Shown here in pieces: positions 1 to 42,331 of a stretch of 42,331 nucleotides of DNA. The position numbers were made by a program, and so were the translations under genes. How positions within the stretch are numbered: position 1 is the stretch's first letter; each line of letters opens with the position of its first letter. Source of the stretch: a virus; IMG/VR virus record IMGVR_UViG_3300038441_002392, positions 1 through 42,331 of that record; one strand, written 5' to 3'. Below the pieces are notes generated by a model, which saw only the letters and a program-made list of their open reading frames with translations, made no database searches and was not told where the DNA came from.

Positions 1-1266
1 ATACCCGAGACGACGGACAACCTGAACGGGATGCTCGACGTGTTCCGGCTGCTGCAGCCCGCTGGGTTGGCGATGCACGGCGTCCGCGAGGCGGCCCAGG
101 ACATGGGCGTCGGCGTCGAGACGGCGACCGACGATGCGGCGACGGGGATGAAGTTCATGGCGGACGCCTCGAAGGATGACCTTCACGTCGTCCAGACGGA
201 CCTCGAGGACACGGGCGTCGCGGCCGAGGAGATGGGATCAGCGGCGACGCGCGGCGCGAACGACTTCCGCACCGCCGTTCGCTCGACGCTCGACTCCGTG
301 GCGGCGCTGCGCGCTGGCATCACGGGCGATGCCGCGGCTGTGGCGTCAGCGTTGTTCGATCCGATGATCGCCCAGTTGGAACTCGTCGAACTCCAAGAGG
401 AGCTCCGAGCGAACCGCAAGGCGCAGCGCGACTCCGAGACGACCGCCGAGGAGCAGACGCAGCTGAAACTGCGCGAGCAGAACATCCTGAAGTCGATGAT
501 CGAGCAAAACGCGCTGCTGCTGACATACGGCACCGAGGCCGAGCAGATCAGCAAGACGAAGGCGTTCCTGACGTCCGACTGGTGGCGGCAGGCGTACGAG
601 GGCGCGACGCCCGAGCAGCGCGACGCGCTCGACGCGTGGAAGTTGACCCTCCAGGGTCGGCTCGATGCGATGGAGGGCTCCGCTCGCGAGGGCGGCGGCG
701 ATCTTCGCGACGGCTACATCGGCGAGTTGAACAAGGGCGGCCCGGGTGTCCAGTCGGCGATCAACTCGTGGTCATCGGCCGCGCAGAGCGCGTTCGACAA
801 GGCCAAGGCCGCAGCGCTCGCCGCCGGCAAGGGGACCGGCGCGGCATACGCCGCTGGACTGCGCGCCTCGTGGGGACTCGTCAATGATGCGGCTTACTAC
901 GTCGGCACCGCGATCGGCCCTCTCAAGCCGTCCTCGCCGCCTCCAGCCGTTCCGTGGATCATCGACGCGGGCGCGACGCTGGGCGAGATGTGGGCCCAAG
1001 GCATCGCTTCGGCCCAGGGTGCGGTCGGTGACGCCTCGCGCGTACTCGCGAGCGGACTGGCGCTACCGTTCACCGCGCCGATGAGCGGTGCGCTGCCGCT
1101 GGCATACGCGGGTGCCGAGTCGGGCGCCGCGCCTCGCAGCGGCAACGAGTACCACGTCCACATTGACGGCCTGATCAAGGCCACTGACCCGTTCGAGGTC
1201 GCCACCCAGATGGAGCGGTTCCAGCAGACGGGCGTGCTGCCGCCGCCCGAGGACGAGTACCGATGA
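1..1266 (+). CDS. tape measure protein, C-terminal part (5' partial)
   Basis: The frame is open from the first base, so the gene begins upstream of the window; 421 codons remain. The tape measure sets tail length and is packed inside the tail tube. What shows this: a long, Ala/Gly-rich, mostly helical chain with a charged coiled-coil stretch about 125-165 residues in, then the low-complexity PSSPPP turn and the IDAGATLGEMWAQGI segment common near tape-measure C-termini, and a short C-terminal DPFEVA..MERFQQTGVLPPPE tail. It overlaps the next tail gene by 4 nt (ATGA). The position ahead of distal tail genes fits. No lytic domain is visible in this part. Confidence 0.85.
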   Translation: MPETTDNLNGMLDVFRLLQPAGLAMHGVREAAQDMGVGVETATDDAATGMKFMADASKDDLHVVQTDLEDTGVAAEEMGSAATRGANDFRTAVRSTLDSVAALRAGITGDAAAVASALFDPMIAQLELVELQEELRANRKAQRDSETTAEEQTQLKLREQNILKSMIEQNALLLTYGTEAEQISKTKAFLTSDWWRQAYEGATPEQRDALDAWKLTLQGRLDAMEGSAREGGGDLRDGYIGELNKGGPGVQSAINSWSSAAQSAFDKAKAAALAAGKGTGAAYAAGLRASWGLVNDAAYYVGTAIGPLKPSSPPPAVPWIIDAGATLGEMWAQGIASAQGAVGDASRVLASGLALPFTAPMSGALPLAYAGAESGAAPRSGNEYHVHIDGLIKATDPFEVATQMERFQQTGVLPPPEDEYR

Positions 1267-1724
1267 CGAGCGCGATTAGCACCGTCGGTCTGACCTACGA
1301 CGGCAGCGACCTTCAGTCCTCGGACCTCAGCCTCTACCTCAAGGTGGTCCGCGGCCTGTGGGAGACGCCGAGCGTTCGAGGCGACGACACGGTGGTCCCG
1401 GCACTTGCCGGGCGGGCCGAGGGCAGCCGCGTGAACGACCTCCTAAAGATCGAACTCAGGGGCTGGGTGCGGGCCGATCCCGACCTCGACAGCGACCACG
1501 AGGACGCCGTCGACTCGGTCCAGGCGAGCCTCCTCCTCCTGCGCACCTTGTTCGCGAGCGACCGCGAGCGGGCGGACCTCGTGGCAACGCTGCGCGACGG
1601 CACCACCCGCACCGTCAGCGCCCGCCCGCTGAACATGATCACGACGGAGATCGTCGAGGGCTGGTGGTACAACCTGAGCGTCGAACTCGAAGGCTACGAC
1701 GACTGGGCTGACGAGGGCTCCTGA
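1263..1724 (+). CDS. distal tail / minor tail protein
   Basis: 153 aa. It starts at the ATGA overlap with the tape measure and its stop TGA (1722-1724) overlaps the next ATG, so all three tail genes are translationally coupled. Small beta-rich protein with an N-terminus of alternating polar and hydrophobic strands and a C-terminal EGWWYNLSVELEGYDDW segment. Position between tape measure and the large hub protein is that of the Dit-like or tail-tip connector in siphoviruses. The assignment rests mainly on gene order; no catalytic motif is visible. Confidence 0.6.
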   Translation: MTSAISTVGLTYDGSDLQSSDLSLYLKVVRGLWETPSVRGDDTVVPALAGRAEGSRVNDLLKIELRGWVRADPDLDSDHEDAVDSVQASLLLLRTLFASDRERADLVATLRDGTTRTVSARPLNMITTEIVEGWWYNLSVELEGYDDWADEGS

Positions 1725-4591
1725 TGGCCCGCGGCGACATCGTCCAGACGAACTACAAAATCTACACGCCTATGGCGCTGCCGACGCACGGCTCGTTCGT
1801 CATGGACCAGGCGCCGACGCCGGGGAACACGCTGTACGTCATCATGTCGTTCCGGCAGCGGACGCACACGACGGCGCTCGACGGCTTCACCAACTTCACG
1901 GGACGGGTCTACGCGCCCCTGGACGGGCATCAGGACTTCAGCGTCGAGGCGTCACACCGGATCGTCCAACTGGGCGACTCAGCCACCGTCACCGGCGCCG
2001 ACTTTGGGACCTCGTCGGGTGAGCGGGCGGTCATCTACTGGGAGGTAGAGGGATCGTTCGCGGCGCCGACGACGCACGGCACCGACTGGGAGGACGAGTC
2101 CATTGGGCCGCTGGGCAGCTCGCCTCAGAACGGCCTCTCGCTCGGCACGCTGGTCGCCCCGTCATCGGCCGCGGTGATGTTCGGGGCGATGGTCGAGCGG
2201 AACAACCTCGGCGTGTCCTTCAGCGGCACTCCCGTGTCGCCCTCCGTGGAGGACGGCGACAGCGACTCCGGGATGCCGATGTGGGGCGGACACCGCGAGA
2301 TCGTCGCAGGCGGCACGTACGACGTCCAGATGAACGCCACCTTCGCGGGCGCGATGCGGGGCTACGTCAGCATCGTGTTCGTCATCGACATCTTCGAGGC
2401 GCCGCCCCCTCCGGGTCCGGGCGATCAGAACGACATCGTGGACGACGATGACGTGTTCCTGGACACGATCGTCAACGTCAGCGACAAGGTCATCAGGATC
2501 GAGCGGCAGGGCTGGGGCAGCGGCTCGTTCAAGATCAGGCGGGACGCCGCGGACGCCGACCTCGTGGGCACGGGGCGCGACGGGCGCATGGTCGTGGTCA
2601 CGATCCCGCGCATCTCGGTCGACCCGATCTTCCGCTGGATGATCGAGAACGTGCAGACGCATGTCGTCCACGAGGACGAGGACGCCGGCGAACTCATCGC
2701 GGTCGCCGGGCGCGGGGCGCTCGCCTACCTCGGTCGCGCCCGCTGGTCGCCGTACTCGTATGTGAACCCCGGTTTCGATCCGCCCGCTGACGGCGTGATC
2801 CACGGACCGGCAGGGACCGGGAACAAGGCCGGGCAAATCCTGTGGCGGATGATGCAGGAAGCGCAGCACGTCGATCGCCCGCAGCAGCCGCTCCCGCTCG
2901 TGACGTACGACTTCACGCAGACGGTCGACTCCGAGGGGGACACGTGGACGCTGACGCCGATGACCGAAGAGTTGTCGTCGGGTCGCATCGGCGAGAACTA
3001 CCTCAGCGGCCTCATGGAGTTGTGGGGCACCGGCGGGATCGACGTCGTGATGCTGCCCGACATGGAGTTGTACGCGGTCAACTCGTACGGTCGCGATCTC
3101 ACCGGGACGTCGTTCGCGACTGACGTGGTGCGATTCGTCAAGGGCGTGAACATCGCCGACCGCCTCAGCCGAACTCGCGGGACCGAACTTCCGGCGACGC
3201 ATATGTGGGTGAAGGGAACCGGACAGGCGTACATCGAACCGCCCGCGGAGCTCCCCGACGCGGGCAGCCGCCCGGTCGTCGAGGCGTACATGGAGACGGA
3301 GGGCAGCGACCTCGACGCGCTCGAGGAGATCGGCCTTCAGGCGCTCATCGACGGGCTACGCCGAGGCGAGTCGGTCGCGCTGAACATCCTCGTCCCCATG
3401 CTCGGGCTGGAGGACCCGCTCGTCGGCCTCTATCTCCCTGGGCCCGAGGGCACCAGCGGTCATTACTGGGTCGGCGACACGATCACCGTCAGCACGGGCA
3501 CGGGCGTCGACGACTTCGACGACGAGGACGCCCGCATCGAGGCGATCACGATCCACCACGACGACGCAAACAACATGCGCGTCAAGGTGGAACTCATCGC
3601 GACGACGATCCTCGGACGCGGCGTCCGTCCAGGTACGCCGGGCAGCAACGGCACTGGGCCGATCAACACCACCGGCGGCACTGCCCCGCCGCCGCTGCCC
3701 ACCGACGGTCAGGTCAACGCCCACCTCGTCGACACCGTAGGCGCTCACCAGGCGCAGGCCATCAGCATCATCGACGGCGGCGGCAACTACACCGCGAACA
3801 ATGTCGAGGACGCTCTCGAAGAGGTCGCCGACGAGGTTGACGCCCACTTAGCCGACACCGCTGACGCCCACGACGCGAGCGCCGTCAGCGTCGCCGACGC
3901 GGGCGGCTACTACACCGGCACCGACGTGGAAGCCGCCCTCCAGGAGATCGGCGCGGGCGGCATCGGTGGCGGAGGCGGTGGCGGGGCGCTGCCCGCCATC
4001 ATTCAGGACAAGGCCAACGAGAACAGCGCCTCGTCCACAATCGCCATCACCCTCGACGCAACGCCCATTGTCGGCAACCGGATCATCGTCGGCGTGAGCG
4101 CCCTTGGACGCGATGCCAACAGCGTGACGGCGACGAACATCACCTTCACGAAGATGGGCGTTGCGAACAACGGCAGCACCATCTTCGCCGCGATCTGGGT
4201 CGGCGTCGTCGGAAGTTCACCGGGTTCGACGATCACCGCGAGTTTCACCGGAAACAACTTCAACCAGATCGTCGCGGTTGAGGTCGCGGACGCGCTGACG
4301 CCTGCGGTCGGGAACTCCGCGACCGTGAACGGCACCAGCGTCGTTCAGGCCAACCACGCCGCGCTGACGAGAGCGCAGAGTGTCGCAGGTCGGTTCTGGG
4401 CGGCGTACGGCGCGACCGACAACGGGACGATCCAGATGGGAATCTGGGCTAGCCAGCCGAGCCAGTCGGCCTTCTCGCCGTCGTGCCATCTCCAGATCGG
4501 CTACTGCACTACCGGCGGCATCCTCGTGGTGCAGCCGTTCATGGGTACGACGAGCGCCGACTACGCTGTGTATCTGGCGACCATCACCTGA
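1724..4591 (+). CDS. large tail-tip hub / fiber protein (Gp37-like hub with fiber domains)
   Basis: 955 aa multidomain tail protein. Residues 1-230 form a beta-sandwich-like module ending in a Pro linker (EAPPPPGPGDQ). Residues about 235-640 resemble the baseplate hub of actinophages (Siphovirus ReqiPepy6 Gp37-like). Residues about 660-750 hold two copies of a trimeric fiber motif (HLVDT-GAH-A-AISI---GG-YT---VE-ALEE), followed by a Gly run. Residues about 755-955 are a second beta-sandwich with a GNRIIVGVSALG signature that parallels GNTLYVIMSF of the first module. Likely role: closes the tail tip and binds the host surface. Start ATG overlaps the previous stop. It is followed by 9 nt and a membrane protein gene. 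Confidence 0.8.
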   Translation: MARGDIVQTNYKIYTPMALPTHGSFVMDQAPTPGNTLYVIMSFRQRTHTTALDGFTNFTGRVYAPLDGHQDFSVEASHRIVQLGDSATVTGADFGTSSGERAVIYWEVEGSFAAPTTHGTDWEDESIGPLGSSPQNGLSLGTLVAPSSAAVMFGAMVERNNLGVSFSGTPVSPSVEDGDSDSGMPMWGGHREIVAGGTYDVQMNATFAGAMRGYVSIVFVIDIFEAPPPPGPGDQNDIVDDDDVFLDTIVNVSDKVIRIERQGWGSGSFKIRRDAADADLVGTGRDGRMVVVTIPRISVDPIFRWMIENVQTHVVHEDEDAGELIAVAGRGALAYLGRARWSPYSYVNPGFDPPADGVIHGPAGTGNKAGQILWRMMQEAQHVDRPQQPLPLVTYDFTQTVDSEGDTWTLTPMTEELSSGRIGENYLSGLMELWGTGGIDVVMLPDMELYAVNSYGRDLTGTSFATDVVRFVKGVNIADRLSRTRGTELPATHMWVKGTGQAYIEPPAELPDAGSRPVVEAYMETEGSDLDALEEIGLQALIDGLRRGESVALNILVPMLGLEDPLVGLYLPGPEGTSGHYWVGDTITVSTGTGVDDFDDEDARIEAITIHHDDANNMRVKVELIATTILGRGVRPGTPGSNGTGPINTTGGTAPPPLPTDGQVNAHLVDTVGAHQAQAISIIDGGGNYTANNVEDALEEVADEVDAHLADTADAHDASAVSVADAGGYYTGTDVEAALQEIGAGGIGGGGGGGALPAIIQDKANENSASSTIAITLDATPIVGNRIIVGVSALGRDANSVTATNITFTKMGVANNGSTIFAAIWVGVVGSSPGSTITASFTGNNFNQIVAVEVADALTPAVGNSATVNGTSVVQANHAALTRAQSVAGRFWAAYGATDNGTIQMGIWASQPSQSAFSPSCHLQIGYCTTGGILVVQPFMGTTSADYAVYLATIT

Positions 4592-4600
4592 TGCCACGCC

Positions 4601-4813
4601 ATGGCCGGAGGTAACGGTGGCCCGCCGCCCGAGTTGTTCACCAAGATGCGAGCGATCGGCGGACTGGCGTTCTGCGCCGCCGCCGTCATCATCGCGGTCA
4701 TCGACGCGCTTCGCGTCGACGTCGAGATCAACGGGTTCCAGTTCTTCCTGCTCTGCGGGACGGGCGCGCTGCTGCTCGGCGTCCAGGGCATCGAGCGGTT
4801 TATGAAGCCGTGA
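4601..4813 (+). CDS. small two-helix membrane protein (holin-like)
   Basis: 70 aa. Two predicted membrane segments (about residues 17-36 and 47-64) separated by a short charged turn, with an N-terminal Gly/Pro-rich cytosolic segment and a basic end. Its stop overlaps the next GTG start (GTGA), so the two membrane genes are coupled. Size and topology fit small phage holins or spanin-like accessory proteins, but the endolysin lies 20 kb away beside another holin-like gene, so the role stays open. Confidence 0.6.
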   Translation: MAGGNGGPPPELFTKMRAIGGLAFCAAAVIIAVIDALRVDVEINGFQFFLLCGTGALLLGVQGIERFMKP

Positions 4814-5199
4814 GGATACTCGTCGTTCCGACGCTGCTCGTCGCGCTCGTCGTAACGATCGCGCTGACGATCCAGGACACCCGCCTCGCCGCGACGATCG
4901 TCTGGGGAGCCGGCACCGCGCTCGTCTGGGGAGCGGTGTTCGTCAAGGCGATCCGTCAGTGGCGAGCGTTCAAGGATCGTCGCTCGCGCGGTGACGTTCT
5001 CAGCGATGGCGCGCTGTTCATGGTCGCCGCCGCGGCGTCAGCCGCCATCGGCTTCGCGCTGTTCTCGCAGGAAGCCCAGCCGGACGATCCGCTGCGGCAA
5101 CTCGCGCGGATGTTCAGCGCGATCGCCCTGGGCGGCTTCCTCGCGGCCGGGTTCGTGAAACTCACCGAAGCGCCGCCCGATCCGCCCGGGAGCTCCTAG
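4810..5199 (+). CDS. multi-pass small membrane protein
   Basis: 129 aa from GTG 4810, coupled to the previous gene. Four hydrophobic stretches (about residues 4-22, 27-46, 67-86 and 99-117) with a basic loop (KAIRQWRAFKDRRSR) after the second. It closes the tail block; the next gene has its own promoter. Could be a holin partner or a superinfection-exclusion membrane protein. I do not recognise a specific family. Confidence 0.6.
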   Translation: MRILVVPTLLVALVVTIALTIQDTRLAATIVWGAGTALVWGAVFVKAIRQWRAFKDRRSRGDVLSDGALFMVAAAASAAIGFALFSQEAQPDDPLRQLARMFSAIALGGFLAAGFVKLTEAPPDPPGSS

Positions 5200-5217
5200 C
5201 CGCCGCCTGCAAATCGC

Positions 5218-5268
5218 GTCTCACGCCATGAGACGCCACGTCCCAGTCGGGATCGTATCGCGTATCGT
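5218..5268 (+). promoter_or_regulatory. promoter-operator copy 1 (rightward)
   Basis: Palindrome GTCTCA-CGCCA-TGAGAC (5218-5234), extended by one base pair on each side, then weak -35 GTCCCA (5240-5245), a 17-nt spacer starting with the conserved GTCGGGATCG and -10 TATCGT (5263-5268). It matches five other copies in the window and drives the AAA ATPase gene, whose Shine-Dalgarno GAAGGGAG lies just before ATG 5317. Confidence 0.7.
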
Positions 5269-5316
5269 GTCGATCACGAGGTCGCCCATGGACGGGCGGC
5301 GAAGGGAGACGACACG

Positions 5317-6345
5317 ATGCCACAGGTCGCGATTTGCAACAAGTGCGGTAACGCGAAGAACGTCGACGCGACGAACTTCTACCGCGACACGAAGTCCGGC
5401 GGCTTCAACACCAACGTCTGCAAGGACTGCTATCGAGCGTCACGTCAGTCGTCGACGCCGCGCGGGCCTCGCACCCAGAGCGCGAAGCGCGCGACGACGC
5501 GCACCGTCACGGCCGGCAGCGTCTCGTTCATCGCGAGTCCGAAGTTGCTGAACCTCTTCGGCGCTGTCGAGGCGGCGATCGCCGACGGCAACGACGCCGA
5601 CAACGTGATGTTCCTCGGCCCCAGCGGCTGCGGCAAGACGACTGCGGCGAAGTTCCTCGCCGAGCGTTTGTCCCTTCCGTTCACCCACGTCGACGCCGCC
5701 GCGATGACGGACCCGGAGTCGTGGTTCGGGACGCGCGAAGTCGTCGCCGTCGATGGCGTCAGCGTCACGACGTACCACCCGTCGGCGTTCGTCGAGGCGA
5801 TCCAAAAGCCCGGCGTCCTGCTCATCGACGAGATCAACCGCGTCCGCGACGAGCATCGGAACATCATCCTGCCGCTGACCGACGGCACGCGCTCGGTGAC
5901 GAACCCGCTGACAGGCGAGCGCGTCGAGCGCCATCCCCAGTGCATCATCATCATGTCGGGCAACAGGGGCCTCCAGTTCACCGGGACGTACGCCGTCGAC
6001 CCAGCGTTGATGACGCGCGCGTACGTCTGCGGCTTCACGTACCTCGATCCCGAGGCCGAGTCGCAGTTGGTGATCGACCGCTGGAACGTCGAGCCGCGCG
6101 TCGCGTCGACGTTCGTCCGGCTCGCGAACGAGACTCGGGCGCGGGCGGCTGAGGACCCGGACTTCATCGGCGTCTCGACTCGCGAGGTGCTCCAGGCCGC
6201 GAAGTTGGTCCGCTACGGCGTCAGTCCGGACGAGGCGGTCGCGGTCGCGATCCTCGAACTCGCGAGCGACGAGGGTGGCTCGGACTCGATCCGCGAGTCG
6301 ATCCGGAAGTTGTGGATCGGCGTCCGCCCCGGTCTCATGGCGTGA
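5317..6345 (+). CDS. MoxR/CobS-like AAA+ ATPase with N-terminal zinc ribbon
   Basis: 342 aa. Residues 1-45 carry two CxxC pairs (C7/C10 and C35/C38), a likely zinc ribbon. The AAA+ core follows: Walker A GPSGCGKTT (101-109), Walker B VLLIDE (167-172) with following NR, sensor-1 Asn in MSGNRG (about 216) and a downstream arginine at TRAY. MoxR/CobS ATPases usually act with a VWA-domain partner to remodel or metallate a target, and the next gene is such a partner. Start ATG has a strong GAAGGGAG site 8 nt upstream. The zinc ribbon fused to a MoxR core is unusual and could give nucleic-acid or protein targeting. Confidence 0.85.
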   Translation: MPQVAICNKCGNAKNVDATNFYRDTKSGGFNTNVCKDCYRASRQSSTPRGPRTQSAKRATTRTVTAGSVSFIASPKLLNLFGAVEAAIADGNDADNVMFLGPSGCGKTTAAKFLAERLSLPFTHVDAAAMTDPESWFGTREVVAVDGVSVTTYHPSAFVEAIQKPGVLLIDEINRVRDEHRNIILPLTDGTRSVTNPLTGERVERHPQCIIIMSGNRGLQFTGTYAVDPALMTRAYVCGFTYLDPEAESQLVIDRWNVEPRVASTFVRLANETRARAAEDPDFIGVSTREVLQAAKLVRYGVSPDEAVAVAILELASDEGGSDSIRESIRKLWIGVRPGLMA

Positions 6346-6391
6346 GACGTTGGTCCTAGGACTCGACAGACGAGAGTGGTTCGCGTACCTT
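6332..6391 (+). promoter_or_regulatory. promoter-operator copy 2 (rightward)
   Basis: Palindrome GTCTCA-TGGCG-TGAGAC (6332-6348) overlaps the end of the ATPase gene. -35 TCGACA (6363-6368), 17-nt spacer, -10 TACCTT (6386-6391). The palindrome to -35 gap is 14 nt instead of the 5-6 seen in other copies, and the conserved GTCGGGA block is replaced by GACGAGA. Drives the VWA gene. Confidence 0.7.
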
Positions 6392-6408
6392 GTACGTACG
6401 CGAACCAC
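6376..6408 (+). promoter_or_regulatory. 13-bp perfect inverted repeat over the -10 box
   Basis: GTGGTTCGCGTAC (6376-6388), 7-nt loop, GTACGCGAACCAC (6396-6408). The left arm covers the -10 box and the right arm lies in the leader before the GAAGGGAG site. It could be a repressor operator or a 5' leader hairpin of the VWA mRNA. Confidence 0.55.
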
Positions 6409-6426
6409 GCGAAGGGAGAGCAAGCG

Positions 6427-8262
6427 ATGATCGACACGACGAACGACGGACCGGAAGTCATCTACCTCGACGACGAGGACGACTACGAGCAGGACGACCT
6501 CTGGGCGACCTCGTACGACTCCGGTTGGTCGAAGTGGCGTTCCGAGACGGGCTACGCGGTTCGACGAACGAACCTCGACATCGATCGCGTCGCGATCGGC
6601 GCGAAGATGATCAAGTCGTTTGTCGACACGTTCTCTCGCCCGGGCGAGCGCTACACGGTCACGTTCAACAACTCGAAGTCCGCGCAGTCGTCGCGAGACT
6701 CGAAGCAGGTCCAGATCAGCGCGGGCCCGCTGTACGACAACGACCTCAGCCACGACGAGGCCGGACGGGTCCTGATGGGACTCGCGTGCCACGAGGCTGG
6801 GCACTCGCGCTACGGCGCGGATCACGAGGCCGCGGTGCGCCGCATCTTCGGAACGGCGTCGACGCCTCACGCGCTGTCGAACCTGCTCGACGACATCTAC
6901 CTCGAAGCGTCGTTCATCGCCGAGTACCCCGGGTTCGCGGGCATCTTCGCCCCGGTTGTGGCCTGGGTCGGGAAGCAGCATGAGACGACGAACCCGCGCG
7001 GTACGGAACTGCTCGTGGGCGTCCGAGCGACGCGCTACCACGACAAGTACGACTGGGCCGGCATGGAAGAGTCGCGCGACTGGTGGACCAACTGGGCCGC
7101 GACGTACGCGGTGCAGTCGACGCCGAAGCACGTCGAGGGCATCCGCGTCGCGCTGGAGCGGATCGTCGACGAGGCCGCTCAGGACGCGCCGAAGGGCGAG
7201 ACCCAGACCGGCGAGTCGACCCAGGGCGATCCGACACCGAAGGGCGAGACCCAGACGGGCGAGTCGACCCAGGGCGAGAGCGTCGAGAGCGAGTCCGCCG
7301 GTGAGGCTCCCGCGAACGACGTCGACCTCGCCGCCGCGGCTGACGCGACGATGGACTCGCACGATCAGGTCATCGCGCTGCAGCAGTCGGAGGTCTCCGA
7401 CGCCGCGAACGTGGGCACGTCCAACGCGCGATCGCAGGAGGCGCAGAACGTCCTCGACGACGTGCGGACGGGCGAGATCGTCGACGGCAACCTCGTACAG
7501 CGGATCAACATCCGACAGGCCAAGTCGAGCGGCCGGAAGGTCACCGCTCGTCCGACCGGCGCCGCTGCTGCCGCGATCCGCATGGCGTTCATGCGGGGCC
7601 GCGGTGGTCACACCGACATCACGAAGGGCACCAAGCGCGGTCGCTGCGACAACTCGTCGCTCTGGCGAGTCGCGAACAACGACCCGCGGATGTTCCACCG
7701 CCGCAGCGCACCGTCGCCCCGGTCGTGGCTCGTCTGGATCATGGTCGACTGGTCGTCCTCGATGAGCGGCGAGGAGGAAGAGATCATGTCCGTCGCCCGG
7801 GCGTTCGCAGCAGCGGCTCGGACCGAGTCGTCGATGCGGCTCGCGATCAAGTTGTGGACGTCGCCGCAGCCCGGCTCGTACGCCAGCGCTGGCATCGTCG
7901 ACGTCTGGCAGACGGGCGACTCGATGACTCGCCTCGACGAGGTCAACCGAGCCGCGATGGGCGGGACGCCGGACGCGCTGACGATGAAGTGGGCGCGGCG
8001 CGCGATCGCTCGCGAGGTCCGCGGCGACGAGTCGCCGATGATCGTCATGGTCAGCGACGGCGCGGGGTTCGTCGCTCAGTTGACGAAGGAAGTCGCCCAG
8101 GCTCGCAAGGACGGCATCGAAGTCCTGAGCGTCGCCGCCGGGAGCGTCAACCCCCAGACGCAGGAGACGGTCTACGGCCCGAAGGAGTACGTCGCGTGGG
8201 CCGGCTCGATCACCAAGACCGCCGGCAATCTCGCTCGGCTCCTCGTCCGGAAGATGGCGTAA
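6427..8262 (+). CDS. CobT-like VWA protein with HEAGH metallopeptidase-type motif
   Basis: 611 aa from ATG 6427, chosen for the GAAGGGAGAG site 8 nt upstream. N-terminal domain has HEAGH (122-126), an HExxH zinc-peptidase-type motif, followed about 25 residues later by NLLDDIYLEA. A disordered acidic linker contains two copies of PKGETQTGESTQG (about residues 255-284). The C-terminal VWA domain has an intact MIDAS: DWSSS (441-445), a later Thr in GGTPD and Asp in VSDGAG. Such proteins pair with MoxR/CobS-type AAA+ ATPases, exactly the upstream gene. Cobalt insertion itself is unlikely in a phage with no cobalamin genes; a protein-remodelling role is an inference. Confidence 0.8.
   Translation: MIDTTNDGPEVIYLDDEDDYEQDDLWATSYDSGWSKWRSETGYAVRRTNLDIDRVAIGAKMIKSFVDTFSRPGERYTVTFNNSKSAQSSRDSKQVQISAGPLYDNDLSHDEAGRVLMGLACHEAGHSRYGADHEAAVRRIFGTASTPHALSNLLDDIYLEASFIAEYPGFAGIFAPVVAWVGKQHETTNPRGTELLVGVRATRYHDKYDWAGMEESRDWWTNWAATYAVQSTPKHVEGIRVALERIVDEAAQDAPKGETQTGESTQGDPTPKGETQTGESTQGESVESESAGEAPANDVDLAAAADATMDSHDQVIALQQSEVSDAANVGTSNARSQEAQNVLDDVRTGEIVDGNLVQRINIRQAKSSGRKVTARPTGAAAAAIRMAFMRGRGGHTDITKGTKRGRCDNSSLWRVANNDPRMFHRRSAPSPRSWLVWIMVDWSSSMSGEEEEIMSVARAFAAAARTESSMRLAIKLWTSPQPGSYASAGIVDVWQTGDSMTRLDEVNRAAMGGTPDALTMKWARRAIAREVRGDESPMIVMVSDGAGFVAQLTKEVAQARKDGIEVLSVAAGSVNPQTQETVYGPKEYVAWAGSITKTAGNLARLLVRKMA
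7189..7277 (+). repeat. tandem repeat inside the VWA gene linker
   Basis: Two 41-nt copies (7189-7229 and 7237-7277) with a 48-nt period and one mismatch. They encode PKGETQTGESTQG twice in the acidic linker between the HEAGH and VWA domains. A slippage-prone spacer that may vary in length between relatives. Confidence 0.85.
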
Positions 8263-8264
8263 CG

Positions 8265-8588
8265 ATGGCACGAGCGCGAAGCGGGCGACTCGCGTCGCCC
8301 GCGAATGCCGGCGGACCCAACCACTCGCACATCGAGCGCGCGGACGACCACGTGAACCGCGCGCTCCAGGTACAGCGCATCGCACCCGCTGAGGTTCATC
8401 GCGTCGCCCACGATCGCTCGCTGACAGCAGCGGAGCGACACGCTCGACGACGCCGCGAGCCGCAGGACGCGCATCATCCGATGCGGTACCTCATCTGCTG
8501 GACGTGCGGCGTCCAGGGTCCGAGCGTCGGACCGAATGGCTGCGATGACACCCAGGGGTGCGAGCGTCGCGCCCGGAACTGGAGGTAA
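8265..8588 (+). CDS. small Arg-rich protein with C-terminal Cys cluster
   Basis: 107 aa from ATG 8265, 2 nt after the VWA stop. Basic N-terminal two thirds, then CWTCG and two further Cys near the C-terminus (CDDTQGC) that could bind zinc. No family recognised. The following gene starts 7 nt later, so it sits in the same transcript. A nucleic-acid-binding role is plausible from charge but not shown. Confidence 0.55.
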   Translation: MARARSGRLASPANAGGPNHSHIERADDHVNRALQVQRIAPAEVHRVAHDRSLTAAERHARRRREPQDAHHPMRYLICWTCGVQGPSVGPNGCDDTQGCERRARNWR

Positions 8589-8594
8589 GGGAGA

Positions 8595-9458
8595 ATGCCG
8601 GACACCACACCGATCGCACCCGAGGTCGAGGCGCGGGTCAGGGAACTCGTCGCGTCGGGCGTCAGTCGCGCGGCGGTCGCCCAGCAACTCGGCATCGGCA
8701 AGACGTCGGTCTACCGGATCGCCCCGGCGGGCAAGCCCCAGATGGGAGGCGGCGCGCGCACCGTGAAGGCGGCGATCGTCGACGTGCTGCGCGAGACGCC
8801 TGGCCTCGACACGCGCGAAGTCGCTCGTCGGCTCTCGCACCTCGACGAGGGTCGCTGGCGGACGATGGGGACGCACTCGATCCAGCACGTCCTGCACTCG
8901 ATGGTGAAGCAGAACGTCCTCACGGGTCGCGTGTCGCGCGACGGTCGGATCAAGATGCTCGTCGACCTCAGGGTGGTCGAGACTCGCGAGACGAGCGTTG
9001 CGCTCCCGCTCGACGCGGCGCGTATCCCCGACCTGACGCGCATCAGGCCGCCCGAGGTCGAGAACCGCCAGACGGGTTCGCATCCTGCGGGCTACTCGCG
9101 AGGGCGTCACGCCGTCGGACGGGACTACACCGACCCGTGGCGTCACGGGACGCGCGCCCAGGGCGGGCCTGTAGAACGGACGAGGAGCGCGATCCCGCCG
9201 GTGGCCGAGTCGATCGTCACGCCCGAACCTACGCCGTCGCCGTGGCCTGTTCTGGCGGAACTCCGAGCGCGCCGCGAGGCGAACGGGCGCGGAGTGGCTG
9301 ACGCCGCGCGTCTGCTCGATGCTGCCGCACAGATCGAGGACGTCTGGCCGGAGAAGTCGCGCGAACTGGAGCAGCGCGCCAACGACCTCGCCGCAGCCGC
9401 GTCGATGACGGAGGCGGAGATCGAGTACCTGAGGTTCGCGGATGAGCATGACGAGTAG
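8595..9458 (+). CDS. HTH DNA-binding protein
   Basis: 287 aa. The N-terminal region (about residues 8-45) is a resolvase/Hin-type helix-turn-helix (VSRAAVAQQLGIGKTSVYRI). A second winged-helix-like region follows at about 55-115 (DTREVARRL...). The middle is low-complexity and the C-terminal 60 residues are a helical segment ending in acidic residues. Ribosome site AAGGGAG lies 6 nt before ATG. Likely a regulator or replication accessory protein; target unknown. Confidence 0.65.
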   Translation: MPDTTPIAPEVEARVRELVASGVSRAAVAQQLGIGKTSVYRIAPAGKPQMGGGARTVKAAIVDVLRETPGLDTREVARRLSHLDEGRWRTMGTHSIQHVLHSMVKQNVLTGRVSRDGRIKMLVDLRVVETRETSVALPLDAARIPDLTRIRPPEVENRQTGSHPAGYSRGRHAVGRDYTDPWRHGTRAQGGPVERTRSAIPPVAESIVTPEPTPSPWPVLAELRARREANGRGVADAARLLDAAAQIEDVWPEKSRELEQRANDLAAAASMTEAEIEYLRFADEHDE

Positions 9459-9481
9459 GAACGCGAGAGGGAGACGAACGC

Positions 9482-9628
9482 ATGGCCGAGACGTGGGTCG
9501 GACCGAGGGATCGGTCGATCCTGAGCGACGAGCAGGTGGAGCGGATGACGCGCATCACCGAGATGCAGCGGGCGCGAGCGGCCCTGCTGGCGAAGCGCGA
9601 GCAGGGCGCGCGGAAGGAGAGCGAATGA
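9482..9628 (+). CDS. small basic protein (48 aa)
   Basis: Starts at ATG 9482 after AGGGAGACGAACGC and ends at TGA 9626-9628, overlapping the next start (ATGA). Charged helical peptide with many Arg and Glu residues. No family recognised. Supported by ribosome site and coupled stop. Confidence 0.55.
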   Translation: MAETWVGPRDRSILSDEQVERMTRITEMQRARAALLAKREQGARKESE

Positions 9629-9939
9629 CGACGCTGATGGCCCTGGGCGACCTCTCGGTTCATGAGGCCGCGGAGTCCCTGGGCCTGTCGCCGGTGACGG
9701 TGCGGAAGGCGCTTCGCGAGGGGCGCCTCCGCGGGCGTCGCATCATGGAGCGCCCGGGGTGGAGTATCCTCGTGATCGACGAGGCGAGCGTCGAGGAGTA
9801 CCGTCGCGTCCACCTCGGACGACACGGCAAGCCGTCGCGGAAGTGTCTCGACTGCGGTCACTCGCCGGTCCGACACCCGCGCTCGCACGAGTACCGGATG
9901 GACCCGCGACTGGAGGGGCGCGATGCCGAGGCTCACTGA
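9625..9939 (+). CDS. MerR/excisionase-type HTH protein
   Basis: 104 aa from ATG 9625, coupled to the previous stop. Residues about 10-40 (SVHEAAESLGLSPVTVRKALREGRLRGRRI) form the HTH_17 or excisionase-like winged fold. The C-terminal part has CLDC and several His (HSPVRHPRSH), a possible zinc knuckle. No integrase is present, so it is more likely a regulator than a recombination directionality factor. Confidence 0.65.
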   Translation: MTTLMALGDLSVHEAAESLGLSPVTVRKALREGRLRGRRIMERPGWSILVIDEASVEEYRRVHLGRHGKPSRKCLDCGHSPVRHPRSHEYRMDPRLEGRDAEAH

Positions 9940-10933
9940 CGCGCAACTCGAGGAGCGAGCGCTCGGGCTAGGCGCGACCGACGTCGCGATCGCAGCGGGA
10001 TTGGACCCGTACACGACGCCGTTCGAACTCTACCTGCAGCGCATCGGCGAACTCGACGTGGAGGCGACGATCGACCAGGCGGCGCGCGATCGCATGGAGC
10101 GCGGTCATCGCCTCGAGGACGTCGCGCTGGAGTGGGATCGCGACGTCAGCGGCGAAGCGTTCGAGCGCGTCAACCGCACGATCTGGCACCCGACCGTCCC
10201 GATCATCTTCTGCCACCCCGACGCTCGTCGCAAGCCGTTCAAGACGACAAAGCGCCTCATCGAGGTCAAGACGGCGAAGTGGCCGTGGAAGGAGGTCCCG
10301 CGCAAGACGGAGGCGCAGGTCCAGGTCCAGATGGCCTGCACCGGCGCGATGAGCGTCGACATTCTCGTCCTCGGCTTCGACGGCCCACCGACGCGCTTCC
10401 TCGTCGAGCGAGACGACGCGCTGATCCACGCGCTGGAGAAGGTCGCCGTGGCCTTCTGGCAGCGCCTCGAGGACCGCAATCCGCCGCCGATCGACGGGAG
10501 CTCCGGGGCAGCGAAGTGGCTGGATCGCACCCGCTGGGCGAACGAACCCGAGATGCGAGCGAGCGACGTTCAGCGCGATCTGCTCGACTCGCTCATCGCC
10601 ACGCGCGAACGCATCGACGCGCTCGAGGCGAGCGAGGACGTGCTGGTGAACCAGATCAAGGACACGATGGCCGGTGCGGGTCGACTGAACGCACCCGGCA
10701 TCGGAAGAGTAGTGTGGACGGCCCCGACAGTCGTCCGGAGCACCAAGTGGAAGGAGGTCGCGACCGCGTATCGCCAGGGCCTGCTGGAACTCCCAGCCGA
10801 TGTCGTCTCGAAGGTCGTCCCGCACGTCGCGGCCGACGTCAGCGGCGACCTCGATGTCATCCAAGGCCTCTACACGAGCGAGCGAACGTCGAGGACGTTC
10901 ACCGTGACGCCAGAGAAGGGAGATGCACCGTGA
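9923..10933 (+). CDS. YqaJ-type (lambda exonuclease family) recombination nuclease
   Basis: 336 aa. PD-(D/E)XK exonuclease that resects dsDNA ends for single-strand annealing. Catalytic pattern is visible: ERGHRLED with E65, FCHPD with D100, LIEVK with E114 and K116, then a conserved Gln in QVQVQM. The C-terminal third is a helical extension (IDALEASEDVLVNQIKDTM). Overlaps the upstream gene by 17 nt and the downstream annealase by 4 nt (GTGA), the usual exonuclease-annealase pair. Confidence 0.9.
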   Translation: MPRLTDAQLEERALGLGATDVAIAAGLDPYTTPFELYLQRIGELDVEATIDQAARDRMERGHRLEDVALEWDRDVSGEAFERVNRTIWHPTVPIIFCHPDARRKPFKTTKRLIEVKTAKWPWKEVPRKTEAQVQVQMACTGAMSVDILVLGFDGPPTRFLVERDDALIHALEKVAVAFWQRLEDRNPPPIDGSSGAAKWLDRTRWANEPEMRASDVQRDLLDSLIATRERIDALEASEDVLVNQIKDTMAGAGRLNAPGIGRVVWTAPTVVRSTKWKEVATAYRQGLLELPADVVSKVVPHVAADVSGDLDVIQGLYTSERTSRTFTVTPEKGDAP

Positions 10934-11910
10934 CCGACAGCAACCTACCCGCCGTCGTCCACCCGGAGGCGCCGGAGTTGACGCCGTTCGAGGTGATGGA
11001 GAAGGTCATCACGTCCGGCGACCTCGCGGCGATGCAGCCGCAGGAGCGCGTCGCGTTCTACTGGAGAACGTGCGAGTCCCTGGGCCTGAACCCACTGACG
11101 CGGCCGTTCGACTTCATCCGCGACCGGGAGGGGCGACTGACGATGTACGCCCGCAAGGACGCGACCGACCAACTGCGACGCATCAACGGCGTCAGCGTCG
11201 TCCGACTCGACGCGCAGGAACGCGGCGACCTCGCGACCGTGACGGCGTACGTCGTCGACAAGAGCAAGCGGCAGGACTCCGCATTCGGCGCGGTGTCGAT
11301 CAAGGGCCTTGGTGGCGAGGCGCTGGCCAACGCGTGGATGAAGGCCGAGACGAAGGCGAAGCGACGCGCGACCCTCTCGCTCGTCGGGCTGGGCTTCCTC
11401 GACGAGTCGGAGGCGGAGAGCGTCGGAGCAGTCGTCGACTTCGATCCCGAGACGGGCGCCGTCGACGAGGCGAAGCCCCCGCCGAAGTCGCTCGTCGAGG
11501 CTGTCGAGGCACAGGCCGAGAGGCTCGCGACCACGGTCGAGACGACAAGCGCGCCCGAGGGCGAGGCGTCGACGACACCCGCAACCGACGACGGCGCCTC
11601 GGCAGTCCTACAGGCGGAGCCGGAAGCGGCGATCCTGACCGAGCCGATGCCGGTCGAAGTCTCGGCGCAGTACGCCGTCGACGACGACGAGGAAGAGGAA
11701 GGTGACGTCGAGCCGACGCCGATCCGCGCGCCGGCTGGGCCGGGCCTGACCGTCTCGCAACTCGCGGACCTCGCCCGCGCGGCGAACATCGGCAAACTGC
11801 GCTTCGCGTCGGAACTGGACGTCGTTCCCGCTGACGTCTCGAAGCGCATCGAGGACATGAGCGACGAGCAGCGGCACGCGCTCGCCCTGCGGCTCGGGCT
11901 CATCGAGTGA
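10930..11910 (+). CDS. RecT/Bet single-strand annealing protein
   Basis: 326 aa from GTG 10930, coupled to the exonuclease stop. Family signatures: CESLGLNPLTRPFDFI, GRLTMYARKDATDQLRRI and NAWMKAETKAKRRATLSLVGLGFLDE. A long acidic, low-complexity linker (about residues 170-275, with a DDDEEEEG run) leads to a small C-terminal helical domain. Anneals the 3' overhangs made by the YqaJ partner and probably supports replication and recombination of a phage that lacks its own polymerase. Confidence 0.88.
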   Translation: MTDSNLPAVVHPEAPELTPFEVMEKVITSGDLAAMQPQERVAFYWRTCESLGLNPLTRPFDFIRDREGRLTMYARKDATDQLRRINGVSVVRLDAQERGDLATVTAYVVDKSKRQDSAFGAVSIKGLGGEALANAWMKAETKAKRRATLSLVGLGFLDESEAESVGAVVDFDPETGAVDEAKPPPKSLVEAVEAQAERLATTVETTSAPEGEASTTPATDDGASAVLQAEPEAAILTEPMPVEVSAQYAVDDDEEEEGDVEPTPIRAPAGPGLTVSQLADLARAANIGKLRFASELDVVPADVSKRIEDMSDEQRHALALRLGLIE

Positions 11911-12194
11911 GCGACGAGCGGGAAGAGGCCGAGCAGGTCGGCCTCTTCGGCTCCGACGAGGAGTTCCATCGGGTGTGGTCCGAGTGGAACGGCATGCCGG
12001 AGTTCTCGAACGACAACCGACGCGCGGCGTCGAGCGTGATGGTCCACTTTGCGTCCGCCGCCGACCGCGCGGCGTTCGAGGAGCTCCTGGGCCAGAAGTT
12101 GCCGCTGGGGAAGCGCCTCGGCTCGATCTGGTACCCACCAGAGGCGGCGTTCGGCGTCGTCGACAAGCGCTACCGCGTGCCGGAGGAAGCATGA
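11907..12194 (+). CDS. small phage protein linked to TAGT glycosyltransferases
   Basis: 95 aa from GTG 11907 (GTGA overlap). Pattern EWNGMPEFSNDNRRAA..VMVHF..A.DRAAFEELLGQKLPLGKRLGSIWYPP recalls a short domain I know from phages beside or fused to ParB-like or TAGT genes; the molecular role is unknown. Its stop overlaps the next ATG, and the next gene is a TAGT, which supports a joint function. Confidence 0.65.
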   Translation: MSDEREEAEQVGLFGSDEEFHRVWSEWNGMPEFSNDNRRAASSVMVHFASAADRAAFEELLGQKLPLGKRLGSIWYPPEAAFGVVDKRYRVPEEA

Positions 12195-13222
12195 CCGCTG
12201 AACTCCGCACGCGACGCCAGAAGCGGCACATGGACGCGTCGACGTCGAGCGGCTTCGCGACGTTCGCGGGCGTTAGTCGACGCCGAGCGACGACGGCGGG
12301 ACGACACCCGCTGTACATCGTCTCGAAGGGTCGCTGGGATACGCAGATGACGTCGAAGGCGCTGACCGACATGAACGTCCCGCACCACGTCGTCGTCGAA
12401 CAGGCGGAGGTCGACCTCTATCGCGAGCGAGGACGTGCGTTAGGGATCGACCTCGCCGAGTACGTCGTCCTAGACCCGGCGTTCCAGCGCGACTACGACG
12501 CGCTGGGCGACTTCCCGTCACCCGGCTCGGGAGCCGCGCGCAACTTCGCGTGGGAGCATTCGATCGCCCTGGGCGCCGAGTGGCACTGGGTCATGGACGA
12601 CAACATCCAACGCTTCCATCGCTTCAACCGGAACGTCAAGACCCCTGTCGCCGACGGGACGGTGTTCCGGTGCATGGAGGACTTCTGCGAGCGCTACGAG
12701 AACGTCGCGATGGCCGGTCCCAACTACTTCATGTTTGCGTACGCGAAGGACGACCGCTATCCGCCGTTCTACCTCAACACCCGCATCTACTCCTGCAACC
12801 TCATCCGCAACGACGTGCCGTTCCGGTGGCGCGGGCGCTACAACGAGGACACCATCCTGTCGCTCGACATGCTGAAGGCGGGCTGGTGCACGATCCTGTT
12901 CATGGCGTTCCTGCAGTTCAAGATGGTGACGCAGACGATGAAGGGAGGCAACACCGACGAACTCTATGCCCAGGGCACGTACGACAAGTCGAAGATGCTC
13001 GTCGACGCTCACCCTGACGTCGCGTCGCTCGTCTGGCGACACGAGCGCTGGCACCATGAGGTCGACTATCCGCGCATCGCTCGCCACAACGTTCTCAGGC
13101 GTCGCCCTGACGTCGAGGTGCGCGAGGGCGTCGACAACTACGGGATGATCCTCGAACGCATCGACCAGCAGGGCGTCTGGCATCGCATGGCGGCCGACGA
13201 GCCGCGCTACCCGTGGGAATGA
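12191..13222 (+). CDS. TET-associated-type glycosyltransferase (TAGT)
   Basis: 343 aa. GT-A-like fold with PLYIVSKGRWDTQMTSKALTDM near the N-terminus, WVMDDN (D136, D137) as the metal/nucleotide-sugar DxD-like motif, WRGRYNEDTILSLDMLK and MTMKGGNTDELY-like text in the C-terminal half (here QTMKGGNTDELY). In actinophages this family glycosylates oxidised 5-methylcytosine made by TET dioxygenases. I see no TET or cytosine methylase in the window, so the acceptor here is unclear. Possible donor: UDP-xylose or UDP-glucuronate from genes 1.5 kb downstream (inference). Confidence 0.82.
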   Translation: MTAELRTRRQKRHMDASTSSGFATFAGVSRRRATTAGRHPLYIVSKGRWDTQMTSKALTDMNVPHHVVVEQAEVDLYRERGRALGIDLAEYVVLDPAFQRDYDALGDFPSPGSGAARNFAWEHSIALGAEWHWVMDDNIQRFHRFNRNVKTPVADGTVFRCMEDFCERYENVAMAGPNYFMFAYAKDDRYPPFYLNTRIYSCNLIRNDVPFRWRGRYNEDTILSLDMLKAGWCTILFMAFLQFKMVTQTMKGGNTDELYAQGTYDKSKMLVDAHPDVASLVWRHERWHHEVDYPRIARHNVLRRRPDVEVREGVDNYGMILERIDQQGVWHRMAADEPRYPWE

Positions 13223-13232
13223 AGGGAGAGAC

Positions 13233-13472
13233 ATGACCCAAGTCCAACGACTCCGCGACTACCTGCGCCGCAACCCTGGCGCGTCGTCGCTGGAGATCAC
13301 CCTCGCGTTGTCGATCGTGAACGTCACGGGCCGCGTCAGCGACCTACGCACGCTGCCGGGAGTCGTCGTCGACTGTCGACGTCGACCGGACGGACGCGAC
13401 GGGTACTGGCTCGTCGAGGCGCACCCACCGCAGCCAGAGGGAACGGAGCAACTGACGTGGACCGGTTCCTGA
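13233..13472 (+). CDS. small winged-helix DNA-binding protein
   Basis: 79 aa with GAAGGGAGAG just before ATG. Helical segment LRDYLRRNPGASSLEITLALSIVNVTGRVSDLR followed by a beta wing (VVDCRRRPDGRDGYWLV) is the phage winged-HTH pattern. Overlaps the next gene by 16 nt. Likely a transcription regulator. Confidence 0.65.
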   Translation: MTQVQRLRDYLRRNPGASSLEITLALSIVNVTGRVSDLRTLPGVVVDCRRRPDGRDGYWLVEAHPPQPEGTEQLTWTGS

Positions 13473-13897
13473 TCATCGGCGAGCAGCCGAGCGCTACGGG
13501 CGACGACTCGAAGCCGCTCGAAGGCGCGATCGGCGCTCGTCTCGCGGAGTACGCCGGCCTGTCGCTCGACGCGTACCTCGAGCGGACCGAGCGACGCAAC
13601 CTCGTCGCGTATGCCTCTCCGACGTGGCCCGCGAACGAGGCGGCGCGCAACGCCGGGATGATCTGGGGGGAGCTCCTGGGTCGCCAGACGCTCATGCTGG
13701 GCCAGCGCGTCAGCGCAGCGTTCGGTGTGAAGTGGGCGGCGCTCCAGTGGGTGACGCTCGACGGTCGCGGGACGCGCGTCGCGATCATCCCGCACCCGTC
13801 GACGCGCAACCTCTGGTGGAACGACGCGTCCAACAGGGCGGCGGCGAGGCGCTTCCTCGCGATGACGTTCGGCACGGCGCCGTTCGACGAGCGATGA
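13457..13897 (+). CDS. uracil-DNA glycosylase-like superfamily protein
   Basis: 146 aa from GTG 13457. N-terminal FLIIGEQPSATGDDSKPLEG and C-terminal IIPHPSTRNLWWND match the two active-site-flanking motifs of UDG-superfamily phage proteins. The protein is shorter than cellular UDGs, so enzymatic activity is uncertain; some phage members have no tested activity. Its place among modification and recombination genes fits base removal or modified-base handling. Confidence 0.65.
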   Translation: MDRFLIIGEQPSATGDDSKPLEGAIGARLAEYAGLSLDAYLERTERRNLVAYASPTWPANEAARNAGMIWGELLGRQTLMLGQRVSAAFGVKWAALQWVTLDGRGTRVAIIPHPSTRNLWWNDASNRAAARRFLAMTFGTAPFDER

Positions 13898-14163
13898 TGT
13901 ACGACCGACCGTGGACTCGCATCCCGTTCAAGTTGTCGCCGGGGCAGCGGAACGCGATCATCGTCGAGAGCGAGCGAGGAGCGTCCGTGACGGCTCTGGC
14001 CGATCGGTACGGCGTGCACCGACGAACCATCCGGCGTACGATCGAGCGCGGCGCCGCGCCGATCCACGACGTGCACATCGGGTCGTGGTCCGCATCGTTC
14101 GTCATCGACGACGAGCGCGGGCCGGTGCGCGTCAGCGAGTGGGTGGAAGATGTCCCGGACTGA
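13894..14163 (+). CDS. small HTH protein (resolvase-type HTH)
   Basis: 89 aa from ATG 13894 (ATGATG, overlapping the previous stop). Residues about 15-50 (LSPGQRNAIIVESERGASVTALADRYGVHRRTIRRTIER) form a Hin/resolvase-type helix-turn-helix; the rest is a short beta-rich tail. Overlaps the next gene by 14 nt. Probably regulatory. Confidence 0.65.
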   Translation: MMYDRPWTRIPFKLSPGQRNAIIVESERGASVTALADRYGVHRRTIRRTIERGAAPIHDVHIGSWSASFVIDDERGPVRVSEWVEDVPD

Positions 14164-14704
14164 CATCACGTTCACGCGCGCTGACGTCAGCGTCGATCAC
14201 CTCGACGACGCGAAGGTCCGCAAGTTGTGGCGCCGGCTGGGCGACTCGTCGCTCATGTGCGAGGCCGTGACGGTGCACCTCGCGGTCGTTCTCGCCTCGT
14301 GGCGCTCCGGTCGAAGGATCACGGTCCACGACGCGACGCCGATCTGGCTGACGATCTCGGAAGGCACCTTCGACGCGCTCGTCGAGGTCGGCCTCCTCGA
14401 TCGCTCGGGACGCATCCCGACGCGCTCGTGGAGTCGTCACTTCGACCCGGCGCTGGGTCGTAGGATCGAGCGGATCGAAGCCGGAAAGCGGGGCGGTAAG
14501 GCCTCCGCCGAGCGGAGGTCAAGCGGAGGTTCAGCGGAGGTCAACCCAACCAACCAACCAACCATACCAACCAACCATACAACCAACCAACCATCGCGCG
14601 GACGCGCGCGGAACGGCACCTCGGCTACGGAGCCGGTGCCGTTGCGCGACGCGCTCATCGCCGCCGGAGTCGATCCGAAACTCGTGAAGGGAGAGCGCAC
14701 ATGA
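14150..14704 (+). CDS. replication-type DNA-binding protein with Asn/Thr/Pro linker
   Basis: 184 aa. N-terminal 110 residues have a winged-helix look typical of phage replication initiators or replisome organisers (VRKLWRRLGDSSLMCEAVTVHLAVVLASWRSGRRI...FDALVEVGLLD). A low-complexity NPTNQPTIPTNHTTNQP linker, encoded by an ACCA-rich tract, leads to a short C-terminal PLRDALIAAGVDP helix. The iteron-like DNA within the gene recalls origins embedded in initiator genes such as lambda O. Function is inferred from layout. Confidence 0.5.
   Translation: MSRTDITFTRADVSVDHLDDAKVRKLWRRLGDSSLMCEAVTVHLAVVLASWRSGRRITVHDATPIWLTISEGTFDALVEVGLLDRSGRIPTRSWSRHFDPALGRRIERIEAGKRGGKASAERRSSGGSAEVNPTNQPTIPTNHTTNQPSRGRARNGTSATEPVPLRDALIAAGVDPKLVKGERT
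14512..14594 (+). repeat. iteron-like repeats and CCAA tract (candidate origin)
   Basis: Three direct copies of GCGGAGGTYA (14512, 14523 and 14534; 11-nt spacing) are followed by about 50 nt of (ACCA)n-type sequence (14545-14594) with no G on this strand. Strand-asymmetric, G-free DNA next to 11-nt iterons inside a replication-type gene is a plausible origin. It may also be only a codon-level linker repeat. Confidence 0.45.
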
Positions 14705-15984
14705 GCAACGTCTGTGTCGTCGGCGCGGGTCACGTCGGACTCGTCGTCGCCGCAGGTCTCGCCGAACTGGGTCACCGCGTCAGGGCGGTCGACGTCGACG
14801 CTCGACTCGTCGATCGTCTCAACGACGGAGAGGTCGACATCGAGGAGCCGGGCCTCATCGAGCAGGTCGCCGACGGCGTGATGAACGGCAAACTTACGTT
14901 CGGCACCGTCTACGCGTCGGCGCTCGCTGACGCCGAGTACGTGTTCCTCTGCGTCGACACGCCGCAGACGATCGCCGGAGCAGCCGACCTGTCGCGCATC
15001 CGCTCGGCGTGTCGCTCGATCGCCGAAGTCGTCAACGGCTCGTCACCGATCATCGTCATCAAGTCGACGTCACCGATCGGCACGGGCGAGACGATCGAGG
15101 ACCTCCTGCGAGCATCGCTGCCCAGCCCACGGATCGTCTCGAACCCCGAGTTCCTTCGACAGGGCCACGGCGTGATGGACTTCCGAGCGCCCGATCGGAT
15201 CGTCGTCGGTTCGCGCTCGTCGATGGACGCGCTCGCCGTCGCGTCGCTGTATCGCGCCAACTGCCCGGTCATCGTCACCGACACCCGCACCGCCGAGATG
15301 ACGAAGTACGTCGCGAACGCGTTCCTCGCCACGAGGGTGTCGTTCGTCAACGAGGTCGCCCGTCTCTGCGACGTGCTGTCGACTGACGTCGACACGATCG
15401 TCGAGGGGATCGCGAGCGACCCGCGGATCGGCCGAGCGATGTTCACGCCCGGCATCGGCTACGGCGGCAGTTGCCTGCCGAAGGACGTCGCCGCGCTGCG
15501 CTACGCCGGCGAGGTCATGGGAGCTCCGACGCCGTTGCTGTCCGCCGTCGAGAGCGTCAACGACTCGGCGAAGCGAACGATGGTGCGCCGCATCCGGCTC
15601 GCGATGAACGGCCTCGAAGGCAAGCGCGTCGTCGTCTGGGGCCTGACGTTCAAGGGCGGGACCGAGGACGTACGCCAGTCGCCGGCCGTCGATGTGGCGC
15701 GGATGCTCGTCAACGAGGGCGCGCACGTCGTCGCGTTCGACCCGAGCGTCGACGAGTTCGACGGCCTCGAAGTCGCGTTCGGGATGTACTCCGACCTCGG
15801 CGACGCCGAGGCGCTCGTTGTCCTCACGGACCACGCGGTGTTCCGAACGGCCGCATGGGACATGGTCGCCGCCGCGATGGTCGACGGCGCGTGGGTGTTC
15901 GACGGCCGCAACGTCCTGAACCCGACGACGATCACCGAGGCCGGACTGACGTACGTCGGGACGGGCAGGTCGGCGCGATGCTAG
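14701..15984 (+). CDS. ugd: UDP-glucose 6-dehydrogenase
   Basis: 427 aa, normal length for the family. Oxidises UDP-glucose to UDP-glucuronate with two NAD+. Visible motifs: Rossmann VVGAGHVGLV at the N-terminus, KSTSPIGTG, EFLRQG, the structural TAEMTKYVANAFLATRVSFVNE helix, catalytic Cys258 in GYGGSCLPKD, and GLTFKGGTEDVRQSP in the C-terminal domain. All key residues are present, so it should be active. Starts with GAAGGGAGAG upstream, and its end overlaps the UDP-xylose synthase start by 7 nt, forming a two-step sugar-nucleotide operon. Confidence 0.93.
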   Translation: MSNVCVVGAGHVGLVVAAGLAELGHRVRAVDVDARLVDRLNDGEVDIEEPGLIEQVADGVMNGKLTFGTVYASALADAEYVFLCVDTPQTIAGAADLSRIRSACRSIAEVVNGSSPIIVIKSTSPIGTGETIEDLLRASLPSPRIVSNPEFLRQGHGVMDFRAPDRIVVGSRSSMDALAVASLYRANCPVIVTDTRTAEMTKYVANAFLATRVSFVNEVARLCDVLSTDVDTIVEGIASDPRIGRAMFTPGIGYGGSCLPKDVAALRYAGEVMGAPTPLLSAVESVNDSAKRTMVRRIRLAMNGLEGKRVVVWGLTFKGGTEDVRQSPAVDVARMLVNEGAHVVAFDPSVDEFDGLEVAFGMYSDLGDAEALVVLTDHAVFRTAAWDMVAAAMVDGAWVFDGRNVLNPTTITEAGLTYVGTGRSARC

Positions 15985-16898
15985 TCCTCATCGCCGGAGG
16001 CGCGGGCTTCATCGGGAGTCATCTCGCCGACTCGTACCTCGCTGACGGCCACGACGTGACGATCGTCGACAACCTGAGTTCCGGCTCATTCTCGAACGTC
16101 CCGGGGCGCGCGCTGTTCGTCCTGCGGGACGTCTCGGATCGCGACATGCGAGAGCGCTTCTCCGAGGCGCCGTTCGACGTCGTGATCCACCTCGCCTCGC
16201 CCGCCTCTCCGACCCACTACCTCGTCGATCCGCTGGGCACGCTCGCGGCGAACAGCAGCGGGACGCTGAACCTCCTCGAACTCGCGAACGCGAAGCGAGC
16301 GCGGTTCATCTACGCCTCGACGAGCGAGGTCTACGGCGATCCGCTCGTCCATCCCCAGCCGGAGACGTACTTCGGCAACGTCGATCCGATCGGCGTCCGC
16401 TCGTGCTACGACGAGGGCAAGCGCTTCGGCGAGGCGCTGACGATGGCGTATCGTCGAACGCATGGCCTCAGGACGACGATCCTGCGCATCTTCAACACGT
16501 ACGGCCCACGGATGCGGCTCGACGACGGTCGCGTGATCCCGGCCTTCCTCGACGCGTGCCTGAACGATCGTCCCATGCCGATCCACGGCGACGGCACGCA
16601 GACGCGATCGTTCATGTTCATCAGCGACCTCGTCGACGCGATCCGACTCGTCGAGGCCTCCGGTAACGACGCCGACGGCCTCGTCCTGAACGTCGGCAAC
16701 CCAGAGGAGGTCACCGTTCTCGAACTCGCCGCGCGGATCGCGGTCGACCTCGACGCCGACTACCTCCCAGAGCGCGAGGGCGACCCGAAGCAGCGACGGC
16801 CCGACATCGCGGCGATCTCGACGCGCTTCGGCTGGGCTCCGAAGGTGTCACTCGCCGAGGGGCTACGTCGGACGATCATCGAAGGCGGCCTCCAGTGA
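15978..16898 (+). CDS. UDP-glucuronate decarboxylase (UDP-xylose synthase)
   Basis: 306 aa SDR-family enzyme making UDP-xylose from UDP-glucuronate. Motifs: GGAGFIGSHL (NAD binding), HLASPASPTHY, ASTSEVYGDP, the UXS-specific ETYFGNVDPIGVRSCYDEGKR with catalytic Y144 and K148, and RIFNTYGPRM. The NVDPIGxRSCYDEGK block separates UXS from UDP-glucose epimerases. Directly follows ugd with overlapping frames. No xylosyltransferase is certain; candidates are the TAGT and the two glycosyltransferases in the head region. Confidence 0.92.
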   Translation: MLVLIAGGAGFIGSHLADSYLADGHDVTIVDNLSSGSFSNVPGRALFVLRDVSDRDMRERFSEAPFDVVIHLASPASPTHYLVDPLGTLAANSSGTLNLLELANAKRARFIYASTSEVYGDPLVHPQPETYFGNVDPIGVRSCYDEGKRFGEALTMAYRRTHGLRTTILRIFNTYGPRMRLDDGRVIPAFLDACLNDRPMPIHGDGTQTRSFMFISDLVDAIRLVEASGNDADGLVLNVGNPEEVTVLELAARIAVDLDADYLPEREGDPKQRRPDIAAISTRFGWAPKVSLAEGLRRTIIEGGLQ

Positions 16899-17212
16899 GC
16901 GACGCCGAGGAGCGCCTCGCTCGCCTGCTCGAATGGGCGAAGGTGGTGCCGCCGGTTCGGGAGTTCGTGTTCGCCGCGCCGCGGAAGTGGCGCTTCGACT
17001 TCGCGTGGCCCGACCGGATGATCGGCCTCGAGGTCGAAGGCGGCATCTGGATCAGCGGCGGCCACAGTCGCGGCAAGGGCTACGAGGCGAACTGCGAGAA
17101 GTACAACGAGGCCGCCATCCGCGGCTGGCGCCTGATCCGCGTGACACCGACGATGGTCGACGACGGGCGGGCGCTGACGACGATCGAGCGGATACTGAAG
17201 GGAGCAGCATGA
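16895..17212 (+). CDS. PD-(D/E)XK-type small nuclease (DUF559/Vsr-like)
   Basis: 105 aa from GTG 16895 (GTGA overlap). Core RKWRFDFAWPDRMIGLEVEGG gives the D...ExE pattern of PD-(D/E)XK nucleases, followed by KGYEANCEKYNEAAIRGWRLIRVTP, typical of phage members of the Vsr/DUF559 group. Could be a DNA repair, resolvase-like or homing-type nuclease. Coupled to the next ATG by a 4-nt overlap. Confidence 0.72.
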   Translation: MSDAEERLARLLEWAKVVPPVREFVFAAPRKWRFDFAWPDRMIGLEVEGGIWISGGHSRGKGYEANCEKYNEAAIRGWRLIRVTPTMVDDGRALTTIERILKGAA

Positions 17213-17700
17213 TCGTTCTCGGGTACCTCGCCGCGATCGTCGCGGCCAACCTCGCCGTCGCGACGTTCGGACCGGGCATCACGCCGCTGACGGCGTTCCT
17301 GCTGATCGGCTTCGACCTGACGGCGCGCGACCGCCTTCACGAGCGCTGGAGCTCCGATCATCTGGTGCTCCGGATGACGCTCCTCATCGCCGTCGGAGGC
17401 CTGATCTCGTACGTCCTGAACGCGAGCGCCGGCCAGATCGCCGTCGCGTCAACTGTCGCGTTCCTCGTGGCGTCGACGCTCGACGCGATCGTCTACGCCG
17501 TTCTCGGAGAGCGGTCATACATGGTGCGCGTCAACGGGTCGAACGTCGTCGGCGCAGCAGCCGACTCGCTAATCTTTCCGACGCTCGCGTTCGGCTCGTT
17601 GCTTCCGCTCATCGTCGTCGGTCAGTTCGTCGCCAAGGTGGGCGGCGGCCTCTTCTGGAGTCTGATCCTTGCTGTACCTCAGCGGCGTCGTACGACCTGA
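17209..17700 (+). CDS. VUT-family (YhhQ-like) membrane transporter
   Basis: 163 aa with five to six hydrophobic segments. FGPGITPLTAFLLIGFDLTARDRLHERW and the later ASTVAFLVASTLDAIVYAVLG are the VUT/YhhQ signature. YhhQ imports queuosine precursors (preQ0/preQ1), and phage copies usually accompany 7-deazaguanine DNA modification. GAAGGGAG site before ATG. The gene overlaps the DpdA-like gene by 32 nt, tight coupling that supports a shared pathway. Confidence 0.8.
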   Translation: MIVLGYLAAIVAANLAVATFGPGITPLTAFLLIGFDLTARDRLHERWSSDHLVLRMTLLIAVGGLISYVLNASAGQIAVASTVAFLVASTLDAIVYAVLGERSYMVRVNGSNVVGAAADSLIFPTLAFGSLLPLIVVGQFVAKVGGGLFWSLILAVPQRRRTT

Positions 17701-18271
17701 CATGCCCGCGATGCTCCAGCCGGGGATGGGCAACCTCCCCCCGGTCGGGCAGCCATGGGCAGCAGACTCGGGACGGTTCGCGTCTCCCCAGACGTACTCG
17801 GATGCGGCGTACCTCGACTGGCTCGCGTCGCGACCCGATCAAGCGAACTGCCTGTTCGCGACCGCCCCCGACATCGTTGGGGATGCACCGGGGACGCTCA
17901 TGCTCTCCGCACCGATGTACGGGCGCATTCGAGCGCTGGGCTATCGCGTCGCGCTCGTCGCGCAGGACGGCCTCGAACGCCTGACGGAGTTCATCCCGTG
18001 GGACGACTTCGATGCGCTGTTCATCGGCGGGACGACCGACTGGAAACTGTCAGAGGCAGCCGCGTCGCTCGTCCTCGAGGCTCGTCGTCGAGGGAAGTGG
18101 ACGCACATGGGTCGAGTCAACAGCGGCCGCCGCATTCGTCACGCCGCGTCGATCGGGTGCGACTCGGCCGACGGGACGTTCCTGCGGTTCGGTCCTGACG
18201 TCAACCTGCCTCGGCTACGTCGCTGGCTCGCCGATCTGGAGGGAGCACCGATGCTCGACTTTCAGCCATGA
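17669..18271 (+). CDS. DpdA-like transglycosylase (TGT superfamily)
   Basis: 200 aa from TTG 17669 (GGAG 8 nt upstream). Resembles the TGT-derived DpdA group that swaps guanine for 7-deazaguanine in DNA. Motifs: WAADSGRF (D33-S34-G35, matching the DSGGF active-site loop of TGT), CLFATAPDIVGDA, VALVAQDGLE, LFIGGTTDWKLS, GKWTHMGRVNS and IGCDSADGT (D165, candidate nucleophile). Much shorter than tRNA TGT (about 370 aa) and without its C-terminal zinc site, so DNA is a more likely substrate than tRNA. Start choice is supported by coupling inside the transporter gene. Confidence 0.75.
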   Translation: MLYLSGVVRPDMPAMLQPGMGNLPPVGQPWAADSGRFASPQTYSDAAYLDWLASRPDQANCLFATAPDIVGDAPGTLMLSAPMYGRIRALGYRVALVAQDGLERLTEFIPWDDFDALFIGGTTDWKLSEAAASLVLEARRRGKWTHMGRVNSGRRIRHAASIGCDSADGTFLRFGPDVNLPRLRRWLADLEGAPMLDFQP

Positions 18272-18546
18272 GGCGCGATGCCGTTCGAGCGGACGTCAGG
18301 GAGTTCGTCCTCGAACGAGACGGCGGCTGCGTCGCGACGCGCATCGCCAGCGAGCGCCAGTGGGCGATCGACTCCTGCGAGGGCCGACTGACGCTCGATC
18401 ACGTCAAGGACCAGCCGATGATGGGCCGGCGCGCGCCCAGCGATCCGAAGCACCTCGTGACGATCTGCTGGCACCATCACCTCGACGGCTGGGCGACGGC
18501 GCACCGCCCGGAGCTCCGCGAGTACCTGAAGGGAGTCAACGCATGA
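18268..18546 (+). CDS. HNH endonuclease-like protein
   Basis: 92 aa. LTLDHVKD gives the DH of the HNH motif, followed by KHLVTICWHHHLDGWATAHRP, the second metal-binding part. Basic N-terminus with one C near residue 21 and another near 37. ATG overlaps the previous stop by 4 nt. Possible role: packaging nick, homing or DNA repair; not the usual terminase-adjacent copy, which lies at 23.3 kb. Confidence 0.72.
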   Translation: MRRDAVRADVREFVLERDGGCVATRIASERQWAIDSCEGRLTLDHVKDQPMMGRRAPSDPKHLVTICWHHHLDGWATAHRPELREYLKGVNA

Positions 18547-18638
18547 CGCTCGACGGCATCGTCGTCATCCTCATCTGGTGGGTCGCGCTTCTGACGATCG
18601 TCGTCGTGTGGCGTCTCACACCACGAGACACCCACTAG
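18543..18638 (+). CDS. 31-aa single-pass membrane peptide
   Basis: ATG 18543 overlaps the HNH stop; GAAGGGAG site precedes it. Almost the whole chain is one hydrophobic helix (IVVILIWWVALLTIVVVW) followed by a basic tail. The last codons lie in the palindrome of promoter copy 3. Function unknown. Confidence 0.55.
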   Translation: MTLDGIVVILIWWVALLTIVVVWRLTPRDTH

Positions 18639-18664
18639 TAAGTCGGGATCGAGACGCGTATGGT
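18613..18664 (+). promoter_or_regulatory. promoter-operator copy 3 (rightward)
   Basis: Palindrome GTCTCA-CACCA-CGAGAC (18613-18629, one mismatch), -35 TAGTAA (18636-18641), 17-nt spacer GTCGGGATCG..., -10 TATGGT (18659-18664). A 7-bp inverted repeat CGAGACG/CGTCTCG also brackets the -10. Drives the small-gene block starting at 18695 with GAAGGGAG. Confidence 0.72.
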
Positions 18665-18694
18665 TCGTCTCGTCAACACCGAAGGGAGAACGAG

Positions 18695-18916
18695 ATGACC
18701 CAGACCGCGACCCCCAAGTTCATGCAGCGAATGGCCTTCGAGTTCAACCATCTCACCCCGGCCGGACTCGCTGTTCGCTTGCAGGACGTTCCGACCAGGA
18801 ACCTCGTCGTCGCCCGTGATGCTGCTCGAATGTATGCGGGCAGTTACATCCTGACGATCGACGCCGAGATGATCGACGTCGCCATCACGACCGAGATCGA
18901 GCGCCGTAACGCATGA
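18695..18916 (+). CDS. small early protein (73 aa)
   Basis: First gene behind promoter copy 3, with GAAGGGAGAACGAG before ATG. Short mixed helix/strand chain (TPAGLAVRLQDVPTRNLVVARDAARM). No family recognised. Overlaps the next ATG by 4 nt. First-position early genes behind strong promoters are often host-takeover factors; that is inference. Confidence 0.6.
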   Translation: MTQTATPKFMQRMAFEFNHLTPAGLAVRLQDVPTRNLVVARDAARMYAGSYILTIDAEMIDVAITTEIERRNA

Positions 18917-19119
18917 GCGACAAGGTGCGAGTGTTCTACTTCGACGTCGACTCGGGAACGACGACCGACTATCGCGACGCGATCGCGGCAGCGCTCGACG
19001 ACGAGGGCCTACGGGTCTCGTTGCGTCAGGGCGAACGTCTCGTCTGCGTCGTCAAGGACGGCATGGACGTCGTGGCGATCCCGACGTCGCGTATCGTCGA
19101 GAGGGCGTGGCCACGATGA
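18913..19119 (+). CDS. small protein (68 aa)
   Basis: ATGA overlaps on both sides (with the genes at 18695 and 19116). Compact alpha/beta chain with repeated Val strands (RVFYFDVDSG, RLVCVVKDGMDVVAIP). No family recognised. Confidence 0.55.
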   Translation: MSDKVRVFYFDVDSGTTTDYRDAIAAALDDEGLRVSLRQGERLVCVVKDGMDVVAIPTSRIVERAWPR

Positions 19120-19475
19120 ACGAGCGCCGAAGCAGGACGATCGCCCGCTTCCCTGACCGGCGAGCGCACGAGTTCTGGAGCGCGTGGGACCAGTTCGGGA
19201 CCACCGGCTCGATGACCAAGTGCGACCGCTGCGGCGTCTACCGCAAGGATCACCCCGTCGACTTCGACCGACTCGCGTACCTCAGCCTCGCTGACGAGTT
19301 CGACCCGATCGGGGCGAGCGAACCGGCTCGCCTCGAGGACTTCGACGAGACGTACATCGACGCCGCTCGTCGCTTCGCGACGCGCTACGCAATCCCCGAA
19401 CCCTGGGTCATCTGTTCGATGGACAACGCGCTCGCGTACCTGGAGCGCGCCGAGAAGGGAGAGAACCATGTGTAG
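19116..19475 (+). CDS. small protein with CxxC pair (119 aa)
   Basis: Start ATG 19116 chosen for the ATGA overlap with the previous stop; GTG 19107 in the same frame is an alternative. MTKCDRCGVYRKDH gives one CxxC pair plus a His. Acidic middle, Ala-rich C-terminal helix. Ends with the coding form of the GAAGGGAGAG site (AEKGENHV), which serves the next gene. Confidence 0.55.
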   Translation: MNERRSRTIARFPDRRAHEFWSAWDQFGTTGSMTKCDRCGVYRKDHPVDFDRLAYLSLADEFDPIGASEPARLEDFDETYIDAARRFATRYAIPEPWVICSMDNALAYLERAEKGENHV

Positions 19476-19641
19476 GCCTGACGACTTCCCACCGTTCACC
19501 CAGCCCGAACTCGTCGCGATGCTCTCGATCGTCGACCCATGCCCCGGCTGTGGCGTCGATCGAGACGATCCGCACGAGCAGCACGCGTACGACTGCGCAG
19601 TCGAGGCGGAGCGTCAGGGATCGCGAGGGTTCGACGCATGA
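19468..19641 (+). CDS. small Cys-rich protein (57 aa)
   Basis: ATG 19468 sits 5 nt after GAAGGGAGAG. CPGCG plus two further Cys and His residues suggest a small zinc knuckle (residues about 29-45). Overlaps the next ATG by 4 nt. No family recognised. Confidence 0.55.
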   Translation: MCRPDDFPPFTQPELVAMLSIVDPCPGCGVDRDDPHEQHAYDCAVEAERQGSRGFDA

Positions 19642-20153
19642 GCCTCGAGAACATTGCGGCCGCTCATCCTGACACCCCCGACCCCCGCCCGGTGCCGCCC
19701 TCGGAGTTGACGGCGGAAGCCCAGTGGGTCAGACAAACCATTATCAGCGTCCTCGCCGCGCTGACACCCGAGGACAAGACAGTTGTCCTCGCCACCCTCG
19801 ACGCCGCCCCCGTTGTCGCCCCACGGGCCGACGCGGCGCTGCGAGAGGCGGCGTGGTGGGACGAGCGTACCGACCGCTACGTTGTTGCCCTAGAGGACGC
19901 CCTCGCCGTGCTTCGTGCTCCGATGACCGCTGACACCCCCGACCCCCGCCCGCAGATCACGCGAGCCAAGCGCGGCGACGCCGTTGACTGCGAGTGCGTC
20001 CCCGGTCACCAGTGTGACTGCGACTACCTCCGGTCGATGCTCTACGCAATCCTGACGACCGACGAGTACAACAAGATGGAGGCCGAAGGAGCCGCCGCCG
20101 ATGCGCTGGCGCTGGAATGGTCGGAAGTCGAGGACTGCTATGTCCGCCGCTGA
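19638..20153 (+). CDS. repeat-mosaic accessory protein 1 (Ea22-like style)
   Basis: 171 aa. Contains module A (DTPDPRPVPPSELT near residue 11 and ADTPDPRP near 97) and module B (APRADAALREAAWW near 57), connected by unique helical sequence. A Cys cluster (CECVPGHQCDCD) precedes the C-terminal helix. The same modules recur in three neighbours. It recalls lambdoid Ead/Ea22-type accessory proteins assembled from shuffled segments, but no homology is claimed. Codon use in the modules favours CCC, unlike the flanking genes. Confidence 0.6.
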   Translation: MSLENIAAAHPDTPDPRPVPPSELTAEAQWVRQTIISVLAALTPEDKTVVLATLDAAPVVAPRADAALREAAWWDERTDRYVVALEDALAVLRAPMTADTPDPRPQITRAKRGDAVDCECVPGHQCDCDYLRSMLYAILTTDEYNKMEAEGAAADALALEWSEVEDCYVRR

Positions 20154-20949
20154 CACCCCCGACCCCCGCCCGGTGTCGCCGCACTCGGGGTTGACGCTGG
20201 CCGAAGCACGACGCCTGTTCCATCGACACGGCGAACCGGAACCGGGCTGCGAGGGCTGCGAGCGAATGAGCCTGCTGGTCGACGCCGCCCGTGCCGCGCC
20301 CGTTGGCGAAGGCGATATGTGCGGCTGTGAATACCGCCCGGTGTCGCCGCCCTCGGAGTTGACGGCGATTCGCGAGGCTATCTGCATCGTTGCGGAGACG
20401 CCGACGCTCGGGCTGGCCGATGCGCTGACGTTCCGGGCGCAAGTGCTGGAACGTCTGGAAGGCCTCGCCGCCTCCCCCGCTGCCCCACGGGCCGACGCGG
20501 GGCTGACGCTCTTGGAGGACGTGGCGGTCCAGCCTGACGACGGCCCGCGAGACGGTCTGAACAAGGGCACGCGGGTCTATCTGGCCCCCGCTGCCCCGGC
20601 AGGGCTGGACGTGGCCCTGCACGAGAACTTCTGCATGGAGTTGGGTTTCGGGGACGGCCACTACGACAACGACCATGCCGGGTCATCGACGTGCGCTGAG
20701 CGAGCTGTCCGTGTCCTCGCCGCCCTAGACGCTGCCGGGTTGCCCGACACACTCGGCGTGGGCAACTGGCCGGGCGGTGGCGGTCGCGTATCGAAGTACG
20801 ACGACACGACGTGGGTCAATGACTCCGGCGGCGCGTGGGTTCTCCTGTACGCGCCGGACCAGTTCTACGACGGATTGCGTCTCCGTGCCGCCTCCCAGCC
20901 CTCCGAGGACGGGGCCGCACAGGAGAAGGGAGAGGTGGGACGTGGGTAA
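20140..20949 (+). CDS. repeat-mosaic accessory protein 2
   Basis: 269 aa from ATG 20140, which overlaps gene 1 of the family by 14 nt; the TGA of that gene is the first part of this gene's module A. Order: module A, CEGCERMS, diverged A (EYRPVSPPSELT), module B (AAPRADAGL), module C (PAAPAGLD), unique EN FCMELGFGDGHYDNDHAGSS part with Cys/His, and module D (RAASQPSE). The unique central piece resembles small phage proteins with HYDNDH-type motifs. Ends AQEKGEVGRG because the ribosome site of the next gene is inside its frame. Confidence 0.6.
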   Translation: MSAADTPDPRPVSPHSGLTLAEARRLFHRHGEPEPGCEGCERMSLLVDAARAAPVGEGDMCGCEYRPVSPPSELTAIREAICIVAETPTLGLADALTFRAQVLERLEGLAASPAAPRADAGLTLLEDVAVQPDDGPRDGLNKGTRVYLAPAAPAGLDVALHENFCMELGFGDGHYDNDHAGSSTCAERAVRVLAALDAAGLPDTLGVGNWPGGGGRVSKYDDTTWVNDSGGAWVLLYAPDQFYDGLRLRAASQPSEDGAAQEKGEVGRG

Positions 20950-21086
20950 GCAATCGCGCATCGACCGCATCCGCGAGACGGTCGCGGGCTGGCTGTTCCT
21001 GCTCGCTGGCCGCGTCCACTCGTCCTATGACGTATGGCTGGACGACGCGCCGCCGAGGCACGCACAGGAGAAGGGAGAGGTGGGAC
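20916..21086 (+). repeat. 26-bp direct repeat at two gene junctions
   Basis: Identical 26-nt segments at 20916-20941 and 21061-21086, each covering GAGAAGGGAGAGG and lying directly before a GTG start. They give both upstream proteins the same C-terminal AQEKGEVG text. Suggests duplication of a gene boundary. Confidence 0.85.
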
Positions 21087-21091
21087 CGTGA
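20942..21091 (+). CDS. small protein (49 aa)
   Basis: GTG 20942 after the first 26-bp repeat. Basic N-terminus (MGKQSRIDRIRETV), a hydrophobic stretch (AGWLFLLAGRV), and the shared AQEKGEVGP end. Possibly membrane-associated. No family recognised. Confidence 0.5.
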   Translation: MGKQSRIDRIRETVAGWLFLLAGRVHSSYDVWLDDAPPRHAQEKGEVGP

Positions 21092-21165
21092 CGAAGCGGA
21101 ACGTATGCTCGCGGTGTGGTCGCGATATGCCATGTCCACGAAGGGATGAGCCGGACCATGTCTGA
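21088..21165 (+). CDS. 25-aa Cys-rich micropeptide
   Basis: GTG 21088 overlaps the previous stop (GTGA) and follows the second 26-bp repeat. CSRCG and a third Cys (MPCP) suggest a tiny zinc knuckle. Its end overlaps the next ATG at 21158. Supported by ribosome site and coupling only. Confidence 0.45.
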   Translation: MTKRNVCSRCGRDMPCPRRDEPDHV

Positions 21166-21454
21166 TGACCGCGATGCGCTCGCCGACTGCGAGGAACGAT
21201 TGCAGCGCGAACGTCAAGCGGGTCGCGTTATCGCGGCTTCGCTGAATGCGATGACCGCTGACACCCCCGACCCCCGCCCGGTGTCGCCGGAGCAGCGGGA
21301 CGTTGAACGAATGGCGACAGCCCTCCAGCGAGTCGGTGCGCTGTCTAGGGATCACATGACCTACCACGACTTCGCCCGCGCCCTGCTGGCCGAGTTGCAG
21401 CGGGCTAGCCAAGAGCGCGAATATCGCGGCCCCGAAGCGGAGCCGTTCGCATGA
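21158..21454 (+). CDS. repeat-mosaic accessory protein 3
   Basis: 98 aa from ATG 21158. N-terminal helix (DALADCEERLQRERQAGRVIAA), then module A (TADTPDPRPVSPEQ) and a C-terminal helix (ARALLAELQRAS). Smallest member of the family. Overlaps the next start by 4 nt. Confidence 0.55.
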   Translation: MSDDRDALADCEERLQRERQAGRVIAASLNAMTADTPDPRPVSPEQRDVERMATALQRVGALSRDHMTYHDFARALLAELQRASQEREYRGPEAEPFA

Positions 21455-22380
21455 GCCGCCCGGTGTCGCCGCCCTCGGATTGCCAGCACGACCGCGCAAC
21501 TTGCGACGATTGCGGCATGGGCTTCACGTCAATGACACCACCACTCCGCCCGTCCGACCTCCGCCCGGCATCGCGCGAGGCTGAGTTTCGAGCCATCCTC
21601 GCGGCCTATCCGGCAGGCTACCCCGAGAAGGTCGGTCCGTGGATGGACCGCGCGTTGCGTGCGCTGGGTGCTTCTGGCTTCGACCCCCGCCCGGTGTCGC
21701 CGCCCTCGGAGCGGACGATACGGACTGACGGTTGCGCGGGGGCATATGACGCTGGGTGGAACGCAGCCCTCGACGCCGCCCGTGCCGCCCCACAGGCCGA
21801 GCCCGACGAACGGATCGAGCGAGCCATGCAGGCGGGCTGGCTCGCGGGTCGTCGTGCCGCCTCACAGGCCGACGCGGGGCTGCGAGACGCTCTAGCGAAG
21901 GCCGCGTTCGTGGAGTTGCACTGGCTGTATCGGCACGCCGAGAACTTCGGCAATTGCGGCATTCCACGATGCGCTGACCGGCGAGCCGCTCTCGCCGCCT
22001 CCCCCGCTGCCCCACGGGCCGACGCGGGGCTGCTGCGAGGGGACGACATTCGCAAGGCCATTGCCGCGGCGTCCGACCTGACGAACCCCCGCCTGTCCGA
22101 AGTCGATTGGAACGATGTGGCAACGGCGCTGACGCATGACGTTCCGCCCGGCAAGCCGATCTCCCCCGCTGCCCCGGCAGGGCTGGACGGACCACTAACG
22201 ATGACCCGGCTCGGGGTCACTCACGAGTTGCGCGATGACGACATCCGTAACACGCTCTGCGGCATCTGGATCGGCGCTGAGACGTGGCACCCGGCTCATG
22301 GAACAGTTGATTGTCCGGACTGCCGTGCCGCCTCCCAGCCCTCCGAGAACACCGGGCCGGCAGATGAGGGAGCGGGATGA
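21451..22380 (+). CDS. repeat-mosaic accessory protein 4
   Basis: 309 aa. Begins directly with a diverged module A (SRPVSPPSD), then CQHDRATCDDCG, another A (FDPRPVSPPSE), diverged B modules (AAPQAEPD, ASQADAGLRDAL), B (AAPRADAGL), C (PAAPAGLD), a C-terminal THELRDDDIRNTLCGIWIG..HPAHGTVDCPDC zinc-like part, and module D (RAASQPSE). The last part resembles small phage Cys-rich proteins. Overlaps the RlpA-like gene start by 4 nt. Confidence 0.6.
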   Translation: MSRPVSPPSDCQHDRATCDDCGMGFTSMTPPLRPSDLRPASREAEFRAILAAYPAGYPEKVGPWMDRALRALGASGFDPRPVSPPSERTIRTDGCAGAYDAGWNAALDAARAAPQAEPDERIERAMQAGWLAGRRAASQADAGLRDALAKAAFVELHWLYRHAENFGNCGIPRCADRRAALAASPAAPRADAGLLRGDDIRKAIAAASDLTNPRLSEVDWNDVATALTHDVPPGKPISPAAPAGLDGPLTMTRLGVTHELRDDDIRNTLCGIWIGAETWHPAHGTVDCPDCRAASQPSENTGPADEGAG

Positions 22381-22811
22381 TGGCGACGCTCGTCTCGACG
22401 ATCGCGTGGGCGATCGTTCTCGTCGGCTTCTCCGCGACTCCGACTCGAGGTGTCGCGACGTGGTACTGCTGCACCGTGGGCTATGAAGGTCAGGCCGTCG
22501 TCGCGCTCCCTGGGGCGCGCTACGTCCCGGCTGGCGGAGCTCCCTGGGCGCGAGTCGAGGTGTGCGTCCGTCAGGACGACGTGGAGCGCTGCGGAGTGTT
22601 CCCCGTCGTCGACGCGTGCGGCTGTCCCGGCGATCGCATCGTCGACCTCAGCGTCGAAGCGGCTTCGCGAAGCCCTCGCGACGGTGGGCTGGGTCTCGAC
22701 CTCTCGCGGGGCATCTGGCCCGCTACGGTGCGACTCGTCGAGACGCCAGCGATACCCGCGACTGATAGCCTGCCTACGCCGCTGGGCGCGACTAGACACT
22801 GGCCTAGTTAG
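22377..22811 (+). CDS. secreted RlpA-like double-psi beta-barrel protein
   Basis: 144 aa. N-terminal hydrophobic segment (TLVSTIAWAIVLVGFSA) looks like a signal peptide or anchor. The domain ATWYCCTVGYEG...RVEVCV..DDVERCGVFPVVDACGC..RIVDLS.EA...DLSRGIWPATVRLVE follows the RlpA/expansin-type barrel, with conserved Asp in VVDACG and DLS. Four Cys in pairs could form disulfides outside the cell. Likely acts on or binds peptidoglycan; it opens the lysis-side gene block. Confidence 0.68.
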   Translation: MMATLVSTIAWAIVLVGFSATPTRGVATWYCCTVGYEGQAVVALPGARYVPAGGAPWARVEVCVRQDDVERCGVFPVVDACGCPGDRIVDLSVEAASRSPRDGGLGLDLSRGIWPATVRLVETPAIPATDSLPTPLGATRHWPS

Positions 22812-22822
22812 GCGAATAGCAT
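22793..22822 (+). promoter_or_regulatory. candidate promoter, TAGACA-18-TAGCAT
   Basis: -35 TAGACA (22793-22798), 18-nt spacer, -10 TAGCAT (22817-22822). It has no GTCTCA palindrome and no GTCGGGA block, so it is a different class from the six-copy family. It could drive the 22.9 kb lysis and packaging block. A GCCTA-GT-TAGGC mini-palindrome lies in the spacer. Confidence 0.4.
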
Positions 22823-22853
22823 GCCGTTCGTCGAGTCTGTGATGGCGCTGTCC

Positions 22854-22899
22854 TCTCCCTTCAGCGTCGTCGCAGGCTCGCAGAAACGGGGAAGGGAGA
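22854..22899 (+). promoter_or_regulatory. leader hairpin that could hide the ribosome site
   Basis: TCTCCCTTC (22854-22862) is a perfect complement of GAAGGGAGA (22891-22899), which is the Shine-Dalgarno of the gene at 22901. The 28-nt loop can form an inner stem. Such a fold would block initiation until opened. Confidence 0.5.
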
Positions 22900-22900
22900 C

Positions 22901-22993
22901 ATGGACATGACGCCGCTGACGCTCATCGCCATCTGCGCGATCGTCTACGTCGTTGCCTACGCAGCGATCATCGTCATCCGCGACCTCCGGTGA
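22901..22993 (+). CDS. 30-aa membrane peptide
   Basis: ATG 22901 with GAAGGGAGAC directly upstream. One hydrophobic helix (LTLIAICAIVYVVAYAAIIVI) and a short basic end. Stop overlaps the next GTG. Function unknown; it is the first of several micro-membrane peptides before the endolysin. Confidence 0.5.
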   Translation: MDMTPLTLIAICAIVYVVAYAAIIVIRDLR

Positions 22994-23196
22994 CGACGGA
23001 CCCAGCGTCGCTCGACGACGCCGAGTACCTCAGGCACCACCCCTCATGTCAGGGCCGCGTCGCGGGCTTCCCCTGCGGCCGAGTCTCGTCTGAGGTGCTA
23101 GGCGAGGGCGACCGTCGTCTAGCCCTCTGCGCGAGGTGCTATGCCGAGATCGTCGACGCTACGGAGCATCATCACGAGGAGCGCATAGCGCTGTGA
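22990..23196 (+). CDS. small Cys/His protein (68 aa)
   Basis: GTG 22990 coupled to the previous stop. Pattern HHPSCQ..FPCGR...LCARCY...HHH suggests a zinc-binding fold. Stop overlaps the next GTG. No family recognised. Confidence 0.5.
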   Translation: MTTDPASLDDAEYLRHHPSCQGRVAGFPCGRVSSEVLGEGDRRLALCARCYAEIVDATEHHHEERIAL

Positions 23197-23291
23197 CGCG
23201 ACGAGACTCGTTCCTCGTCATCGTTGCGCTCTCGGCCATCATCCTCATCGTCGTGCTGTCGCTCGTCTCTGCGATCCGTACTGACGTATGA
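23193..23291 (+). CDS. 32-aa membrane peptide
   Basis: GTG 23193 (GTGA overlap). Short basic start, then one hydrophobic helix (FLVIVALSAIILIVVLSLV). Coupled to the HNH gene (ATGA). Function unknown. Confidence 0.5.
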   Translation: MTRRDSFLVIVALSAIILIVVLSLVSAIRTDV

Positions 23292-23578
23292 CACCCTGCA
23301 TGAGGTGTGGCACCCCCAGTACATCGGCATACTGCACGTCGTGCGAGTCGACTCGACAGGGTGGCAGGGCGAAACTCCGGGGTAGGCCCTGGCGTCGCAT
23401 TCGAGCAGCGAAGTTGCGCCTCAACCCTCTCTGCGAGTGGGAAGGTGGGTGCTACGAGAGGGCCACCGAGATCGACCACGCAATCCCCCGTGACGCTGGG
23501 GGTTCGGACGCGGTGAGCAACCTGGTGGCGTACTGTCGTCGTCATCACGCGGCCAAGACCAAGCAGGATGTGGCATGA
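23288..23578 (+). CDS. HNH endonuclease, packaging-side copy
   Basis: 96 aa. Two N-terminal CxxC pairs (CMRC, CTSC), then LNPLCEW..GCYERATEIDHAIPRDAGGSDAVSNLVAYCRRHHAAKT, the classic phage HNH. Members of this type near terminase genes stimulate cos or headful cleavage (HK97 gp74). Terminase small subunit lies 2.2 kb downstream with lysis genes in between. Coupled on both sides. Confidence 0.85.
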   Translation: MTPCMRCGTPSTSAYCTSCESTRQGGRAKLRGRPWRRIRAAKLRLNPLCEWEGGCYERATEIDHAIPRDAGGSDAVSNLVAYCRRHHAAKTKQDVA

Positions 23579-23703
23579 CGAGCGAGTTGCATGCGCTGCT
23601 GCGCTTCCTCTACGTCGTTGGTAATGTCGCTACAGCAGCCGCAATCGTTGCCATCCTGCCTGTGCTGGCGTTCCTAGTCTGGCTCATGCTTCCACGTCAA
23701 TGA
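23575..23703 (+). CDS. 42-aa membrane peptide
   Basis: ATG 23575 overlaps the HNH stop. Hydrophobic from about residue 8 to 38 (two short helices or one long one, ATAAAIVAILPVLAFLVWLML). Function unknown. Confidence 0.5.
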   Translation: MTSELHALLRFLYVVGNVATAAAIVAILPVLAFLVWLMLPRQ

Positions 23704-23854
23704 ACGCTCTCGCTCAGTCCTACAGCGGAGCGTACGGGGTGTGGGGGTGGTGTAAAACCACGTCGAGCCTTGCCGGACAACCTGCGCAGTTTTGCGACAT
23801 CGCGTACGGTGATGAGCGCTTTTTCCACCAGTCGGCATTAGTAATAGAGACCCG
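23704..23854. other. 151-nt intergenic stretch, no gene
   Basis: Longest gene-free gap in the rightward part apart from the leftward cassette. It has more A/T than the flanks, a GTGGT-GTAAA-ACCAC mini-hairpin, and TACGGT and TTAGTAAT boxes, but no -35 with correct spacing. Possibly a transcript boundary or packaging-site region; no call made. Confidence 0.4.
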
Positions 23855-23977
23855 ATGAGGCTCGCGGTTCGTCGCGCGCTCGACACACTCTGGTGGCTGC
23901 TGTGCGATCACGACGTCCACATCCTGTGTCGTACGATCGTCGCCGGGGAGCGGGCCCTGCACACCCCGCGACTGTGA
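23855..23977 (+). CDS. possible small protein (40 aa)
   Basis: ATG 23855 with a weak GAGA site upstream. Basic N-terminus and LDTLWWLLCDHDVHILCRTIV, partly hydrophobic. Kept because it fills the space before the next gene and ends 11 nt ahead of it. Could be spurious. Confidence 0.35.
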   Translation: MRLAVRRALDTLWWLLCDHDVHILCRTIVAGERALHTPRL

Positions 23978-23988
23978 AGGAGACGGAC

Positions 23989-24129
23989 ATGCCGGACGAT
24001 AAGGACCTCGCCGAGAAGTTGGACGACGCCGCCGACGAGGCGCGCGAGCCGGACGCCACCCAGACGGCGGACGAACTGGAAGAGACGATCGTCGACGCCG
24101 CTGACGAGGCGGAGTCGGGCGACAAGTAG
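23989..24129 (+). CDS. small acidic protein (46 aa)
   Basis: ATG 23989 after GAAGGAGACGG, a strong site. Extremely acidic, helical, with repeats of DDAADEA and VDAADEAE. Acidic mini-proteins can mimic DNA or inhibit nucleases, but that is inference. No family recognised. Confidence 0.55.
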   Translation: MPDDKDLAEKLDDAADEAREPDATQTADELEETIVDAADEAESGDK

Positions 24130-24131
24130 CG

Positions 24132-24227
24132 ATGAGCCGAGCGCGGCGGCGGGACATGACGACACTCGTCGCCGTCGCCGCGACGCTCGGAGCGCTGATC
24201 TGGATGGCCTCGTTCTGGCCGAAGTAG
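24132..24227 (+). CDS. 31-aa membrane peptide
   Basis: ATG 24132, 2 nt after the previous stop. Basic N-terminus (SRARRRD), then one hydrophobic helix (TLVAVAATLGALIWMASFW). Function unknown. Confidence 0.45.
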   Translation: MSRARRRDMTTLVAVAATLGALIWMASFWPK

Positions 24228-24237
24228 GGAGGCGAGC

Positions 24238-24423
24238 ATGGCGACGTACGGTTACGGCAAGACGCGCGCTGGTCGATCGTTCCACGTCATCGTGTTCGCG
24301 AGCGGCCAGACCCGCTGCGGACGTTACGCGACGCGAGAGCAGCGCGCGGAACTCCCGCTGGGTGAGAAGTCCTGCGAGCCTTGCCTCCGACTGACGCAGC
24401 ACGACGCGGACGTCACGCGATGA
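24238..24423 (+). CDS. small protein (61 aa) before endolysin
   Basis: ATG 24238 with AGGGAGGCG upstream. Beta-rich N-terminus (YGYGKTRAGRSFHVIVFASGQTRCGRY) and a CEPC pair; overlaps the endolysin ATG by 4 nt. No family recognised. Confidence 0.55.
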   Translation: MATYGYGKTRAGRSFHVIVFASGQTRCGRYATREQRAELPLGEKSCEPCLRLTQHDADVTR

Positions 24424-25313
24424 CGCAGCCGATGGTGCCGGTCCACCAGTTCCAGGGACCGGCGACGAACTGCGTCATCCGAGGTAAGGCGCTCGGCTGG
24501 CTGTCGTGCACCGCGTACTCGATGGCCATGCTCATCGACCGCGCGACGCTCGGAGCGAAGCGACCCAGCGGGTGCGACGTTCGCTGGCATACCGGCGACA
24601 TCGACGGCGGCCTCCGACTGTCGCAGGTCGCAGCAGTCGCGGAGCGCGAGTACGGAGTGGACATCGAGGTCCGCGTCGGCTCGAACGTCTGCAGTCCGAC
24701 CTACGCCGCGGGCAAACTGCGCGACGGTCACCCGGTGCTGCTCCAAGGCGACGCGATCGCGATGGTCGACACGCGCTTCCGCACGACTGCCGGGAGCGTC
24801 AACCACGCGGTGCTGCTCAACGACGGTCGGGGCTGGCACCTCAGCGGCGGCGTCTGGGTGCCGAGCGAGGTGCGCGTCGGCGATCCCGCAGCCGGAGGCC
24901 AGCGCTCGTCGTGGGGCACCGCGCCGAAGGGCTTCCAGTGGTGGCCCTGGGCGCTCGTGCTGGAGTTCGCCGCGAAGTTGCGCCCGTCGGGCGACTCGCG
25001 CATCCTAGGCCCGGGTCGCTGGTACGCGGGCATCGGCCCTGACACCGAGCCGCACGCGCATCTCGCGTTCCGAGGCATCGAGACGACGCCGATGCCGGAA
25101 CGCTTCCTCGCGACGGCGCCGACTGGACGGCGCGTCAACGTCCGCTCCGGTCCCAGCACGCAGCATCCGGTCGTGTTCACGATCGCGTCGCGGCACGAGG
25201 TCCTCGCGTTCCAGTACACCCCCAGTGGCGAGGAACTCAACGGCAGCCGACGCTGGTTCGGCGATCACTCGGGGACGCTCTGGGTCCACGACAGCGGCCT
25301 CAGGAAGCCGTAG
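24420..25313 (+). CDS. endolysin-like cysteine peptidase with SH3-type domain
   Basis: 297 aa from ATG 24420 (ATGA overlap). N-terminal C39-like peptidase fold: GWLSCTAYSMAMLID gives a likely catalytic Cys, with NHAVLLNDG (His) about 110 residues later and a following Asp. The C-terminal part (about 225-297) is an SH3b-type wall-binding domain: VNVRSGPSTQHPVVFTIASRHEVLAF...WVHDSGL. No signal peptide, so release needs a holin, which may be the gene at 25473. Might also be a structural or spore-type C39 protein; lysis context favours endolysin. Confidence 0.7.
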   Translation: MTQPMVPVHQFQGPATNCVIRGKALGWLSCTAYSMAMLIDRATLGAKRPSGCDVRWHTGDIDGGLRLSQVAAVAEREYGVDIEVRVGSNVCSPTYAAGKLRDGHPVLLQGDAIAMVDTRFRTTAGSVNHAVLLNDGRGWHLSGGVWVPSEVRVGDPAAGGQRSSWGTAPKGFQWWPWALVLEFAAKLRPSGDSRILGPGRWYAGIGPDTEPHAHLAFRGIETTPMPERFLATAPTGRRVNVRSGPSTQHPVVFTIASRHEVLAFQYTPSGEELNGSRRWFGDHSGTLWVHDSGLRKP

Positions 25314-25323
25314 GGAGGTTACG

Positions 25324-25476
25324 ATGGGGTTCGACGAGACCGACACGAGCGCGGAGAACGAAGTCGACGACGCGCCGCTGCCCGCCGAGGCGGACGGGTT
25401 CATCTCGACCGAGGAGCTCCCTGACGACGTTCGCGACGGCGACGCGTCCGAGGGCCAAGAGGAGGGCGACGAATGA
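25324..25476 (+). CDS. small acidic protein (50 aa)
   Basis: ATG 25324 with GGGAGG upstream. Almost entirely Asp/Glu-rich and disordered (DETDTSAENEVDDAPLP, EGQEEGDE). Coupled to the next ATG. No family recognised. Confidence 0.5.
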   Translation: MGFDETDTSAENEVDDAPLPAEADGFISTEELPDDVRDGDASEGQEEGDE

Positions 25477-25793
25477 TCTTCGGCAAGCCGGCCGACCTGT
25501 TCGCGACTGCGGTACTCGCGACGTTCAACCTGTTCGTTCTCGTCGTCGTCTCGACGGCTGACGCGACCGCGCTGCCGCTGTTCGTCACGCTCGCCGCGAT
25601 CCTGACACCCATCGTCATCGGTGGCGTGAACCTCGCGCTGGGCGCGTGGATCGGCTTCCTCGCGTTCCAGCCGCCGACGCTGAACGTGGGCGACAAGTTC
25701 AGCATCCAGACGCCACCCGGCGAACCGAACCAGGTGGCGACTGTCGGCGACCCGCCTGCTCCGAGCATCCCGAAGCCGGAGCCGGGGACCTAG
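25473..25793 (+). CDS. holin-like two-helix membrane protein
   Basis: 106 aa. Two hydrophobic segments (about residues 10-27 and 35-65, the latter probably two short helices) then a Pro-rich cytosolic tail (PPGEPNQVATVGDPPAPSIPKPEPG). Size, topology and position after the endolysin fit a holin. Ends 3 nt before the terminase small-subunit start. Confidence 0.62.
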   Translation: MIFGKPADLFATAVLATFNLFVLVVVSTADATALPLFVTLAAILTPIVIGGVNLALGAWIGFLAFQPPTLNVGDKFSIQTPPGEPNQVATVGDPPAPSIPKPEPGT

Positions 25794-25796
25794 CCA

Positions 25797-26309
25797 TTGA
25801 CCCGTCCCAAGCCCGCAGAGAAGCGCCAGCGTCGGGGAAGCCCGAGCCTCAAGGTCCTCGCAGCGCCGAAGGACGAGGTTCGGGTCGTTCCGTTCCCCCC
25901 GACTGGGCTGCTGCCCGACACGCTGCGGGCGTGGGACGCGTACTGGTCGTCCGAGTTGGCGCTGTCGCTGACGCTCGTCACCGACCTGCCCGGGCTACGA
26001 CGTCTGTTCCGCTACTACGACGATCTGGAGCGCTCCTGGACCATCTACACCGCGAACCCAGAGGTGATCGGGTCGACCGGGCAGACGCGGATCAGCCACT
26101 TCGCGAAGCACATCGCCGAGATGGAGCCGCTGATCCGCGCGCTCGAAGATCGGTTCGGGCTGTCGCCGCGATCGCGTCTCGAACTGGGGGTCACGCTCGG
26201 TGACGCAGCGCGCAGCCTCGAGGACCTCTACCGCGAAGCGGCGGGAGACGAGTCCGTCCCCGACGACCTCTTCGTTCAGGGCACCGCGGTACGAGTCCCC
26301 GCCCGCTGA
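25797..26309 (+). CDS. terminase small subunit
   Basis: 170 aa from TTG 25797. Basic N-terminus, then the P27-like helical pattern PPTGLLPDTLRAWDAYWSSELALSLT..DLPGLRRLFRYYDDLERSW and an oligomerisation-type C-terminal helix. Recognises packaging sites and loads the large subunit, encoded right after it with a 110-nt overlap in another frame. Confidence 0.8.
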   Translation: MTRPKPAEKRQRRGSPSLKVLAAPKDEVRVVPFPPTGLLPDTLRAWDAYWSSELALSLTLVTDLPGLRRLFRYYDDLERSWTIYTANPEVIGSTGQTRISHFAKHIAEMEPLIRALEDRFGLSPRSRLELGVTLGDAARSLEDLYREAAGDESVPDDLFVQGTAVRVPAR

Positions 26310-27885
26310 CGGATCGTCGACGTTTGGTCCGCTCGTCTGCTGGTGGATCGAGAAGGTCCTAAGGCACGGAGAGGGCGACTCGTTCGGCAAGCCGATCGTC
26401 CTCGATCCGTTCCAGCGCTACATCGTCGACCGCATCTACGAGTTCTGGCCCGACACGGGCGAGTTGTGCCACAACCGCATCCTCATCGGCGTCGGGAAGG
26501 GCAACTCCAAGACGGAGCTCCTGGGCGACATCGGCGACGCCGAACTCGCCGGTCCGATCGCTCCCGTCTCGCCGAACGTCTCGATCTCCGCCGCGTCGTA
26601 CGAGCAGGCCGACAAGGTGTTCGGCGCCGCCAAGACGGGCGCGCTCGAAGGCGACTTGGGCCCGTTCGTCGACGCGTTCGAGACCGAGATGCAGTTGCGC
26701 GGCAAGCCGGGGATCATGCGCCGCATCGCGGCTGTCGCAGGCACCAACGACGGCGGCCTCGAGACGTGCCACATCGGCGACGAGGTCCACGAGTGGCTGG
26801 GCGAGCGCGCGTCGCGAGTCTGGACGATCCTCGGAAACAGCCTCAAGAAGCGCGTCCCTCGTAGCGCGAACCCGACGCTGAAGGTGCAGCGCGTCGGCGC
26901 GCTCCAGATCGGGATTACGACCGCCGGCGACGACAAGGACACCCTGCTGGGTCGCCTCTATGAGCATGGGAAGCGCGTCGCGTCAGGTGAGATCGTCGAC
27001 CCTGGGTTCCTGTTCATGTGGTGGGAGGCCGATCCGAAGTGGGACCTCGAGGATGCCGGACAGTTGCGCGCTGCGGTCCTCGAGGCGAACCCAGCCGCCG
27101 GCTCGTTCCTGTCGACGGCGAACCTGCTCGGCCGCTACGTCGAGTTGAAGGCAGAGGGGAAGGTCCACGAGTTCAGGCGGTACCACCTCAACCAGTGGGT
27201 GTCGTCGCCGCTCGACTGGGTGGCGCACGACCTCATCGACGCGTCGTTCCGCATCCCCGGAAAGCAGGCTCCACCGCCGAAGCGCGGGACGTCGATCGTT
27301 CTCGGCTTCGACGGCTCCAACAACCGCGACGCGACGGCGCTGATCGGCTGGACGGTCGACTCCGATTACGGGTTCGTCGTCGACGCGTGGGAGCCCAGCG
27401 ACGGCGAGGCGGTGTCGCGCACCGAAGTCGACGCCGCGGTGCATCGGGCGTTCTCGACGTGGGACGTGCTGGAGTTGGCGGGCGACCCGCCGGGCTGGCG
27501 CACCGAACTGGAGACGTGGGAGGCCGAGTTCGGGACGCGCGAACTCGACGAGGCGCACGATCGCGTGATGGGATCGGGGAAGGTGCTCCGCTTCGCGACG
27601 TTCCAGTATGCCCGCTTCGGTCCGGCGTGCGCCGAGTTCAAGACCGCTATGCTTACGGGTGGGCCGGAGATCGACGGGCACCCGATCCTCGTTCGTCACC
27701 TCAAGAACGCGCAGGCGTACGATACCCGGCACGGACAGGTGATCGTGAAGGACTCCAAGACCAGCCCGCGTAAGATCGACGCAGCAGACGCCGCGATCAT
27801 CGCTCGTCATCGCTCGCGCTGGTGGGCGCGCAAGCGTTTGAAGGAGAAGCAAGCGAAGCGAACGCCGTCGGTGGCGGCCTTCTGA
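26200..27885 (+). CDS. terminase large subunit
   Basis: 561 aa from GTG 26200, the only plausible start before the conserved APRYESPPADG segment. ATPase: deviant Walker A GVGKGNSKTE (about 97-106), Walker B with GDE (D194/E195). Nuclease: IVLGFDGSNNRDATALIG first Asp, DPPGW, and C-terminal KIDAADAAIIARHRSRWW. Packages DNA into proheads. The 110-nt overlap with the small-subunit gene is long for this genome. Confidence 0.92.
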   Translation: MTQRAASRTSTAKRRETSPSPTTSSFRAPRYESPPADGSSTFGPLVCWWIEKVLRHGEGDSFGKPIVLDPFQRYIVDRIYEFWPDTGELCHNRILIGVGKGNSKTELLGDIGDAELAGPIAPVSPNVSISAASYEQADKVFGAAKTGALEGDLGPFVDAFETEMQLRGKPGIMRRIAAVAGTNDGGLETCHIGDEVHEWLGERASRVWTILGNSLKKRVPRSANPTLKVQRVGALQIGITTAGDDKDTLLGRLYEHGKRVASGEIVDPGFLFMWWEADPKWDLEDAGQLRAAVLEANPAAGSFLSTANLLGRYVELKAEGKVHEFRRYHLNQWVSSPLDWVAHDLIDASFRIPGKQAPPPKRGTSIVLGFDGSNNRDATALIGWTVDSDYGFVVDAWEPSDGEAVSRTEVDAAVHRAFSTWDVLELAGDPPGWRTELETWEAEFGTRELDEAHDRVMGSGKVLRFATFQYARFGPACAEFKTAMLTGGPEIDGHPILVRHLKNAQAYDTRHGQVIVKDSKTSPRKIDAADAAIIARHRSRWWARKRLKEKQAKRTPSVAAF

Positions 27886-27894
27886 GGAGAGGGA

Positions 27895-29445
27895 ATGGCG
27901 ATCAACCTCAACCCGGACCGGTACCCGACGATCGACGCTCGAAACAGCGAGCAGGTCGAACGCGACATCCCGACGCGGGACGCGGTCATCGTCGGCTCGC
28001 CGGAGTGGTGGCTGGAGCGACTGCTGCGCCGGCTCGTCGATCAGGCCAAGTACTGCCGCGACCACTGGGAGTTCTACTCCGGGGTGCAGCCGCTGGCGTT
28101 CGCGTCGACGAACTTCGAGAACGCGTTCGGTCGTCGCTACCGTCGCCTCCCAGCGAACTTCATGCCGCTCGTCGTCGACGCCGAGAGGGAGCGCCTCATC
28201 GTCCAGGGCTTCCGCTTCGGCTCGGAGACGAACGACAAGGCGGCGTGGAACATCTGGCAGACGAACAGCCTCGACGCCGAGTCGCAGATCGCCCATGAGA
28301 TCACGCTCGGCAAGGGCGTCTGCTACACGCTGACGTCGCCGACGTCGAGTCGCATGCCGCTCGTGACGATCGAGGACCCGGAGCAGGTGGTGCTGGAGAC
28401 GCTCCCTGGGAACCGGCGCATTCGACTCGCCGCGTTGAAGTGTTGGAAGAGCGAGGACGGGTTCCTCTACGCGTACCTCTACCTCCCCGAGTTCGTCTAC
28501 AAGTGGCGCTCGCGCACCAAGACGAACCTCACGTCGGGTACCGTGGGAGCGGCGCTCGGGAGCGACGGCTCTGGCTCGTCGACGGGAGCGATGAAGGCGA
28601 CCGCGTGGCAGCCGGAGCTCCCGATCGTCAACGGCTCGGAAGAGGACTTCCCGATCGTCAATCCCCTGGGCGTCGTGCCCGTCGTCCCGCTGCTGAACCG
28701 CCCGACGCTCGACGGCCGAGGTCGCTCCGAGATCGTCCCCGTCATCGGGAACCAGAACGCGATCAACTTCCTGCGCTTCGCAGCGCTCGTCGGGTCAGAC
28801 GTCGCCGCCCTGCCGCAGCGCTGGGCGCGGAACCTCGACCTCGAGACTGATCCCGACACGGGCGAGGTGAAGGTGCCGTTCCGGCCCGGGGTGCAGAACC
28901 TCTGGACGACGAAGCGCCCGGACCCGGATGACGTCGCGGCGTTCGGCGACAAGTATCCCGAGACGGAGTTCGGCCAGTTCCCGCAGAGCGACTTCCGCGC
29001 GTTCACCGAGTTGATCGAGCAGGAGGTCTCGCAGATGGCGTCCATCTCGCGGACGCCGTACCACTACCTCCTCGGGACGCCCGGCTCGGTCCCCCCGACG
29101 GGCGAGTCGATCAAGAGTTCCGAGGCGCCGCTCGTCAAGAAGGTCGTGGCCGAGAGCGTTCACCTCGGCGAGGGCTGGGAGGAGACGATGCGCGTCGCGC
29201 TCGTCGCCGCGGGACAGTCGTCGAAGGCGCGCGCTGACGCCGAGACGATCTGGACCGACCCGGAGACGCGCAACGAGGCGACGCACAACCTCGCGATCAT
29301 GGAGCAGGTCCGCGAGGGCCTCATCCCGCTCGACTTCGCGCTGGAAGAGTTGGGATACTCTCCACAGCAGATCAAGCGCATCCAGGAGATGCGCGCGGCC
29401 CAGCCGGCGCCGCCGGTAGACGAGGAGACGCCCGATGGCGAATGA
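27895..29445 (+). CDS. portal protein (SPP1 gp6-like)
   Basis: 516 aa. N-terminal SPEWWLERLLRRLVDQAKYCRDHWEFYSGVQPL and NFMPLVVDAERERLIVQGF, central PVVPLLNRPTLDGRGRSEIVPVIGNQNAINFLRF and C-terminal TPYHYLLGTPGSVPPTGESIKSSEAPLVKKV are the SPP1-type portal pattern. Forms the dodecameric DNA entry ring. Follows terminase by 9 nt with AGGAGAGGG. Overlaps the next gene by 11 nt. Confidence 0.9.
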   Translation: MAINLNPDRYPTIDARNSEQVERDIPTRDAVIVGSPEWWLERLLRRLVDQAKYCRDHWEFYSGVQPLAFASTNFENAFGRRYRRLPANFMPLVVDAERERLIVQGFRFGSETNDKAAWNIWQTNSLDAESQIAHEITLGKGVCYTLTSPTSSRMPLVTIEDPEQVVLETLPGNRRIRLAALKCWKSEDGFLYAYLYLPEFVYKWRSRTKTNLTSGTVGAALGSDGSGSSTGAMKATAWQPELPIVNGSEEDFPIVNPLGVVPVVPLLNRPTLDGRGRSEIVPVIGNQNAINFLRFAALVGSDVAALPQRWARNLDLETDPDTGEVKVPFRPGVQNLWTTKRPDPDDVAAFGDKYPETEFGQFPQSDFRAFTELIEQEVSQMASISRTPYHYLLGTPGSVPPTGESIKSSEAPLVKKVVAESVHLGEGWEETMRVALVAAGQSSKARADAETIWTDPETRNEATHNLAIMEQVREGLIPLDFALEELGYSPQQIKRIQEMRAAQPAPPVDEETPDGE

Positions 29446-29806
29446 CTACGACACGACCGCTCGTAACGTCGCAGCCGATGCCGTCGCGGCGGCCTGCACC
29501 CGTCTCGCGCTCCACACCGGCGATCCGGGTGGCGCCAACTCGGCGTCGAACGAGGTCACCGGCGGCTCGCCCGCCTACGCCCGCAAGGCCGTGGCGTTCT
29601 CCGCTGCGGCGAGCGGCGCGGCCGCTCAGAACGGCAACGTGGTGTTCGACGTCCCCGCGTCGACGACCGTCTCGTGGATCAGCGGCTGGAACACCGCCGG
29701 CACGGTGAGGTACTTCAAGAAGGACGTCACCGACGAGGTGTTCGGCGCGCAGGGCACCTACACCGTTCTCGCGTCTGGCTCGTCGATCGACTTCAACGAC
29801 GCCTAA
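29435..29806 (+). CDS. virion-associated beta protein (LHTGDPG type)
   Basis: 123 aa. LALHTGDPGGANSASNEVTGGSPAYARKAVAFSAA is a recurrent motif of small phage structural proteins; the rest is beta-rich (VVFDVPASTTVSWISGW). Location between portal and scaffold suggests a capsid- or fiber-associated protein. Exact role unknown. Confidence 0.6.
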   Translation: MANDYDTTARNVAADAVAAACTRLALHTGDPGGANSASNEVTGGSPAYARKAVAFSAAASGAAAQNGNVVFDVPASTTVSWISGWNTAGTVRYFKKDVTDEVFGAQGTYTVLASGSSIDFNDA

Positions 29807-29809
29807 GCG

Positions 29810-30442
29810 ATGACACAGGCCGGAGGGTCGGCCACCGCAACAGGTGGCGACGTCATCGCGACGCACACGATCAACTCGAAGGAACACGAGGTCATCCTGC
29901 CCGCGGACATCAGCGGGCACATCCTCGGGACCAAGCCGCTGTTCGGCGTCAACATCCCGTCGCAGGTCCACGTCGCCGTCGCGAACACCGTCCACTGGGA
30001 CCTCTTCAACGCCGACGCGGCGCTCATCGTTCGCGTCCTGAGCATCCGCCAAATCCCGAACATCACGACCGCCGTCACGGGCGTCGTGTTCGACTGGCTC
30101 CTCGAGCGCACGACCGCGGCGGGCACCGGCGGCTCGTCGCTGACACCGTTCGAGTTGGACACCGCGAACACCGACCTCGACGCGGACATCACGGCGCGCT
30201 CGAAGCCGACGGGCGGTGCGACGCAATCGACCGACCTGTTCAACTACTCGATCTCGTCGGAAGAGACGAACGCCGCGACGATCCAACTCGCCTCCCAGGG
30301 CGGCCTGGAACTCGTCCCGCCGGCGTGGGCCGACAACGGTCACGGGATCGTCCTTCGCCAGAACCAAGGCCTCCGCTGCGTCCAGGTCACGTCGAGCGCC
30401 GCGGGTAACACCGGCTGGGTCATCACGTTCACGATGGAGTAG
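29810..30442 (+). CDS. probable virion protein (210 aa)
   Basis: Beta-rich chain with an N-terminal ATHTINSKEHEVILPADISGHI and a VHWDLFNADAALIVRVLSIRQIPN jelly-roll-like stretch; ends CVQVTSSAAGNTGWVITFTME. Length and composition fit head decoration or fiber proteins often found between portal and capsid genes. No family assigned with confidence. Confidence 0.55.
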   Translation: MTQAGGSATATGGDVIATHTINSKEHEVILPADISGHILGTKPLFGVNIPSQVHVAVANTVHWDLFNADAALIVRVLSIRQIPNITTAVTGVVFDWLLERTTAAGTGGSSLTPFELDTANTDLDADITARSKPTGGATQSTDLFNYSISSEETNAATIQLASQGGLELVPPAWADNGHGIVLRQNQGLRCVQVTSSAAGNTGWVITFTME

Positions 30443-30445
30443 GCC

Positions 30446-31345
30446 ATGTTCCTGCTCCTCCTGTCGACGACATCGCGACAGGGGACGCTGTCCGTCACCG
30501 GCGGCGGCGTCACGACGTTCGGGAGCTCCACCCAGCGGAACCGCGCCAACGCGTTGACGGGCGGCGGCGTCACGACGTTCGTCGCGAGCGGGCAGCACGC
30601 CAAGACCTACGCCCTGACCGGTGGCGGGGCGGTCACGTTCGCGTCGTCGACGCAGCGAAGTCGCTCGCTCGCCCTGACGGGCGGCGGCGTCGTGACGTTC
30701 GCGACCCTCGCGGGTCGCCTCGGCTCGCTCTCGACGACGGGCGGTGGTAGCGTTGCGTTCGCCGCGACGACGGCACGTCAGTCGACGGCCCAGCCGACTG
30801 GAGGAGGTACGTTCGTCGTCGCGGCGTCGTCGTCGCGATCGTCGGCATACGCTCTCACCGGCGGTGGGGCGGTCACCACGAGCGGTTCGACCCAGCGCTC
30901 CACGTCGTACGCGCTCACCGGGTCGGGCACGCTTACGCTCAGTCCTAGCGCGGGGCGGTCTGGAGCGCTCGCGCTCACCGGCGGCGGCGCGACGACGTTC
31001 GCCCAGACGAGCGCCCGCAGCGGCGCGTCGACTCCCACCGGCGGCGGCACGGTCACGTTCGTCGGCTTCGCCGGGAGCGGGTCGACCGGCTCGCTCGTCG
31101 TCACGGGTGGCGGCGTCGTCACGCTCGCGGCGACGAGCGATCGTCAGGGCACCTACACCCTGACGGGTGGCGGGTCGGTCACGTTCATCGGCGGGAGCGT
31201 TCAGGAGATCGTCGGGATGTCAGCGACGCTCGCGCTGCGCGGTGTCCCGACGGCTACGCTCTCGATGCGAGGCGACGAGACGCCCAGCGCTACGCTGTCG
31301 ATGCGCGCCGCGTCGCGCGCCTCTCTGGTCATGGAGGTCGCGTGA
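30446..31345 (+). CDS. 12-repeat beta-rich protein
   Basis: 299 aa. After a short N-terminus come 12 copies of a 17-23-residue unit with core ALTGGGVTTF (variants SVTGGGVTTF, STTGGGSVAF, ALTGSGTLTL), each separated by a Ser/Arg-rich link. The C-terminus has ATLALRG, ATLSMRG and ATLSMRA repeats and ends SLVMEVA. Repeats fit a beta-solenoid or elongated fiber. Ser/Thr richness makes it a good glycan acceptor for the phage glycosyltransferases (inference). No family recognised. Confidence 0.65.
   Translation: MFLLLLSTTSRQGTLSVTGGGVTTFGSSTQRNRANALTGGGVTTFVASGQHAKTYALTGGGAVTFASSTQRSRSLALTGGGVVTFATLAGRLGSLSTTGGGSVAFAATTARQSTAQPTGGGTFVVAASSSRSSAYALTGGGAVTTSGSTQRSTSYALTGSGTLTLSPSAGRSGALALTGGGATTFAQTSARSGASTPTGGGTVTFVGFAGSGSTGSLVVTGGGVVTLAATSDRQGTYTLTGGGSVTFIGGSVQEIVGMSATLALRGVPTATLSMRGDETPSATLSMRAASRASLVMEVA
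30490..31198 (+). repeat. coding tandem repeat array (12 units)
   Basis: About 51-69-nt units sharing GGCGGCGGCGTCACGACG-type DNA and the TGGG core codons. Clean copies at 30490-30680, more diverged later. Likely to change copy number by recombination. Confidence 0.8.
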
Positions 31346-31665
31346 TGGATTACCTGTCGATGGCGAAGGGCGAGGACCGTGACGTCGACGTCGCGGTGAA
31401 GTTGCGGAACGAGCCGGACGCGATCGACGGCGATCGTCTCGTCTGGACGGTTCGCGACGGCGCGGCCACGGTGTTCACCAAGACAACGGACGACCCAGCC
31501 GAGATCGAGGTCACGGACGCGTCCGAGGGTGAGGCGCTCATCCACATCCTCGACTCGGACACCGCGTCGATCGTCGCGACGACTCGTCTCGACTGGGAGT
31601 TGTGGCTGACGCGCTCCGGCTCGGACGTTCAACTCGCCGAGGGACGTCTGCTCGTTCGCGTCTAG
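31345..31665 (+). CDS. probable virion-associated protein (106 aa)
   Basis: ATG 31345 (GTG 31342 also in frame). Ig-like beta pattern: DVDVAVKLRNEPDAIDGDRLVWTVRDGAATVFTKTTDDPAEIEV..GEALIHILDSDT...TRLDWELWLTRSG. Common small phage protein next to fiber genes. It ends just before the self-contained promoter cassette. Confidence 0.55.
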   Translation: MDYLSMAKGEDRDVDVAVKLRNEPDAIDGDRLVWTVRDGAATVFTKTTDDPAEIEVTDASEGEALIHILDSDTASIVATTRLDWELWLTRSGSDVQLAEGRLLVRV

Positions 31666-31671
31666 GCTCGC

Positions 31672-31723
31672 GTCTCATGGAATGAAACTACCACTAGACA
31701 GTCGGGACGCGTCCGCGTACCTT
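31672..31723 (+). promoter_or_regulatory. promoter-operator copy 4 (rightward)
   Basis: Palindrome GTCTCA-TGGAA-TGAAAC (31672-31688), -35 TAGACA (31695-31700), 17-nt spacer GTCGGGACG..., -10 TACCTT (31718-31723). Starts just after the stop of a virion gene. The expected start site coincides with the ATG of the next gene. Confidence 0.72.
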
Positions 31724-31729
31724 ACGCAT

Positions 31730-31924
31730 ATGGAAAGCACGAAGTACCCCGGCCACAAGATGGAAACGTTCTTCGACCGCTCGACGCGCTCGTACGTGAC
31801 GATGCTGGTCCACGAGAACGGCGACCAGTGCGGCGACGCGATGTACGACGGCACCAAGGCCGATCGCGACGCGAGCCGTCGGATCATCGAGCCGGACAAG
31901 TACTGCACGCTCCTCGACGACTGA
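31730..31924 (+). CDS. small moron protein, probably leaderless (64 aa)
   Basis: ATG 31730 lies 7 nt after the -10 box, at the expected transcript start, with no ribosome site; an in-frame ATG at 31682 lies upstream of the promoter and is not credible. Polar chain with two Cys (DQCGDAMYDGTKADRDASRRIIEPDKYCTLLDD). Own promoter and own terminator inside the late operon make it an independent unit. No family recognised. Confidence 0.6.
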   Translation: MESTKYPGHKMETFFDRSTRSYVTMLVHENGDQCGDAMYDGTKADRDASRRIIEPDKYCTLLDD

Positions 31925-31945
31925 TCTCGTCATCGCCCCAACCAG

Positions 31946-31975
31946 AGGCCCTCCCATCGCGGGAGGGCCTGTTTT
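31946..31975 (+). terminator. rho-independent terminator
   Basis: AGGCCCTCCC (31946-31955), loop ATCGC, GGGAGGGCCT (31961-31970) followed by GTTTTA. A 10-bp perfect stem with a short T run. Ends the small gene cassette. Confidence 0.88.
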
Positions 31976-32000
31976 ACGTATGGGCGCTGGTGTTACGATG
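31973..32000 (+). promoter_or_regulatory. possible promoter for scaffold and capsid genes
   Basis: TTTTAC, a 16-nt gap and TACGAT before the scaffold gene. The -35 is poor, so this is tentative. It would restart late transcription after the terminator. Confidence 0.3.
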
Positions 32001-32044
32001 CGCGCAACACCGCGCGGACGTGGTGATACGATGGGAGAGTGACG

Positions 32045-32617
32045 ATGAGCGAGGGCGCGACGCCCCCGGAAGGTGCAGGTAGCGCGACGCCACCTGCTGA
32101 CGCGACGCCACCCGCACCGAGCCAGGGAACACCGCCGGCGAACGGCGACTATCCCGAGGGCCTCGGAGACGCCGGGAAGCGCGCACTCGACGCCGAGCGA
32201 GACGCGAGGAAGGCAGCCGAGAAGTTGGCCGCTGACACCGCGCGAGAACTCGCGAAGATCAAAGCGGCGCAGATGAGCGACGAGGAGAAGCGCGACGAGG
32301 AGTTGAAGACCCTCCGAACGCAGAACGCGGAGCTCCTCACCGAGCGCCAGCAGTCGAGGGTCCGTGAGGCGGCGATCGCAGCGGCCCGGAAGGCCAACTT
32401 CTGGGACCCGGACCTCGCCTACGCGCTCATCGACTCGTCGGACATCGCGTTCGACGAGGCGGGGAAGCCGAAGAACGTCGACGCGCTCGTGGCGGCGATC
32501 GCCAAGGAGAAGCCGAAGTTGGTCAACGGTGCACCAGACTTCGGCGGCGGCAACCGCGGTAGCGCGGGCGCCGGAAGCGACATGAACGCGATCATTCGGG
32601 GAGCGGCTGGTCGGTAG
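32045..32617 (+). CDS. capsid scaffolding protein
   Basis: 190 aa from ATG 32045 (GGGAGA upstream; GTG 32039 is too close to it). Pro/Ala-rich disordered start, then a long charged coiled coil (DAERDARKAAEKLAADTARELAKIKAAQMSDEEKRDEELKTLRTQNAELL), then a small C-terminal domain. Pattern and position directly before the major capsid gene fit a phage scaffold. I find no maturation protease in the window. Confidence 0.82.
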   Translation: MSEGATPPEGAGSATPPADATPPAPSQGTPPANGDYPEGLGDAGKRALDAERDARKAAEKLAADTARELAKIKAAQMSDEEKRDEELKTLRTQNAELLTERQQSRVREAAIAAARKANFWDPDLAYALIDSSDIAFDEAGKPKNVDALVAAIAKEKPKLVNGAPDFGGGNRGSAGAGSDMNAIIRGAAGR

Positions 32618-32699
32618 CGCTCCCTGACGAACCCGGTCGGCCGGAGATGCGAGTGACGGCTGACGACGCGGGACCTCCTGTACTCGCGAGGAGAACCAC

Positions 32700-33650
32700 G
32701 TGGCCTTCAACACCGCGATCGACCGGACGGGCGCTGCTGCGCTCATGCCGGAAGAGGCGGCGTCGACGATCATCACGTCGACGATCGCCCGGAGCGCGTC
32801 GCTGAGCCTCTTCCGTCGAGTGACGATGGCTCGCGGCCAGACGCGCATCCCCGTCCTGTCGGTCCTGCCGAACGCCTACTGGGTGAACGGCGACACCGGC
32901 CGGAAGCAGACGTCGAGCGTCGAGTGGGACAACATCTTCCTCGATGCTCGCGAACTCGCCGTCATCATCCCCGTCCCTGAGGCGGTGCTGGACGACGCCG
33001 ATTACGACATCTGGTCCGAGATCACCCCGCTCGTCGCCGAGGCGATGGGCCAGAAGTTGGACGCCGCAACGCTGTTCGGCGTCGACTCCCCGTGGACGGA
33101 GACGTACCAGCAGGGCATCACCGAGCAGGCTGCCCTCGCCGGGAACCTCCACACGGAGGGCACCAGCGACGCGCCGCACGACGACTTCGCCGGTGACGTC
33201 AGCGACACGATGGCCCTCGTCGAGGACGACGGCTACGACGTGACGGGCTTCATGGCTCGTCGCAAGGTCCGCGCGTCGCTCCGCAACCTGCGGGACGACA
33301 ACGGCCAGCCGCTGTTCCAGGACGTCCGCTCCGCGGGCGGCGCGACCCTCTACGGCGAGCCGATCGCGTGGGTCTCGAACGACGCGTGGGTGAACAACTA
33401 CGAGTTGATCGCCGGCGACACGTCGAAGGCGATCCTCGGCATCCGCCGAGACATCACCTACAAGGTCCTCACCGAGGGCGTGATCTCGGACGACTCGGGC
33501 GTCGTCATCCTGAACCTCGCCCAGCAGGACTCGATCGCGCTGCGCGCGGTCATGCGGGTCGGGTTCGCGGTCGCCAACCCGGCGAGTCGCGAAGTCGCCT
33601 CCGGCGACGATCGCTTCCCGTTCGCAGTCCTCGTCAACGCCGGCTCGTAA
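32700..33650 (+). CDS. major capsid protein (HK97 fold)
   Basis: 316 aa from GTG 32700 with GAGGAG upstream. HK97-type pattern: N-terminal arm, LFRRVTMARGQTRIPVLSVLPNAYWV (E-loop region), IIPVPEAVLDDADYDIWSEITPLVAEAMGQKLDAATLFG (spine helix), later FMARRKVRASLRNLRDDNGQPLF and AVMRVGFAVANPASREV. Followed by a strong hairpin. The likely acceptor of any phage-encoded capsid glycosylation. Confidence 0.93.
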   Translation: MAFNTAIDRTGAAALMPEEAASTIITSTIARSASLSLFRRVTMARGQTRIPVLSVLPNAYWVNGDTGRKQTSSVEWDNIFLDARELAVIIPVPEAVLDDADYDIWSEITPLVAEAMGQKLDAATLFGVDSPWTETYQQGITEQAALAGNLHTEGTSDAPHDDFAGDVSDTMALVEDDGYDVTGFMARRKVRASLRNLRDDNGQPLFQDVRSAGGATLYGEPIAWVSNDAWVNNYELIAGDTSKAILGIRRDITYKVLTEGVISDDSGVVILNLAQQDSIALRAVMRVGFAVANPASREVASGDDRFPFAVLVNAGS

Positions 33651-33663
33651 GGGTCGGCCAACG

Positions 33664-33708
33664 CGAGGCAGCCTGTTCCTCTTCCCCCCGGAGGGGCAGG
33701 CTGCCTCG
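33664..33708 (+). terminator. long hairpin after major capsid gene
   Basis: CGAGGCAGCCTG (33664-33675) pairs with CAGGCTGCCTCG (33697-33708), 12 bp perfect, with a C/G-rich loop. No T run, so it may be a partial terminator or an mRNA stability element that lowers expression of downstream neck genes relative to capsid. Confidence 0.65.
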
Positions 33709-33724
33709 TCAGTGAGGCGGCATC

Positions 33725-34372
33725 GTGAGCGACGTACTCATCCTCGCCGACGCGCGGTCGCGCGGCATCAACCTGCCAAGCGACGATACGGTGGCCCAGG
33801 CCATCCTCGACGAGACGGAGGCGTTCCTCGCCCGCGAGTTGGGCGGCCCCCTCACGGGTTCGCGTACGGAGACGTTCTACGTCGGCACGGGCGGTCGGTC
33901 GGGTAAACTGTCGCTCTCGCGCTACACGTCGAGCGTCTCCGTCGCGGACAACGGGACTGACGTCGACTCGGACCAGTTCCGGCTCGTCGATCGCGGGTCG
34001 GCGATCGCTCGCAACTACTCCGCAGCGTCGTGGTGGTGGACCGGCGCATACGTCGCGGTGACGTACGAGCCGAACGACCTCGACGAACTGACGTCGATCG
34101 CCTACCAGGTGCTGGCGCTGAGCTCCTCCCCTGCCGTCGCCGCGGGCGACCTGACCGCCGAGACGATCGGCGCGTACCGCTACGAGCGAGGCGGAGCGGG
34201 CGCGACGACGACGCCGGTCCAGTCATCGCTCGCCGCGCGGAAGGCGCTCGTCGCGTCGTTGAAGCCGAAGGTCGATGCGCTCCACTCGCTGCGCGCGACG
34301 CGACTCGACTACCCGCAGATGAGCGACTGGGCCTCGACGGGCATCGTGAACCAGGCGGAGCCGCCCTGGTGA
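33725..34372 (+). CDS. head-tail connector (adaptor) protein
   Basis: 215 aa from GTG 33725. N-terminal helical region (ADARSRGINLPSDDTVAQAILDETEAFLARELGGPL), central beta segment and C-terminal helix (LAARKALVASLKPKVDALHSLR) match neck adaptor proteins of siphoviruses. Its stop overlaps the next GTG. Confidence 0.7.
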   Translation: MSDVLILADARSRGINLPSDDTVAQAILDETEAFLARELGGPLTGSRTETFYVGTGGRSGKLSLSRYTSSVSVADNGTDVDSDQFRLVDRGSAIARNYSAASWWWTGAYVAVTYEPNDLDELTSIAYQVLALSSSPAVAAGDLTAETIGAYRYERGGAGATTTPVQSSLAARKALVASLKPKVDALHSLRATRLDYPQMSDWASTGIVNQAEPPW

Positions 34373-34740
34373 GTTTCGCGAGCCTTCTCGTCCACCCGCT
34401 CCTGATCTGGTCGCCGGTCGTTCCCGATCCGAACGACGTCGATGACTACGGTCAGCCGGTGCGCGACGATCCGACGAGCGTCGCGGTGCGCGGGATGGTC
34501 CAGCCCAAGACGGCGAAGGAGGCCGCGGCGACGCACCAGGCGGGCGTCGAGGTGTCGACGCACGTCATCTTCCTGCTCCCCATCCAGATCGCCGCCGGCT
34601 CGTGGATCACCGACGACCCAGCCGACGGGCGCCGCTTCGACATCACGGGCGTCCGATCGTTCGAGTTCGGTAGCGCGCCGCACCTCGAGGTCGACGCGGT
34701 GCTGGTCGGTTCCACCGAAGGGCCAGCGATCGGCTCGTGA
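34369..34740 (+). CDS. head closure / stopper protein
   Basis: 123 aa from GTG 34369. Short beta-barrel-type chain: VRGMVQPKTAKEAAATHQAGVEVSTHVIFLLPIQIAAGSWITDDPADGRRFDITGVRSFE is the usual stopper pattern. Seals the portal after packaging. Its stop overlaps the start of the cytidylyltransferase gene. Confidence 0.7.
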   Translation: MSFASLLVHPLLIWSPVVPDPNDVDDYGQPVRDDPTSVAVRGMVQPKTAKEAAATHQAGVEVSTHVIFLLPIQIAAGSWITDDPADGRRFDITGVRSFEFGSAPHLEVDAVLVGSTEGPAIGS

Positions 34741-35171
34741 GGATGCGCGTCCTGACCATCGGGACGTTCGACGGCATCCACGTCGGACACCTCGAGTTGC
34801 TGGAGTGGTGTCGGACGTTCGTCGGCGTCGGCGGTCGGGTGCTGGTCGGCGTCAACACCGACGAGTTCATCGAGCGCTACAAGGGTCGTCCGCCGCGTCA
34901 GCCGCTCGCGCACCGGATCGAGGTGCTGCGCGCGCTCTCCGTCGTCGATGACGTCTACGTCAACGTCGGCGATGAGGACGCGGGCGTCCTCATCGACGCG
35001 ATCGAGCCGGACGCGCTCGCGATCGGTGACGACTGGCTAGACGCCGACGGTGACGAGTCGCGATACTTGGCGCAACTTGGCATCACAAGGGAGTGGCTCG
35101 TGGAACGCGACCTCATGATCCAGTACGTCCCGCGGACCCGGGGAGTCTCGTCGACGGCGATCCGCGGATGA
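34737..35171 (+). CDS. TagD-like cytidylyltransferase (CDP-glycerol type)
   Basis: 144 aa from GTG 34737 (ATG 34743 also possible). Nucleotidyltransferase of the HxGH class: TIGTFDGIHVGHLELLEW (H15/H18), VGVNTDEFIERYKGRPP, AHRIEVLRALSVVDDVYVN, AIGDDWLD, and C-terminal YVPRTRGVSSTAIRG, which matches the RTxGISTTxI end of TagD. Expected reaction: CTP plus glycerol-3-phosphate to CDP-glycerol, though other phospho-alcohols are possible. It is embedded in neck genes and pairs with the glycerophosphotransferase-like gene at 38.7 kb. Confidence 0.8.
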   Translation: MRMRVLTIGTFDGIHVGHLELLEWCRTFVGVGGRVLVGVNTDEFIERYKGRPPRQPLAHRIEVLRALSVVDDVYVNVGDEDAGVLIDAIEPDALAIGDDWLDADGDESRYLAQLGITREWLVERDLMIQYVPRTRGVSSTAIRG

Positions 35172-35380
35172 TGCTCCCGCTGACGCCTCCCCAGCCCGTC
35201 ATCATCTACCCGGACACAGACGCCGAGGCCGACGGCATCGCGCTCGGTCTCGTCTGGGATCAGTCGTCAGAGGCCATCGTCATCGTCGTCGACTCCACGG
35301 GCGCGCTCGTCGACGTCAGCGAGAGTCGCGTGCGGTTCACCGAGTTGGCGTGGGAAGCCCAGCGTCGGTCCGGCTCGTGA
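35168..35380 (+). CDS. small protein between cytidylyl- and glycosyltransferase (70 aa)
   Basis: ATG 35168 overlaps the previous stop, and its own stop overlaps the next GTG. Compact alpha/beta chain with a long hydrophobic strand (EAIVIVVDSTGALVDV). No family recognised; coupling suggests a role in the same cassette. Confidence 0.55.
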   Translation: MMLPLTPPQPVIIYPDTDAEADGIALGLVWDQSSEAIVIVVDSTGALVDVSESRVRFTELAWEAQRRSGS

Positions 35381-36069
35381 GCATCATCACCCTCGTCCCG
35401 TCTCGCGGACGACCCGGGCGAGCCGAGGAGATGCAGCGCCTGTACTTCGAGACGCGCCGCCTCGCCGACACCCACCTCCTCTTCCTCGTCGACCCGGACG
35501 ACCCTGAGGTCGAGCGCTACCGCGAGGTCGTGACCGCGCTCGTCCTGCCCAGCCGGCGCGGGTTCGTCGGCGCGCTGAACTACGCCGTCGACCACCTCGG
35601 CGTCGACGCGCACGCCATCTGGGGCGCGTTCGGCGATGACGTCGCGTTCCGCAGCGCGGGTTGGGACGAGCGCGTCGTAGCAGCGCTCCAGACGCCGGGG
35701 ATCGCGTACGGCGACGATCTCATCCACGGAGCGCGTCATCCGTCGGCCGTCTGGGTGTCGTCGCTCATCGTCCGTGCGCTGGACTGGCTCGCCCTCCCGG
35801 CGACGAGCCATCAGTGGGCCGACGACGGCTGGAAGGCGATCGGCGAGTCGATGAACCTGCTCCGGTTCCTCCCTGACGTCATCGTCGAGCATATGCACCC
35901 AGCCGTCGGCAAGGCCGAGTGGGATGACACCTACGAAGGCGTGTTCACCGCGGTGCGCGCCGAGCGCGACCACGCGGGCTTCGAGGCGTGGAAGCGCCAC
36001 TGGATGGCAGCCGACCTCGGGAAGATCGGCGTAGCGCTCGACGCGCGCGACACGCGACGGCGCGAATGA
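35377..36069 (+). CDS. GT-A glycosyltransferase
   Basis: 230 aa from GTG 35377. N-terminal IITLVPSRGRPGRAEEMQRLY and LLFLVDPDDP strands, then RGFVGALNYAVDHLGVDAHAIWGAFGDDVAF, where GDD is the DxD-type metal site. C-terminal EHMHPAVGKAEWDDTY is typical for phage GT-A enzymes. Probably acts on virion protein or a wall polymer. Ends 10 nt before the bidirectional hairpin. Confidence 0.78.
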   Translation: MSIITLVPSRGRPGRAEEMQRLYFETRRLADTHLLFLVDPDDPEVERYREVVTALVLPSRRGFVGALNYAVDHLGVDAHAIWGAFGDDVAFRSAGWDERVVAALQTPGIAYGDDLIHGARHPSAVWVSSLIVRALDWLALPATSHQWADDGWKAIGESMNLLRFLPDVIVEHMHPAVGKAEWDDTYEGVFTAVRAERDHAGFEAWKRHWMAADLGKIGVALDARDTRRRE

Positions 36070-36074
36070 CGACA

Positions 36075-36351
36075 AAGCGAAGGGGCGCCGTACCCGGCGC
36101 CCCTTGGAACGATCGTCTCGTCGGCTCTGCTGCCTGCCTTCGGCGCGGTTCAACCGGGGTCTCCGGGTACGCCGCGCTGGCGTGGGGCTTGCCCTTGCGG
36201 GCGACTGTCGTCGGCGGTCACATTCGCCTCCCGACGAGACGGTTCGCTATTCAGTTCCCTGACTCGCGGGACGTCCGATCCATGCGATCGGCCTTCGCCT
36301 TGCGGGCCGTGAGCCGGAGGTTTCGAGGTTCCCTGACCGGCCGTCCTGACG
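36075..36351 (-). ncRNA. candidate structured non-coding RNA
   Basis: Leftward transcript of about 270 nt predicted from promoter copy 5 to the terminator. On the + strand, CGTCTCGTCGG (36114-36124) is complementary to CCGACGAGACG (36231-36241), extended across a 3-nt bulge by GAAC (36107-36110) with GTTC (36242-36245): a 15-bp closing helix. Inside are GCGCGG/CCGCGC (36143-36148 with 36172-36177) and a GCCC-GCAA-GGGC hairpin in the RNA (36191-36202). The 5' part has a CCGATC/GATCGG hairpin (36275-36291). No ORF over 70 codons with a ribosome site lies on this strand; a 23-codon GTG frame with GGGAGG (starting near 36225) is possible. No known RNA family recognised. Confidence 0.55.
36080..36105 (-). 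terminator. hairpin between convergent transcripts
   Basis: AAGGGGCGCC (36080-36089), loop GTACCC, GGCGCCCCTT (36096-36105): 10 bp perfect. On the - strand it is followed by CGCTTTGTC, a usable U-rich end; on the + strand no T run follows. Most likely terminates the leftward transcript and may also hold back rightward transcription. Confidence 0.75.
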
Positions 36352-36357
36352 AGATGA

Positions 36358-36408
36358 ACCATACGCGATCGCGTCCCGATGTCTAGTAGGCGTTTCGCAC
36401 CATGAGAC
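36358..36408 (-). promoter_or_regulatory. promoter-operator copy 5 (leftward)
   Basis: Read on the - strand: palindrome GTCTCA-TGGTG-CGAAAC (36408-36392), 6-nt gap, -35 TAGACA (36385-36380), 16-nt spacer TCGGGACG..., -10 TATGGT (36363-36358). The only family member facing left. The ATG of the next rightward gene (36402) lies inside the palindrome. Confidence 0.72.
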
Positions 36409-37970
36409 AGCGAGTTGTGTTCCTCGTCCCACGTCGACGCGACAACGGTCCCAGGGACGCCATCTGGGAGTACGCCAAGGCCCGCTGGCAGCGGTACCAC
36501 CCCGACGTCGCGATCGTCGAGGGACATCACGACGAAGGCCTGTTCAACCGGAGCGCTGCGGTGAACCGCGCGAGCGAGGCGGCGGGCGACTGGGACGTCG
36601 CCGTCGTCATCGACTCGGACGTGATCCTGAACCAGACGAGCGTCGACGAGGCGATCGACCGCGCGCTGAGTCTGGGCAAGGTGACGTGGGCGCATCGTCG
36701 CTGGCGAGGCATCCGCGAGGACGCGACGACTCGGATCATCGCCGACCGGCGCGACTTCGGCCCGGAGATCAGTCGCGACGAGGTCGACCTCATCTGCGAA
36801 CGCACCAACCCAATCTCGTGGTCCTGCTGCATCGCGATCCCGCGGCCGGTGTTCGATGACATGGGCGGGTTCGACGAGCGGTTCGAGGGCTGGGGGTTCG
36901 AGGACATGGCGTTCCAGTCGCTCGTCGTCGGCCTCTACGGCCACGAGCGCGTCGAAGGCGACGTCATCCACCTCTGGCACCCGCGAAGCGAGGAGCGGAT
37001 CGAGCCGGGCAAGGGTCGCCTGACGGCGACGCGCGAATACGCGGTTAACGCTCGTCTGGGCCGGAGGTACATGGTCGCCGTCCGGCGCGATCACGGCCTC
37101 ACCGATCGCCACACCGCGACTGACGCCGCCGAGATGGAGCGCGACATCGCGAACCTCGTCCGCGACGATGCGAAGTGGACGGAGACGTCGAAGCGTCATC
37201 GCCTCCCGGACTGGTCGGAGTGGTGGCCGACGCTCGAGGAGCTCCGCGACGGAGCGAAGGCGCACCGGATGGCGCGGACGATCGAGTCGGTGACGCTCGT
37301 CGTCCACACCGGCGGCGAACCCGAGACGTGGGACGATCGCGTCGCGTACCTCCGCACGGCGCTCGCGTCGCTGAACGAGCGCGTCAGCGGTCCGATCGTC
37401 CAGCGCGTCATCTACTCCGACTGGGGCGGGTATCGTCTCGACGCGTTGAACGACCTCGCCGCGCAGCACGGTTTCTACGTCGTCGGTCCGGTGGAGCATC
37501 TCGGCTACTCGAAGTCGACTGCCGCGATGTGGCGCTACCTCAGGGAGCGCGCCAAGGGCCGGTTCATCTTCGCGGTGGAGGACGACTTCACGTACGACCG
37601 CGACGTGGACCTCGTGCCGATGATCCGCACGCTCGAAGAGAACCCGCACCTGAAGCAACTCGCGCTGCTGCGACACGCCGCGTACGCGTCGGAGTTCGCC
37701 GCCGGTGGCGTGCTGGAGTCGTTGAAGTCGCCGACGACGCTACGGAACGGGCGACCGTTCCCGTTCGTCGAGCATCGCGACCACTGGACGGCGAACCCGT
37801 CGCTGTTCCGGCGAACGGTGACGCAGACTCCCTGGCCGTCGAAGGCATCGTCGGAGCGCGCATTCGGTGACCTCATGCTCCGCGACAAGGCGGCGGCGTT
37901 CGCGTACTGGGGTTCGGGCGAGGCGTGGATCACGCACATCGGTGAGACGCGCGCCTCGACGTCGTACTAG
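36402..37970 (+). CDS. two-domain glycosyltransferase
   Basis: 522 aa. Domain 1 (about 1-225): VVFLVPRRRDNG, WDVAVVIDSDVILNQ (DxD), SWSCCIAIPRPVFDDMGGFDERFEGWGFEDMAF, the galactosyltransferase C-terminal (Glyco_transf_7C) signature. Domain 2 (about 300-522): VTLVVHTGG, FYVVGPVEHLGYSKSTAAMW, RFIFAVEDDFTYDRDVDLVPMI (EDD metal site) and SGEAWITHIGE. Both sites look intact, so it could add two sugars in sequence. Start is uncertain: ATG 36402 has only weak AGG upstream and overlaps the leftward operator; GTG 36417 is an alternative. Confidence 0.8.
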   Translation: MRQRVVFLVPRRRDNGPRDAIWEYAKARWQRYHPDVAIVEGHHDEGLFNRSAAVNRASEAAGDWDVAVVIDSDVILNQTSVDEAIDRALSLGKVTWAHRRWRGIREDATTRIIADRRDFGPEISRDEVDLICERTNPISWSCCIAIPRPVFDDMGGFDERFEGWGFEDMAFQSLVVGLYGHERVEGDVIHLWHPRSEERIEPGKGRLTATREYAVNARLGRRYMVAVRRDHGLTDRHTATDAAEMERDIANLVRDDAKWTETSKRHRLPDWSEWWPTLEELRDGAKAHRMARTIESVTLVVHTGGEPETWDDRVAYLRTALASLNERVSGPIVQRVIYSDWGGYRLDALNDLAAQHGFYVVGPVEHLGYSKSTAAMWRYLRERAKGRFIFAVEDDFTYDRDVDLVPMIRTLEENPHLKQLALLRHAAYASEFAAGGVLESLKSPTTLRNGRPFPFVEHRDHWTANPSLFRRTVTQTPWPSKASSERAFGDLMLRDKAAAFAYWGSGEAWITHIGETRASTSY

Positions 37971-37984
37971 GGAAGGAGGCCATC

Positions 37985-38287
37985 GTGCCCGGCAAGGTCA
38001 AGATCGAGACAGCAGCCACTGTCGCGTGGACCGACGAACTCGTCGTCACCGTCACCGACTATGCCCGGTCGGAGACGCCGTGGATCAGGGGCGAGGCCGA
38101 GCAGGACGGCGCGCTGGTGTGGGCGCAGTACGCGCGCGCCAGCGAGGGAGCGCTCACCGTCGGGCCGACTCCGGCCGGCGACGAGTCGAAGCCCGCCGAC
38201 GGGCGCGTCGCTGTCGGGTACTGGACGCGACAGGGGACGTTCCGCGAGGTGGCGAGTGTCGACTTCGACGTGACACCCGCGCCGTAG
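37985..38287 (+). CDS. Ig-like small protein (100 aa)
   Basis: GTG 37985 after GGAAGGAGG, a strong site. Beta-sandwich-like: KIETAATVAWTDELVVTVTDYARSETPWIRGEAEQDGALVWAQYARAS...VAVGYWTRQGTFREVASVDFDVTPAP. Its strong ribosome site and position between glycosyltransferase and neck genes fit a head decoration or fiber subunit. No family certain. Confidence 0.55.
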   Translation: MPGKVKIETAATVAWTDELVVTVTDYARSETPWIRGEAEQDGALVWAQYARASEGALTVGPTPAGDESKPADGRVAVGYWTRQGTFREVASVDFDVTPAP

Positions 38288-38293
38288 GCTCGC

Positions 38294-38345
38294 GTCTCAT
38301 GGCGTGAAACTACTACTCGACAGTCGGGATCGCTTCGCGTAGGCT
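38294..38345 (+). promoter_or_regulatory. promoter-operator copy 6 (rightward)
   Basis: Palindrome GTCTCA-TGGCG-TGAAAC (38294-38310), -35 TCGACA (38317-38322), 17-nt spacer GTCGGGATCG..., -10 TAGGCT (38340-38345). Best match to the family consensus. Drives the 92-aa gene with its own terminator. Confidence 0.75.
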
Positions 38346-38385
38346 TCGCTCATCAAGTTCGAGATCACACGAAGGGAGACACCAG

Positions 38386-38664
38386 ATGTTCAAGGACGTC
38401 ACCGACGCGGCCCTCGAGGCCATGCGCAAGGCCCTCGCCAATGACGGCAGCGGCGCCAACGACTTCGCCATCCTCACGATGGTCCTCGACGAGCAGCGAG
38501 CGCGCCTCCCGAAGCACACCCGCGGCGGCGACGTGATCGGCGACCCGAACGGCAAGTACCCGAACGGCATCCAGTACGGTCAGACGCACGACATGGACTG
38601 CCCCGGCTGCGCCAACACCCCGTTCACCGCCAGCCCGCGCAGCGAGACGTACTGGGCCTCCTAA
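38386..38664 (+). CDS. small moron protein (92 aa)
   Basis: ATG 38386 with GAAGGGAGAC 6 nt upstream, the early-type site. N-terminal helix (KDVTDAALEAMRKALAND) and a C-terminal half with CPGC and HDMD. Bracketed by its own promoter and terminator within the late operon. No family recognised; likely expressed independently of virion genes. Confidence 0.65.
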   Translation: MFKDVTDAALEAMRKALANDGSGANDFAILTMVLDEQRARLPKHTRGGDVIGDPNGKYPNGIQYGQTHDMDCPGCANTPFTASPRSETYWAS

Positions 38665-38681
38665 GCCCGACCCGAAGACGG

Positions 38682-38712
38682 AGAGGCCCGCCTGTCGGCG
38701 GGCCTCTTTCGT
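38682..38712 (+). terminator. rho-independent terminator
   Basis: AGAGGCCCGCC (38682-38692), loop TGTC, GGCGGGCCTCT (38697-38707), then TTCGTT. An 11-bp perfect stem. Ends the 92-aa gene cassette. Confidence 0.88.
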
Positions 38713-38713
38713 T

Positions 38714-39748
38714 ATGATCGGACTCGTGGACGCGATCGCGCTCGAACCGCAGTTCGTCGATCACCTCGCGCCGATCTGGCAGGCGCTGGAGCAGCCGGGG
38801 GTGTTCCTGACGAGCGCTACCCTCGAGGAACGGACGAGGCGCTACGACATCGACGCGGCGCTAGTCGACGACGTTCGTCTGCGTAGGTCGTCGCTACCGC
38901 CGCGCGCTCGCGTCGAGGACGGGCCTCGAGCGCTCGTCGCGTCGATCGGTGACATCAAAGTCGGGCGACGTCTCGGCTACCGACGGTTCGCGTTCATCGA
39001 GCATGGCGCCGGACAGGCGTACCTCGGCGACGGCTTCACCCCCGGGCATCGACACTCGTCGTATGCCGGAGGCCTCGATCGCGATGACGTCGAACTGTTC
39101 ATGGTCCCGAACGAGTACTCCGCAGCGCTCTGGCGACGCGCGTATCCGAGCGCTCGCGTCGAGGTCGTGGGATCGCCTCGACTCGACACCCTCCCCAGCC
39201 GCGTCGGCGCTCCGGGGCGGGTCGTGGCGATCTCATTCCACTGGCCGGCTCACGTCGCCCCCGAGGCAGGCTCCGCAGTCGGCCACTACCATCGCGCGTT
39301 CCCGGAACTGGCGCGAGCGTTCGACGTCATCGGCCATGCTCATCCGAAGGGCGACTGGCCGAAGCGGATGCGGCGCTACTACGATCGAGCGGGCATCGAG
39401 TTCGTCAGCGACTTCGCCGAGGTCTGCGAGCGCGCGGACGTCTACGTCGTCGACAACTCGTCGACGCTGTTCGAGTTCGCGTCGACAGGTCGGCCCGTCG
39501 TCGTGCTGAACGCTCCGTGGTACCGCCGCAACGTGCACCACGGGCTGCGGTTCTGGGACGCGGCGTCAGTCGGCGTGAACGTCGACCGATCAGCGGACCT
39601 CATCGCTGGGATCGACGAGGCGCTGCGCGACGACAGCCGCCGTAGGACGGAGCGAGCGCGAGCGCTGGACATCGCGTATGGCTATCGCTCTGGAGGCGCG
39701 CAGCGAGCGGCCTCGGCAGTAGTACGATGGCTGGACGATGGCACGTAA
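38714..39748 (+). CDS. CDP-glycerol glycerophosphotransferase-like protein
   Basis: 344 aa. GT-B-type fold of the TagB/TagF family: FAFIEHGAGQAYLGDG (donor-side His), VELFMVPNEYSAALWRRAYPSARVEVVGSPRLD, HAHPKGDW, and DVYVVDNSSTLFEFASTGRPVVVLNAPWYRRN (family DxSSxxFE motif). Transfers glycerol phosphate from CDP-glycerol, which the TagD-like gene at 34.7 kb could supply. Start uncertain: ATG 38714 has no ribosome site; an in-frame GTG 38726 lies 8 nt after TATGAT (38713-38718), so it may be leaderless. Overlaps the next gene by 11 nt. Confidence 0.78.
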   Translation: MIGLVDAIALEPQFVDHLAPIWQALEQPGVFLTSATLEERTRRYDIDAALVDDVRLRRSSLPPRARVEDGPRALVASIGDIKVGRRLGYRRFAFIEHGAGQAYLGDGFTPGHRHSSYAGGLDRDDVELFMVPNEYSAALWRRAYPSARVEVVGSPRLDTLPSRVGAPGRVVAISFHWPAHVAPEAGSAVGHYHRAFPELARAFDVIGHAHPKGDWPKRMRRYYDRAGIEFVSDFAEVCERADVYVVDNSSTLFEFASTGRPVVVLNAPWYRRNVHHGLRFWDAASVGVNVDRSADLIAGIDEALRDDSRRRTERARALDIAYGYRSGGAQRAASAVVRWLDDGT

Positions 39749-40145
39749 GGTCCGCACGCGGACGGTGATAAACCGGCGAGCGCTCGACGCGGTGACGTCG
39801 GGCTGGGTGAACGGCTTCGAGGACCTCGCGAAGTTCACGCTGGAGTCCACCAAGCCGCCTGACGCCGCGCCGTTTGGCGAGGGCCTCGTCACGACGGGCG
39901 ACTGGGTGATCTACGCCAAGGGCAAGAAGGTCGCCGGGACTGGGAACAAGCCGCGCGGCCTCAAGGTGCGACGCGAGTACGTCGTCATGGCCCTGGGCTG
40001 GGGGTTCCCGGGTCGCTTCCAGGAAGCGGGGACGATCAAGCAGCCCGCACGCCCGTTCGCGACGCCGCCGTGGATGTCGATGACCCAGCGGATGGCGAAT
40101 ACGCTCCGCGTCTACGTCACCGCACGACTTCGGAGGTTCCGATGA
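39738..40145 (+). CDS. neck / tail-completion protein (HK97 gp10-like)
   Basis: 135 aa. Basic N-terminus (ARKVRTRTVINRRALDAV), FEDLAKFTLESTKPPDAAPFGEGLVTTGDWVIYAKGKKV, a family-typical GWGFPGRFQEAGTIKQPARPF and a basic end. Matches the gp10-like neck proteins that sit between the stopper and tail terminator. Overlaps the next ATG by 4 nt. Confidence 0.72.
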   Translation: MARKVRTRTVINRRALDAVTSGWVNGFEDLAKFTLESTKPPDAAPFGEGLVTTGDWVIYAKGKKVAGTGNKPRGLKVRREYVVMALGWGFPGRFQEAGTIKQPARPFATPPWMSMTQRMANTLRVYVTARLRRFR

Positions 40146-40546
40146 GCGACGATCCGATGGGCCTCATCATCGCGGAGCTCCGCGACGCGAACATTGCCGG
40201 TGGACGCGTCAGGGGATACGAGCCAGCGAACGGCGACGCCCGACCTGCTGGCTCGTTCCAGCGGTTCGTCGTCATCGTCGACCTCGGTGGCCCGCCGGTC
40301 CGTGAGGTGATCCAGCGGCTGCGGTACGTGCTGCGCTGCTACGGCGCGACGCCGCAGGATGCTCGCGCCCTCTGGGGCGACGTCCGCGCGGTGCTGCACC
40401 TCGCCGGGGTGCGATCGAGCGGCGACGTCCGCGTCTACCAGACTCGCGACGACACCGGCGGGAGCGCTCACCACGACCCGGAGACCAAGCAGCCGTACTA
40501 CGACGGGGTGTACGATGTCACCGCCGGGTTCAATCCGGCGGTCTGA
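40142..40546 (+). CDS. tail terminator protein
   Basis: 134 aa from ATG 40142. Alpha/beta chain of tail-terminator type: FQRFVVIVDLGGPPVREVIQRLRYVLRCYGATPQDARALWGDVRAVLHLAG and C-terminal PYYDGVYDVTAGFNPAV. Caps the tail tube and joins it to the head. Position before the tail tube gene agrees. Confidence 0.7.
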   Translation: MSDDPMGLIIAELRDANIAGGRVRGYEPANGDARPAGSFQRFVVIVDLGGPPVREVIQRLRYVLRCYGATPQDARALWGDVRAVLHLAGVRSSGDVRVYQTRDDTGGSAHHDPETKQPYYDGVYDVTAGFNPAV

Positions 40547-40573
40547 ACTCGGCTACGGCCGAAGGAGGAACGG

Positions 40574-40987
40574 GTGGTCGACCCACGGGCCGGCGGCAGT
40601 AGTCACGCGCGGATCGAGAACATCGAGGGCCAGCGGGTCCTCGTCGTCGATCGCCAGCCGCCGATCCCACGATCGCTCGATCTCCTCATCTCGTCGATGC
40701 TCGTCATCGAGCGCGCCGACATCCGTCCGAAGGGCGCGACGATCACCTGCGAGCAACTCCGAGAGCATCGGTTCGCCCTGCTGCGTCGCGGTCGCCACGT
40801 CGGTCTCGATGGCGTCGTCCGCGACCTACGCATCGACATGTGCCGCGACTGCGGGGCCGCGAAGGTCCTCGACGTCAGTCGCGACGTTCTCCCCGGGCTG
40901 AGGATCGGCGCGCGAGGCGCCGCACGACGCGAGGTCGTCCTCGGCTGGTACACCGGACAGCGCCGAGGCGCCCGCGAGTATCGTTGA
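40574..40987 (+). CDS. protein of unknown role in tail block (137 aa)
   Basis: GTG 40574 with AGGAGGAACGG, the strongest site in the area. Alpha/beta chain with MCRDCGAAK (CxxC) at about 96-104 and a basic C-terminus (GARGAARREVVLGWYTGQRRGAREYR). No family recognised. Sits between tail terminator and major tail protein, where extra genes are uncommon. Confidence 0.6.
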   Translation: MVDPRAGGSSHARIENIEGQRVLVVDRQPPIPRSLDLLISSMLVIERADIRPKGATITCEQLREHRFALLRRGRHVGLDGVVRDLRIDMCRDCGAAKVLDVSRDVLPGLRIGARGAARREVVLGWYTGQRRGAREYR

Positions 40988-41061
40988 CGTAGAACCTCGC
41001 CCGGTCGGAGACGCGCCGACGATCGGAGACGAGTCGACTCCTAGGCGCAGGAGGAACGCGA

Positions 41062-41604
41062 ATGCCTACTGGCATCGGGGTGACGTCGGATACGCCGGTC
41101 AACCTCGTCGTCGGCGCGGGGCTGCTGCTCCGCAACCATGCCATCTTCGGTGCGTCGGTCGAGAACAACCTGTTTGCCGTCGAACGGGAGATGTTCACGC
41201 CGGACCTGAACGGCCTCATGGGAGACCTGAAGGGCACCGACTACATCACGCGGTCCGTCGGCCGCATCGAGGCGACGATCCCTGAGGTCGGCGCCAACGT
41301 CATCGAGGCCGGCATCCCCGGCTCGGAGGTCGACACGTCGACTCCCGGCATGACGATCATCAGCGACGCCGAGACGCGCCGCATCCCGGACTCGGCGTAT
41401 GCCGACTGGGAACTGGACATCGACCGCCTCAACGGCGGCCAGTTCCAGTTCGAGGTCGACAACGCGATCAACACCAACCCCTTCGAGGGTGAACTGCAGG
41501 ACGACGGTCTGTTCGCCCCGCGGTACATCCTCGCGGGACGTCGCGACGCTGCGGACCCGACCGCGTCGCCGTGGCGCATCCGCATCCTCGACCTCGCGTC
41601 GTGA
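41062..41604 (+). CDS. major tail protein
   Basis: 180 aa with GGAGGAACGCGA before ATG. N-terminal VTSDTPVNLVVGAGLLLRNHAIFGASVENNLFAVERE, central IEATIPEVGANVIEAGIPGSE and a C-terminal PTASPWRIRILDLAS follow the tail-tube subunit pattern. Located between tail terminator and the frameshifting chaperone, its standard place. Stop overlaps the chaperone GTG. Confidence 0.78.
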   Translation: MPTGIGVTSDTPVNLVVGAGLLLRNHAIFGASVENNLFAVEREMFTPDLNGLMGDLKGTDYITRSVGRIEATIPEVGANVIEAGIPGSEVDTSTPGMTIISDAETRRIPDSAYADWELDIDRLNGGQFQFEVDNAINTNPFEGELQDDGLFAPRYILAGRRDAADPTASPWRIRILDLAS

Positions 41605-42077
41605 CCAACGGAGCAGAGCGGTCGGCCCAGGACATCCTGAGTCGATCGCTCCGGCTCACCCTGGGCGGCGAGGAGCGCGTTCTCGCCGTCCTGTTCATCG
41701 CCGGCAACGAGCGCTGGCGAGAGTACGAGCGCGCGCAGACCTCCGAGTTCATCACGTCGCTGGAGATCGCCGGGAACGACCCGCGGCAAATCCTCGCGGA
41801 GTTCGGCACGCAGGTCGACCTCCAACTCGATCTGCTGTACGCGTACGACACCGACTGCGGTCATCGCGTCGGCGTACTCCCAGCGCGCGAGGTGCTGAAG
41901 GAGTCGCTGTACGAGGACGAACTGGAGATGGCGCTCCGGGAGGTGGTGAAGGCCGCAAACCCAAAAGCCGTCGCCGCCGCGTCGCTGATGGCGCAGGTGA
42001 TGAAGGCATCTTCGGAGCGTTCGAGTTCGTCGCCGCCGAGTACGGCTGGCACCCGTCGGAAGTCCGCGAGACACTGA
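41601..42077 (+). CDS. tail assembly chaperone, short (non-shifted) form
   Basis: 158 aa from GTG 41601 (GTGA overlap with the major tail gene). First of the two overlapping chaperone products (lambda G type). N-terminal SRSLRLTLGGEERVLAVLFIAGNERWREYE and helix IAGNDPRQILAEFGTQVDLQLDLLYAYDTD. After the slippery site at 41960 the zero frame gives a low-complexity SSERSSSSPPSTAGTRRK tail, as is usual for the short form. Confidence 0.85.
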   Translation: MTNGAERSAQDILSRSLRLTLGGEERVLAVLFIAGNERWREYERAQTSEFITSLEIAGNDPRQILAEFGTQVDLQLDLLYAYDTDCGHRVGVLPAREVLKESLYEDELEMALREVVKAANPKAVAAASLMAQVMKASSERSSSSPPSTAGTRRKSARH

Positions 42078-42331
42078 CAGATGAACAACTCGTCGCGTAT
42101 CTGGACGCCGCTGCGGAGCGCGTCACGCGACGATCGCGCGAGTCGTTCGAACAGCGCGTCGAGGCCGCCCGAATGGGCGCCGTGTTCGCCCACAACTCGC
42201 GGGCGTACCGTCGCTGGCGCAGCGCGTTCGAGCGACTGGCGAAGAAGCCGAAGCAACTCGCCCCTGACGCTCTCGAGGCAGCGGTGATGCGCGTCGCGGA
42301 GATGTTCCCGAAGAACGTCAGTCGAGGGACG
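41601..42331 (+). CDS. tail assembly chaperone, frameshifted long form (3' partial)
   Basis: Zero frame to 41965, then -1 frame from 41966 to the end of the window without a stop (122 codons in the new frame). The extension reads ADGAGDEGIFGAFEFVAAEYG, EVRETLTDEQLVAYLDAAAERV and AVMRVAEMFP, typical for the GT-type extension that binds tape measure and tail subunits. The remaining C-terminus and the tape measure start lie beyond the window. Confidence 0.82.
41960..41966 (+). other. -1 programmed frameshift site CCCAAAA
   Basis: Heptamer C-CCA-AAA in the correct X-XXY-YYZ register of the zero frame (codons AAC CCA AAA GCC). A GC-rich CGCCGCCGCGTCGC stretch follows 8 nt downstream and could form the stimulatory structure. 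Shifting leads into the long open -1 frame. Confidence 0.88.

Follow-up and report, generated by a model that had tools for sequence, protein, structure and literature searches.

To our knowledge, few structured RNA families encoded by phages have been described outside model phages, and the RNA elements known to act at phage promoters come mainly from lambdoid phages. The lambda nut sites (boxA/boxB) are promoter-proximal RNA elements found in both the leftward and the rightward operons of the phage. In HK022, the put RNA binds the zinc-binding domain of the beta-prime subunit of RNA polymerase and suppresses termination. Of the two put sites, each about 70 nt in length, putL immediately follows PL and putR is located some 270 nt beyond the PR start; the put RNA binds RNA polymerase (PMC9378689). 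The Cluster A mycobacteriophages Alma, LadyBird and RedRock have origin RNAs that are, like the RNA described here, ORF-less RNAs of actinobacterial phages; they adjoin parABS and act in prophage replication (PMC7157519), in contrast to the element reported here, which sits among capsid genes. A further point of comparison is the phage moron, an inserted cassette among late genes that has its own promoter and terminator-like hairpin, is absent from homologous loci and, in its classical form, encodes protein.

The DNA analysed here (the window) is a stretch of 42,331 bases corresponding to the virus record IMGVR_UViG_3300038441_002392, from an uncultured soil phage. The gene set is siphovirus-like, with terminase, portal, capsid, adaptor and tail genes together with several sugar-transfer genes. 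Isolate phages are distant, terminase identity being below 30% in the best records listed, and in IMG/VR neither a terminase search nor the exact promoter pattern gave a match. A codon-usage gene caller placed 64 of 64 predicted genes on the plus strand and left 36070-36416 free of genes, which bears out the claim of the original prediction that this is the only leftward transcript. The gap itself (36070-36401), flanked by two sugar-transferase genes, lacks a coding signal on both strands and contains three leftward-facing parts, namely a promoter, some 270 nt able to fold as RNA, and a hairpin resembling a terminator. The features that we refer to below are:

36358-36385, minus strand: leftward promoter, TAGACA-16-TATGGT (consensus scan, homology to 18636-18664, family scan).
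36269-36346, minus strand: conserved 5´ RNA domain, in which the stem P1 (GGACG/CGUCC) encloses three hairpins and the invariant core (covariance model match, pair counts).
36312-36342, minus strand: hairpin P2, GGCCGG (36342-36337) with CCGGCU (36317-36312) and a 19-nt loop (pair counts).
36293-36311, minus strand: invariant core CACGGCCCGCAAGGCGAAG, including the small hairpin P2b, GCC-CGCAA-GGC (identical in the leftward copy of the relative G003, below).
36275-36291, minus strand: hairpin P3, CCGAU/AUCGG with a 7-nt loop (pair counts).
36107-36245, minus strand: 3´ domain closed by an 11 + 4 bp helix and containing CGCCCGCAAGGGCAAG, which resembles the core (fold z, inverted repeat).
36080-36105, minus strand: terminator-like hairpin AAGGGGCGCCG/CGGCGCCCCUU followed by CGCUUUGUCGUC (inverted repeat; tail from the sequence).
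18636-18664, plus strand: rightward copy of the leftward promoter, with no RNA domain behind it (homology).
31695-31723, plus strand: rightward promoter of the same family, TAGACAGTCGGGACGCG...TACCTT (family scan).
38317-38345, plus strand: rightward promoter of the same family, TCGACAGTCGGGATCGC...TAGGCT (family scan).

Two other parts of the genome can be described here. Genes resembling beta-glucosyl-HMC-alpha-glucosyltransferase, UDP-glucose dehydrogenase and a nucleotide-sugar epimerase are grouped at 11975-16898, and a nucleotidyltransferase and two further glycosyltransferases are encoded at 34743-37970; these genes may point to DNA or a virion modified with sugars. At 21092-24237, codon use differs and the gene calls are interrupted by several long gaps; this region includes a 309-aa ORF (21451-22380) and an HNH-like ORF (23288-23578), and possibly represents recent imports.

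The promoter at 36385-36358 on the minus strand was the only promoter-like site found within 35-37 kb (0.2 in shuffles). A 52-nt stretch at this site matches the rightward promoter region 18624-18675 at 81% (E = 7e-6), and 0.02 copies of the motif are expected by chance. Other rightward copies, of the form TMGACAGTCGGGA...CGCGTANNNT, were found at 31695 and 38317, with a weaker copy at 6363 (family scan). Given these copies and the one at 18636, the original prediction was correct in seeing here a leftward member of the phage's own promoter family. From the promoter spacing, the leftward transcript is expected to start near 36351.

Relatives of the phage were located via the downstream glycosyltransferase. 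One of them, IMGVR_UViG_3300018481_000055 (G003, also L023), carries the 5´ domain (window 36346-36269, minus strand) twice, once leftward and once rightward. The leftward copy lies in a 318-nt gap in the corresponding capsid/glycosyltransferase region, before the first glycosyltransferase, whereas the gap in the window lies after it; in the G003 gap, a TTGACA-16-TAGCGT promoter faces left, and 28 nt match the window 5´ domain at 89%. The rightward copy (823-879, plus strand), found with a first model made from the window and the leftward G003 sequences, stands behind TTGACACTAGACAATCGTGGTGGTAGCGTT, which is of the same promoter type as for the leftward copy, within the leader of the gene at 916-1152, which belongs to a small-gene operon; it ends 27 nt upstream of the start codon. 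By inspection and promoter spacing, the domain would begin about 5 nt after the expected transcript start in the window, about 7 nt in the G003 plus copy and about 80 nt in the G003 minus copy.

Over 57 positions, the alignment of the two G003 copies is free of gaps. Of the 14 pairs in three hairpins, 8 are doubly compensated, none is broken and 100% of the cells are paired; when the partner in this two-copy alignment was slid by one base, at most 43% were paired. A covariance model that used the two G003 copies only, with the window excluded, matched the window at 36342-36273 on the minus strand, scoring 52.2 bits in a search of 824 kb (E = 3.3e-10), and kept 14 of the 14 pairs, the next-best site scoring 22.9 bits. 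When the window was included, in an alignment fitted to the model, the count of doubly compensated pairs rose to 9 of 14 and none was broken (0/500 shuffles), with at most 45% paired in the slid controls. Coding loci chosen for a match to the core scored only 18-30 bits with the three-copy model. The structure is kept by compensatory change on the promoter-made strand in two phages, at three loci. Because paired compensatory mutations occur at the starts of two predicted G003 transcripts, we are highly confident that the 5´ domain is a real, undescribed RNA element with a conserved structure. The original prediction had called for a covariance search among related phages, and the covariation found in G003 supports its view of a non-coding, structured leftward phage RNA; homologues that break the helices and a conserved protein frame were both looked for, and neither was seen. 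The 5´ 78 nt are a member of a new family of promoter-proximal structured RNA elements. Since one G003 copy lies in the 5´ leader of a protein-coding operon, the conserved unit is promoter-proximal and not necessarily an sRNA.

The element is a closed junction in which P1, of 5 bp in the window and 17 and 10 bp in the G003 copies, encloses P2, P2b and P3. P2 has 6 bp, four of them doubly compensated over the three copies and none broken, with a 6-nt loop (CACMGA) in G003 versus 19 nt in the window. P3, described in the original prediction as a CCGATC hairpin, has 5 bp, with four doubly compensated and none broken. P2b, which had been noted there as a hairpin with a GCAA loop and is likewise present, has the form GsC-CGCAA-GsC, and its C-G pair in the window is G-C in the G003 plus copy. 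The consensus of the core is CACGGsCCGCAAGsCGAAGR, where s is G or C and the two s positions pair with each other; the joining strands, CACG and GAAGR, do not vary among the three copies. P2 contains a G-U pair on the promoter strand in each of the three copies, which would be an A-C mismatch on the opposite strand, and this favours an RNA made from the strand of the element's own promoter. For the G003 plus copy, unguided folding yields exactly the P1/P2/P2b/P3 junction (z -3.4).

Folding energy by itself is only moderate evidence. Comparison with shuffled sequences, which had also been suggested at the outset, gave z = -2.97 for the whole minus transcript and -1.73 with the terminator removed, the opposite (plus) strand of the gap also folds well (z = -2.25), and the window 5´ domain alone is no more stable than shuffles (z about -0.5). 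The G003 minus RNA folds with z of -6.5 to -7.6. The 15-bp closing helix that the original prediction stressed is present, as 11 bp (36114-36124/36231-36241) and 4 bp (36107-36110/36242-36245) separated by a 3-nt bulge, and the domain that it closes is stable, with a fold z of about -4.1 that was reached in 0 of 300 shuffles. Among 300 mononucleotide shuffles of the gap, 5 contain a perfect inverted repeat of 11 bp. No homologue of the 3´ domain (36107-36245) was found, so that comparison lends the closing helix no support; conservation is confined to the 5´ domain. An 18-nt direct repeat (83%) links 36185-36202, the CGCCCGCAAGGGCAAG repeat within the 3´ domain, to 36290-36307 in the core. The stretch in the 3´ domain could be the decayed remnant of another copy of the element, and the covariance model does not recover it. 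The predicted 10-bp terminator corresponds to a strong 11-bp hairpin at 36080-36105, but its U-rich tail on the minus strand is loose and weak, and a strict terminator scan did not call it.

Several relatives lack the gap at the corresponding place (homologous loci L003, L004, L006 and L007), and the cassette therefore looks like an insertion. Gaps beside glycosyltransferases appear to be a hot spot of reverse-strand inserts in this phage group. In L038 (G004/G005), the gaps at 752-956 and 5775-6017 hold small genes next to glycosyltransferases under leftward TTGACA promoters. G003 has two further leftward cassettes with a TTGACACTAGACAA promoter (18122 and 19521, minus strand), whose RNAs open with a CTGGGC...GCCCAG hairpin and code for small proteins (genes 17640-18050 and 19225-19467). 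Since leftward promoters of the same kind in G003 and G004/G005 drive small-protein cassettes among late genes, the window cassette fits a moron slot; in contrast to classical morons, it encodes RNA only.

We searched for further members of the family and for relatives among known RNAs. The window gave no match in Rfam 15 at the gathering threshold, and nothing relevant appeared at E up to 10, in agreement with the original prediction that no known family matches; ARAGORN called no tRNA or tmRNA. When the gap was compared by BLAST with 50,697 phages, and the 5´ domain with plasmids, only short matches were returned, and those inspected were coding. Core and pattern scans (four of IMG/VR and one of 84,980 GTDB genomes) gave coding chance matches only, apart from the G003 copies and one site in a further virus record, L121; the other matches were rejected as coding by gene call or reading frame (TARKAK; collagen-like GPQGE). 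Model searches of 396 and 395 actinobacterial genomes, a sample that may miss the host, likewise gave coding chance matches only, and matches at 28, 31 and 35 bits were rejected as lying inside genes. The L121 site (IMGVR_UViG_3300012940_000710, 5366-5407, minus strand) is a non-coding leader with a TTGACA promoter, the exact core and a P2-like hairpin, but its predicted fold differs from that of the element and repeated CGACACGTGTCG palindromes follow, making it a doubtful member. The family is thus established in two phages, at three loci. The twister-sister ribozyme (structure in PMC5660989) has both the string CCGCAAG and a multi-way junction, which are common to the element. This identity was rejected, since CGCAA in the element is a hairpin loop closed by a stem with one covarying pair and not an internal loop, and RF02681 gave no match at E up to 10.

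Each of the three copies (window minus, G003 minus and G003 plus) follows a promoter from its own phage's family, a position like that of put. The element may be likened to HK022 put as a structured RNA of about 70 nt behind phage promoters on both strands, one at the start and one further in. The folds differ: put has two stem-loops with an RNA triplex, whereas the element is a closed junction with a different core. The lambda nut sites are similar as promoter-proximal elements on both strands, although boxB is one small hairpin, bound by N. We tentatively suggest a promoter-proximal element that binds RNA polymerase or a regulator and that, in the window, heads a stand-alone leftward RNA. 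In this model, the gap would be a small cassette of promoter, RNA and terminator-like hairpin, set leftward in an all-rightward genome. The element would act at the 5´ end of phage transcripts, and its partner would most simply be RNA polymerase, or else an RNA-binding regulator (compare HK022 put). In the rightward G003 copy it would stand ahead of an mRNA, and in the window and leftward G003 copies it would be part of a stand-alone leftward RNA, which could titrate the element's partner or modify leftward transcription. Against this model, the copies number only three, from two phages, and the rightward promoter at 18636 has no element. As no genes lie downstream of the leftward copies, a role in antitermination would have nothing obvious to serve there. 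More broadly, it is quite conceivable that the copies represent a previously undescribed RNA class, which phages position directly after promoters of their own in both orientations and which is also made as a free leftward RNA; it would act directly on the host RNA polymerase as a non-lambdoid counterpart of put, or would bind a ligand or be catalytic.

An alternative that we consider possible, though open to doubt, is a stand-alone trans-acting phage sRNA of about 270 nt, an "RNA moron", which would act on mRNA or decoy a protein that normally binds at the mRNA-leader copy. The promoter, the terminator-like hairpin and the lack of an ORF are what would be expected of such an RNA, as is its addition to a locus that lacks the gap in relatives (L003, L004, L006, L007). 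In the corresponding region, relatives also have leftward cassettes with their own promoters that encode small proteins (the L038 gaps; G003 18122 and 19521). However, the leftward G003 RNA has no separate terminator hairpin, the rightward G003 copy is an mRNA leader, and complementarity to the phage's own mRNAs is barely above chance, with 4 matches of at least 12 nt versus 1.2 expected and no target that stands out or is shared. Nothing in our analysis therefore supports the regulation of capsid or glycosylation genes proposed in the original prediction.

It seems unlikely that the element is instead a leader acting in RNA stability, processing or translation, including by ligand binding or self-cleavage, which would have hitchhiked with its promoter to the leftward site. 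A compact junction with an invariant unpaired core is reminiscent of ligand-binding or catalytic RNAs, the G003 plus copy ends 27 nt ahead of a start codon, and the other G003 cassettes also have a hairpin at the transcript start, but an expression platform is not evident and the Rfam ribozyme and riboswitch families gave no match at E up to 10.

It is very improbable that GC-rich intergenic sequence folds here by chance, or that a small reading frame is conserved. The modest folding energy might suggest the former, and the core reads TARKAK in one frame, with chance matches to the core elsewhere being coding. Yet the compensated pairs and the independent model match refute both, unless the G003 copies are assembly artefacts, and in the third copy the TARKAK frame becomes TGRKPK, with a stop soon after and no start codon. 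The longest ORF in the gap has 23-24 codons and none is common with the relative, as the original prediction of no good ORF would have it; a small ORF was rejected because no shared frame has a start codon, and the element copies on leftward transcripts (window and G003) contain no usable ORF. There is scarcely any likelihood of a replication primer RNA like the RNA-based origins of extrachromosomal mycobacterial prophages, which do express an ORF-less non-coding RNA required for replication (PMC7157519), given that parAB and repA were not seen among the proteins scanned (part of the set), that G003 has two copies, one an mRNA leader, and that the site lies among capsid genes with no adjacent partition cassette.

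The comparison with G003 makes the observation stronger than was visible from the window sequence alone. The element family is new, while its kind, a promoter-proximal or stand-alone phage RNA, is already known. There is now a covariance model of 57 positions, together with three natural copies whose helices are compensated and a core, invariant among them, that can be mutated, and with these an effect of the element on termination, on stability or through a protein partner is directly testable in a laboratory actinobacterium.
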